Positions 1 to 64,000 of a stretch of DNA of 64,000 nucleotides are shown piece after piece. A program made the translations under genes and the position numbers. Position 1 is the stretch's first letter. The number at the start of each line of letters is the position of its first letter. Below the pieces are notes generated by a model that saw only the letters and a list, made by a program, of their open reading frames with translations, was not told the origin of the DNA and searched no databases. Origin of the DNA: Monilinia fructicola (Eukaryota > Ascomycota > Leotiomycetes > Helotiales > Sclerotiniaceae); assembly GCA_008692225.1 (NCBI GenBank), contig VICG01000009.1, forward strand, positions 124,001 through 188,000. The letters run 5' to 3'.

Positions 1-1746
1 TTCTACTACTTACCACTATCTGGATAGGTCCGCACTGCGACACAGCTTGGAGCTCTTGCTCTGTTTACCATCATCGTTGTATGGTTTCTAGACAATCGAT
101 ATCGAGTCCTCCCTTCTGCGATTCATGATTATATGCCAGCACATCATCCCGGTCTTGTGATCACGGATATTACTGTCACAAAATGTTCCAAGATCAATCT
201 TTTCACAAGCTGCAAGCTTAATTCGGAGAAGTGGCATCGTATAGAGAAGGATTTATATTTGGGACAAGGTTGGATTAACAGCGCATATATGCATGTGCAG
301 AGGAAGAAAGAAGAAGAACTCACATCGGAAGATAAGGTTGTTATGGATGTTAGTGTTGGTAGATTGGATCCAGCGACTGTTACGAAAGGCAAGGGTGATG
401 AAAGATGGGAATCAAGACCTGCTGGATTATGGCTAAAACGATCGGCGAAGCGTCACGCCAGCGACTCAAATGAGGCGGTCACTTCAGTGGATGTACTATT
501 CGGTGCAGATGCCGTGGACCCAAGAGATGGATGGGAGATGACTGGCACACCGTTGTTGCTGGATTCCTCTGGGGAAGTACAGGAAGCCAGGCTTAGCATA
601 CGGAGGGGCAAACTCATTATGCCAATCAAGCCAAAAGCCTCGTATAAGGGAAAATGGAAAATTTAAGATTTTACAGGCGGCAGATTTACACTTGAGTACA
701 GGGACTGGTCACTGTAGGGATGCAATGCCAGAAGATGGTGGAAATTGTGAGGCTGATCCTAGGACATTGGAATTTGTTGGAAGACTTCTTGATGAAGAAA
801 AAACCAGATTTGATCATTCTTAGTGGAGATCAAATCAATGGAGAAACGGCTCCTGATGCACAGAGCGTAAGAATCCTCTCCGATCAATATCGTCCCCCCT
901 AACAGAATTAGGCTATTTTCAAATATGCAGAGCTGTTCATTAAACGCAAGATTCCATTTGCGACAATATTTGGTAATCACGACGATGAGGGATCTTTACC
1001 CCGGGATCAACAGATGGCACTAATCGAATCTCTTCCATACTCGTTTATCTGAAGCTGGCCCAGAAGAACTTGAAGGGGTAGGAAATTACATCGTTGAAGT
1101 CCTTGCACAAGGTGGCTCGAAGCATTCTGCTCTGACTATTTACCTATTGGATACTCATTCTTATTCACCGGATGAGAGATCATTCAAAGGGTATGATTGG
1201 TTGAAAAAGAACCAAATTGATTGGTTCAAACAAACTGCTGAAGGATTGCGAAAGTCCCATGAAGGGTATTCCCATATTCATATGGACCTTGCATTTATTC
1301 ATATACCATTACCTGAGTATAGAGATGATGCTCTGTATAAAGAGGGAGAATGGCGAGAAGGGGTGACGGCACCTGGCTTTAACTCAGGGTTCCGAGATGC
1401 TCTTGTAGAGCAGGGTGTCGTAATGGTTAGTTGTGGACAGTAAGTGTTGAATCCCTCCATCTTTGGAGCTCCCCTAACCAGGCATAGTGATCACGCAAAT
1501 GAATACTGTTCTCTCTCTAGAAAGGAAGATAATACTCCCGCTCTCTGGATGTGTTATGGCGGCGGAGCTGGATTTGGAGGTTATGGAGGCTATGGTGGAT
1601 ACCACCGCCGAATCCGTCTTTTCGAAATCGATATGAATGAAGCGAAGATAGTAACTTACAAACGCCTCGAGTACGGGGACATAGAGAAACGGATCGATGA
1701 ACAAATCATAGTGGAGGGTGGAAAACCGATAGGTCCCACCGTATAA
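1..1746 (+). CDS. DCR2: DCR2/SIA1-type metallophosphoesterase (5'-partial, three frame breaks)
   Basis: Calcineurin-like phosphoesterase of the fungal Dcr2 family (in yeast linked to cell-cycle start and unfolded-protein-response control). The window begins inside the gene: an intron seems to end in TAG at 25-27 and coding continues with a hydrophobic segment (GALALFTIIVVWFL), so the start codon lies upstream. Metal-site motifs appear in order: D-L-H (about 680), GDQ (about 826), GNHD (about 974) and GHDH spanning an intron (about 1437-1494). Introns near 860-925 and 1439-1485; stop at 1744-1746. The frame breaks three times, at an A4 run (658-661), an A6 run (798-803) and a T3 run (1044-1046). 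Removing one base at each gives continuous family sequence, so sequencing error is more likely than gene death, but a young pseudogene is possible. Confidence 0.85.
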
Positions 1747-4662
1747 TGGATTTGGGAAATTGGAATTAGACGTTTGGGAAACCAAAAGCTCTACGAGGAA
1801 AAGGCTAGATATTGGATTTAGGATTTTTTCCATCATACTTATTGACACTGTCAAAATAACCTTTAGACAGGTTAGAAAAATGTGATTCCAACAGCATAAA
1901 TAGGCCTCACTTCCCTCGTTCATTTGCCTTCCACTCTTCTTTCTTCATATCTCACCATGTACTTCAGCTTGAAAAATGGTCAAGGGCCGTACTTCGGGTA
2001 CAATTGATTCCGCTCTTTCCTATTCTCCTCTCCCAATCCTAGCTCCTTCTCGGTCTCCTTTCCTGGCCCCCGCTCCTTCCCGTTACCGACTCCTAACGAA
2101 CCCCAATAAATCGTTTCATCCGGAGGTGAAAGGCAAAGCGGGTAAGAGTGTAAATAGGTACTCTCAAGCTCGTAAAAATTAGAAGCCTAAAACACCCATA
2201 AAGCTAACGGGTATATATATAGCTCCTTCCTCATAGCTAGCTCCGTTTTCCTCTTCATAGTTTACAATGTCAATGAAACTGTTTGATGCCCTACAGTTCT
2301 CCATTCCACTTTGTGACATTTCTTTGGTAGGATATTTCGTGTTCCTAAGAGGTGAATAACTATAATTGAAGAACGCTATCCGAAACGTTGCGATGAAATC
2401 CCCAAATGAGGCTCGCAATCGCAACGTTGCCGAAACACACGAGCTCAGCAGAGGATCCAATTTGGAATATTGTGCTACAATCACTCCCTATAGCCCTGCA
2501 CACGACCGCACTGATAATCACCTTTGGAAACTGTCGGGAAATGGATCATGTGATATATTGGATTGCTGGATGAATAATACGTCTAACCGTATTGGGCGTA
2601 CTAGCACCTCGAGGACGTCTATAAAGTCGTCCTCCATTCCATAGATTACATTGAGAATAACAACGATGATATACCAACAAAAGGATTAAGTACTTACACT
2701 TTAACTGACCAAGTTTATACCAACAGAAACATCCAGTTCCGGGCCATAGAGTCAGGAATATGATGCATTTCACGGGCAATGACTTATACCAGACGGATGA
2801 TCTGGACTTGTACCAAGCGCTTCGGGACTTTCAAAGAACCTACGAGGAGTTGGAGTGAGGTGCCGATACTTGGGGCCATGCTTCTAGCATCAATGAAGAT
2901 TTTGCACCACTCCCAGTTCAACAGTACAACAATCTAGCATTCTAAGCGTTCAATCCGTGTACGTACACTTTTCATCTCCAATCATGGCCAAACTTGGAAT
3001 TATAACTGACTTGGGATTCTAATTTAGTTTGAACTGGGCTAGACACAAGTAGCCTTAGTTCATGATTCAATTTAAATTTTGTATGAGTTGATGTGGTGTT
3101 GTGTACTATAGGAACCTTGCTTCACTGCCACACTGTAACTTAGCGAGGTGTGTTCGTACACTGGTTGATTGACTCGATGCGGGATTTGGTTTAATGGTGT
3201 GTAGATTGGCTAGACATGTGATGACTAGATGGATATTCATTTTCTTGGTTCTTTCATGAATCTGGCGGTGGAAAAAGTTGGTAGTCAGGAGACTGGGTCT
3301 GGGAACTATAATCAGGGACTTGAATGTACCATTCATTTTTCCACCAGGAAAAGAAAAATAGACGCTTCACCCTAAAATGGTGTAATTTGCCTTCCAGTTG
3401 AAGAATCATGTATAGTTAGTGGTGCTCGAATGATTTCAAGTTTGGTATATCATACCATATCTAATGCCGCCTGAATGACAGCTGAGTGACCACTGAGTGG
3501 CGTGTGTGATTGCAGCGTCATATCCAGTAGTTGGAAAGAGATCAGATAAAATTAGCTCAAGAAGCTTGAATCAAACGTCGTGATAGAACTAGAGGGCCTG
3601 AAGTTTCAATTGTTCCATTAGTTCTGTATATATAAGCTAGTTCTTGACACTTCAAATGGAAATGATCATGGATTGTGGCAACGTAAAAGATCATTCGGGT
3701 TGCATATTTATTGATGCCCATTCCATGCGCCACGTACTGTATCGCATTCCTCGAGTTGGGATGGACCATGATTGGCTGTTGCTGGATTGGAGTACTATCG
3801 TGCCATTGCTTGACCCATGAGATTATCCTCAACTTCCAAAGAACCGTCACTGGTCCAATATTTGATCAGTTTTATTTTCGCTCGGAAGTTTTGTTCAATA
3901 TCGACCGAGTCATTCTATTACCTTGCACAGTATATGAGAGGTATTGAAACACGTATTACCATATTTAACGTTCAAACAGTGGTATTATCTGTGTTCCCAT
4001 CGGCGGATGGTCGTCTCGATCATTATTTCCAAAACGTGGGCTAGGTACGGACTTTTCCAACCTCCAGGGCCATTCAGTAGGCACTAATCTCGAAGTCTGA
4101 GCGCAAACATTCCTTAGCTCAATACTACGACAAGGTTAATATACCTACCTAGTGTCAAGTATCTAGCGCTTGGTAGACTTTTAATCGTAGAATAGGTAAG
4201 CATGAGTAGCGTTCTCGTTTCGCCACTCGCTAAATAATCACCGTTGCAATACAACCCTTTCATAAGCGAGATACTTGGCCGAATATAACCTCCAGGAGTG
4301 CTAATTATTTTGGTGGGGGCGCTGATACCAATCTTGACGGTCAAATCCCGCCTATAATTTCCGTTAAGCAGTGCTTAATACTCCTGTCCATCGAGATGAT
4401 AGAAAACCAGCCCATAATTGGTTAAGCTAAACTTCGATCTACCGGGTTTATAGGGAATTTCATTGTGCACTTGTTGAACCGCTCTATTGATTTCTCATGG
4501 ATACAACAGATAAAAGGCTGCCATAGCTCGTATTCAACCTCATAGATGAGATCACAATTGGTCAAGGAACTGGTGCAGAAGAATATGGAGAAAGAAAGAT
4601 CATATTGGTATTTTTATCATGCATGCTAACAATGCCTTGAAAATTCTTTATTCTTTAGACCA
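1747..4662. other. intergenic, about 2.9 kb
   Basis: Only short open frames on both strands, none with recognisable domains or a credible exon chain. A frame at 1976-2182 (68 codons, Ser/Pro-rich) and one on the minus strand at 3557-3850 are the longest clean ones, and I cannot support either as a gene. Composition is ordinary, not AT-collapsed. Confidence 0.5.
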
Positions 4663-5737
4663 TCACAATTCATTTGAAACGGCTTGGACAATGGCGCCTT
4701 TTTCGGCTTCATCCAGATTATCCAGTTTTTGCATCTCATCCTTGGAGAGATCGAAGTCATAGACATTGGCATTTTTCGGCGATTCTCGAAGGAGTTTCGC
4801 TCTTTGGAAGGGGAATCCATCCCTTCTGCAATGCGTATCGTACCAATACTTGAGCGACAGTCTTCTTATGAGTGCTTGCGAGAAGATTGAGGGTGGGGTC
4901 ATCACTCCTCTTGTTCCTCACCAAGGGACAATAGGCTTCAACATGAATATTGTGAAGATTACAATAATCAACCGCAGCCCGTTGCTGACAAAATGGATGC
5001 AACTGATATTGTTAGACTTGCATCATACACGCCATATCTAAATAAAACACATACCTCAATCTGATTAACAGCAGGAGGCCAGACCTCGGCAAAAGTCTTC
5101 AATTCTTCAATGTGCCCAATGCCCCAGTTCGAAACCCCGATTATGCGTGCCTTTTTGGCGAGGTACAGCTTCTCGAGCGCTTGCCACATCTCTTTACGAC
5201 CATTTGATCCGCTGCTTGGGCTGTGAATCAAGAATAGATCAACATATCCATCTTTACCATCAATGGCTTCAACGCTCTCCAGACATTTTTTTATGAGACA
5301 TATCGACAGATCCGCCAGGTGAAAGGATCTTGGTTGTGATGAATATATCGGAACGATTTATTCCAGATTCTTTGATAAATTCTTTGACGGCGATACCAAC
5401 TTGCTTTTCGTTTGCATAGTATCTGTAGCGGACTGTTAAAATCATTGTCTTGACAATTCCTATCAGGGATGATATGGATGATGGTTTTGTTAATCATGTA
5501 AATGGGTTCTTACTGAGCAGTATCAATATGTCTATACCCAGCTCTTAATGCAGCGATGACAGCATCGATGCATTTTTGTCCATGGGATTGATAAACTCCA
5601 AATCCTAATTGTGGGATACCGATTGTACTCAATTCCTCTCTTTTGGAGAAGAGCTTGGTGTTGATGTTGAATGACTCTTCCCGTGTAGAATGAGAAGCCT
5701 CTGAAGTCATGATGAAGGTCTGAGGTTTGATGCCCAA
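4663..5737 (-). CDS. aldo-keto reductase (two frame breaks)
   Basis: NAD(P)H-dependent carbonyl reductase of the aldo-keto reductase superfamily, a cytosolic TIM barrel. Visible hallmarks in order: GFGVYQ; the catalytic Asp in GYRHIDTAQ; the catalytic Tyr just after the first intron (YYANE); Lys in ITTK; His in DLFLIHSP; the signature ARIIGVSNWG; and the cofactor-binding PLPKSETPSRIAE. Introns 5423-5513 and 5003-5054 join these cleanly. The frame breaks at a T7 run (about 5286-5292) and a T5 run (about 4776-4780); one base less at each restores the family sequence through to the stop at 4663-4665. The start is at 5737, or more likely the inner Met at 5710. The substrate cannot be told from sequence. 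About 330 residues, normal for the family. Confidence 0.87.
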
Positions 5738-7526
5738 TGTCTGATGCCCAATGTCTGATGTCTGATGTCTGATTTGTTCTGATCTACAAGTATTGTGAGC
5801 TAGGTAACAATAGTTTTGGAATAACAGCCGTCCCAGAATGAAGAAACTGGTATAAACTTATCAATGAATGAAAAGAAAGATGTCAAGGTTAACCTACAAA
5901 AGAAAACAAGCAACCTCAAACTGACTAATCTGTTCAATTATCACTCTCTTACTTCCTCATACAGATTAACTTTTGCTCTTCGAATCTATATTGGAAAGAA
6001 CTATTTGATATTTATTACCAACGCATCATCAAGCTCATTGCGTCATTGATCCAACTTAATCACGTGTGGCTGCGGGGTACCTCATCCCTTGATATCACAT
6101 TTAGTTTTTGTCTCACCGCCATCGCTTGTAAAGCTTCATTTGTCCAGGCAGAATGGTTTGCCTAATGGCAAAATCACGGCGGTGAGACCAAGCATTAGAA
6201 TTATTCCTTGGGCTAAAGTAAGGACAATCAGGTTCGATCATAATCAGATTTGATGATTATTCAAAATATGTTGAAATACTAGAATGATCTGGAATACTTA
6301 ATTCGGTTTCAATAAAACTAGTCTGCTTATTCTAGATGAATTCTATAGTAGGTACATGGTTAGTTTCAATTAGAAACTAAGCCTAGATTGAGCTTAAAAT
6401 GATCAGATTCATTAGAAAGCTGTAGTAATTAAATCAAAAGTTGCAAATCTCTTTTTTTCTCAATCTAATTAAATTGTTAACCATTCTAACTAAGAGACAA
6501 AACATTCTATTCAAGTTCAACGGAGCGATTCGTGCTTACAAACAAGATAGCTCTTACCCGTCTAATTATCAACATATTGCATTCGCCATAATACCAATCT
6601 GATCGAATACCAGCTACTGCCTAACTAACATTCTATTCGATGCTCACGGAGAGTGCAAGAGGTGCGCGTGCTATAAATAAGCATTTTGCGTAGATGATAA
6701 GGGCAATGATAATTGGATGTCATACTAGCAAATTTATAGCATAGATCTAAGCTTACTACTTAACTGTCAGTCTTGAAACTAATATTCGAATAACTTAGTC
6801 GTTCCAGGGGGGTAACTTTGCAGTTTAGTTAGATATTGAATATTGTCAATATAAGAACAAGTTGGATGGCGGAAGTAGCAAGAGACTGAGCTGCGTTTAG
6901 AAACCTTATAAGCGTTGGAGCACCTTCACTTTTAGCGAGAAAGCAGATTCATGAAGGGGTTGTTAGCGTAAAATTGAAGGGATCTACGTTCGTGGAGTGT
7001 TTCAGAACCCTTTCATTCAAAATGCAGATCATATGGTAACAAAAATTATAGGTAAAGTAAATATATGATATCGCAACGCTATTTAACAATGAGTGTTTTA
7101 GAGCCTTTTAATTCGAATGCCGATCATGTGATGATATGACCACAATAGTCATATGTAGTATCATATATGTATGTATTTATGTTCTATTAGATAATACAAC
7201 TTTCTGCTGTACCATATAAAAAGCTAAAACATTTTAGAAGGATGACTTTCTCGCAGCTGGAGGCTCTAAAGCATTTCAGCCGACCTCGAGAGGCGTAGTA
7301 GATGCTGATCACGTGTAGTTTGTATCGCCGGATGTTGAATTAGGTAAGCGAGGCTGAGCGAAGTTGATGGAAAGGACAGCTTTTGAATCGCATTGAGGAC
7401 ACACATACAATACTCAACACCGCAAATTACCCAACCTTCCAAAGTAATTTCTGTCAAGTATCAAACGGAAGCCAGCGATAAACAATAAAGATATTCTTCC
7501 CAAATCAAAATATTTCGACCGCAAAA
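5738..7526. other. AT-rich intergenic between two divergently transcribed genes
   Basis: About 1.8 kb between the aldo-keto reductase and the SEC72-like gene, holding both promoters. It contains a short direct repeat of TGTCTGATG at about 5740-5772 and the 79-bp inverted-repeat element at 6110-6188. Similar phrases such as 'gagtgttt(c/t)agaaccc/gagcctttt(c/a)attc' occur near 6997 and 7092, hinting at an old duplication. No credible gene seen. Confidence 0.45.
6110..6188. mobile_element. 79-bp terminal-inverted-repeat element, copy 1 (MITE-like)
   Basis: Begins GTCTCACCGCC and ends GGCGGTGAGAC, a perfect 11-bp inverted repeat enclosing 57 bp. A second element of the same length with related interior lies at 21230-21308 in the opposite orientation; both share CAGGCAGAATG and a TGGCA stretch at matching positions. 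No clear target-site duplication is visible, so mobility is an inference. Confidence 0.6.
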
Positions 7527-8138
7527 ATGGAGGAGACTGAGACTTTCACCCTCTTACCATTACACATTGATCCACAATCAAAAGCCATATCCTCCTCATC
7601 AAACTCAAAAGCTCTCAACGAAGAATTAGAAACCCTCAATGCCCTTCACCGAACCCTTCTCACAATCGAGTCGCCAATTCCTCCACCACCCGTTCCAGTA
7701 AACCCTAAGCGTTCCGCAAACATTACAAAATTGCGCGAGTCTGGAAATACCGAGTTTCGCAAACAAAGACATGGAGAGGCGATAAAATTCTACACCCTCG
7801 GTATCCAAATGGCATTGGCCAGACCGCTTTGGGAACCTTCTGGGTTGGTTAGGGATGAAATTGCGGGCCTGTATGCGAATAGAGCGCAGGCGCATATGGC
7901 GTTGCAGAATTGGCCTGAGGGGGCAATGGATGCAGAGAGTAGTGTGGAGGCTAAGAGAGCTGGCAATGCGAAGGCTTGGTGGAGAAGAGGAAGGTGTTTG
8001 ATGGAGATGGGGAGGTTAGAGGAGGCGAAGGAGTGGCTTGGCCGGGGTTTGGAGATGGAGAATAATGAGGGAGATTTGGTGGCACTGTTGAGGGAAATTG
8101 AGGCTAAGGAGAAGGGAAAGAAGTCTTTGAATCATTAA
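7527..8138 (+). CDS. SEC72: Sec72-like TPR protein of the Sec62/63 translocon
   Basis: Intronless 203-residue protein. Residues about 1-60 are low-complexity and end in a proline run; residues about 70-190 form a compact TPR domain (LRESGNTEFRKQRHGEAIKFY, then LYANRAQAHMALQNW and AWWRRGRCLMEMGRLEEAKEW). This arrangement and size fit filamentous-fungal Sec72, a cytosolic TPR subunit that binds Sec63 and assists post-translational import into the ER. Ends with a lysine-rich helix and the stop at 8136-8138. A different small TPR co-chaperone cannot be excluded, since the TPR alone is not specific. Confidence 0.68.
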   Translation: MEETETFTLLPLHIDPQSKAISSSSNSKALNEELETLNALHRTLLTIESPIPPPPVPVNPKRSANITKLRESGNTEFRKQRHGEAIKFYTLGIQMALARPLWEPSGLVRDEIAGLYANRAQAHMALQNWPEGAMDAESSVEAKRAGNAKAWWRRGRCLMEMGRLEEAKEWLGRGLEMENNEGDLVALLREIEAKEKGKKSLNH

Positions 8139-8596
8139 GCTGGAGGACGGAGATATGTACGAAATGGAGATTGGAGTTGGGGCGTTCTTCTACTAGGTTC
8201 CGGGAGATAATATCATGTAGCTTGTACAAGAATCAAAGGCCGTTTTGACTCGGCTGGGAGTCCAGTATATGCAATGCTTGCAGGAATGTATGCCAAGCTC
8301 ATCAAGTAGTCTGAGACTTTGAAAAGGCATCGACATTTCATTCTGTTTGTTCATTGAAAATCTGAAAGAAACTCAATCCTTACTCCTCCACTTATCCGCA
8401 AATATTTCCTCGGGTGTATATATACTTGAGTATTATGTTTGCATAGGAGATTTATGACACTGTGAAATCGACGGTGACATTTTGTATTACTCTCGTACCT
8501 CTGTTCTGAGGTCAACATGCCTATGGATACTCTAGTTACGGGTTTTCAGTTTTCGATCGCCACCTCATCATTTTCTTCAACACCTTGTTTAGCCCC
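8139..8596. other. shared 3' intergenic region
   Basis: About 460 bp between two convergent genes. No open frame of note; presumed 3' untranslated regions of both. Confidence 0.4.
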
Positions 8597-9757
8597 TTAT
8601 TGATCATCTTCATCACTTTCTTCATCACTTGCTTCAACCTGCTCGCGCTCTAACATTTGCTCTAGAATTTTCAGGCTCCGCTCCTCCGCTGCAGGACTTC
8701 TTTCAGGCCCGGCTTCTCGTCGCTCCTCATTCACTAAAATCCGCGCAAATGCCCTCGCCAAATTGATCCGTTGCAACGAAACCCCTCTATCATGAGCCCG
8801 AAACAAAATGGCTCGTTTCTCCGGCTCCGTCGATGTATCCCACATACCCATCAAAAGTTCATTTTCAGAGCTATTCTCGTCCGCCGCCAGAGCTCGCTGA
8901 TCGCGCTCACTATAAACACCGAATGGACCCGCGAGAAAGAGCTCCTCGAGTCGAAGCCGCTCAAACATATTCTCACGGTTAGCAACTTCGGACCCGTCAA
9001 GTGGTGGGCAGATATCTGAGTTCTCCAGCTTTGCACAGGCTAGGCCGTAATTCGTTGCCAGTTGAAGGATGCGGGCAATGGAATACCCTTCAACGTAAAG
9101 AGCTGCAAGCTTCAACCATTCGTCGTCGGAAAGAATGAGATTATCTCCGAAATAATTTCGGATGGTCACCGCAGTTACTTGCTCGATATTTTTTGCTGCT
9201 TCGAGGAGGGCCGTGGAGGGAAATGGAGGGTATTGCGTATGAGTCAAGAGGTACTTGACACAGCCCATGATACATGTTGGGCTCATGATCCAATTGCCAA
9301 ATCCCGTATTAAGCTTGTGGAACTTACCCAACATCCACAATTCAGCCGGCACGAAGCCAAAGGCATCAAAATACGGATCGATCGGCCACTCGCGTAGAAA
9401 ATCCTGCAACAACAAAACATAAAGCCAAGCCTCATCAGCAGGTAACCCATCCTCCCTAAGCATCCTCAAAATTTTCTGCACGCCGGGCGACAAAGCTTGA
9501 GAGTAGGCCACAAAGGTCTCGTCGTTCGATCTCACAGTTCTACTCACATCCTCTAGTTCATCCTCGCTGTCAGGCACCAATGTATATATACCTAACCGCT
9601 GGGAGAAATCTTCTTCCTGAGCGCCATCGAGCCTAGTGGCTGCTTCCTCAACGTGGAAATGCCACTTCGTGAGAAGGCCCTCCACGTTAGAAGGTGGGGA
9701 CATGATCACATCCCGTTTATAGTCAGCATATTCCTGATCTGGACTTCGCTGGGGCAT
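8597..9757 (-). CDS. hypothetical protein, 386 aa, acidic C-terminus
   Basis: A single uninterrupted frame with coding-like composition; I do not recognise the family. No signal peptide or membrane segment. The middle is largely helical-looking with many Trp, Leu and Tyr (for example AWLYVLLLQDFLREW). The last 40 residues are charged (RREAGPERSPAAEERSLKIL) and end in a Glu/Asp-rich tail. Convergent with the SEC72-like gene. The start at 9757 is the first Met in the frame; an inner Met (VIMSPPSNVEG) is an alternative. Probably nuclear or cytosolic, but no function is supported. Confidence 0.7.
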   Translation of the reverse strand: MPQRSPDQEYADYKRDVIMSPPSNVEGLLTKWHFHVEEAATRLDGAQEEDFSQRLGIYTLVPDSEDELEDVSRTVRSNDETFVAYSQALSPGVQKILRMLREDGLPADEAWLYVLLLQDFLREWPIDPYFDAFGFVPAELWMLGKFHKLNTGFGNWIMSPTCIMGCVKYLLTHTQYPPFPSTALLEAAKNIEQVTAVTIRNYFGDNLILSDDEWLKLAALYVEGYSIARILQLATNYGLACAKLENSDICPPLDGSEVANRENMFERLRLEELFLAGPFGVYSERDQRALAADENSSENELLMGMWDTSTEPEKRAILFRAHDRGVSLQRINLARAFARILVNEERREAGPERSPAAEERSLKILEQMLEREQVEASDEESDEDDQ

Positions 9758-10806
9758 GGTCCTAAGCGTGGCGGTGTTGGTCTATTTGTGGATGTGATAG
9801 ATGGAGTCGCTCTCTGGGTAGATAGGTGTGGTGCTGTTTGAGTTGTTTGAGGATCCGGGCTTGTGGATGTTGATGGGGATGAAGGTGAAATGTTGGATGG
9901 GCAATAGTAAGTGTTGCTGTACTGCAAATGTAACTGATTATTGCTAAGCCGTTGTAGATGTAGATGTAGATGTAATAAAACAAAAACATCAGAGACCAAC
10001 GAGAACCTTATAAAGACACGGTCGACCCGACCTAGGGATCTGAATATGATAGACTAATCATTATTCTCCAGAACTCTCCATGGTTCATTGGCAAAAAAGA
10101 GCTGAATGAGCCATATTGCTGCGTCAACAGATGCACATTTCGAGTCAACGATGTGTATGACAGCGTAAATCAGCCCTTCGACATATTTTTCGCATTGCGT
10201 CATCTCATGCTAAATGAATGATTGTAATAAATCAAAAGTATTCCAAAGAATCCAACGGTTGCAATATGATGATGATTCATATAGAAAATTTGATTATTGT
10301 GCTTTCGGGGTGCTGTGATAGTGATTGTGATTATGAATGTGATATTGCATTGCATTGATGCTGATGCTGATGTTGATATTGATATTGATATTTTAAAGAT
10401 GCGTATATTTGGATAGTACAAAAGGAAGTGATCTTCACCAGGTACTATATCATCACAAGCCAGCTTCCATCCCTAAGAAAAATGCAGTTTCAAACACTGT
10501 TGAAAGAAGTAAAAATCTCGTACCTCGAAAATTGAGCGAGCTCGAGCTGATAATATGATTCCCAACATTTACAAAAGAAGTTGTTTCCAAAACATCTGAT
10601 ATATCAACATTATATACGCCAAAATGCAGTGGGTCATTATGTTCTATATCATGGATTCATGTGGCCATCCCATCTGCGAATGCATACCCGTTCCCATACA
10701 ACAAATCTTCCAGAGATTATAGTCGCCGCCTGAGCCCACCAAAAATTCACGCCATGAATAGAATCATACCTCCGCCCTAGATAAGTCCCTTCAAGCCCAC
10801 ATTTCA
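9758..10806. other. intergenic with short simple repeats
   Basis: About 1 kb between two minus-strand genes. It holds a degenerate TGATGC/TGATAT trinucleotide-type tract at about 10356-10392 and pyrimidine/purine-biased sequence near 9860-9980. Open frames here are low complexity. Contains the promoter of the 386-aa gene. Confidence 0.4.
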
Positions 10807-12867
10807 TCACCCGCTAGCCAAAATAAGCGGGGTATCTGTACTTCTCCTACTAAGCCTCATCCTTCTAGCTTCCCTTCTCTCTACATCTCTCTCTCTATTA
10901 TCCTCTCCCGGAATCTCAATTTCATCTTTAATCCTACTCGTAAGATATGCAGCGAATAAGGTACAGATACCACCTGCAGCCATAACAACTGCGAAACTTC
11001 GATCACCTGGTGTTCCGCGGGGTTTTTGCATAAATTTGAAGATCAAGCTGCTACCTAATGTAGCGAGGATTTGAGGAGCGGCGACTGACATGTTGTGAAT
11101 TCCGAGGATTATACCTAGGTGGTGGATCAGAGGTTGGAAGTGGACATGAAGAATTGCATATTGTGGAGGAAATCTTACCAGCTTGATCTTCACCTAGATC
11201 ATCCTCGCCAACTAACGATTGTTGTCGTGCTCTACGTACAGCATCGCGTTTACTAACTTCTGCGCTAATGATGGCGAATGGAGCCCATAATGTCATGGCC
11301 CAAGATACACCAACCAAAGCTATCAAAACGGTAGCTCCTGTAATCGATCTTACGATGAGTGTAGAAAACATGCATCCTGCGAATAAAAGATGGCTTACAA
11401 GCCATGCGCGACGAAGGTTCAAACCAGGAATGGCAAGTTTGTCCATGAATCGTGAAAAACGAGTTGTGTAACTCTTGTGAGAACATATAGATGCGGAAGA
11501 TGAAGGAGCATCGTAAGATGGGGTGATAAAGAATGGCAAGAGAATGTTAACAGACAACGATGTAATGGCGTACATCAATAGAGCAAATGTTCCAACACGA
11601 GTTGCTTTTTCGTAAAGTTCATCAATTTCCGCTGGAGTCATGTTCGGATTTTCTGTTAAATATGGTTGAACATAAATATCCCCGACATAAGAGCTCGAAT
11701 AGAAAAGTTGTGGGAAGAAGCCGATCCAAGCAAAGAATTCTACCTCACAGACTTGACGAGTTAAAGGAGGTAATCGCCTGATAGACGTGAAAACTTGCTT
11801 GAAGAATGCTATGAGTCCTGATTTTGCATCTGGTGGAATTGGTTCATCACTTGGATCACGTTCTTTGATGGTGGCACTGCTTATGGTGACCGTCGTAGAA
11901 AGAGCGAAACAAGCAACTAAAGACAGAATCTTGAATTGAGTATTTCCAAAGATCCATAAGTACTTTGGTAGATCAACATAACCGGCAAGGTAAGCAATGA
12001 TATTACCGATACCTATGGCTCGGCTAGCAAATGAATTTGCAGTTTCTAGAGAAATTTGTTAGTCTTCTTTGAAGACGGTTGAACATTTCGGAAAAAAAAT
12101 ACCTTGTTGATGACTAGGGGCACAATCAAGAATATAAGCTCTAATGGCAGCTTGCACTGAGTAAAATTAGTATGTTTTCTTCGTTTGATATATGGAAACA
12201 AACCTGTAGCTATCGCAAAATCTAGGATATAAACTAATAGAACAGCAACGACGATGATTATAGTTTTGACACCTTGTGATTCTTTGTCTGCACCGAAGAT
12301 TCCAAGTATCCCGCCAACTATCTCTTTTACCCAAGCCAGGAAAACCAAAGAAAGGACAGTAGCGGCTGTACCCGCAGCCATAAAAGGTCGTCTCTTACCC
12401 CATGGTGACCGACATCTATCACTTAATATACCAATATATGGTTGAACCAGAGCCCCTGACATTGGTCCAGCGATCCATACCAGCGCCATTAATGATTTAG
12501 TCAGACCTAGTGATAAAAGATATGGGGTTCCATTGGATAGTTCTACCCCCCACGCCACTTGTAAGCCGCCTATACTAAGTGTCAAAAGTATCATGTACCA
12601 CATTCCCTTTGTTTCAGAAAACGTATCAGGGTCTTCATCTAAGATGTTGCTATCGTTGCCAAGGTCTTCATCTTCATCTTCATCTTCGTCTTCGTCTTCT
12701 TCTTCACCCTCTGAGTCGGACGGAGGGAGAAGAGTGGATTGCTCGTTGGCAGGTTTGAGATCCTCTATAGGACTCTTCGATCGAGTATCATCAAGCATCT
12801 CTGGGTCCGCGCCTTGGATTGCCTCATATCTCTTCCCCCGAGCACGATCAGCTTCATCCTCCGCCAT
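10807..12867 (-). CDS. SLC45/sucrose-type H+ sugar symporter
   Basis: MFS permease of the glycoside-pentoside-hexuronide/SLC45 group, similar to plant sucrose transporters and fission yeast Sut1; expected to import sucrose or maltose with protons at the plasma membrane. Four exons: 12204-12867, 12103-12156, 11179-12045 and 10807-11114, summing to 1893 nt (630 aa). The N-terminus is cytosolic with a Glu/Asp run (GEEEDEDEDEDEDEDL). TM1 holds GGLQVAWGVELSNGTPYL, and the loop 2/3 signature is SDRCRSPWGKRRPF, typical of the family. A further signature, FFAWIGFFP, lies mid-protein. The central loop is long and serine-rich. The C-terminal tail is basic (RREARRMRLSRRS). The LTR retroelement lies about 800 bp upstream. 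Family assignment is firm; substrate is inferred. Confidence 0.9.
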
Positions 12868-13686
12868 ATTCTTTGTTATAGGGAAAAAACTGCAAGACGC
12901 AAAGGGAAAGGTTCAACCAATGATATCCCAAGGTCCTCCTTTCAGTTGATCGCGAGTTCGTCGGTTCGTTTGCTTGAAGATGTTGTAGATAGCGGTCAGT
13001 CAAAAGTTTTGGTTGATAGCATTCAGAGATTGCCGATAACAGAGATAAAGGTTAATGCCAATATTCAATCTCGGAGATAGGTTTATTCTTCTGAACTCTA
13101 GGCATCACGAGGCTAGGATGGGCTGTTGTGCATTCGGAACAGGTTTGTCTGCTGGGATGGTCTGGTGGATCAGTGCGCAAAGTCAAATGAGTATGAGTGC
13201 AACGGAGTATTCGAGATATGCACATGTGCGAAGGTTAATACGATGCAGCACAACTTGAAATGACTGAATGATTGGATGATTCTGAACAGTTCTGAAATGT
13301 TTAATCAAGATTATATTTTCCTAAGTATGGTGTTGACAGCGAGGCTGTAAAGTTGAACATGTACGGTATGGTGGTTGATGTTGTTGATGTCTTAGAATCA
13401 AAATGCATCTTTTGAATGTCAAGTGATGCGACGTGAAGGTTGATGATTAGGTGAGGTAGCGAATGACTTAATATTATTACATAAGCCAAAAGCAAAGCTG
13501 ATGGCAATTTTCAGCCTCAGTCAGCCTCAGTCAGCCTCGTTTCAAGTTTCAAGTTTCAACCACGGGCATCCATGGATACCTACCCGTGGACACTTGCATT
13601 ATGTAAAATTACCTAAATAGGCTAGAAGTTGGTCAAAAGAATAGACGATAAAGTCCGGAACCAATCAAGAATTGAGACTTTGAAAA
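12868..13686. other. promoter region of the sugar symporter
   Basis: About 820 bp between the symporter start codon and the retroelement. Near its end are short tandem repeats, CAGCCTCAGT x3 (about 13515-13540) and TTTCAAG x3 (about 13540-13558). No gene seen. Confidence 0.45.
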
Positions 13687-13691
13687 GTATA
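13687..13691. repeat. target-site duplication, left copy (GTATA)
   Basis: GTATA directly precedes the left LTR, and the same five bases follow the right LTR at 20382-20386. A 5-bp duplication is what Ty3/gypsy integrases leave. Confidence 0.85.
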
Positions 13692-13856
13692 TGTTACAGT
13701 GTATTATCAATCTTATAGTCACATAACCATATTAGCCTAATTCGTCTAACTTATCTTAGATTAGCTTAATTTAGCTTAAGTAAGTAGAGCCTATAAAAAA
13801 GACTTTGCTCACTTTTACAAATCCTTATTTTAATTTAATATAATTAATCTTTTACA
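13692..13856 (+). repeat. left LTR, 165 bp
   Basis: Starts TGTTAC and ends ACA, matching 20217-20381 base for base in length. The two copies differ at roughly thirty sites, all of which I see as C/T or G/A transitions, in both directions. A TATA-like CCTATAAAAAAG is kept in both, about 60 bp before the end. Confidence 0.92.
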
Positions 13857-16800
13857 AATGGTAACAAACTTTTTTGTTATCCATTACCATTAGTTATATA
13901 TTAATACCAGGGATAAATATAATCTATTTAATCGGATTTTTTTTTTAATTTTCATTTTGTATATTAATTGTTCTTTTTTAAACCTTTTTTATTATATTAT
14001 TTGTATAATCTTATTATGTTTTAATATAGTATAAATAATATTATTATATCTAAAGTATCATTTTATAATCAAATTTAACTTTAAATCTTTAAGAAAGTAT
14101 AACTTATTAATCTTTTCTTTATTTAAAAATCCAAAGTTAAAGATAAATTATTAACAAATTAAATTGAAGTTATTACTTGAATTTTTGAAAATTACAGTAG
14201 AATAAATAAACCATCTGCATTTTCTTTAATATTTAAATATATATTTGTTGTATCAATTAACATTACCCTTGCATTATAAATCCTTACCAACTAATAGAAT
14301 AATTATACTAGGTTTACAGAATTTATACAAGAGTTTATAAACTCTCTAAATAATCTATAATCATTGTATAAATCTTAATTTTCTTAAATGTTAGATTAAT
14401 CTTTCTTATTATCTATACTTTTACCTGTATTTATATTAGATATTAAAAATATAAGTACACTTAATATTATTATTTTTATAACAAATTAATTCCAATAGCT
14501 TTTTATTATTATCCAAAGATCATTTTTATAAGTTATAATTAGTAAATCTGTTTGGTTTTATCTATAAAATTTAGGTTATTTTAATTTTAATAATAAATCA
14601 GAGTTATTTATAGAAACTATTAATAATAAAATTATTTACCATAATATTTTCTTTTTTATTACTTAAATTAAAGTAAAGTTTATTAATATTATTAATAAAT
14701 TATTTACTTTATATATTATTACTTTTTAATTTAATTAATATTTTAAGGGTAAAACTAAGCTATAGTATACAAATAAGATTTTAAATATTATATATATAGA
14801 ATTTAAAGTTAACATTAAGAATTAGTATACTAAACTGAAGATTTGCTTTAGGATATTACCTAAAATTACATTAAAAAAACTTAAAAGATTAAAGTACATT
14901 ATTAGCAATGTACAAAAGCATAAAGATTTTAAAGAGTTTATTCAAAAGTTAATAATTCTTAAATATAACATTAGTATAATCAAATTTGAATATATTTAAA
15001 TACTTACTGTTTATTATTATCTATTTACTGAATTATAAATTTATATCCCTATTTTTATCTCCAAAATAAATCTATTAATTTTTATAAAGCAAATCAAATA
15101 AAAAAAAAATGATTAATTTAACATTTAATATTTAAATAATATATTATATAATTAGTATAATAATAAGCGATTTTTTTATACTTTATATCACTAAAATAAT
15201 TATAGAACCCCCTCTCTTTCTTCTTTTCTTTTATCGTTTAACAAAAAATCCTATAATAATAAGAAATTAGATATTAACAAATTAAAGAATAATATTAAAA
15301 AAAATATTATATCATTAAAGAAAAAACTATACTAGAAAAAGAATTTTTATTATAATTAAAAATTTGGAGTTTAAATAATTTTTAAGATTAGCGAAATAAT
15401 TAAAGAAATTAATAATAAAGTTATCACTATAGAGTATAATAAGAATAATTTATACAATTAAATTTATTACCAAAGCTTAAAAAATAATGAAAATAAATTA
15501 AATCAAAAATTTAAAGATAATAATAAAAATTTGAATATTCAAAATATTTATTTAATCCATTATACTAATATTAAACTACACAAACTATTAATATTAAAAG
15601 TTACTAGAAATATAAGATCCAAAATTGTTTATCACTCAAATATTAATATTTTAAAATTTTGTAAAAAAAATTAAAAATTAAAGGATACCCTTTTAATTTA
15701 TATTTCTAAATATAATTTTACCCCATTTTCTATTATTTCTAATATTTATATAAATAAAAATTATTATAAATATTTTATATATAAAAAATTTTTTCTATTT
15801 AATAATAAATTATATTTATATCTCTGTAATAAGTATTCAAAATTTAAATCTATTATATAACACTCTAAATCCAAAATTACCAATTAATTATAAATTATTA
15901 AACCTTTAATTTTTTGCATTATTAACAATCCTAATTAAATTATTCTAATAAAATTTATTGGAATAGTTCCTTACATTGTATTTTTACCATAAATTGTTTA
16001 ATTTATTGCCTTAAAAAGCAAATTATTACTAGATTATATTTTTTAAAGATTGGAAATATACTAAAATCATATTAATATTAAATAACTTTTAAAATAATAT
16101 TCATTTTATCTACCTTAATACTAACTACAATATAAATTTGATTAATAAGAAATTTTTACTTAAAATATATTTTACCGCTAAGATTTATATTATGAAAAAA
16201 CCCTTGAAAATTTGTAATTTAGGGTCTTAATTTTATAATATTAATAATTTTATAAACTTAAATTTTTTTTTATTTATTATTAATAATTTCTTTATACATT
16301 TTTATCATAAGATTTATATTATTAATAAATTAAATGTATAAATCTTATTAAACTTTAACATTATTATTGCAAAAAATTAGATTATCGATTTGAATAGTTA
16401 ATTAATAATATTACTTTAATATGTAGGTTTATAAATTAATATTCTTACACTAACAAAGTTTGTTAAATATAAAATTTTTATTTTTACTAAGGAAAAAACT
16501 AATGATTCTATTTTATTTTTATACTTTTATCACTATTTTAAGTAGAAAAAGTAATAAGCTTATTTTGTTAGAGTATAATATAATTTATAAACCTATATGT
16601 TAAAATAATTTCAATTTTTTTGTATCTTTAGTATTTAATATATACAAATCGGTCATAGTTGAGAATTCTGATGATAAAAAAATTATTATTTATAAGTGTA
16701 TTAAACTTAGGGATATAATTGATTTTGATACTTAAATAATAATAGTTATAAATAATCTTTGTATATATTATTTCATTCAAATACTAATTATTATATAGAA

Positions 16801-17564
16801 CTTTATTAAATATTTTTTAATTAAGGGATTGTTAGCAGCTATTACAGTTATAGCTTTATAAACTAGTAAAACTTTTAGGAATAATTTAAAGATTTCAAAA
16901 TAAGAAATAATATTTTTAAATAATATAATTGTTTTTAAGAACTTGTATCAATAACAAAGATTTCAAGAAATAATTATGATTAATTCTATCGTATAGGAAG
17001 ATTACAGAAAATTTACTAAAGTTTTTAAAGATAAAGAAATACATATTAATTTTTACAAGGATTAGCAAAAAAAAATTTAAACTAAGAAAAGCTAAGATTT
17101 ATTTGGTTAATAGAATAAATTAAAAGTTTATTAATAAAATATTTGATTAGTTATATAAGCAAAGTTGGTTTAAATGGATTATAATACCAATCTTCTTTAA
17201 TTTTTCTATTTTTTGTATTTATAAAAATGTTATAAATGAAAAAAAAGTTATTAATAAAAAAGGTTGTATTATTATAAATATTAAAGTTTTAAACTAAATT
17301 ATTATTCCTAATGTATACCTGATTCTTATTTAAGTAAATATTATTATAATAATTATTAATTATTCATTTATTTTTATAGTTAATTATATTAATTTTTTTT
17401 ATTAATAGCGTGTTAAGGAAGAGTATTAAAAGTTTTTTATTATATTATTGTATTATAATTAAGAAACATTTATATACGTTATAATAAAATTTTGATATTC
17501 TCCGGTATATATTCAATATTAAATTAATTCTATTTTTTATATGAAATAAGAGTTTGTAAAAGCT

Positions 17565-17576
17565 TATATCAATAAT
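17565..17576 (+). pseudogene. reverse transcriptase active-site remnant
   Basis: The codons read Tyr-Ile-Asn-Asn followed by Ile-Ile-Ile-Phe, where the family carries the aspartate pair of the polymerase site. Both Asp-to-Asn changes are G-to-A, the RIP direction. Flanking codons on both sides also resemble reverse transcriptase once G-to-A stops are disregarded. Confidence 0.75.
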
Positions 17577-18879
17577 ATTATTATCTTTAATTATAGTTTT
17601 AAAAAATATTTTAATTATTTTTAGTAAGTATTTCATTAATTAAAATAATATTATATTATTTTAAATTTAAAAAAATACTTTTTTGTTTATTCTTCGATTA
17701 TACTTCTTGGTTAAAAAATCAATATTCTCGATCTAATTTTTATTATAAATAAATTAATAATTATTAAGGCTTTAATTTTCCTATAAATTTTTAAACAATT
17801 AAAGTATTATTTAAACTTAATTAAATATTTGCAATAATACATTTTTTATTACATAAAACTTTTTATTACATTATAAAAACAAAAAATTAAGTTAAACTAA
17901 ATACTTTAAGAATATAGTAAAAATAAAATTATTAAAACAAAATATTAGAAAGAAGCAATTTTAGTAAAATTTAAGGATATTATAAAAAAAAAAAAAATTT
18001 ATTTAATACATTATAATATACTTTTAGAAAGTTTGTTATCCTATATTATATAAATCTAAAAAAAAGATTATACATTGATATTAATATTTTAAAAAATAAT
18101 ATTAAAAGAATAATTTATTATTCCAATATTAAGCTTTTAACCCAAAAGTTAATAATACCTATTATGTTTTTATTTAAATTAATTATAATTGTTAAGTTTA
18201 ATTATTAGTTTATTAAATTAAAGATTACAGATTTATACTGGATTATTAGCAAAATTTAGTATTTTATTAAATCCTTAAAACTACCAACTATTGTTTATAC
18301 TAATTATTTTACCATTATTTAAATAATAATCTAAATTTTAATAAATACCTTATCATTGGTTAAATTAAATTTACAATATTTTTAAAGTTTTAAATACTTA
18401 TTTAAATTTTGATTTAAAGTATAATACAAATTAAAATAATTAAATATTATACTAAATACTTTATCAAAACTTTATATCATCAATGCTACAATTAGCAAAT
18501 AACAAAATTCTACAATTAAATCAACCTACAATATTGATTTAATAGAATTTTAAGGATATCCTATAACTATCTTATAGATTAATAAAATTTAATTATAAAA
18601 ATTAAAATAGGTTTACAATATAAATACTAAAACTTTTAATTTTATTAAATAAATTAAAAAAAATTCTAAACTAGAAATTAATATTACAAAATTATTTTTT
18701 AAATTCAAAAATAGAATATTTTATACAAAAGTTAATTAAATTCATTTATAAACTTATACAATAGTATCCAAATTGTTAAAGGCTAAGATTTTCAATTATA
18801 TATATAATCAATTTGGATATTTTGATTATAACAAAATCTACAAAAGAGTTTCGGCTAATTTCTATATTTTTAACATTTT

Positions 18880-19300
18880 AAAAAAGATTTAAGCTTATCT
18901 ACATTATTATTATTAATACAAGGTATTATCAACCCCACACTATTAACCTTATAATAACTTACAATCAATTTTAACCCCTCTACACATTTTTTATACAATC
19001 TCTATCAATTTTATATTTGCTTTACCTCAATCTACCTTAAATTTGTTTAATTATAATTTATTAATTATTAATAAATTTTTAAAAGCTATCACATTAATCC
19101 TAAATAAATTAACTTAAATAACAACTTAATAAAAAAATATTCTAATTACACATTTATTACAAATTTTATAAAAAGTTCCCCAAGCAATAATATTAAATTA
19201 AAATAAAAAGTTTATTTCTAAAATATAAAAGAATATTATAGATTTGTTAAATATTAAACTACTCTTTACCACTGTTTAACATTTTTAAATTAATAATACT
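18880..19300 (+). pseudogene. gypsy integrase core remnant
   Basis: Broken reading frame with recognisable fragments such as LSTPHY, ILTPLHIFYTISINFIFALP and LLIINKFLKAIT, in the order and spacing of the gypsy integrase catalytic core, interrupted by TAA/TAG codons. It lies downstream of RNase H-like remnants, as expected for Ty3/gypsy rather than Ty1/copia. Confidence 0.75.
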
Positions 19301-20216
19301 AATAAATATATTAATTAAATAATTGAAATTATTTTATACTATTATCTAACTACCATAAAGAATATTTTTTATTAGCCCAAAATTTTGTTTTACTTAGCTA
19401 TTACACTATCAAATTCTATTTTATATAAAATTAATATATTCATTACTATAATAATATATAATTTATAAATTAAAAAACTTTTTAATATTGCAATTAAAAT
19501 TATCATAGAATTTTTAGAGATAATCTTTTTACAAGTTAAATTTAAACCTACAGAACTTTTAGTTTAAATTTATTTTATTAAATTGTTAATTAATAGAAAA
19601 TATAAGCTTACTTTAATTAAAGTTATTAATGTAATAAAGTTTATAACAATATATATAAAGCATTAATATAATAAACGTTATAAATTAATATTTTTTCAAG
19701 GTTAATAATTAAATTTTGTTGAGATTTTATTATAATTATAACATACCTGATTTTACAAAATAAAATATTAAAATTAAATAATAATTTATAAAATTTTTTA
19801 AAATATTAAAAAAAGTAAATTGTTTAATATATTAAATTAAATTACCCAAATTAATAAAGATACATTTAATTATTAATATTGCATACTTCGAACCTTTACT
19901 AAACCCTATCAAGAATCTTTACTAATAATCTTTTATATAAGGAATTTTATAAAATCCAAAATTAATTATTAATCGAATCTTACATAAATAAAAATAATAT
20001 AAAAAAATAAAAAATTATAATAGAATATTTAATGCAATATTAAGGAAGAATTATAAAATAGGATAAATAATAGATAATGAAATATATTCTAATAGAAATT
20101 ATTAAAGCTTTTTAAAAATAAAATAATAAAAATAATAGAAGATTATACAATATATTTTCTTTATTCTTTTTTTTACTTTTATGTTTTGGAATAAAGCATT
20201 TTTTATTAATAGTATT

Positions 20217-20381
20217 TGTTACAATATATTATTAATCTTATAATCACATAATTATACTAACCTAATTTGTTTAGTTTATCTTAGATTAGCTTAGCTTAAC
20301 TTAAATAAGCAGGGCCTATAAAAAAGGCTCTGTTTACTTTCATAAATCCTCATCTTAATTTAATACAATCAATCTCTCACA
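20217..20381 (+). repeat. right LTR, 165 bp
   Basis: Direct repeat of 13692-13856, starting TGTTACAATATATT and ending CTCACA. It keeps more G and C than the left copy in places (GCAGGGCCTATAAAAAAGGC), so the two LTRs were mutated independently. Confidence 0.92.
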
Positions 20382-20386
20382 GTATA
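20382..20386. repeat. target-site duplication, right copy (GTATA)
   Basis: Pairs with 13687-13691. Confidence 0.85.
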
Positions 20387-21229
20387 TAAATCCTACAAGA
20401 AGTATTAGAAAGAGTAATAACTAAATTACCTATCTAAGTATATATTGTACTGGTATTCTCATTGTACTATATAGGTAAAAATGCTTATGGATCGGTCCAC
20501 GGGTAGTTGAAGAGAGAATGATAATACATGCTATCCTAACTGCCCAGGTGTATTATAGAATCAATTCGTTACTACATTAGTTACTACCTAGGTATATACT
20601 TATTAACGACCTAGGTAGACATCTACCTACCTCCAGGGCTACCTAGATACCTACTTGTTACTTAGGTAGCATGATAAACATTGATGGATATGCATATGGA
20701 TGCAAAAGCAAGCACCAAAGAAATGCAATGATCGACTCTTATATGCACTGTGACTTTGCATATGTAAGTGTCTTCGCTACCATACTATAGCTATGTATGA
20801 GGTAGAACAAGTATGTATGTGTAGGGTAGGGGTAGGAAGGTGTCCAGCAGAGTAGTCTGCGGAGGATATGAACAATTCCAATAGCAGAGGAGATGCGTAG
20901 TAGGGTATGAGCCTTGATATCTGTCTTACCGCCTATGATCTCCAGGACTGATCTGTACAGTACAGTATGGAGTACAGCCCTGGAGAGTATAAGTAGTATG
21001 GAGAACCTTGGAATACTAGGTAGGCAAAATGATAAGGTTGATGGCAAAATTAAGGCGGTGAAGCTGAGATCAAGGCATATGTACCTAGGTATATCCCTTT
21101 GTACGGACTACGCCGCTACGGAATCGATAAACGGATAAAGAAGAACCTTGGTAGGTGCATACTACTCGAGTACATGTACAGTACAGTAGCTGGAGGGACA
21201 AGGTAGATTAGATATACGGACTCAATGAT

Positions 21230-21308
21230 GTCTCACCGTCTTATTGTGCCACCAACCAAATCATTCTGCCTGATGTAAATTGGGCATGCGAGTTGAGGGC
21301 GGTGAGAC
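21230..21308. mobile_element. 79-bp terminal-inverted-repeat element, copy 2 (MITE-like)
   Basis: GTCTCACCG...CGGTGAGAC, with the inverted repeat extending outward to ATGATGTCTCACCG / CGGTGAGACATCAT (21225-21313). The reverse complement lines up along its full length with copy 1 at 6110-6188, sharing CAGGCAGAATG.TTTG in the centre and matching ends. Confidence 0.6.
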
Positions 21309-21573
21309 ATCATCGATCCCTCTATAGTTCTAGAGTATATAAGTATTTACATCTATATATACATACACCTACTATACTACGTACTTATTATTGGATATAT
21401 CTACCTGTATATCTATCTATCTAGTTCTATATATATTAGGATTATACTTTTCAATATTCTTAATAAAAAGAAAAGTATTATATAATTTAAATGAATTTAA
21501 ATAAATTAAATACTATATTTATTCTTTATTATTCTTAATATTAATATTTATATATACTTATACTTCGTTAAAC

Positions 21574-21840
21574 GCTATATATTTAAGTAGTATATATATA
21601 TATATATATATATATATTTAAGTAATATATATTTAAGTGATATATATTTAAGTGATATATATTAAGTGATATATATTTAAGTGATATATATTTAAGTGAT
21701 ATATATTTAAGTGATATATATTTAAGTGATATATATTTAAGTGATATATATTTAAGTGATATATATTTAAAGTGATATATATTTAAGCGATATATATATA
21801 TTTCAAGTAATATATATATATATTTAAGTAATATATAATA
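21574..21840. repeat. 15-bp AT minisatellite
   Basis: Tandem copies of TTTAAGTGATATATA, about 12-15 of them, preceded by a (TA)n tract at about 21590-21616. Units in the middle are nearly identical; edge units vary by one or two bases (AAGCGA, CAAGTAA). Confidence 0.85.
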
Positions 21841-22302
21841 TATTTACTTACATCTACTATAATTCAATCATTAAAAGACATAAATGACAACCTGGCCAGA
21901 GACTAGCCTACTACTTACTACTATAACCTTATTGGCTTACTAATCTCAAACGTCAAACGGGATCCCGATTCTACCACCTCTTCTCCACCATTCCCACCAT
22001 TTCCACCATTCACCTCCCACCATCACCAAAATCCACAAACTTACTTCTATCGTGTGTGCTCCCTCTCTCTCTACCTAATCAACCTTAACTCCAGAATCCA
22101 ATCCAAGACACCACCCCTTCCTCCTTTCTGCCCCGTACAATTTCATCCAAAAGACATACATGCGTCATTCCTTTACTATTCGCTGCTCGTACTGGAGCGA
22201 CTATACTTTACAGTCTTAGTCTTTCGCAAATCTACCATATCCTTAATAAAGTTGCTTCGACAATAAACTTCACGATATAGGATCAATTAATAATCTTTCA
22301 CC

Positions 22303-24508
22303 ATGTCTGCCGCGATCGCTGGTTCGGTCTTTGAGCTTCTGAGTATGTTTTGCGATTCTCATAACCTGCTCTAATGCGCAACAGCTAATGCGTATATCTA
22401 CTTGTTCTAGGAAGACAATCCGAGGAAGAAGATCCTGATGGTATGTCATACATTTTCTCGTCATCTAAAACAAATTCACAGTGAACTAATGTCATTGCTA
22501 TAGCACCCGATTCATCTCAAAAGGAAATCTTCTCATCATGGGCTCTTTTTATTCTAATTGCGCTACTCATTGTAGCTCTTTTCACTAGTTATTTACTTCA
22601 GATCAAGAAAGTCGAAGCGGTTCATGAAACATCTATTTCTATTTTTGCTGGTAAGTTGTCTTGGACAAGCTATTCAGATGGTGCAGATATTAACCAGCTA
22701 GGTATGACGATTGGTTTAATTCTTAGAGTCAGCGCCGGAAATTCTATACAAAGTCTTGTGAGCTTCGATGATCAGATATTCTTCAATCTCCTTCTACCAC
22801 CGATTATTCTGGCATCCGGATATGAATTACATCAAGCGAACTTCTTCCGCAACATAGGAACTATTCTTACATTTGCGTTTGCCGGAACTTTCATCTCAGC
22901 AATTGTATTAGGATTGGTACTTTGGTTATATACAAGAATTCCGCTTGATGGAGTTAGTATGACATTTGTCGATGCCATATCTGTTGGAGCAACTCTTTCC
23001 GCCACCGACCCTGTTACGATTCTCGCCATTTTCAACACATACAAGGTTGATCCGAAACTCTATACAGTAATTTTCGGTGAATCAATCCTCAATGATGCCA
23101 TCGCAATCGTTTTGTTCGAGACGGCGCAAAGATATAAAGAGGGTGGCAATGCAGGAACTTTGGGCCTTCTCAGTCTGTTTGAAGGTATCGGCATTTTCTT
23201 GGCAGTTTTCTTCGGGAGCTTGATCATTGGAATCGTCATAGGAATTGCTACAGCTTTAGGATTGAAGTACACATATGTCAGAAGATTCCCAAAGATTGAA
23301 AGCTGTCTGATTGTTTTGATTGCTTATGCCAGCTATTTCTTCTCCAACGGTCTTCATATGTCTGGTCAGTGTTTTCACCCTTCCGTCATCTCAAGTACAA
23401 TACTGATTTAGTATAGGAATTGTTACGCTTTTATTCTGCGGGATCACTTTAAAACATTATGCATACTACAACATGTCTCGCCGAACACAACTCACTACCA
23501 AATACCTGTTCCAAGTTCTTGCGCAATTATCGGAGAATTTCATCTTCATCTACCTCGGGTTGTCTTTATTCACAGAAAAGAATTTACAATTTAAGCCACT
23601 CTTCATTATAGTTACGGTTATTGGTATTTGTGTAGCTCGATACGCGGCTGTGTTTCCACTCTCGAGATTGATCAACTGGTTCCTCAGATATCGCGCAAAG
23701 AAAAGAGGACAGGAGGTTGCGGATGAGCTACCATACAATTATCAAGCAATGTTATTCTGGGCCGGATTACGTGGAGCTGTCGGTGTCGCACTGGCAGCTG
23801 GAATGACTGGCGAGAATTCATGGGCTTTGAAAGCCACTGTCCTTGTGGTTGTTGTGCTTACTGTTATTATTTTCGGCGGTACTACAGCGCGCATGTTAGA
23901 AATCCTGGGCATTCGTACTGGAGTGGTCGAGGAAATTGATAGTGATGATGAATTCGATATTGAGGCGATTTCAGGAGGAAACTATTCCAAACATTCTGGA
24001 TCAGGTATTGGCAACGATCCAAGACGAAGTAATGGAGCAATGCAACTTGATGGATTAGGAAATCGTAGAGGAGCAGAACGTGGAAGTTATGCAAGTGGAA
24101 ACGCTAGTCCAAATGTTAGACCGTCGAGTATGAATCGCAAGGGTTCCAGCGCAAATGGAAGAAAAGAGAAACGAGAGTGAACAGGATCTCCTTGGTAGGA
24201 CTGGAAGCACGAGTGATGAAGGCTTTGATAGCGACTCTTCGGATCTTCCACCACCAGCCAATCGACCACCCAAAAGAAGATCATCCCCTCAAAATAATAG
24301 TGATATGGGAGCACCTTACCCAACTTCGGGAAGTACTAGTCGTCCTGAAGCACCACATATTACAGCTTCAGGTGCAATTAGTCAACTGCTACATGGCACA
24401 GCTGAAGATCATGCAGCATGGTTCAAACAGCTAGATGAAGGATTCATCAAACCAAAGTTACTTCTTGATGGAGGTAAAGGACCTCATGGCGGATCAAGTG
24501 GGAGTTAA
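22303..24508 (+). CDS. NHX1: endosomal/vacuolar Na+(K+)/H+ exchanger, NHX family
   Basis: CPA1 cation/proton antiporter of late endosome/vacuole type, which acidifies and loads compartments with Na+ or K+. Exons: 22303-22342, 22411-22440, 22504-22650, 22702-23364, 23417 onward. Family marks: FFNLLLPPIILASGYEL near residue 98, ATDPVTILAIF, GESILNDAIAIVLF near residue 199, and GLRGAVGVALA near residue 411. The short start exon and microexon are well supported by splice sites. As written, the frame stops at 24178-24180 (547 aa). One base less in the AAAA run at about 24163 continues to 24508 through an acidic, serine-rich tail ending HAAWFKQLDEGFIKPKLLL, a C-terminus typical of fungal NHX, giving about 656 aa. 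I regard the stop as a sequence error. Confidence 0.92.
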
Positions 24509-25212
24509 GACTATTGTCACTACGGTGAATAGCAATTTATTCAAAAGGCAGGATAGGGCATGAGAAAGGCGTTTCTAGGTGTAAAAGAGGAGTTAGAAAT
24601 TTTTAGCAGCTACTTACTTGAGCATGCTTGTAGGAGATATAGACAGACGTCCATCAAATACATTCTTAGGGAATTGATGAAGAGAATAGCAGAACAGTAT
24701 TTATATCAATTATTCGGTTCAAGGCTGGCTTGGAACCTAGACCTTTTTTTCATCCAATCTTACCTATGTAGATACAATAAAGTTTTATATTTCAGAATAG
24801 TCCTCTCATATTATTTGCGAAGTGGCCAGTGTCACATGGTAGCAGACTTCATAACTATCAGGGTATAAAATATAGCTAATTATCTACCAGTTAAGCAGAA
24901 GCTAAATGAAAATCAAATCATAATACTCGAGTATATTGCTTGCCTTTTACTGCTAGTGAGAGAGAACAACATTGTGAAGATTTGTTTTTGTTGTGTTTTT
25001 TGGGGGAAAGGGGGGAAAGAGGGATGGGGAGGGGGGAACAAGTCTAGTTGGTAGAACTATCACTTTTATATGGTGTATCTCCATATGATTTTAGCTGGGT
25101 GGGTGCGTGGATGGAGGTCCTATCTGGTTGATTCTTGAGGATGGTTGGGGGATGGGGATGGGATGTGATGAGAAGAAAAGAGTTTGTCGTTGGTGCGGAG
25201 CAGAGATGCCGG

Positions 25213-25268
<56 letters not shown>
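25213..25268. repeat. (TGAT)14 microsatellite
   Basis: Fourteen perfect tetranucleotide copies, followed by a TAGAT-type decay tail. Confidence 0.95.
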
Positions 25269-26119
25269 AGATTGATAGATAGAGATTTTACTCTAGTGTT
25301 CTTGCATCGATACCGTGGGTTTATCATCAGGTAGCAAGTACTCTTGCCGCTGGCCAGATCTCGACAACCCCCGGATATCTTTTCGTCGTCCCTAGATCAG
25401 CCTTCAGATCAATCGAGCCTTTCTTCTTCTTCCTCCTCTTCTGTTTGAAAGTTATCCTCCGTCGCGCCGATGAGTTAGGGGTTGCGCCGCTCTGGCGTTA
25501 AGCTCTAGCTAGCGTGAGAGGTGTTGTCGATCTGCGATATGTGAAACGTGTCGGGGTCCGGATCTCGAATATATCCGAATTCGTGGTTATACTCTCCTGT
25601 CCTGTAAGAATTGGTGCAAGGAACGATGCTAAATTCATGGCACATCTGCTTGCTCCCTTACAGAGTCAGCTTCGCGACGCCGGTACGGCGGCGGGGGAAA
25701 CCGTTGGGGAGATTGTGGTTTGGGGTCTTGATGATGGCTGCTGCTAGACTGGTGTGTAGAGATGGAGATGGAGATGGATGCTGTTGATTAGCTCATCTCG
25801 CTAACTCGAAATTCTACTACGTTTGTGTCGCATGGCCTCTGGGTTTGCTGGGGAAAGGGATTGCGTTGTTTTATGTGATGTTGTGCTGGGGATGGGTGAG
25901 GAGTCGGTCGCTCTGCTCTTATTCTTGTTAATGGGGTGATGCTTTTGAAGTTTAGTATTGGGGGGAGATGGCGCTGGTTGATGTTTTGATGATGATGGCT
26001 TGTTTTACCTTGGTTGAGCGTCCGGGAGGGAAGTATGCGGAGGTATTTGTTTGGTGAGGCTGGGCGGGGGATTTCGGGACATATCTTGCTTTCGGAGTCT
26101 TATGATCGGGTTTGGATAA

Positions 26120-26138
26120 GGGGGGGGGGGGGGGGGGG
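26120..26138 (+). repeat. poly-G run, 19 bases
   Basis: Uninterrupted guanines, flanked by other G-rich sequence (26104-26180). Able in principle to form a G-quadruplex; exact length is uncertain in any sequencing method. Confidence 0.85.
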
Positions 26139-26654
26139 AGTAGTGGGGTTTGAAGGGTGTTGGGAGAATTTAGGAGGGAGATTGAAGTCGGAAGATATGA
26201 TGGTCGAAGAGAGGATATATGGAAATGGTTAGAGGGATATGGAGGTTTGCGGATCGATGGGTTTTCTACTTTGTAGAATGAGTATTGGATAGTGGGAAGC
26301 ATTGGCTTTCAATGAATATGACGTTCCAAGATAAATTTCACCAATCGCCAGTGGGTGGGTGCATCTTCTATGTAACCTTATAGGATTTTTTTTAACAATT
26401 TTGATATTAGGTTGTTTTTGGTGAAGAATTAAAAAGTGCTTACGCAAATGAGGTATCGCTGGTGAATGGCCAATCTAAATTGACACAGATGTATTGATGT
26501 GAATACAAAGTTCATAATTCATTTCAGGCTCTATGTAGAAGCCAAGGTCATGTAATCCTACAACAGTAAGTTCCCCATACCCATTCAATCATTACCCAAA
26601 CCTCTAGAGATTCCATCCAATGATAAGTACCCATCGTCATGCATTACATCATAT

Positions 26655-28192
26655 CTATATGGCATTATTCCTCCTTCTGCTCCCATCACTGCTGGCATCC
26701 ATCTCAAAATGATGCGCATCAGACCCTGTAGCACCCTTCTCCTCCCATACGATATCCTGGGGTCTCTTCTCGGCCTCCAAGTCCGCCCCTTCGTATCCAA
26801 TCTTTGTCTCTCTGAATCCGTCTAATTCCTTGGCACAGACTGTGTTGAGATAGATGGGGAATGCAAAAGCGACAAAGAACCCAATGAGTGGTACGGTCAT
26901 GGAGATATGGTATCCTTTTTTGTCTGCGAGGAGACCGGTCAGGGAAGGGAAAAGTGCTCCACCCGAGACGGCGGCTACGACCCACGAGGCTCCACGTTTG
27001 GTGTGGCGACCAAGACCACGGATTGCGAGGGCGAAGATGGTAGGGAAGATACAGGATTCAAAGAAACTGATTATATTAGCTTTTGAGGTGACAAGAGAGG
27101 ATGAATGATGGGAACTTACAGAACAAGACATAACATAGCGACACCACCTTCGCCCTTAACTCCAATAGCAATCGAGATGAAGATCATAATGGCAGTCATG
27201 AATATCATGAGCACAAAACGTGGCTTGACAACCATCATCAGACCCGCAGCTGCAAATCTACCAATGGCAAAAAGACCTTGAGCGAGAGCAAATCTATCGG
27301 TAGCAGCTGCCTGAGAAAGTCCCGCACTCTCCTCGGCATACTTGATGAAGTTCGCAGCAACACCCACTTGAGCACCCACATAACAGAATTGCGCGGCCAC
27401 ACCAAAGATCAGCTTGTATTGTTTACGCATAGGCTTTTCTTCGTATCCTGTGAGACCGGCGGAACTCTCAGCTTGCAGTTCCATGTCTGCGTCTGTGACT
27501 TCGGGGAGTTTGCTGAAGAAGAAGACGACGGCGAGCAGGAAGACGAAACCGGCGATGCCGAGGTACGTCCATTGGACTTTGGAGAGATCCTGGCCATCTC
27601 CTTCTTTGAAGAAGACGCGCGAAGCGAGGAGGGGTGCGGCAACTGATCCTACGGCTTGGAAGGCTTGGGAGAGCTCGAGACGGAATTCAGAGAGACGTGG
27701 GGGTCCGCACGTGGCGATGAAGGGATTGGCCGATGTTTCGAGCGTGCTGAGTCCGGATCCAACGATGAATAAACTTCCGCAGAAGCCGGGGAATGATCGG
27801 TAGACTGCCGAGGGCCAGAACATCAATGCACCCACGCCGTAGATGCAGAGACCGACGATGAACGTCCATCTGTATCCGAATTTGCGCACAATCCATCCCG
27901 AGTATGTTAGGGGACCGATGAAATAAGCTCCAAAATAAGCTCCTTGTAAACCTCCAGCCTTGGCGGCAGTGATGTTAAGAGCGGTTTGGAACTTGGCGTT
28001 CAAGACGTCTAGTAAGCCGTATGCAAACCCCCAGAGGAAGAACAGAATTGTGACGAGGGTGATGGGGTATATGGACTGTCTGACTGTTAGGGCTGCAGCA
28101 CCGGTTAGGCCGGTGCTATTTTCCAAGACATCGTCGTTTGAAGCATTGTGTTTTTCCACTCCCTCTTGGGATTCTGATTTCTTCCCAAACAT
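26655..28192 (-). CDS. FucP-type MFS sugar/H+ symporter
   Basis: Major facilitator of the fucose-galactose-glucose:H+ symporter (FHS) group, plasma-membrane sugar uptake. Two exons, 27121-28192 and 26655-27067 (intron 27068-27120), total 1485 nt, 494 aa. TM1 carries LVTILFFLWGFAYGLLDVLN, the FHS-type signature, followed by about eleven more hydrophobic helices. The loop after TM5 has LETSANPFIATCGPP, also characteristic. The N-terminus is hydrophilic (about 45 residues) and the C-terminus is a charged cytosolic tail of about 50 residues. Substrate (fucose, galactose or glucose) cannot be fixed from sequence. No frame damage. Confidence 0.9.
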
Positions 28193-29819
28193 GTTGATGG
28201 TGTTGTATGCGATGAATCTGTGTAGGGGTTTGAGATGAGGATTATTATATGGAAAGCTTCAGGGAAAGATTAATGAAGGGAGGGAAATCCAGGAGGCTCA
28301 GTCAGATGAGACTTGTCGAACTGTCTGGTCTTCAAAAGAAAGGGGACAATCAGTAACTTATTTATTAACATTTTGAGATATCCCCAGATTTGACTTTTTG
28401 TGGAAAGGATCCTTGATCTGTCGAGTGACAGACATTTCTTCCCTGCACTAGCTCATCCACGTTTTCCAGGAACTATCCTGTCGCAGATAGCACATAACAT
28501 GAGACTCAACTATTCCGATTCCAGCTACCACTCCAAGATGTATCTTGTCCAAACAAAGAAGCAATTACGAAGAGTGAGGATATTCCCGTGACAACGACTG
28601 AAATGATTGGCCTTCCATGTGAGACTAAAAAGTGGACGATAGATTTACCGTGACGAAGCCGCCGCCCAAATAAAGGCTAATTGATTCCACTGATCCGTTT
28701 CCCCTATCTGGAGAAAGGGCACTACTCCGGGTATCTATAAATCGAAAAGCAAGATCCATATTTGAGGCTGTGTCATTGGCCAAGTCGTTCAACAAAATAG
28801 ATTTCCCCCGCACCCCGTGGTGCCCCGCGTGGTGTTAGAATCTTGGCAGAAAGCTAAATTCCACTATTTCTGCAGCTATCGTCAACTCATAGCATGACAA
28901 TGACAATGGCATCTCACTCTACGCAGTAAGTAGATGTATCTAAAGTACTGGATGGAAACTAGTTCAATGATTTCGTCTTCTCGGTTTCGTGTCTACCGAA
29001 TCACAGATCATCCCCTTTTCTTTTTCAGAGTAGAAATCCTTCACGGCGATACCGATGCCAATACCGATACCATCCATGCATAAGGAGGAGGCTCCCTCAA
29101 CCGGACTTTATTTCCAATCTCGGGCCAAGATATGACCTTGAGTACTTGTCAAGTCTTGGCTCGGGAAAGTTGGGATATGTCGGCGTAATTATGGATTCTA
29201 TATTTCTTCATACATCGTTAGGCTGGTAAAGATAAAATTGGCATAATTGGCATTATTGGCATGCATCAATTGAGACGTGGAGACGTGGAGACGTGCAAAA
29301 TAGCAAATGATCTCGAATGATAACCTTCCAAACAAATTGAAAATGCCGGCACTCATCAACGCCTTGTGATTGTCCACCACACGAAGGTTTAAAGTTTCAA
29401 TTCTAAAATTCCAAATTTCACATTTTCGAGCCGTTGTCTTTCTTTTGCTCTTCCCACGGGCCAGAAACTAGAACATACCAAGAAGAAATATGTTCGGCAA
29501 CGCCAAGGTATTGCAAGCGAGTGGTAGATAATGCATTTTCTATTAGCTTCTACCAAGACGATGGCTCGACACAACCCAGCAATATGGCCACATTGATATG
29601 AGATCGAGAGTCTTATTTCGCAGTCACTTGACTTAATACATCATGAAAAAGCGACAAGAAATCCATTTCGGGCCGAGAGGTTCCCTTCATTGAAAACCCA
29701 AACTCCATGCTACTCGTTAGAGTCATTAGCCAAGGATCCTAACATGGTTCCTCAATCAAATGCCAATTTGCAACTCCACGTTTTGAACCCCATACCCCAT
29801 AATTCTTTATCAAATCCTC
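28193..29819. other. intergenic, about 1.6 kb
   Basis: Contains the FHS transporter promoter and the 3' side of cluster member A. A small repeat (GAGACGTGGAGACGTGGAGACGTG, three units of about 9 bp) lies at about 29272-29296, and ATTGGCAT units at about 29239-29263. No credible gene. Confidence 0.4.
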
Positions 29820-30575
29820 TCACTTGGACCAAAGCTTCGATACGAACCCTCCAAATCCTTTCTTGCCATCCTTTCTCGCAAACCCTCGATAGATCTCCAA
29901 CTCGGCTTCGTATTCTTCCTTCATGTCTTCATATGCATTCTCTCCCTCTTCATCGAATCTAAAGTATCTCTCAAACTCTTCTCCAGACCATCTTCTCAAC
30001 TTAAGCTTCATTTTCAAACTCTGCCGCGCAAAGACCGTATATTGGAACTTCTCCTTGGCGTAATATGGCTGTTCATAGAAGAAGGCCATAGTACGACGCC
30101 AACTGAGAATATCGATGAAACGAGTACAGTGCTTGTTGGCCAGGATGAAATCAGGGTGAAAGCCAGCGTACATACGCTTATAAACATCGACATCTGTACG
30201 CTTGTATTTTCCTGCAATATCTTGATACAGAAGAGCGTCTGCAATTGCATGGCCGATGTTAAGTAATTCCTCCCCTGATCCCGCGATCTTGATATTTGTC
30301 ATCACGCCCATCTTTGTCTTCTCGGTTGAGACTTTGTGAGTTCGGATCTGAGCGCCTATCTTGAGGAATGGTTTCAGGAGACTTGCTTCTTGCTTCAAAG
30401 TATCAACTTGGGCCTCTAGATCGAGTATCTTTTTTTCTGCGTCACGAAGTTTGTGGTCTTTATCGCGCATCTTTTCATTGTGGAGATTGTGGAAGACTCG
30501 GTCGGAAGCGATGAGACGATCTGTTATGGTGCTACAACCGACGCAAGGTCCGTTAGGAAGACCGGGAGGGTTCAT
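29820..30575 (-). CDS. cluster member A: coiled-coil protein with shared C-terminal domain
   Basis: 251 residues in one open frame. Starts with a CVGC pair, then a coiled coil at about 35-65 (KDHKLRDAEKKILDLEAQVD). The C-terminal half matches the pattern shared across this cluster: a basic entry (IGAQIRTHK), a central ...IGHAIADALLY block, and FIDILSWRRTMAFF. After this it has an acidic helix and a basic, glycine-rich end. Function unknown. It is the shortest member, may have an upstream exon, and lies at the downstream edge of the array, with five relatives following on the same strand up to 44.9 kb. Confidence 0.72.
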   Translation of the reverse strand: MNPPGLPNGPCVGCSTITDRLIASDRVFHNLHNEKMRDKDHKLRDAEKKILDLEAQVDTLKQEASLLKPFLKIGAQIRTHKVSTEKTKMGVMTNIKIAGSGEELLNIGHAIADALLYQDIAGKYKRTDVDVYKRMYAGFHPDFILANKHCTRFIDILSWRRTMAFFYEQPYYAKEKFQYTVFARQSLKMKLKLRRWSGEEFERYFRFDEEGENAYEDMKEEYEAELEIYRGFARKDGKKGFGGFVSKLWSK

Positions 30576-31552
30576 GATGAGGACTTTGGGTTTTGGATGG
30601 TTGTTCCGAACTGCGGTTGCTGGGCGGTGGGTTAGATCTACTAATACAACAAGGTACGAGAAACGAAGCAGATAATTTAAGAACAGGGAACAACCTACTT
30701 GACGAAATTGTCGAGCTCACAATAGCAGGGAATTGGGATGAATTCGAGAGGTGAATCATCAAATTTACGTGGAGGAGAGAAAAGTGAAAATGGCAGAATA
30801 TCTTTGATATTATTCATTCATTGGATCAAGGAAGAAGTGCAGTGAATTTCAGGTTGTGGCCAATTTGGTTCGACTCTGCTGACTCTTCTTCAAATTGCAT
30901 GCTTAACCTGGAATATGACATTCATAGGTTTGGATTAAATCCTGGGATGACTTCTATTTCAATGTACGAGCCAGACGATAACATTTTGGCCTGCTTGAGG
31001 TCTGAAAGATCTAGATGAGCAGATGAGAATCTACTGAAGTCCGCGTAGCAGTTATGTCGAAGTCAAAGCTGGAAACGTTTCCTGGTCTATTGAATGAGCC
31101 ATACGCACACGACAGCAAGCTTCAGAGGATAAGAATTGAGGAAATAATTCCGTATCCCGAAAGACACACATTCGTTAGTGGACTGAAGTGGATAGATGTT
31201 TATGCACAAAGGGTGGAAGAGAAATACGGATTGAGGTACTGAGAGGTGATATTGAAAGTGGTATCGTTCGAAAGCCCTTTATGATGGTTTTGTTTGAAGG
31301 AAGGGAGTCACAGGAATTAGCAATTTATGCTATTCGGAGATGGAATTTGTGATTTGGTGTGAATGAGTATGATACTGGTAAGTGATCTGTTTTTCCTCAC
31401 TCTCACTCTCGATTCAAAACAAGCATATCCAACGTTCCATATTCCTGCATTTTTCTCCATACTTCTAAGTCTACCACATCCTTGCAGCAGTCACCCGAGT
31501 TTCAACTTGGCCCTAAAAGCATCTTGTAAAGCTTCTCAAGATTAGAGAGAGG
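30576..31552. other. intergenic between members A and B
   Basis: About 1 kb. A plus-strand frame at 31054-31242 (62 codons) has balanced composition but no recognisable domain, so it is not called. Confidence 0.35.
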
Positions 31553-33625
31553 CTAACCTGATATCTTCTTCCTACAAACAGTTAGCATCATGTGGATGTA
31601 TTTAGACGATGCATCAACTTGCCATTCCACCTTTCTATGCTTCTTATCACTCTCGGCTGCATCATTGTACTCCCGGCACATCGCGGAGAAAATCTGCTCT
31701 GCATCTTCATCTTCGGTCAAAAAAGTATCCAGGGACTCCGATGATTCACCTAGGGTTTTTTCAAAATGATCTTCCCACTGTCTAACTTCCTGTTAAAACA
31801 GTTGGAAGCTGCTTTCGAATCCGGTCTCAGAAAGTTGAAGAAGAACCTTGAACTTTCTCGTGCTATATCGCATGTTGAGAGCCTTGACTATGGTTGGAGA
31901 GTTCTGATGCCTAGTGAAATTCTCGATACTAACGCCGCAGGAGGTTTCGAACCACTTTTTGTCTTCCTCAATTGGCTCTTGGCCATTTGTTGTGAGACAG
32001 GGAGACAGTTATGTACAACACTTTTTAGTCAAGGTTTCTCAACGTTTGAGCGAGAAATGGTTGGAAGAAACTTAATTTCCTCTATGAGCAGCGAGACTTC
32101 CTTGATATATGATCTCTTAGTTGCGTTCACTGTGAGGTTTACTCTTCTCGCGCTCACGAGCGAGGATACTCTGACCAATATCGAAAATTGGGCCATATTT
32201 CTTCTCGAGTTCAGCGAACTGAGACTCGAATTTGCTTTGAGCGTCTTGATCTTGATCTCTTGAGCCTCTTTCAGCTTTTCGGCTTCTCTTCTCTCTTGCA
32301 CGCGCAGTATCTGAGCTTCTGCCATCTTGCCAGAAATTGCTATGTTGTGAGCTACAATCATACTCTTCTGGTTCCTTAGCGTCTTTATTTTTTGCTCTGA
32401 TACCTTGGTTTTGATAATGGCAAAATGTTCGTGGAACAAGGAGATTTTTTCTTCCATATCCTGCTTCAGGGCATTCGTCGCTTGAACCTGCTGCATGATC
32501 ATCTCATCTCTTGATCTTACATCCCAGTGCAAAACCAGAGAAATTTCGAGATTATCCTGTGAGCTATATTTGTCATGCCATTCTTTGGCCAGAGTTTCAT
32601 ATTCCCGTAGAAAATTATTCGTATGTGGTAATCTACAATCTGCTGCATGAGTAAAACTAACCTCTTGGCTCGTGACCCTGGCATTCGATATTTGCAACAG
32701 AGATCGCTTCGAGATATACATTCTCTCGGTCTGCTCTGGACTTGGATCGAGCTCAACTATCTCTTGTTTAATATCAGCACAGAATTTAATACCCACGCGG
32801 TTCAGAATACCAAGATTGTTTTCAAGCGGCAGATTGCTCGCAGCAAGACCTTTTTCTAACTCAGATACTGTTGCTGCAAGTGGTTTATGAGCACCATCTT
32901 CATCCTCGGATGCATGCATCGAAGCATCCTGTCTCGATTGATTGTCCACTGCGAGATGATTGGGGACACGGTGGGAACCTTGCAACTTTTCCGATTTCCT
33001 CTTGACAACTTGGAATGCCTGTCTCATAGACTTTAGTTGATCCTCGAGAACCAAAATCCCTCGCTCGTGTTGCTCCCCTAGTTTCTCCAATTGCCCTCCC
33101 CATAGATTGCACATCTTGCCTCAAGAATGTCGACTCTTTCTCAGATTTTAGACGTTCCTCTTCGAGTTCAATCGAAGTTTCTCAGTAGTAATACGCACCA
33201 ACTTCATCGTCGTCTCTACTTGACGCATATCCTCCAAGAGCTTCGCTATGGTACGTCGAGACACAATTTCGTGCTTTCCGAACTTTTCACGTTCCTCTTG
33301 GAGATCTCCTATGAGAATTTTGGAGACTGCGGCTCTAGTCTTGTTGATATCTCGGAGTTTTGTTAAATCTATCTCCAGGGCTTCCGTCCTGAGTTGCAAT
33401 GCGTGGGTCTCGTCTTGCGATTCTTGGAGTTGTTTTTTGAGAGCTTGGATTTCGCTCTTCAGTGCAGTCGAATTTGTTCCTCATCCTTGGACGTAAGTGG
33501 TGAGCTTCTGTAGCAGGTCCATTGGGCTGTCTTCGGTGGGGTCCTCGGGTTTGTTTGTTGATGAGGCGCTGCTATCGCTAGGGATGGGAGTGCTCGTGGG
33601 CTTCTTTCTTATTCTTGTTACCCAT
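31553..33625 (-). pseudogene. cluster member B: coiled-coil protein, multiply frame-broken
   Basis: Reading downstream from an ATG at 33625, a low-complexity Ser/Thr/Pro start (PIPSDSSASSTNKPEDPTED) leads into long coiled-coil segments spread over at least three frames (about 33400-32030). The C-terminal domain follows in another frame (about 32000-31555): DKKWFET..GVSIENF, then VKALNMRYSTRKF, then an in-frame TAA at about 31796, after which DTFLTEDEDAEQIF..MCREY continues to TAG at 31553-31555. The domain and its tail match member C best. At least five disruptions are seen. Some may be undetected introns or homopolymer errors, but the number favours a decaying copy. Confidence 0.6.
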
Positions 33626-34478
33626 CTCGAAATTTCTGTGAAGTTTCTCAATCTAAAATATTATGAGAAACGTCAACGATAGCCGAAGGTAGATTTTCAG
33701 AGAATTCTTGAAGTCAAAGTCTGTGACTGGAATTCTTGAGAAGGTATAGCTCGGAAATAATCTAATATTACTAAATTAATCTTGGCTCTGTTCTTCTCCC
33801 AATACTAATGTATGTGATGGTGAATACAATGAACCAAATGTAGAATAATATGTAGCATCTAGGATCAAGATTTAGCAAGGAAGTTGCCCTTCTATGCCAA
33901 GAGATTCTATACGGCAGAATTATAGAGCTGCATTATATTTTCCTCTAGAGCTTGTAATATTTACACTATTGTACTAGTTCTGAATAGCTGCACTTCTGCA
34001 CATCTGCAATGCCGCAGACGGTGGGATTTGTACTGTGAGTATAGTTGGATATATAGTAAAAGTTTCAACGAATCCAATACGTGTCTTATATCTCTAGGTG
34101 ATTCTAGTATCAGCGGTATGACCGGTGTTGAATGATCAATGTATTCTGTTTCTATCACATTGCAGGTACGATGGAAGAAAAAGAAGATGCTATAACGAAA
34201 CTCTTGTAGTAAAAATCGTTCCTGTCCTGCTTTCGCGAGATTCATGGTGCGGGTGCGATAGAACTATAAAGCAATTTTCTTGTGGAAAGTTTAGGCATGT
34301 GGACTGAGACGGGAACATGGGAAAAGAAGTATCGTTTACTTGCATGAATTATGACTATATTCTTCATGTCATTGCTATCCCGCTTTTGATACCATTAAAA
34401 TGTAAAATCCATCGAGTCCAAACGCAAAATCGATCTTCATTGTGCTGATCTGCGTTGCCATATTGATGCGGTAAAAGC
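33626..34478. other. intergenic between members B and C
   Basis: About 850 bp, no supported gene; probably the promoter of B and terminator of C. Confidence 0.35.
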
Positions 34479-36213
34479 TCACTTCTTGGTCCAAGGCATG
34501 GCGTCTTTAGCGGAGGCCAGCATGTCCTTGCCATATTCTTCTATTTTGTCAAGTCGGGTTCTCCTTTGCGTCTCTCCAGTCATGAGAGAAGCACTGGATT
34601 TCATACTTGCTCCAGATATCGATCTATTTCTCCTGCAACTCGTTAGTATGATGTCAAAGGTACAAAGATAGAGGTATTTACAGGTCTCTGCCCTCTTGAA
34701 ATCCTTTTCTCTGTGATGCCATGGTGATGTCCCACATGCTGCATAACTGCTGAAATTTGACCTTTGCCTTCTTGTTCTTCAAAAGGAAGCCGTCAACGGA
34801 CTCTCTTGTTGCATCCCTGCCTTTCTCTCGAATTCCAGTGAGTAAAACCCGAAATCCTTCCTCAAACTCCAAGGCGGTGGCTCGGTACTCTGCTTTGCAG
34901 TTGTACATCTCATACCGCATATTTACAAGCTTTGTAAATGCAGGGCTTTCGCTGAATATTTCAAAGGTCTTCACATCCAAGCCATAGTTCTCCTCGAACC
35001 ATGGAGAGTCGTTGGCATCGGGGTTAGACTTGATTCTGAAAGCATCCGCCCTGCAGCTGGATATATGTTAGCAAGCGATCTAGATCAAATGGTTAGCTGG
35101 CTAATAATAACTTACGTTCCACCATGTGCTGAGAGGTTTCCTGCCTCGATCACGTGGACGCTGCGACTTTCGTGGGGTTTCGTCAGCTCTCTTTTTCGGC
35201 CTAGAATTCTGATAGACACCTCGCTATGGGCAGCTAATTCCCGATGCAGCTCCTTCATCTCAGCTGCAGAAGTCAGCTTTTCTTTTTCGAGTTTGGCGAT
35301 AATTCTTTTTTGTTCCTTCAGTTTCTCCTCGTACGTAAGTTTTATATCTCATCGGCTGAGGACCTCTCTTTCTCTTCGAAATCGGCGATGATGCTGCTCT
35401 GTTCCTTCAACTTCTTCTCGTAGCTGACCTTAATCTCAGCCGCCGAGCTCTTTCTCTTTTGTTCAAGATTGGCAATGATGATATCTTTGTCTTTCAGCTT
35501 CTTTTCGTATTTGCTCTTCATCTCAGCTCTTGACGCTTTCTCTTTTTCCTTGATATCTGCAACAACTTCTTTTCGTTCCTTTAGCTCTTTTTCACGTTCA
35601 CTCTTCATCTCGGCTTCTGAGATCCTTTCTCTTTGCTGCAAGCCCGTACCAATGTTATCTTGCCCCTGGAGCTTTATCTGGTGCTTGACAACATCAGATT
35701 TGAGTTCCTTGGCTTCAGATTCTAGCCTACTGATCTCCGATTCGAGTTTAGTTATGTCGGCTCTTAGCGCGTCCATGGAGTTTGACATTCGCTCAGTCAC
35801 CACCCTCTGACATATGATTATGTCGATATCATCTCGCCTAATATGTGAGCGACGCCATGATTTGATGGAAGATTCATATTTCTATCCGAGTATTAGCATT
35901 TCATCTTCGAGTCTCCATATATGATACACCATACCTCAAGATCAACCTTTGCACCCGTGACATCAAACGCCTTCTTATTCTCAGCGATTTCATCCAGGGA
36001 TGAGGTCCAAACCTCGATGTTTTGCTTCTGGACCGAAGTAAAATGTAATTTTAGTTGCTCGTCTATGCTCTTGAATATGCCAACCTTCATCGCTGCCGGC
36101 GGCTTTCGTTCAATGCTAGCTTCTGTGTTGGCTACCTGCAATTCCTTGATGACAAATCGAAGCAATCTATTTTGCGTTTTTAACTCGCCGTTCGACTCCT
36201 TGAGTCGCTCCAT
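34479..36213 (-). CDS. cluster member C: long coiled-coil protein with shared C-terminal domain
   Basis: From Met at 36213 (coding similarity continues upstream to about 36330, so a 5' exon is likely). Residues about 1-105 are helical; after an intron near 35885-35935 comes a coiled coil of repeated units (…KEKEKASRAEMKSKYEKKLK…) of about 27-28 residues. The frame shifts near 35345 (two extra bases, ATATA), then continues through the shared domain: SIRILGRKRE, GNLSAHGG, intron 35051-35115, ADAFRIK, WFEENYGLD, FTKLVNMRYEM. A further intron with an ACTAAC branch point (34633-34681) leads to a last exon ending at 34479. Function unknown. Closest to member B. Confidence 0.68.
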
Positions 36214-36330
36214 CTGGAATTCCTCCGACGTCTCGATGAGTGAGGTCGTATTTTCATGTTGAATTGTGAGCTGGCCACTACTTGGTATAGTAATGAGAGT
36301 GACATTTTCGACCTTGTAAACCTTGGAAGA

Positions 36331-37855
36331 GGAGGCTCTAAGGATCTTTTTGTTTGCTCTTTAGAAGTGGAGTTGTCTCTTATTTGTGTCTGAATAACAA
36401 GATATATCGTGGATCTGTTCCGAAAATCTATTTATGAGCATATGAACGACTAAATAGTCATCGTACTTGCGCTAGTCGATATAAACGGTTCAGTACGGCT
36501 ATTTCAAATGTATAGTGCGACTTATTGGGTATATGCTGGCTAGGGGGCATTAGTGAACCGTAATGAAATCTTCTACGGCACTATCTTATACAGCTGGTTT
36601 TTATTTTCGTATAATTATCTGTGTACTTCTGTTGGAAACCATGGGCCATGGTGCAAGAATTGAATTGAAAGCTTGGAGAAACTCCCAGATGCGCTACAGA
36701 GAGCTCAGAATATATCATTCTTCTTTCATAGATCTTGAACTAATTATATAAAATACGGTATAGTAGACCGAAGTAAGCACAAAAGAATATCTGGGCATAA
36801 GAAACACTGAAGAATATTATTTTGTTCGGCCTGGCTGAAAGGGAATGTAAGAAAAACACAGCTCTTCAATAGACTTCAATTAGTTTAGTATCTTGTGTTC
36901 ATTTTTATGTTGCCTGATGAAAATCTGATCATGTTGACAGCTATACCTGCCTTCTAAGAGGTCTCTCTTTCCCGCAAGTTGCCAATAACTGTACCTGCAT
37001 CCCACTCTGTGATGGCGCGCTCGATAATCATTCGGTCAGACTCACCATCCTGACATACAGGTCAGAATATATAGGTGTGAAGTCTGAACCCATAACAGTG
37101 CAGGTTTCTCGTTTTTTTTTCGTGGAGTATCACCTAGCTTTGGGCTTTCGGGAATGCTGTGTAACGTGAGTAAGCGAGATAAATAGGGGATGCTGGAAAG
37201 GATGTGGGGTAGGATTGCGGACCATGACTGGTTTCATCAACGACAAAATGAACTTCACTGAAAAGAATCATGTTGGCAGAAGTTTGAGGAGGTTCCACCC
37301 ACAGAATTGAACCAGTGATTTTTCGTGCAAAGGTGGGTGAGAAATCATGCCGTATTTAATGTGGCGCACGTACTTATCTGAGAGAACAGTTAGATGAAGC
37401 ACTCGTAAGCCACAAGATTAATGAAAAGGTCAGATTAAAGAGAAAATGCACATTAGCCCAGAAGATATATGACTAAATACTGTGAAATGTATGTGTCAAC
37501 ACGGACACGAGGCATTTATACTAGATTATCAGCTAGCAGGGATAATCGAGCTTGATGTTGATTGCTTTTCTTAACACGCTAGACTGAACCCGATATATCT
37601 TGAGACGACCTCTACCATTTGTGCATTCAAGAAGTAAAGAAGGTAAATACAGTGTTTGATACTATCCCCCATTGACTGAGAAGCTCCATGCCTGTTCCAT
37701 CCCGTGAATAGACTCTCTAAGATCTGAGCGTGCTCCAAACCTTCAAGTATCAACCTCTATGGTGCGTGATATACGTTGCATGAGCCGCGGATAGTTCAAT
37801 TTCCTTATTCATCAGATCTGCGTACTCCATATAAAGGCCTATGCTGGAATCGAAG
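36331..37855. other. intergenic between members C and D
   Basis: About 1.5 kb, mildly AT-rich, only short unsupported frames (for example 36563-36751 +). Holds the likely promoter of C. Confidence 0.4.
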
Positions 37856-38874
37856 TCATCTCCGTTGCCTCAATTGCCCATCTGGGTGTAATTTCGAGAT
37901 CAAACTCAAGATTCTCCCACTCAGCTTGTTGAAATCCTCCAAACTTAAATTCTCGAAGCGCCACGTACTTAGATTTCCACGAAATCTGAGTAGGCGGGTG
38001 AACGTGGCCGATTTGGCGTGTGCAATTACGACAGAAGGATCAATACCGTAAGTTAGTAGGTATTGACGCTTCTGCCAGATGACTCGTGACTTATCAACGC
38101 AATGCAGGACGGCGACTGCATCCGCGACTGGTGCTGAGCCATGTGCACATTGATTTCCATTTTTCCTTAACTCCTGTACAACATCTGAGTGTATTGAGCC
38201 ATCCCTTGGTGCGTCATTGACAATTTTTCGGATCCTGACACCAAGGCCAATGTCGTAAAGCGCCTTCATCTTCATCATTTCAGATCTGGCCTTCTTCAAC
38301 GACATCTGCGCTTCCTCTGATTGTTTCTCCAATATACCTATATCGATTGCATGCCTCGCTTCCAGTTCCTTCATGTGTGTCAACAAGTACTCCAAATTGT
38401 TGTTGTCGACAGCAGCTTCAACAGTCTTGGCGATGGGTATATCTGTAATTGTTCTCAGCAAAGTTATTGTCATCGGAGCGACAACAGACGGCGGAGTAAA
38501 CAACTTACTATCTCCACGTGCAAGATCTTTAACTTTCTTTTCATGATCGATAATGACATCTTTACATGCTATTGTCTGCTGTTGATTCTCGATCACCATC
38601 ATCAGACTACTGTGGCTCACAGCTTTCTCTCCGATGACCTGGCGTAGACCATGAATAACCTCCTCATTGACTTTGCGTGCCGTCTTTTCCTCCTCGAGTT
38701 GAGCGCTCAAATCGGCAATAACATCCTCTTTGATTCTGTTCGCAATCTTCTGTTCGGCGAATCGGGCTCTCAAGTTGACAATTATATCCTGAAGGGGTAA
38801 AGGTTAGCATTGATTGATTGAGGCCCACCTAGAGTACGTACCTTGATATGCTGGAGGCTCGCATCTTCTTCCAT
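37856..38874 (-). CDS. cluster member D: intact coiled-coil protein with shared C-terminal domain
   Basis: The best-preserved member: exons 38842-38874 and 37856-38788, 966 nt, 321 aa, no damage. Residues about 10-90 form a coiled coil (DLSAQLEEEKTARKVNEEV), with a second at about 150-185. The C-terminal domain starts at about 190: LGVRIRKIVND, then ELRKNGNQCAHGSAPVADAV, then LLTYGIDP, then FTRLLRFRGNLSTW. The GN..AHG...ADA block and the F..LLR.R helix define the family across this array. No signal or membrane segment, so it is probably intracellular. The GN..AH pattern faintly recalls the RN..H element of HEPN folds, but the classic spacing is absent and I do not claim that fold. Confidence 0.8.
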
Positions 38875-39572
38875 ATTGAAATTGTTGAATTTAGGTGTTT
38901 GGGTAACGTTGTTGATGCGACAAGAAGAAGAGAACGGGAATATTTTATCTGTCTATAAAATTCCCCAGATCAGATATTAAAAGTCGAACGAGAATTCCGC
39001 TCTGCCCTTAGAGTAAATTGAAGAAACGAGTGAATTCATATTCACTTCCAGTATCTCGGCGCAGTGGATGACAAAGAGTAATTTGTTGTCTGGATATTGA
39101 TTTTATATTTACTAGGCGAAACTAAAGAATATTGATCTACAATTCGAAGGAATGCATGGGAAGTGAAATTGTAGTAGAAAGCATCATACTCTCATGATCG
39201 ATTCATGGCTCACTACTATTACATCCCTAGTACTTGCCCCAATATCCTTCAAAAGCAAGACTTTATACTGCTCTTAAGCTCCATTTGAACTTCTTCAGAA
39301 GGCATTCACATGTCACGATACAGTCGTGAGCTTCATTAGTTCATCCTAAGTATTATATAGCTCAGGGGCTTCCCTAGAGACTCATTCATCCGCGTCAGGC
39401 TTCTACCCACCCTTCAGTTCTTCCATGGAGTTTATTCTTGTAAAAGCCATTCAATACCTCTTCTAAATAGTGCATATCTATTTCCTACTAAACTCAAACG
39501 ATTGCATCGTCTAGAATTCTCACAAATACCGAGAAGCGTTACAGGCTGGTAGAAGTCTGAAGTATTCTGGTC
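38875..39572. other. intergenic between members D and E
   Basis: About 700 bp, no supported gene. Confidence 0.35.
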
Positions 39573-40860
39573 TCAGAAGTGTAACTGGAGGAGAAACAAT
39601 GCAAATCTCTTGGTATTCATCTCTGGATCCGGGTTGTGCATCTTTCCTTCCAAAGGAACTAGTTTGGGGAAGACAGAAGAGATAGCTTTATAGCGGAGCA
39701 GATAAATTAGCAAGAGGTTTTCTCCAACTATAACAGTCACAAGAAGGCAAAGGTCATCTGGTGCTATAATCGTTTTTACAAAGCGCTCATATTTTGTTTT
39801 CAAAGTAACAAGAATTTAAGCAATCTCTGCAGCTGCTGAAGAGCTCCGCTTGCATATGGAGTATTTTGATTCTTGCATTTGTACTAACTACACTGATTGC
39901 TCCCCCGGTAAAGAGAGCAGTATTGCCAGACGAGGGTTTCTCCCATCGCTGTTGATATGGATGTATCAACCCAGACCATCATCGTCCAAGAACGTAGTTT
40001 TGGCTTTGAGATTACCGTATGCATCTTTGAATCGCTCCATGGCCACATTGGTGTCCGTGAGATTGGTAACACATAACTTGAACCCCTCAACTTCATCCTT
40101 CAAGCCTTAGCGGCATTTCCCCAAATAGCTGTGTTCGTCACGAGTACGGTCAGAACGTAAATTGAGCTCCATTTTCAGCCGATTGTTTTCCCCCACAGAT
40201 AGCTTCACGTTCTTCTTGATGGTTGTCAGTGGAGCGACTTCTTCCTGTAGTCTATTAATCTCTTCATCCACGGATGTTATCTCGATTTGTGATTATAAGC
40301 GCCTCATTCTCCGTCTTCAACACAACTATATTCTGGTTCAAATAATACCCAGTATAGCGATTCGTGATTGCGATTACATCGACTCCCACTTTTAACCGAC
40401 TGAGTTCCTCGCCAGCAGAAGCTTTCGTGTCATCTAGGGTTGGCTGCAGGCTCTCAACCTTCTTCTGTAGCTCCCTATTCTCCTGCTTCAGATGCGCCTC
40501 AAAGGTGTATTTTTCGCCACCACTCGCCTGAACATGCAATTACTTTAGATATGCAGCCTGCATTCAGATATCCTCCACGACTAATTCATGTTGGTTTTCT
40601 TCCACAACAAAGCACCCGATTTCTCGGTCCATTTGTTGTTAACTTCGTGCCTCTAACCTCTTGCGCTCAACTTGCTTGCAGAGATGTTGGATGGTCGTTT
40701 CTTCGATGCTAACTACTTGAGCTAAGCTGAGAAGTTCTGCTTGCTTCGCGACCTACTCGGCTTTTGAGTGTAGAAGTGAGATTGGATCCAATCAAGGCAT
40801 TGGTTGCGCGATTTGAGATGGTCGTGGTGGGCTGTCTATGGGGTCTTCACCAACTTTTAG
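39573..40860 (-). pseudogene. cluster member E: fragmented coiled-coil relative
   Basis: Coiled-coil segments appear in separate frames: LLSLAQVVSIEETTIQHLCK at about 40630-40720, HLKQENRELQKKVESLQPTL at about 40440-40500, and LKDEVEGFKLCVTNL at about 40060-40105. The shared domain follows in further frames: SSGNTALFTGGAIS at about 39905-39935 (compare GNSSVYNGRPI in member F), then a frame change near 39800 to IIAPDDL and IYLLRYKAISS, equal in place to member D's IDP and RLLRFRGNLS. Stop at 39573. With at least four frame changes it is probably a relic, though part could be unrecognised introns or sequence error. The 5' limit is approximate. Confidence 0.55.
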
Positions 40861-43404
40861 GATTTTTTGTGTTGTGATGAAGTTAAAATCAAGATAGAGT
40901 CTGGAGCTCCCGGTGGAGGTGAGAAACAAGTATGTTCGTAGGGTTACATGATCTTGGAATTGAAAACGTACTAAGACGAGTATAATTTTGTAATCCGCTT
41001 GGTATATTGAAGTGACCTCGGGAGGCTTTGGAGCTTGAAAATGCAGGTATAAGGTTGTCGTCTCATGAAGAGAGGTGTGAAATAATTGAAAAGTCTTGAT
41101 GATGACTATCAAATGACTACTACGTGTATGTCAAAATGTAAGAATAACCAGTTGAGATCAATGACTAGAGATATACCTGGTAAGTTCGACTTGAAAGATG
41201 GAAACAAACAAAACAATGGTGCCTAGATACCTTGTCTTCCTTCAAACAAGACCTTCAAAGCTCTCAATGACCTGATTCGCCTTTCGCCCAATATACACCA
41301 TTGATACAAAGAACTGCTGGAGATAGTAACTTGAGATATTAGTTCTCTCAACTAGCAAATAGATTCTCCCCAGGGTTGTTTCAATGAAAATATGTGAAGG
41401 AGTTTTAGAAACCTTTGCTGAAACGACAGTATTTCTTCACCCAGTTCACCACACCTTATGCCAATCAGGCTGCATCAATGATGGATACAATTCATCAGGA
41501 GATCTTCTTAATCTCACAGATGAACTTCGACAGCCATACTTCATCAAAGAGGAGTAGAAGGCAATGAGCAACCTCAAGTGATTTTACAACACTTGATCAT
41601 CTCCCTCAACCTGATAGTCAACACACTCCACGAACAGTAAATGAATCATCAGAAGATGAGAATCCTCTTACCCAATGGACCTACCTCCATCATTCTTTGA
41701 TTCTTTCCATGCCAATCATGGACCTCATATCCACACGTTTTAGACCGAGTTTTCGCGGCGAAAAGAGTTTATATTCCACATAAAATCATCTGACCTTCAC
41801 TCCAACACGCCTTCACCAATGCCAACACTCTCATCCCATGCCATGCCATCCCATCTCAACTCAACCTTCCCAAATCCCACAAAAACTACACCACCCCACT
41901 CAAAAAACAAAAAAAAAAGCCTCCTCGACCTTCAAAACAGCAAAAGCTTAAGAGCGCGACGCTCTTATGCCCCAATGAACCACCGCTATATACATGGGCG
42001 GCGAAACCAATATATACAGCAATGTCACTGTCCGAATCGAAGCCCTGCCAATTGCTAAGTAGAGAGGCGGACAAACATTCTCGGGAATGATGAACTCTAC
42101 CGCTGCGCCAACGAGACGTGGGGGTGCTTGGATAGTTGTTGTGGTATCTGAGGTTATATGGGGGAGCTGGTAGCGAGGTTGATGTTGATGTTTTTGGGCC
42201 CAGGCACTCACTTGTACATCCATGGATGAAGACGATTCATTATAACTCTATTGATCTCGCGTTCCGGATCCTTACATTTGAGTATTCCTCGTCCACATGT
42301 AGGATTTATAATTTTTGTGTTTTGTTTGAGTTGGGGTCAGGTACTCGCAATTTTAACCACACTCATAAACTAGCTTGTTTGCTAACAGGCAGGCGCTGGG
42401 GGAAAAACTCTTTAAGATTCATAACCATAACAATCTATCTCTGGAGTAAGATCAAGTCTCATCTTTTCTCTTTGAAAAAGGAAAAATAACTATATATACA
42501 GAAGGAAAGTAAACTCCTAAACCAATGGGTATTTTTCTGTTGCTTTATAAAGGAAATTCGTATGCAAACGTTGTGCAGTTGTATCTTTCTCATCAATTGT
42601 CGATCGTGTTCATCATCCTGTCTTCCATCCATCCAATACGTATTTCGTATATCCAAATTCGTTATCGTGATCCTCATAAACATATCCATATCCCAAACCA
42701 TCCACCCATCCCATCCCATCCTATCCCATAACATCCCATTCCATATCCTTCCCGCACTGCAAACTGAATCATGCCTCCAAGCCGGTGAACTGTCTTTCTA
42801 TTTCTCGTCTCCACTTTACTTCCAAAAGAACAGCTTCCCCAACTTCTCAGCACGTGGAATATTCCAATTCCAGCCCCAGCGATGTGCAGTAAGTACTGCA
42901 CATTCACCCGCCAACCATCCTAACACCAAACCCGACCGAACACACATCACCATATCTTCCATCTCCAAGTCAAAAGTTCCTAATCCGCACCACTCAAGAT
43001 CAATCTCAAGATCTGCATCCAACCAATCTTCTAACCCTATCAAGTCATTTTGCTCCACCCACCACAATAGCCAGAGCATGAATTGACAAATAATAATCAA
43101 AGTCAACATTCCGCACCTCATCACACCCGCCACAATCCCCCCTTTCCACATCCACAACCATATTCCCATATTCATACCAGAAAAACACACCCCCTTGTTT
43201 TCGCACATTCAGTATGTAATATAATATAACAAGATAAGTTTTACGATACAGTATCTCGCCTGCCAAGCGGCAATCTCGATACACGGCGGGATTTCACAAC
43301 AGCAGCTTCAAGAGGAATTTGAACTTGCTCTCCACAATCACAAGCACAAGGAAGATAATCAGACTTACCATTGCCTGATCCCAATCCCGCTGCCCTTCTA
43401 ATCT
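40861..43404. other. intergenic, about 2.5 kb
   Basis: Composed of ordinary to pyrimidine-rich sequence with CCCATCC-type microsatellite (about 42700-42740) and TATAT tracts. Frames at 42562-43086 (+) and 42816-43208 (-) overlap each other, are low complexity and unsupported. No transposon remains recognised. Confidence 0.4.
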
Positions 43405-44869
43405 TCATGTTCCTTCTCTTCTCATCAAGGTAACATGCCTTGAGCTTCTTCCGCGTAATGTTTGCGCAATACTCGCGCACGCCGGCAAGATCCATTTCCT
43501 CGAACGTCGTGTGTCGATGTTTTTGGTCCAGGTCTTGAAGAACTCGCTTTCCATGTAGTCGGATTTGCGCCAGGCTTTGACCGAGGAGTGCCAGCGGAGC
43601 ATTTCGATGAATTCGGCGCAGTCTTGGAGACGCAACACAGTTTGCCAGCTTGCCCAGTACAATTCCTTGAAAGTTTCCTCGTCGGTTCGCTTCTCGAATG
43701 CAATACCGGGCACGTGAGAGAAGAGGGTAGCGTCGGTGATAGGACGTCCGTTATAGACGCTTGAGTTGCCTAGTTCGTGAATGGCGTTGCGTTCCTTGGC
43801 TTTGGGATCGAATGAGGAGTTTCGTTCAAGAAATCGGTTACGGACACGTTGGCCGACGAAGAAAAGATGTTTCATCGATTTCCGCTGCTGATTGAGTGCA
43901 GAACGAACAGTTTCAGCGATGAATTCTTGGATCTTGGGGTTTTCTTTCCAGTCTGAGACATGCTGGTCAGGATTGACGAAGGTGGATTCGCTTTGGAGCT
44001 CTTCGTGTGGAGGTGCACCATAATCAAAATCTTGTTGGGTAGAGGATGATTCGAGTTTGAGCTTCAATTCGGAGTTCTCGACTAGTAAGGCGCCCACATC
44101 AATCTTGCCTTTGTGGTTCACGGCTTCTTCGTAAAGTCCGACTTTTTCCAACAATTTTTGGTTTTCCTCGGCTAGCTGCTCGCACTCCAGCGTCTTCATA
44201 CCAAGTGATGATTCCAAGTGGACAAACTTGATGTTAGTCTCATCTTCCCGAATCTCAGTTGATAATTCCCCATTTCTCTTGATGAAGTATTGGACAATTT
44301 CATTCTTCTCCAGCAACTTGGTGTTGACCTCCTTAAGCCCCGATTCGATTCTCTTTGCCAATGCAGCAAGAGCTACAGCTTCCGAATGCTCGGCAACCAT
44401 ATCTTCAGCACATTTCTTGAGACTTAGTTTTTTTCACTGCGAGACGTTCTTCTAGTGTTTCTTCTAGGATATGATCTTCCTCCCCAAAGGCAGGTCCTGA
44501 TTTGTCTTGAATATTTTCTTCGTCCTCATAGATAGCTCCAAGGCGGTCACCTGGAGTTTCCTCTGGAGTATGATCTTCGTCCCCAAAGGCAGGTCCTGAC
44601 TTATCTTGAATATTTTCTTCGTCCTCAGAGATAGCTCCGAGGCGGCCACCGGGAGTTTCCTCTGGAGTGTGGTTTTCCTCTCCAAAGACAACTCCCGATT
44701 CATCTTGAACGTTTTCTTCGTCCTCAAAGATAGCTCCGAGGCGGTCACCTGGGGTTTCTTCTGGAAAATTATCTTCATCATCGAAGCCAACTCCAGAATC
44801 CTCCATGAGGTCATATTCGTGGCCGGAAGTGGTAGATTCTCCCATGTTGAAATATCCGGATTCTGGCAT
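43405..44869 (-). CDS. cluster member F: acidic-repeat, coiled-coil protein with shared C-terminal domain
   Basis: Start at 44869. Residues about 30-150 are four tandem 33-residue acidic repeats (unit like EETPGDRLGAIFEDEEN). The frame then breaks at a T7 run (about 44427-44433 on the + strand); one base less joins it to a coiled coil (LLEKNEIVQYFIKRNGELS), then the family domain: VGQRVRNRFLERNSS, HELGNSSVYNGRPITDATLF, ETFKELYWASW, FIEMLRWHSSVKAW. The tail is basic. About 488 aa after allowing for the break. Function unknown. The acidic repeats are absent from the other members. Confidence 0.75.
44464..44800 (-). repeat. 99-bp in-frame tandem repeat in member F
   Basis: Four copies of a 33-codon unit with the core T-P-[GE]-[DG]-R-L-G-A-I, an acidic stretch and Q-D-[EK]-S-G. 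The DNA copies are highly similar (TCATCTTGAA/TTGTCTTGAATATTTTC phrases recur), pointing to recent expansion. Confidence 0.85.
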
Positions 44870-46051
44870 GGTGATTGCAGGTGTTCGAAAAGAGTGTCGT
44901 GATTTTTTTGTTTGAAAGTCAAATCAATGAATGGTAGTAAATTGAAGAAGAAAATCTGAGGAGGATCAACAACGCTGTTCCTTGGCCTGGCGTTGTGCGA
45001 AATTGAACCAAATCCAGAAGCTGGGGCCGAAAAGTTATATCTAAAACAAAAGAGTATTGGATAAAACAAGCAAAATTCAAGAAGCGAATTAATGATTTGA
45101 AAAAGGAGGCGGATTTGTGCGAGTGAATCGCAGAATGATGAAGTTGTACAGTATTGTGAAGAGAAGAATAAAATCGGCGGGAGCCACAGTACATGTATAA
45201 AAATAATGCAGGTACAAAAAATACAGTCATAAACGATCAAAAAGAAAAAACTTGGCCACCGAGCCGACCCGACAACGAAGCAACAAGCCATATCAGGGAG
45301 TATTGGGCAATAAAGAAACACTTCACTTTTTTAGGCAAAGTTTCAAGTGTTCCTGCACCTACTATGCTGATGCCACGTGGTTTCAGCTCATTCGTGGGTA
45401 AAAAATGAGGCGGTGGGTATGATCGACCAGATTCTTTCGCAACCGTGGGGCCAACAGATCTTTTGATATACACCAATGATGCACAGCAGAGGTACTAAAT
45501 TACTAATGTACATTTCCCCGGTCTGAGTCTCGACCTCAATCGGACTATCGAACTTCATTTTTCCATATTTGCGACTCTACAGAGGTCATAGAGTGTTGTA
45601 ATTTAGTTAGATATAGCGGAAAGAAAAGGTTGGAAGTTGGAGGGAGATGGCTGGGGTGAAGTGCGAACGATGACGGTGGGGGTACGATCATCAAATGATA
45701 TTTGAAGAATCGCGGTGTGATTCCCCACAAGCTTCATGCAGCCAAAAAGTTCTTTCAATTTTCAACAAACCATATGCAAGAAATTCAGTTCAAGAATGGA
45801 TCGTATCGAGATCAAATAGACGAGACTGTTTATGTCATTTATGCAAGGAATCAAGTAGAAGAATAATGCAATGTAAAATGGGTCTAAGGAGGCAATATTT
45901 CACAAAGTGTTGGTGGTAACTTTTGTTCACAAAAACAGGAACGAAAAACGAAAGGCCATGCAGTACAAGCAAAGACGGGTGTAGATATCCAGGTTGCACT
46001 CAAGGTATCATGAAAAGATATTGGGATACTCCCAATCTGCATGTGTGCAAT
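44870..46051. other. intergenic between member F and HIS6
   Basis: About 1.2 kb with no recognisable gene; minus-strand frames at 44919-45321 overlap the member F leader and look non-coding. Confidence 0.4.
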
Positions 46052-46943
46052 TTATGAAGAAGCAACTTGCTTCTGATTCCATTGTACACATTCATCAAAT
46101 GTGACTCCGGAACCTCCAAAAACATCCAGAGCACTTCCGATCGTAAGATCAACCTTTCCACCACTAAGTCTCTTGACATTTTCAAGATCTTGAAGGTTTC
46201 TTCCACCACCTGCGTAAGTGACTGGAATACTGCACCATTGTGCTAACTTCTCGACGAGTGGTTCGTCGATCCCCTTTTGCAAACCTTCATTATCCGCTGC
46301 ATGGATTAAAAATTCTGAGCAGTATGGCTCTAAGGATTTGATAGATGCTAGAAGAGATATAAGTTTTTTGATGACGAAGAGAGGAATTAAATGACTCACC
46401 TTCATTCACCTCCATGTCTGTAAGGGTTTGCCATTTATTCATAGCCACGAACCAAGTATCATCTCTTCTTCGGCAACTAAGATCAATGACAAGTTTTTCC
46501 TTATCACCACCTAAAGCTGCCAGTACCGAGTCCAATCGTTCTTGAGAGAACTTCCCATTAGGAAACAGGAAAGAAGTGATAATGACCTACTATTCCAATC
46601 AAAATCCGAGCGCTTATCCGCCAGCAACGCAATAGAAACATACCCTCTCAGCACCCCATTCAATCCACTGCTTGGCATTTTCATCTGTAACACCACCTCC
46701 CACTTGAAGACCATTCTTCCACTCTCCCACAGCCGCTTTCGCAGCCTCCTCATTTCCAGGTCCAAGCATGATGACATGAGCACCAGTAAGACCATTCTCC
46801 TTGTAGAGTTTTGCGAAGTGACCAGCTGGTAGCTTTGATACGTAGTTGGTCTTCAAATCAGATGAAGCAGTTGTTAACGTACCTCCTACAATCTGCTTCA
46901 CCTGACCTGAATGTAGGTCTATACAAGGTCGAAATTTGGTCAT
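46052..46943 (-). CDS. HIS6: ProFAR isomerase (histidine biosynthesis)
   Basis: 1-(5-phosphoribosyl)-5-[(5-phosphoribosylamino)methylideneamino]imidazole-4-carboxamide isomerase, the fourth step of histidine biosynthesis; a cytosolic HisA/HisF TIM barrel. Exons 46644-46943, 46400-46586 and 46052-46347 sum to 783 nt (260 aa), the normal size of eukaryotic HIS6. Key marks: [18 protein letters not shown] with the catalytic Asp at the N-terminus, LQVGGGV for the first phosphate site, [18 protein letters not shown] with the second catalytic Asp region, YAGGGR and LTIGSALD for the second phosphate site. Divergent from the FAF1-like gene with 297 bp between start codons. Confidence 0.95.
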
Positions 46944-47240
46944 GATGAGAACCTCCCCAAGCTGATGTTTCCAAGTACAAAAGTCAACGGAAACAATCCC
47001 AAGTTCGAGGCTCTTTATAGAAGAAAACAAAAAAGTATCGAGTAATAGTGAAATTTGTTGTTGACCTGACTCTGTGTAACTAAAATCGTGTTTCTTCAAC
47101 CAAAAGAGCTCACCAGCCGGCAGAATCTCGGCTGTTCGCCATAATTTTTTCCCATCCCATCCAGAACATTTCTTTTTGAGGGAAGCTTCAACTCCCAAGT
47201 TTGCGAAAGTCACCAAATTCCAAGTAAATAATTTTTCAAT
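46944..47240. promoter_or_regulatory. divergent promoter, HIS6 / FAF1-like
   Basis: Just under 300 bp separate the two start codons, so both genes must share this upstream region. No defined binding site was identified; a canonical TGACTC amino-acid-control element appears as GACTCTG (about 47070), only a weak match. Confidence 0.5.
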
Positions 47241-48358
47241 ATGCCGGAAACCCTCGGAAAACGAAAGCGCTCGTCTGCCACTACAACCAGTAGCTCTAAG
47301 CTTCTTAGAGTATCTAAAACTACTCCGACAATACCAGAACCCGTTTCTGAACCGCAATCATCAGATATCTCTTCAAACGACGAAGACGGAGAAGAGGAAG
47401 GGGAAGATGAAGATGACGCAGAGCCCCTGGATCCCCAAGAAATATTCCGTCGTCATTTCGAAGCACAATTCAAGCCGCTCCCTCCCACAAGCAAAAAATC
47501 CAAAGCTAGCGAAATAATTGAAGATCCGGAGAATGAGGAAGATGACGATTGGGACGGCCTATCAGACAATTCTGCAGAAGACGAAGTAGAAGAACAAAAT
47601 GGCGTTCAAGTAGTAGAACATGTGAAGAAAGTCGATTCACGAATCGCAGGAATGACTAAAGCAGAGTTGAGAGCATTCATGGTACGTATATTCTTTTCCT
47701 GTTCCATATCATATCATACTGCATTATACTAAGACAAAAGTCCAGTCTTCCAAAATCCCCAAATCCCTCCCCACAACCTCAATATCCAAAATAAAAAGCC
47801 TCCCGGTCGGCTCCGCAGATGACCCCGGCGCAACCGAAGCTCTGAATTTAAAAAATGATCTCGCGCTTCAACGTCTCCTGGACGAGTCACATCTTCTCAC
47901 TTCCTCATCATCGAATACTTCCTCCAATGCATACGCAACACATTCACTGCAAGGAAAAAAACCGCTTGAAGGCCCTTGATCTCCGAGTCCAGGCATTAGG
48001 TGGGAAGACGAGTATTCATAAACAGGAAAGTATGCCGATGAATATGCGAAAGGGAATAGTACGGAAAGCGGAAGAGAAGGAGGAGAAGAGAAGGAGAGAG
48101 GCGAAGGAGAATGGGATTGTGCTTGAGACGAAGGCAGGGAAAGGCGGTGGGAATGGGGGAAGAGAAAGGAGGAAGGAGAGGAGTGGAACGGGAGGGACTT
48201 TTGATGGAGGACCTGGGGTGGGTAGGATGAGGGGAGCGACGTTGAATTTAAGTGAGAGGGATGTGCATGGGATTGAAGGGAGTAAGAGAGGTGGCGGAAG
48301 GATGGGGAGGAATGGAAAACGTGGTGGGAGAGGAAGAGGGAGGGGCAACAGGAGCTAA
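47241..48358 (+). CDS. FAF1: FAF1-like 40S ribosome assembly factor (DUF4602)
   Basis: Nucleolar small-subunit processome factor of the Faf1/C1orf131 family. Exon 1 is 47241-47681 and the second begins at 47746 (ATG|GTACGT donor, TCCAG acceptor). The N-terminus has a basic patch (LGKRKRSS) and an Asp/Glu tract ([14 protein letters not shown]); [19 protein letters not shown] and [15 protein letters not shown] follow. The C-terminal half fits the DUF4602 pattern: [28 protein letters not shown], and [16 protein letters not shown], then a Gly/Arg-rich tail. The frame breaks at an A7 run (about 47953-47960); with six A's the sequence is continuous. Family name rests on remembered pattern, not a search. 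Confidence 0.68.
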
Positions 48359-48927
48359 ATTGTTGGGCAGTGGTTATGGAAGATAGGGTGCGACCACGGT
48401 GGTCAGGGTCTGAATGTTGCGCTACATAGTAGTCGAACAAACCTACAAAGAATTGATACCCAAGCAAACTACATCACAACTGTCCGCAAATGCATACACG
48501 ACACATCACACCACAACACATCACACAACCGCAATATCCTCACAAACAACCCACAATCCATGGGCCGCATAAAGGTAGAAGGCAAACAACCTTCAATTCA
48601 TAATGTACATCTCTCATCTCCTTCATCAAACTAGTTGGTTACAAGTTTGAAGAATTCACCACTTCCAATTCGTATTTAAATAATCGGTAAGTCACAGCGC
48701 TGAGCCCAATCCATCATATCATATCTCAGGGGTACAACTATTCCATGAAAGTAAGTTGCAGCTAAATAAGCAGGCAAGCCAAATACGCGCGCCCAAAGCC
48801 CTAGGTAAACCTCATAAACTCCATTCCCTTCACTCCACTCCGACCTGACCAAGGAATGTATGGTTTTTTTTGGTATCCCCGCAGTAAAAATTACCGAGAG
48901 AGAATTAAAAACGAACTGGGATTTCAT
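48359..48927. other. 3' intergenic between convergent FAF1-like and CAF1 genes
   Basis: About 570 bp; contains ACACATCACA-type short repeats at about 48493-48530. No gene seen. Confidence 0.4.
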
Positions 48928-50457
48928 TTACTGTTTGTTTCCGTATTGAAAGTGTCCAAATGCACCTCCGCCATTACTTGGTGTTAGCGGACCTAAACCA
49001 CTTCCACCGTTGTTATGCGCGGGCGTGGTTGCAAGATTGGCATTTCCATTATTCGGAGTACTGGGTGCACCATTTGCGAAAGACGATCCTGAACCATTTT
49101 GATTCGGAGTGGTATTTTCTTGGTATTGATTGTAATGTTGAGGAGTAGTTTGTTGGTTTGCAGCGGAATTGGATTCTTGAAGATTGATACCAAAGACACG
49201 ACCGAGATGCTCCTCTGCAATTTCACCATCGAAGAGACGCTCGCGGAGTTTAAAGAACAATCTGCCGGTTACAAGGGAGTCGGAGCCGGCTTGGTGAGGG
49301 GTGCCGAGGCGTTTTACTTTAAGGATCTCGACGATAGCTTCGAGGTTGGGTCGTGGTTCACAGCGTTGAAGGATTTCGGCGGTGACGGCATCGACGTGGG
49401 GAAGTTGGCCCAATTTGTTCATAAGGCTTCCGTGCGACAAGAGATATTTGAGATCGTATATACTTGGGAAGAACTTTTTCATAAGCATGTCGAATTCTCT
49501 TTCGTCATCTGGTAAAGCCTTTTGAAGCATGATTTTTGTAAGATATCCAAAATCATAACCCGCGTGCCCTGAGATCCAACGTTTCTCCTCATCACATACA
49601 AGTCCAGAACTAATGAGGAGCGCACCAAACTCAAATGGATCTATACCCTCTTCCTGTAATCTGTTGAAATCCGTACCGGCAATCTTTCTTTCATCAATTC
49701 CCTTATCGGAATACATATCATCTGTTAATGAGAACTTAAAATTGAACTGCCATGTGCAAGGTATCTGTACCGCGCTGTTGCCATACTTTCGTCCTGCTGA
49801 GGTTCGATCTAAGCCTGAGTCCGAGGGAGGGGTTGCAGGTGGTGATTCTCCATCCGCCGAGTATAATGTTATGCCCAGTTGTATAAGTTTTAGTAGATCT
49901 ACGTTGCATCTTAAACATTGATAATGATAATCACCCTTGCCATTAAAAGATCCCATAGGGCGAGCTACGATTCCAGGAAATTTCGCGTCCTAGAAATGTT
50001 AACACTGGCGTCAATTATAAGAAAATGGATTTCTCACCATAGAAATATAAGGGTATTTATCCACCAGCTGCCGTAAAACTGCCATCTCCTCGTGGAGATT
50101 TGCCTTCCATACCTCTCGTATTCTGCCCTTATCTCGAATACTCCGCGTCCCTGAGTCTGACATACCGTTATGCCCTTGTTGTTGTAGAGGTGCCGCAGCG
50201 AAGCTCATTTGTGCAGCTTGGCTTGCTAGCCCGCCACCTTGTAGAGGTAGACCTGGCGCAGAGAATGGTCCTGGTATAGTCATAGCAGCTCCATTCGCGA
50301 AAGCATTGCTCATCGAATTCGCACTCATGAATTGATTTCCGATCGAGCCAGGCGGAGGGAGTCCAGCTGTATGAGGTTGTGTATGCGGTGGGTATTGCTG
50401 ATAATGGGATGCCATACTATTTGGGGCAGTCCCATAGCCCTGCATTCGCGGAGGCAT
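48928..50457 (-). CDS. POP2: CCR4-NOT deadenylase CAF1/POP2
   Basis: DEDD-family 3'-5' poly(A) exonuclease of the CCR4-NOT complex. Exons 50038-50457 and 48928-49989, 493 aa. Residues 1-105 are a Gln/Pro/Asn/Met-rich leader; REVWKANLHEEMAVLRQLVD begins the fold. The exonuclease motifs are all located: D-A-K-FPG at 141-143, SGHAGYDFGYLTK, SIYDLKYLL and HQAGSDSLVTG. The first motif normally reads D-x-E; here the codon after GAC GCG is AAA, giving Lys. The intron boundary (TTCTAG|GACGCG) offers no alternative splice that would restore it. The C-terminus is a low-complexity Asn/Gly/Gln/Pro tail of about 100 residues. Identity is firm; catalytic status needs review. Confidence 0.95.
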
Positions 50458-50822
50458 TTTGTTTTCGTCGAGTATGTATGTTAGGTTCAGAAGGTGGGTT
50501 GATGGTTTTCATGGGCGCAAACTGCGCAATGAGGGGGATGTTTATGATTGGTAAAGGGGGGGCAACACTCTTGAGAAGGAAATCAAATATTTGTCACTTT
50601 TTTTTAAATTATGATTCGATTTTAAGATGCAAAAAGTCACAACTCCAAGTCCTGTGTTTTCATCTGTTCAAGCTGGCTCTTTGACTGGGCATGAACAATT
50701 AGCTACGGCGCTTAATTAGACGCCACCGGCGATACCCGCTCTCCCCGAAGCTTGACCTCAATACTTAATACCCTGTTTATTATTTGGCAATATAGCATCA
50801 AGTGAAGGATTTAATTCTCACA
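50458..50822. promoter_or_regulatory. divergent promoter, POP2 / NDUFB3-like
   Basis: 365 bp between divergent start codons, containing a CGCCACCGGCG near-palindrome (about 50721-50731). No defined site recognised. Confidence 0.4.
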
Positions 50823-51236
50823 ATGCAGTGCACAAGGTATGTAGTCAAATAAGAAAAGGATTGTTGACTATTAGTTCGTCGATGGCTGACTTATATTTGC
50901 AGAATACTCAGAGCTGCACAACGTGCAAATCTTACTGGTTTCGATCCAAAAGCATTGGCTGCTGCTACTGGCAAAAATGCAGGCGACCCATGGGCGAGAC
51001 GGTGAGCTAAAAACCGCATATATGGAACTTTCGAAACTTCCGTGCTGATTTGGTCTATTAGTGAGGCTTGGAGGTACCAAGGACAATACTCGAGAAGGAA
51101 CCGATTTTCAAACTCCTTCCCAGGATTGGGCATAGCAACGGTAGCGTTTGCGGCATATTGCGGATTCGAATATTTCTTTTTGGCGGACGATCATCATGGA
51201 CATGCAGAGGGAGGTCACGGTGAGGGACACCATTAA
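50823..51236 (+). CDS. complex I accessory subunit NDUFB3/B12 family
   Basis: Small mitochondrial inner-membrane subunit of NADH:ubiquinone oxidoreductase. Exons 50823-50836, 50903-51001 and 51062-51236, 288 nt, 95 aa; the start exon is only 14 nt. Sequence: short basic N-terminus, then the family block DPWARREAWRYQGQYSRRNR and FPGLGIATVAFAAYCGFEYFF as a single transmembrane helix, then a His-rich tail (HHGHAEGGHGEGHH). The conserved WR/RR block followed by one helix is the NDUFB3 pattern. Confidence 0.88.
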
Positions 51237-52679
51237 AGAATGAATGGATGGAATGTCGATGTACATATGGGTTAAATTCTATCCTCTGGACCGATCATTT
51301 CATTTTCAGCAAGAAATGTGCGCACTTTCTGCATGTCTATAACCTTACCACTTTTCTGTGAAGGACACATCACTCACATACTGGCCATATAGTGGTCAAT
51401 GATTGGCTGACTGGCTGCGAGGACAAGCGTCCTACTCTATAGAAGTTATAGAGCAAGTAGTTGATGATCAATCTCTTGATAGTATCCCTTCTCGGAACCA
51501 CCAATTTTATATTTGAGCTGGATGAGTTGAAATTCGGGAAACCATCTAGGGGGAGCCGCTTGTACAATTGTAGAAGGAAACAAAGTGACACAAATTCCAC
51601 AGGAAGATAGAAATGATTATAGGTAATTGGTAATATTGGGCTTGGATGATGATAAGAGGATAAGTGCGTTATAAGGACCCGAGTATTGTAGTGTGTTAGG
51701 CTTGGAGTTGGTATGGTGCAACGACAACCTGGGACAGATATACAGGGAAAGGATTGATGAATGGTAATTGAATATTAGGGCATTGGGGAAAGATGGAAAA
51801 GGGTCTGACGGAAGGACTTGTTTCATTGAATTGGACTACATCTTTCTAACTTTGGCTATTCTATCCTTAGCAATCATCTCCCAATGTATCCGAAGGAATA
51901 CCGGAAGACCGCTGCAACCCAGTACCAGGTCAAGCCATGATTATAAATGGTTTGTATTAGAAAGTTCCCGGGTTTCCTTATTGACCTAATCTTTCTTTCA
52001 TAGATCACTAGGGAGATATAGAATAATGCTAAGTTGGGTTTTATTATCATTCTCAGATGCTAAAATGATATAACCTAGAGCCTCCCCTACTAGTATTGAT
52101 ACGAAATGTAATACGGCCTATCATACCGAGGTCCACCCATTGCCGCACCTTGTGCTATTGCCGATCTCCTGAATGTTTTTGTATTTACAAGTATCCATGG
52201 ATAGCTGGAGATAGCTTCAACGACATACCTAGGTAGACTTGTTGGTTTATAGATCGGCTATCTCCTATTGGTCAAATCGAGGTTATTTCAAGCAAAATAA
52301 GGTATCGGTACTTGACTAATAAATGCTACAAAAAAAGAAACGTCCCCTCGCTAATACAATATCCATGCGCTAATGACGTTTATCTACAGCGACGTTTGCC
52401 TAGCATTTTTAACCTCATTCAGGGTAGCGTTCTAAAATATTGGACCGGTCTAACGCCGCAAACGCGATTTCTTAAGGTTTTTTATTTATTATTTATTGAA
52501 CCTTGGTTTTTTTGATTCTTCCAATTGACTTTATTTCAGCTATTCTTCTTCTTTTCCCCTATTTCTGTCGTTGATATTTTATTCTATCGGTATCATTGAA
52601 GTAAAGTTATTTCTGAGGAATGAAAGGCTTTTCCAATAATATCCTTATCCCTTCGCACTAATACTTATCCGGTGTCATC
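51237..52679. other. intergenic, about 1.4 kb
   Basis: Contains TACCTAGGTA at 52226-52235. The last 180 bp before the histidine kinase are pyrimidine-rich (about 52500-52580), a common fungal core-promoter trait. No gene seen. Confidence 0.45.
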
Positions 52680-55600
52680 ATGGAATCCATGAATGTCTGT
52701 TCCAATGGTGGAAGTATTGGAACACCCGGAATATCTTCACAGAAAGCCAAAGATATGTATGCATCACAGCGAGCATTGGAATTGAGAAAGTAAGTCTAGA
52801 ACTTCGTCATTTATACCATTCATCATTGCTTTACAAATTCTTGGTTTCGGACTCGACCTCCCTTTGATGCCAATCCTAGCCAGCCACCTTCAGTCACGTT
52901 TCACGTGCACCATCAGTTTCATTTATTTCCTCGTGACTTGTTTGTTAACCGATTTATTCCTCTCCCATAGATTTTATGATCCTTACGAAGCTGATATCAA
53001 TCCGCATTCATCCGAGGATACTTTGAATGGCCGACTCAATTCTGATGGGGCCCTTGATTCCTTTGCAGAGGTTGCTATATGGCGTTTAGGGGGTGTCCAT
53101 TCTATGATTAGGTATGGAAAAGCTAGGTTTCGTCCATCGACCTCGATAAGACTAACATGCAATAGTATCATAGATGGTACTACTCAATACTTCATTGCGG
53201 GTGCAAGACGTGATAAATCTTCACCTGAAGATGATATCGTCAACGATTCATGGTTTGGCTGTTTCCAGGTGCCATCTCAAGGTGGACTTTGTGAGGTAGG
53301 GTAACCTTTAACGCAATCGCTAGAGCTATGTTTACTAAAAATTTAGAACACGTTGGCTATTGATAATGATGACAATGACCCCTACCCTTGTTTCATTATC
53401 GAAGACTTGAAGAAAGATCCAAGGTTTGATAATTTACCCATAGTTAATGGATCTGTGGCTTCATATGTTTGGTATGCTGGAGCTCCAATTACCACCAAAA
53501 ATGGTATAAACATTGGTGTTCTATGTGTTTTTGGTGATCGTCCTATTACAGGATTAAACTTAGAGAGAAGAAAATGTACGTTTCATTTGCCTATCTCTAC
53601 AGCTTCCACTAGCCTTATACGTGATCAATATTAATTTGATATTTAGTTCTATATCGTCAAGCGAACAATATCATGAAGTACATAGAAACGCAACGAGAGG
53701 CTACTGAAAGACATCGGGTTGCGCTCATGTCAAAAGGAATTGCTACCTTTTTAGAAAGAGCTTCTCGTTACACAAGCGCACCCGATGACTCATACGCCTC
53801 CGAAGAAGTAGCTACTGATATGGAGAATGGATCCAGATCCCATCCTGTAACCGAAAATGACGCTCGACGAGAAGAGAGTCTGAGCCAACGTCCTAACATG
53901 CCAAATCAACCACAGCAGTCTTCTGAATCTGTACTTGACCAAATACGAATCACTTTAGATCATGCTGCCGAGATTCTTCGAGAATCACTCGAACTCAACC
54001 TTGGAGGTGTTGTTTTTCTAGATACGACTGCTGGTTACACTGAACCGGGTAATATAGATGCTTACTTGGATATAAGCACTGATCTAGGTACAGAGGTGAA
54101 GGAGGTGGAGTCGAAGAGATCACTGACGAAGAACGAAGAACGAACAAAATATGATGAGTACAGAAGAAGACTATCTCAAGGTACATTAAGAACCTCGACC
54201 GATAAACATAAACCAGCCAAGATCCTTTCTATGTCAACAGCAAAAGTTGCAACATGGGACTCAGAGGCTCATGTCCTAGATGGCAAAACCCTTCAATCAC
54301 TAATTAATTCTTATCCAAAGGGAAATGTTTGGTATGCCGTTGTCTTATTCGAGACATATAGAATATTCATCTTCGATGATTGGCTGACATATACCATAGG
54401 TACATTGATGATAATGGCTACTTCTCGAGTTTGGAGCAAGTTAATGACCGCAAACACGCTTCTTCAAATGGTACAAACCTAAGACCTCGAACTTCTGGTT
54501 CTTTCGATGCTACCAAACAAGAAGCTGAAGCAAACATGCTTGCAAAAGTATTCCATAAAGCAAGACAAATCATATTTCTTCCTCTCTGGGATTCCGCTGG
54601 TGGTACGTCATACCCGGACATCTGCGTCATAGTTGCGCCCCGTCTATTCTCGGCTAATTAACCAAATATAGAGAGATGGTATTCAGCTTCATTCGTATGG
54701 AGTCGATCAGCAGTACCTGTCTTCACAGTAAATAATGAGATATCTTACCTATCCGCTTTCACAAACTCGGTCATGGTGGAGATTAGTCGGTTGGATGCAC
54801 TCATTTCTAACAAGATGAAATCTGACTTCATCAGTAGCATTTCTCGTCAGTATCATTGCTGCTATCATTTCGTGACCTGAGCTAATACACCCCAGATGAG
54901 TTTCGCAGTCCACTTCACGCCATCATGGCTTCAACGGATTTCTTGCAAGAATCCAATCTCGATACTTCACAAATAGAATTCGTTTCAACCATTCAAAATT
55001 GCAGTGGAACCCTTTTGGTAAGTTGAAAGATTTCATCCTGCAGTCCTCCTCGGTTCACTTGCCCCTGGTGTACTATTATCTCCACACAAAGCTTACTGTG
55101 ATATCATAGGATACAATCAACCACGTTCTAGACTACAGTAAAATCAATTCATTTGAGAAAAATGAAGGTTCTTTACAGGGTCAGTCTTCTGTGTTACCTG
55201 GCTGAGCCTTACCTGGATTAACAATTTCTTAGGATCTTTCTCAAGCGAGCTACATCAAGTAACTAATATAGCTTTACTATGCGAGGATACGATCAATGGT
55301 ATGATCGCTGCCAATCACTTCAGAAGTGTTGCTCCGACGTATAATTTGGCACTATCAAATGGCTCTTCAAACAAGAAAGGAGATAAATCATCAAGTGGAA
55401 CTACAGCGCCTTTACAAATCATTTTAGACTTTGAAATGCGGGATTGGACTTACAAAGTTCATGCCGGTATGTGTTGGAACTCCTTCACATGTATTGATTT
55501 ACTAACATACTAAATAGGTGCAATTCAACGTATCCTAATGAACATCTTTGGCAATTCACAAAAGTACACAGATCAGGGCTATATTCAAGTACAATTACGG

Positions 55601-57215
55601 TTACAAAATCAAAACTCGGGTTCCGATATTCCGGCTTCAGGATCAAACCATACAGGAGACTTCTTGTGCTTGCGAATCATAGACTCGGGTAGAGGAATGT
55701 CAAATGAATACATGGAACGTAAACTTTACCATCCATTCGCACAGGAAAATAGTTTTACTCCTGGAGTCGGTTTGGGCCTTTCTATTGTGTAAGTTTTTCG
55801 ATCTGCTCAGCAAGGGTTAACTAACGAAAGATAGCTGGAGTATCATGAAACAATTGGGTGGAACTATTCTCATCCGTAGTGAAGTAGGCATAGGAACGGA
55901 GGTCGAAGTTCTAATACCTGTAGAAAAATCTGAGCCTCCTTCAAACGATGATTTGATGAGCGGGAATACTATTGATACTACCGATGTCAGGATCTCCGCA
56001 GAAAAGGCAATAAGATCACTCCGTGATAGAGCGACTGGAAAAGTAATCTCCATCGATCGTGGCCAACTTACATCTCCACAGAACAATGCCTGGGATTGTA
56101 TCCAAAGTTACTGCTCTGAGTGGTATGGTTTTGATATACTCAAGTCTAATGAAAATGCAAAGCCAGAGGATCTACTTATTATAAACGAAACATCCAGCTT
56201 CTCAGAATTCCACCCTTGTCAGAGGATATTAGTAGTTCACGATGCAATCGGTTATCCAAGCCTCCAAAAGAAAGATAACCAACATTTCATTGCTCACGTT
56301 TCCCAACCTATAGGACCTTACAGGCTAGCTCGATCAATTCTCGCTCTCCTTGATCAAACGAGCTATGAGCCTCGTCATAAGGATGCCACTACACAGACTC
56401 CCCTAGCATCACCCGATGAGCGTTTTGGTAGTGGGGGAGAATATAGCTTCTTACCACTCCAAGAGCCAGAACCAAATACAATAGATGAAGTGACTTTTAC
56501 TTCAACAGACCAATATTCCTGTGAGGAGTTTGCCCAGTCTCTCAAAAAGCTGACACAACTGCAACTCCAAGTACCTCCCGCCACTCCCATTCAACCATCA
56601 GCTATCGCTACACCCAAAATCTCCGAACGTACATCTTCAATCCCGCATCAACTTTCACAATCGCACTCTTCAACCCCTCAGGCTAAATTTGCTCCAGATA
56701 AGACACCCCTCCATATCCTCGCAGTTGATGATAATGCACTCAATCTCAAATTAATCCATCGATACCTTCAAAAACGCAAGATAGACACGATAGTTGATGC
56801 AACCGATGGCTTGGAAGCTGTAGCAGCGGTCAAAGCCTCAGAGCATGGGTTTGATGTTATTTTTATGGATATATCAATGCCGAAAATGGATGGTTTTGAA
56901 GCCACAAGATTAATTAGAGGGTGGGAGGAGGAGCAGAACCAGTGTGTTGGGTTAGGAGAATTGGTTGAGTGGGGGAGTGGCGGGTGCAAGGAGAAGGAAG
57001 ATGGTCAAGGGGCCAAGGGGAAGGAAAGGGTGAAAGCCTATGTCGTGGCTATGACGGGACTAGGGAGCCAGAAAGCGAGGGATGAGGCGGATAGGAGTGG
57101 GTTTGATGATTTTATGACGAAACCAGTTAAGCTACCTAAGGTAGGCGAGTTATTGAAGAGGCTAAGTTGTGAGAAAGCGGCTAGGTTGGAGCTGGCAGGA
57201 AGTAATGGGGCTTGA
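52680..57215 (+). CDS. hybrid histidine kinase with GAF-like sensor and receiver domain
   Basis: Twelve exons: 52680-52789, 52971-53111, 53166-53295, 53347-53575, 53647-54331, 54400-54602, 54672-54845, 54896-55017, 55110-55179, 55233-55466, 55518-55788, 55835-57215. They sum to 3750 nt, 1249 aa, with no frame damage. Residues about 60-215 look GAF-like (CFIIEDLKKDPRFDNLP; APITTKNGINIGVLCVFG). The H-box ISHEFRSPLHAI has the phospho-accepting His at about 558, across an intron. The ATP domain follows: N-box NIFGNSQKY (about 707), DSGRGMS (about 754) and GVGLGLS (about 782). The receiver has VDDN (about 1085), phospho-Asp in FMDISMP (about 1134) and Lys in MTKPV (about 1217). No transmembrane segment; a cytosolic sensor upstream of Ypd1-type phosphorelay. 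The signal and the formal fungal HK class are not assigned. Confidence 0.95.
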
Positions 57216-58131
57216 GGATCATAGATAGGTGGACTGCCGGTGGATATAGACATTAACGCATGAAAGATTGGATAATATGATACCCATGGAATGACATACA
57301 TAGAAAATACGGCTGGGATGGACGGAGTTAAAATCGGTTAAAATAATAATTTCTTCTCAGACTATTAAATGATACCATAGCGACGAAATGGGGGTGAAAC
57401 AAAACAAAGCGAGAATGGATATTAGTAGATCCAATAACTGTCCAGTCGTTAATGAATTATAATCCCCATCTATCTACCTAGACGCCATCAAGACACAAAG
57501 AATAGATGCAATACTGGATTTCCTCTGACCTCCCTTTGATAAGATAAAGGCTTTCCAAGGTTGGATCATTTTATAGAACGAAACAATTCACTATTGAGCC
57601 TCTTGAACCTGGCATCCGCCTAAAGTTCGAGATTCGGACCTGATGGCGGTTCGAGGATCATGGATCTCCAGGACTGACCTATTTCCTGGCTACCTAGGTA
57701 ACTATACGAATAGTTCTAATTACTCGAGTATTTATGAAACCGTCTGGAGTAACTTCTTACTGACCTTGCTGTCTTATCCAATTTTGATACTCGATTGAAT
57801 CAACTGGGGTTTCTCAGCTTCTGATACGGATTAGCGAGGTTTGAAGCTTCCCTGGCAGTTCGATAATTACTCGTTATTCCGTTGCTCAAAGCTCTCGGAG
57901 TGGAGATGAACATCTCTTGAATTCATCACGTGCATGTCAATACTGTACAACCTTGGAATGCCCCACCATTATCGAACCCCGCCATTCGAGCTTACTTCGA
58001 GCTGTCAACAAAGAAAAGTTATCAGTTAGGTTAAGTACGTATACGTACAAAAAGCTAGACCACTCAGCAATTCAAGACAAAAAAGAGCGGACTTTTTAAT
58101 AGAAATCGCACAGCTATAATACTCTATCAAG
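57216..58131. other. intergenic with palindrome pair
   Basis: About 900 bp holding TACCTAGGTA (57691-57700) and TACTCGAGTA (57721-57730) only 20 bp apart. No gene seen. Confidence 0.45.
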
Positions 58132-59905
58132 ATGGAGTACGATACCAAGACTCGTAAGTAGAATGAATCCATCCTTTTGAGATGAAGAATGTTGAGAAAT
58201 GACCGGATGAACTAACGAAATAGCCAGCCCTTTATTCAACTCAAGATAAAACTTCATTTGCATACATCTCCGCAAGAGATCGTTGGCCAGTTATTCTAGT
58301 AAGATCTCCTATCTTTCAAATAGTCTGCCTCCACGGCAGTGGCCCCCGGAGGGCCAGCGGAGCGTCATTCATTAGTTGGTTGTGTTATCAAAACCCCCAT
58401 AGCTCGCTGCGCCGAAGATTATTTCCTTTCGCTGCAATCAGCTAGAGTTTTCCTGACCTTGAAACAAAATAGACTGGTGCAATCGATGATGTTCATCGGG
58501 CTGTATCCCAATCGACGGGGAGCAAGCATGAAGAAGGAAAACGTATCGTCGAAGCTCTCGCGAAGCTAAAATATGAACTCCAACATGATAGAAAATTAAC
58601 GTGAGGAATTCTGTTTCTGCATGAATTTCTTCTCTGACCTGAGTAATAGTCCTCTTCCCGATGATGGACAACCGGATATTGAGGGGTACAATAAGGAGTT
58701 GGAACAATTGGGTTATCCATCATGGTTTAACGTTCCATGGTTATATGCAGAATGCTACCTTTACAGGTACGTATTTGAGCTCTACTTCTTAGCCTTAACC
58801 CCAATCTAGACTTCGCTAATGGTAATATTGCAGACGTCTAGCAACCTCTTTCTCTCTATCGAAAGAATGGAAATCTCACGACGTATTTGCTCGCCAAAAG
58901 ATGTCAACCTTCCGTTCATCTCGTCCCGCTGTCCTAGAACTCGCAACCCGTTACCACGAACTCATAAAACAGATATCCTCCAATAAAGCTCAAGATGAAG
59001 GGGCTGAAAAAATCCTCTTCAAGGAAATGTGCGAGATTTGTCTATGGGGAAATGCTACCGATCTCTCACTTCTCACATCTCTCACCTATGAAGATATCCA
59101 AAAACTACAAGGATCAGAAGCACGAAAGAATTCCGAGAAGAATATCATTATTAATGATTTGGACAAAGCTTATGATGTCCTCAAGGCTGCTAAGAAAGAA
59201 GGGAGAAATAGACAGGTTGATATCGTTCTCGACAATGCCGGATTTGAGCTCTATGTCGATTTAATCTTGGCCGGATATTTACTTAGCGCAGGACTCGCTA
59301 CAAATGTTGTCCTATACTCGAAAGCTATCCCATGGTTTGTATCAGATGTCGTACCAAAGGATTTCTCCGATTTATTAAACGCATTGAATAATGCCCAGTC
59401 TTTCTATTCCACACCTTCTGAGGACGAACAGAGGGATGGGAAAACTCCAGAACCACTTTCCAAGAAGGAAGAGGAAGAATTAGATTTCTTGTTTAAAACT
59501 TGGAGCGAGTTCCACGCAGAGGGTCAACTAACCTTGCGGGCCAATAGATTCTGGACCGAAGGGGGTAGTTATTGGAGGTTGCCCGGAACAGCCCCTAGGC
59601 TTCATGAAGACCTGAAGGAAAGCGAGTTGGTTGTTTTCAAAGGAGATTTGAACTATAGAAAATTGACAGGAGACGCTATATGGGATCCCACAACACCATT
59701 TACTCAAGCAATTGGACCATTAGGTCCAGGATCGGGTATTAATGTGTTGGCCCTGAGGACGTGTAAGGCGGATGTAGTGGTTGGACTGGAACCGGGCTTG
59801 GACGAGAAGTTACGAGCGCAGGAGGGAGGTGGTGGGGATAGCGGGCAGAGGAAATGGGGATGGAGTGGGAAGTGGGCGGTGGTTAGTTTTTCGGGCGGGA
59901 AGTAA
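58132..59905 (+). CDS. ARMT1/DUF89-family damage-control phosphatase
   Basis: Metal-dependent sugar-phosphate phosphatase (yeast YMR027W / human ARMT1 group), thought to hydrolyse damaged sugar phosphates such as fructose-1-phosphate; cytosolic. Exons 58132-58153, 58228-58298, 58473-58600, 58650-58766 and 58834-59905 sum to 1410 nt, 469 aa, which matches the family's usual length. DUF89 marks: SFAYISARDRWPVIL near the N-terminus, VDIVLDNAGFELYVDLILAG with metal/Asn-Asp site at about 245, VLYSKAIPWFVSDV, and LVVFKGDLNYRKLTGD near 381. The C-terminus is Gly-rich and poorly conserved. An extra-long third intron (58299-58472) includes a GC-rich patch. Confidence 0.92.
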
Positions 59906-61093
59906 AGGTGGGGGAGGGGGGGTGATGAGTTGAGGGGTAGACAGATGTATATATATCTCGAGAGAGGATAGGTAGAGGAGGATTATATTTCATTCAACGC
60001 TATAGAGATTCCCAGACATGAAAATACAAGGTACTCGAGTACAAGTTCAATCACACATCGCCGTACTCGTAACATATACCCCATTAATTCATTCATTCAT
60101 TCATATGACCTATCTACATAGATAGATACCTAGGTAGGTGGACGAATAATATAATCACAAGTACTCGAAAAAATAAATTTATGAATCACACTCATGATTA
60201 ATTAATATTATATATATAATAAATAAATAAATAAATACATATAAACCTCAAGCCCCCATCTCATCCGATCCCCTCCCACCACAGCCTATTCTTCTCCTCT
60301 CCTCTCCTCTCCTCTCCACCACCACCCCTCCCTCGCCCACTCCTTCAAATCGAAATGTGGATTCCGTTTGATGCCCTCGTCTTGTCTGGCCTTTGTCACT
60401 TCAATTCCAATTCCAATTCCAATTCCGACTCCGATTCCGACTCCGATCCCGATCCCAATTACGATCCCATGTCCCGGGAGCTCCGTTTCCATTTCCGTTT
60501 TCCGTTTTCCGTTTCCGATGACGATGCCGATTTCCTGGGTATAGTGTTGTGTTTTGTTGTGTTTTGTTGTGTTTTGTTGTGTTGTGTTTTTGTTGTATAG
60601 TGTATTGTTGTATAGTGCGGTATAATGCAGTATAATGCAGTATAGTCAAGTTTCCTTACTTTGCTCTACCGTCCCTTGTGCATGCGTTGCGCACCCCCGC
60701 CCACCCTCTCGAATGCCGTTGCCGTTGCCGTTGCCAATGCCGATTCCGAGGCCGATGCCAACGCCGGTGCTGCATCTTGCTTGTGGCGACTGCGGGGACG
60801 TGAATTGATGGATGAGTGTTCGCGTATTACCCCTGCGTCGTTGCCGCCTCGCGGCGCACCACGTATGCGCTTCCTCGGTGTGGTGCCGAGGCGCGTTGCA
60901 AGCTGCGGATGTCGGGCTCGAATCAAACCTCCGGGTTTCATCGTGGGTTTGGCTGGGCGGCTGGGCGGCGTTGTGCTCGTGTGGTTTTGCGCTGCGGGAG
61001 GGGAGCGGATTTCCGCTTTCGTGCTCCTGGGGTTGGGGTCCGAGGTTGTGGTTGTGGTGTCGTTGTGGTTGTGGGGATCGTGCACCGTCATAT
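59906..61093. other. intergenic with dense simple repeats, then GC-rich
   Basis: Contains TACTCGAGTA (60032-60041), TACCTAGGTA (60127-60136), (CATT)n/(AAAT)n tracts, a CTCTC run (60294-60320), AATTCC/GATTCC hexamers (60396-60460), TTTTGTTGTG decamers (60545-60600) and GTTGCC hexamers (60715-60740). From 60,660 it is GC-rich, so long overlapping frames occur on both strands by chance. Confidence 0.5.
60396..60460. repeat. hexanucleotide repeat (AATTCC/GATTCC)
   Basis: About ten hexamers drifting from CAATTC through CGATTC to CGATCC. Confidence 0.8.
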
Positions 61094-62857
61094 TCATATC
61101 CACCATCCAAAGAGCGCGATCCAGAGAACCAACAACCCCATGACGCCGCCTCCATTCCCCATCTCACTTCCGACCCGGTGCGCGGCTCCGGTGAGGACCG
61201 CGGCGGCGGGGAGACTCGCGTTTACGAAGCCCGGTCCGCATTGCACGTTGATCTGGCCCGCGGCCTGGACGTAGGTCCCTGCGATGGCGCTTGTGCGCAC
61301 ACTGCCCGCCTGGTCGAAGACGGCCATCGTCGTCTTGAGACACTCGTTGCAGGTGGGTTGGCTGCCGCCGGGCAGTGATACGTTGAGGGGTAGGTAGTAG
61401 ATGTAGGAGTCTGTGGGGGAGCTGGAGTTTGTGACGGCCTGCGCGTAGCAATATGCGCCGTTGCTGGGGTCTTTGAGGCACGAGGCTGTGAAGAGCGTGG
61501 TGTAGGCGAGGAGGCCGAGGCGTGCTTGGGTGACGAGGGGGTTGGCGGCGAGGAGGTCGGTGGAGCAGGCGCTTGGGGAGGTGATGTTTGAGGCGAGGGA
61601 GGTCATGAGGGTGGAGCATTTTTGTTGGTTTGCGGAGCAGGAGGCGTCGAGGGTTTGGGTTATGCGGACGAGGGATTTGGAGGCTTGGAAGAAGGAGTTG
61701 GAGTTCTGTAGAGGGAGGTTGGGTTAGTCATGGGCTTGGGATTGGGATTGGTATTGGTATTTGCATCAATTGAGTTCATGGGGAGATAAGATAAGATGAG
61801 AGTAAAGAATTATAACATTGATTGAGCTAGACAACCAATGCAAGGGCCTCTCTACCATCCCAACTCCATCGAACCAAAGTCTTGACCATCCCATAAAAAT
61901 CACTTCACATACCTGCAATAACAAGGAAAAGGGCAAACAAGACTTAAAAGTCTCGTTTGCCAAAAAGTCCATCATAAAGCTCGAGCATGTTGACGTGATG
62001 TTACTCGTAAATCCACTATCGAATGGTGTCGGTAAACTGGCTGTTGACCCCGTAGCAGCGGACGCCAGTCCACTACTAGTATCTGAAGACGCCAGGGTTG
62101 AAGATGAGGTTGGAGAAGCGGTACTGGTACTTTTGGGCGGTGTGATGGTAGCGGTGGATGTAATTGTTGCTATATTTCTTCTTTCCACATTGGATTCGAG
62201 ATTAGATTCGACGTCAGATTCCGAATTTGTTTTTGTGAATACTCCAGATTCAGATTCAGGTTCGAGTTCGAGTTCGAGCTCTAGATTTGATTGTAGATCT
62301 GGGTGGTCGTTTTCTTTTTCTTCAATGACACGACTGCTAATTTCCCAGGATTTAAGAGCCGAGTCCGATAGAGAAGCGCGTGCGAGGAAGGGATCTGGTC
62401 GTTGATCAACTAATATGGTTCCAGATCTAGCTAGGCGAGCGAGGGTAGATGCAAATAATTCGGGGATGTCGTCTCGGACTTCAATCATTTGTTCTTCAAT
62501 ATAAAATTCCGCCGAACATGATGTAATTAAGAAGGATGAGAGAATAGTTAATAATATTAAGAATTTATTGAAAGAAAAGGCAAGAGAAGAGGAAGAGGAA
62601 GAGGAAGAAGAAGAAGAAAGTGAAGAAAGTGAAGAATACTTTTGAAACGAAGAAGAAAAAGATAAAGACGAAGATAAAGGTAAAGATATCAATTTCCTCA
62701 ACATCGAAACATCATAATAATTAGAAATAGTCGAGAGGCATCGGACTCTAGGGATCGAGAAAGGGATACCCGAAGCCGAAGCCGAAGCCGTTAGATGATA
62801 GTGCGACATTAGCTGTTGCAAAGACAAGGACGAACGCGGAGGACCACCAAGTTCCAT
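61094..62857 (-). CDS. secreted, probably GPI-anchored cysteine-rich protein (DUF7729-type)
   Basis: Exons 61913-62857 and 61094-61705 (intron 61706-61912), 1557 nt, 518 aa. A hydrophobic segment FLILLTILSSFLITSCSA at about 96-113 looks like a signal sequence but sits behind a Ser-rich N-terminus, so the true start may be an inner Met (MLRKLISL, about residue 52) or later. Residues about 120-290 are Ser/Thr/Glu-rich. The C-terminal domain has regularly spaced cysteines (CSSFMMDFLANETFKSCLP, SLVRITQTLDASCSANQQKC, CLKDPSNGAYC, PTCNECLKTTMAVF) and matches my memory of the fungal DUF7729 pattern. It ends in a hydrophobic tail (GLLVLWIALFGWWI) preceded by small residues, as for GPI attachment. Cell-surface function unknown. 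Confidence 0.82.
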
Positions 62858-64000
62858 ATGTCATGTTCTCATCTGGATCCATGTTGAAGAAGTACAGAGC
62901 GAGTACGGTGTTCGGATCAATAGAGAGAAAGATGGATAGGTAGAGATATAAAATGATATATATCTAATGACTGTTTATATCTTTGAGAATCGTAGGATTA
63001 GCATCGCTTCTTTTGAAATTTACTGGTAGGCGCTCAGGTGGTATTGAGATGAATTAGATTAGATTGGCTAACTGTCGTCGTCGAAGAGTTGAAGAATACT
63101 ATCGAGTTGTTGGATGGTATGTATGGTTGGTATGGTATGTTATGGTATTGTATAGTATTGTATAGTATTGTATAGTATTGTATAGTATTGTATAGTATTG
63201 TATAGTATTGTATAGTACTGTATAGTATAATATGGTATCGTATCAAGTCGTATTGATTGTTCTAGAACAGGAGAATAATCAATGATGCACCTCCTGCAAT
63301 GTCCTTCCCGTGCCGAAATGTTTCGTCCCGAGCCCGACCGCGATGGAAAACGATTGTTTGAAGTCTGAACGTTGAAAGTGTAAAATGCAAAGGGCAAAGT
63401 GTAAAGCGTAAAAGGGTAAATTTAGAAAGTAAGAAGGACGGATGTAGATTGTTTCGTCTGATGTTTGCTTTTTAAGGGGGAGAATTTGCCTTGTTTCCTT
63501 GGCTTCCTGTTGTTTTCCTTTCTTCGTCTTCGTCTTCGTCTGCGTCCTCGTCTTCGATGTATAGATGAAGTGAGTTGTCGTATCGTATTGTGTCGTACCT
63601 AGGTAGGTATTTGAAGTATCCAATATATGAAACAGAGATGAAATATATCGTCGAGACCAAAACCCTTAGATTGAATCCAAAGAATATGTATGGATAGAGC
63701 TATGTAAATATATAAAAATGTAAAAGAATGACAGTAGTTGGAAAGGATCAAAAGTCCTAGGCGGGCGGTAAAATCGAAGCCGTTGATAATCAAAAGAATT
63801 AGAAAATCTGGAGAGGATCGTAACCTTATGCTGTGGGTGCTCGAATGATATTTGTTTCTTTTCGTCTCGTTTCGTTCCTTTCCTTGTCTTTCCTTCACTT
63901 CCACATAGTCATATCCATATCCACAATCCTCTCTTAAACCTTCCCTCCTCTTCCTTTCCCTTCTCGACGCCGTCCAAGCAGATTGTTTTTGGATATAGGC
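62858..64000. other. upstream intergenic to window end
   Basis: Holds the surface-protein promoter, a decamer minisatellite, CGTCTT repeats (about 63525-63555) and TACCTAGGTA (63596-63605). Low-complexity minus-strand frames (Tyr/Thr/Ile repeats) derive from the minisatellite. No gene seen. Confidence 0.45.
63131..63240. repeat. 10-bp minisatellite (TATAGTATTG)n
   Basis: Six perfect copies at 63151-63210, two degenerate ones after, and two degenerate ones before. Confidence 0.9.

Follow-up and report, generated by a model that had tools for sequence, protein, structure and literature searches.

Profile comparison places four genes on the minus strand of the Monilinia fructicola genome, designated here A, C, D and F, in one C-terminal domain family, and a fifth locus, B, is by the same kind of evidence a decayed relative of C. 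All of them lie in the stretch of 64,000 nucleotides that was analysed (hereafter the window, to which all coordinates refer). The best explanation of the cluster, favoured only tentatively, would be a family of intracellular helical scaffold or adaptor proteins with F as the membrane anchor. The most interesting feature is a conserved alternative end of F, which was absent from the preliminary description of this DNA. The loci are the following:

29820..30575, minus strand: gene A, an intact, intron-free open reading frame of 251 aa
about 30081-30356, minus strand: shared domain of gene A, preceded by a long helix (profile link to F, E 1e-6)
31637..32604, minus strand: locus B, a decayed C relative with in-frame stops in the matched stretch
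34479..36303, minus strand: gene C, at least four exons; the upper limit is where the N-terminus of the M. laxa protein aligns
35934-35882, 35115-35051 (within the domain) and 34681-34633, minus strand: introns of gene C according to the gene model, the last read from the sequence
37856..38874, minus strand: gene D, two exons, intron 38841-38789
39450..40950, minus strand: claimed locus E, whose family membership is not supported
42816..44869, minus strand: gene F, with an acidic repeat N-terminus, a helical region, the shared domain and alternative C-termini

The preliminary description had proposed six minus-strand paralogues, A to F, joined by an unrecognised C-terminal domain, and had suggested that the domains be linked by profiles. 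Both strand and membership hold for A, B, C, D and F; the membership of E is not supported. The domain profiles compared with hhalign (built from 8 of 10 A-type proteins, 2 of 3 D-type, 10 of 20 F-type and 11 of 19 C-type) link A with F (E 1e-6, probability 91%), C with D (E 6e-6, 85%), D with F (E 1.5e-5, 80%) and A with D (E 2.5e-4, 43%); the link between C and F is weak (E 0.009, 4.5%), and A and C have no direct link (E 0.18), being joined by transitivity only, via D and F. The links of A, C, D and F stand above the reversed-profile controls, all 12 of which gave E values of 0.16 or worse. Searches of the whole genome (44.03 Mb, 20 contigs) find F with A as query (E 9e-4) and A with F as query (E 1.4e-3); a C-type query returns B as the next locus after C itself (E 7e-4), and the D query finds itself alone at E<=1. 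No significant copy outside the window emerged from six such protein searches (three places, with E of 0.145, 0.6 and 2.0), which score the best candidates only and ignore introns and may therefore overlook distant copies.

The assignment of B comes from two other approaches. A tblastn search with C orthologues gives a domain-wide match (best E 1.7e-14), and a frame-tolerant scan scores 43.7 bits at B; with A, C, D and F masked, the rest of the window does not exceed 20.8 bits, and none of 60 shuffles exceeds 24.8. At the position of the GT donor of C's intron 2, B has TT. The stretch claimed as E is at chance level: its 13.8 bits in the frame-tolerant scan are reached by 35 of 60 shuffles, and tblastn at E<=1 finds no match inside 39450-40950. 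Searches against Pfam, with a library that lacked PF27823.1, place no family above its cut-off in sets of 8, 8 and 6 sequences. One A-type protein, P0012 of Botrytis sinoallii, carries the precomputed Pfam label PF27823.1, which the other nine of this type lack. The proteins, until now unnamed and "hypothetical", come in four sets from Monilinia, Sclerotinia and (A, C and F) also Botrytis; they now form a single family for which an anchor-and-partner model can be tested.

In total 52 proteins were found (10 A-type, 3 D-type, 20 F-type and 19 C-type), the named sources being Monilinia, Sclerotinia, Botrytis/Botryotinia, Ciborinia and Stromatinia, with Rutstroemia for F only; D occurs in one other named genus only. 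These sources, Ciborinia and Stromatinia included, all belong to the Sclerotiniaceae or the Rutstroemiaceae, and both families are Helotiales. In a tree of 28 proteins (8 A, 2 D, 7 F and 11 C) each group forms one clade, with support of 100/99 for C, 99/98 for A, 95/94 for F and 92/84 for the two rows of D. Fast birth and death does not hold for A, C, D and F, each of which groups in a single clade with its counterparts in other genera; B, which is decayed, and E, which is unrecognisable, are the sole loci that could fit gene death. The duplications are old, since each of the four genes has its own orthologues in one or more further genera, in many cases under neighbouring locus tags.

The four lineages differ in rate, F being near-frozen, A slow, C faster and D the fastest-evolving member. 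Compared with the M. fructicola protein, the domain of F is 86-97% identical, that of A 84-90% and that of C 61-78%; the domain identity of D, measured between S. nivalis and P0001, is 52% (42% over the full length). The seven orthologues of gene A are 80-86% identical over their full length. This very uneven identity, together with the different lengths and tails of A, C, D and F, is what would be expected if the genes were leftover tandem duplicates that now serve in separate, unrelated roles without assembly, an explanation that we regard as unlikely though not negligible. Against it stand the close locus tags kept in several species, which hint at a joint role without proving it: F, C and A are SBOR_3635, 3639 and 3640; D, C and A are OCU04_006442, 006445 and 006448; and in six Botrytis records the numbers of F and C differ by five or six genes (two of these records are numbered in tens). 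The tags of A and C in Ciborinia are 170 numbers apart, and that of F in M. vaccinii-corymbosi is more than 30 from those of A and C. Judged in this way from tag numbers and not from gene order, the data suggest that the cluster may have been kept in several species.

The same figures bear on the proposal of a self/non-self recognition or immunity family under birth and death. The rapid evolution of D and C, the decay of B, the unrecognisable state of E and the variable repeat number of the F proteins would all suit such a family, but the separate orthologues across genera and the nearly frozen sequence of F would not, and the Pfam matches of the 8, 8 and 6 sequences include no HET, NACHT or related domain. 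We consider this reading improbable. Of the earlier pairing "recognition or scaffold", the scaffold half is still viable, whereas recognition has gained no positive evidence.

The preliminary description also spoke of broken copies. Frame breaks do exist in F, D and C, but each has an intact relative: the frame of F, which changes twice in the window, is uninterrupted in another M. fructicola record, P0014; D stops earlier than its close relative P0001, which reads further and is 98% identical to the window D over the aligned part; and C, whose frame is broken once in this assembly, is complete in both M. laxa and M. fructigena. Given these intact relatives, the breaks look like length differences between strains or assemblies, and strain difference or assembly error would be a simpler explanation than gene death. 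This does not extend to B, which has stops and has lost a donor. The assembly was built by DBG2OLC with a Sparc consensus, and the word "pilon" does not appear in the main text of the paper that describes it (PMC6795239). This is a warning that apparently "broken" genes in this assembly may reflect errors of length.

The gene models also required revision. C, annotated as EYC84_007347, has at least four exons; the first exon of D (EYC84_007348) lies upstream and starts at 38874, and the annotated P0002 has the same beginning; and F reaches 42816 and not 43405. Most C-type proteins (17/19) are 504-561 aa long, and the other two are partial (225-226 aa). The helical region of C (window 35342-35881) carries a 29-residue repeat in all four orthologues tested, a spacing that is no whole number of heptads.

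An N-terminal coiled coil had been described for every copy. The structure model of A does contain a helix at residues 17-88, although confidence is low in the final third of the helix and the model is poor overall (mean pLDDT 55). A heptad-range periodicity is clear in two of eight stretches (equalled by 2 and 4 of 300 shuffles), but the other six are matched by 19 to 61 of 300. Coiled coils are plausible in the family, the periodicity arguing weakly in their favour. Intermediate filament and tropomyosin families (PF00038 and PF00261) were rejected because they scored only 15.6 and 16.4 bits, respectively, where the cut-offs are 40 and 38.6 bits; the likeness to such coils consists of a charged helical region. 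The model of the C-type domain is all-helical and of moderate confidence (mean pLDDT 66), with ten-residue blocks between 51 and 120 averaging 84-91 and the GN..AHG stretch (residues 30-46) under 50. Comparison of the models with PDB folds gave no convincing structural relative, which does not in itself make the fold new.

The GN..AHG block of C and D, which we take to resemble the histidine motif of HEPN domains, gave no match. A diverged HEPN-like RNase or RNA-binding domain would agree with the all-helical C-type model and with the invariance of G, N, A and H in six C and D pieces. Several observations speak against it and make it very improbable: F has Y in place of H and A has no H at that position, no Pfam HEPN match is found in the six domain pieces, and no DUF4145 match occurs genome-wide at E<=10. 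What C and D, but not A and F, have in common with the DUF4145 branch of the HEPN superfamily is a conserved histidine block in a helical domain, and the Rx4-6H spacing by which the motif is defined (PMC3710099) is not found, D having R-x7-H and the R of C lying further off; nor is there any sequence match.

The components of F are the following:

44437..44797, minus strand: N-terminal repeats of F, three copies of a 99-nt tandem repeat in the acidic part
about 43534-43866, minus strand: shared domain of F, 86-97% identical in six other species
43194..43368, minus strand: terminal intron of F, 175 nt, donor GTAAGT
42816..43193, minus strand: terminal exon of F, with two hydrophobic segments and an acidic loop, found by homology

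The acidic repeats have fewer units in the M. vaccinii-corymbosi and Botrytis proteins. The terminal exon is matched by residues 432-566 of the Botrytis protein P0016 (tblastn, 64% identity, E 6e-42), and in the window splicing of the terminal intron leaves the frame off by one. When the intron is left unspliced, the frame runs on to a stop at 43241 and ends in a different tail (GKS...RRDTVS). Among the 20 F-type proteins, 14 have the hydrophobic tail, five the unspliced one, and one is cut short. The first hydrophobic segment is over the threshold of 2.0 in 12 of the 14, the two others (P0016, 1.77; P0024, 1.89) having the same tail, and the second is moderate throughout (1.26-1.66). Charges were counted for five of these 14 proteins: in all five the loop is devoid of K/R and contains 7-13 D/E, and an excess of K/R follows the second segment. 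On the near side of the first segment an excess of basic over acidic residues occurs in only one of the five, so the flank argues weakly for a cytosolic N-side. A hairpin with both termini cytosolic would be the likely topology.

The unspliced tail is short, with a CGE motif and RRDTV near its end. Pairwise identity among the five proteins ranges from 24/42 to 35/42, with one pair at 24/44 (55-83%), and the length changes keep the frame and the same ending. GKS stands at the join in all five, and the donor in the window spells it (G+GTAAGT+C). Conservation of this frame in five proteins would imply membrane-anchored and soluble forms of F, a switch that we infer from sequence. All instances of the unspliced tail come from gene predictions and ORF calls, and it is quite possible that this tail is an annotation product that is never translated, which would be compatible with the other readings. 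In Botrytis cinerea, intron retention is the most abundant event, and most alternative splicing is judged erroneous by the authors of the study in question (PMC11857874). That the tail keeps its frame, its ending and 55-83% identity in five proteins speaks against an artefact. F offers a clean case in which to ask whether a fungal intron has been kept as coding sequence on purpose.

In the preferred reading, that of a scaffold family with F as anchor, A, C, D and F, all of which have a helical N-terminal half and the shared C-terminal domain, would be cytosolic proteins. Bearing on secreted effectors, the search for an N-terminal signal peptide covered hydropathy in ten proteins. Splicing of the F transcript would add a membrane hairpin of two segments, whose two ends would probably both lie in the cytosol, whereas a retained intron would yield soluble F ending in another conserved C-terminus. 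No membrane segment was seen in A, C and D, which may be soluble partners of each other or of F, joining through their helices or through the shared domain. The more specific proposal of a fungal complex peculiar to this family, with membrane attachment set by splicing, is rather doubtful as a whole: it would need the F intron to double as a conserved coding exon, a two-pass anchor alongside a soluble Cys-containing form, paralogues acting as soluble partners, and a new helical domain.

Two known systems resemble what is predicted for F. In the related fungus Sclerotinia sclerotiorum retained introns are the commonest splicing event (39.8%), and some isoforms lose or gain all their predicted membrane helices; those events were recorded within one species, whereas the frame of the F intron is kept in five proteins (PMC7749757). 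The string sscle_06g0546 is absent from the main text of that paper, and F's own locus in S. sclerotiorum was not identified. Stop-codon readthrough of fungal metabolic enzymes likewise gives one gene two C-termini and two destinations, but there the enzyme gains an extension, while F would gain a membrane hairpin by splicing (PMC4207609).

The surroundings of the cluster provide two minor observations. Between gene-rich stretches, window 14001-20000 has a GC content of ~0.14 over 6 kb and looks like an AT-rich, repeat-mutated block. The flanking genes at 46614-47357 and 26655-28258 may encode a histidine-biosynthesis isomerase and a sugar transporter, respectively, as judged by eye.
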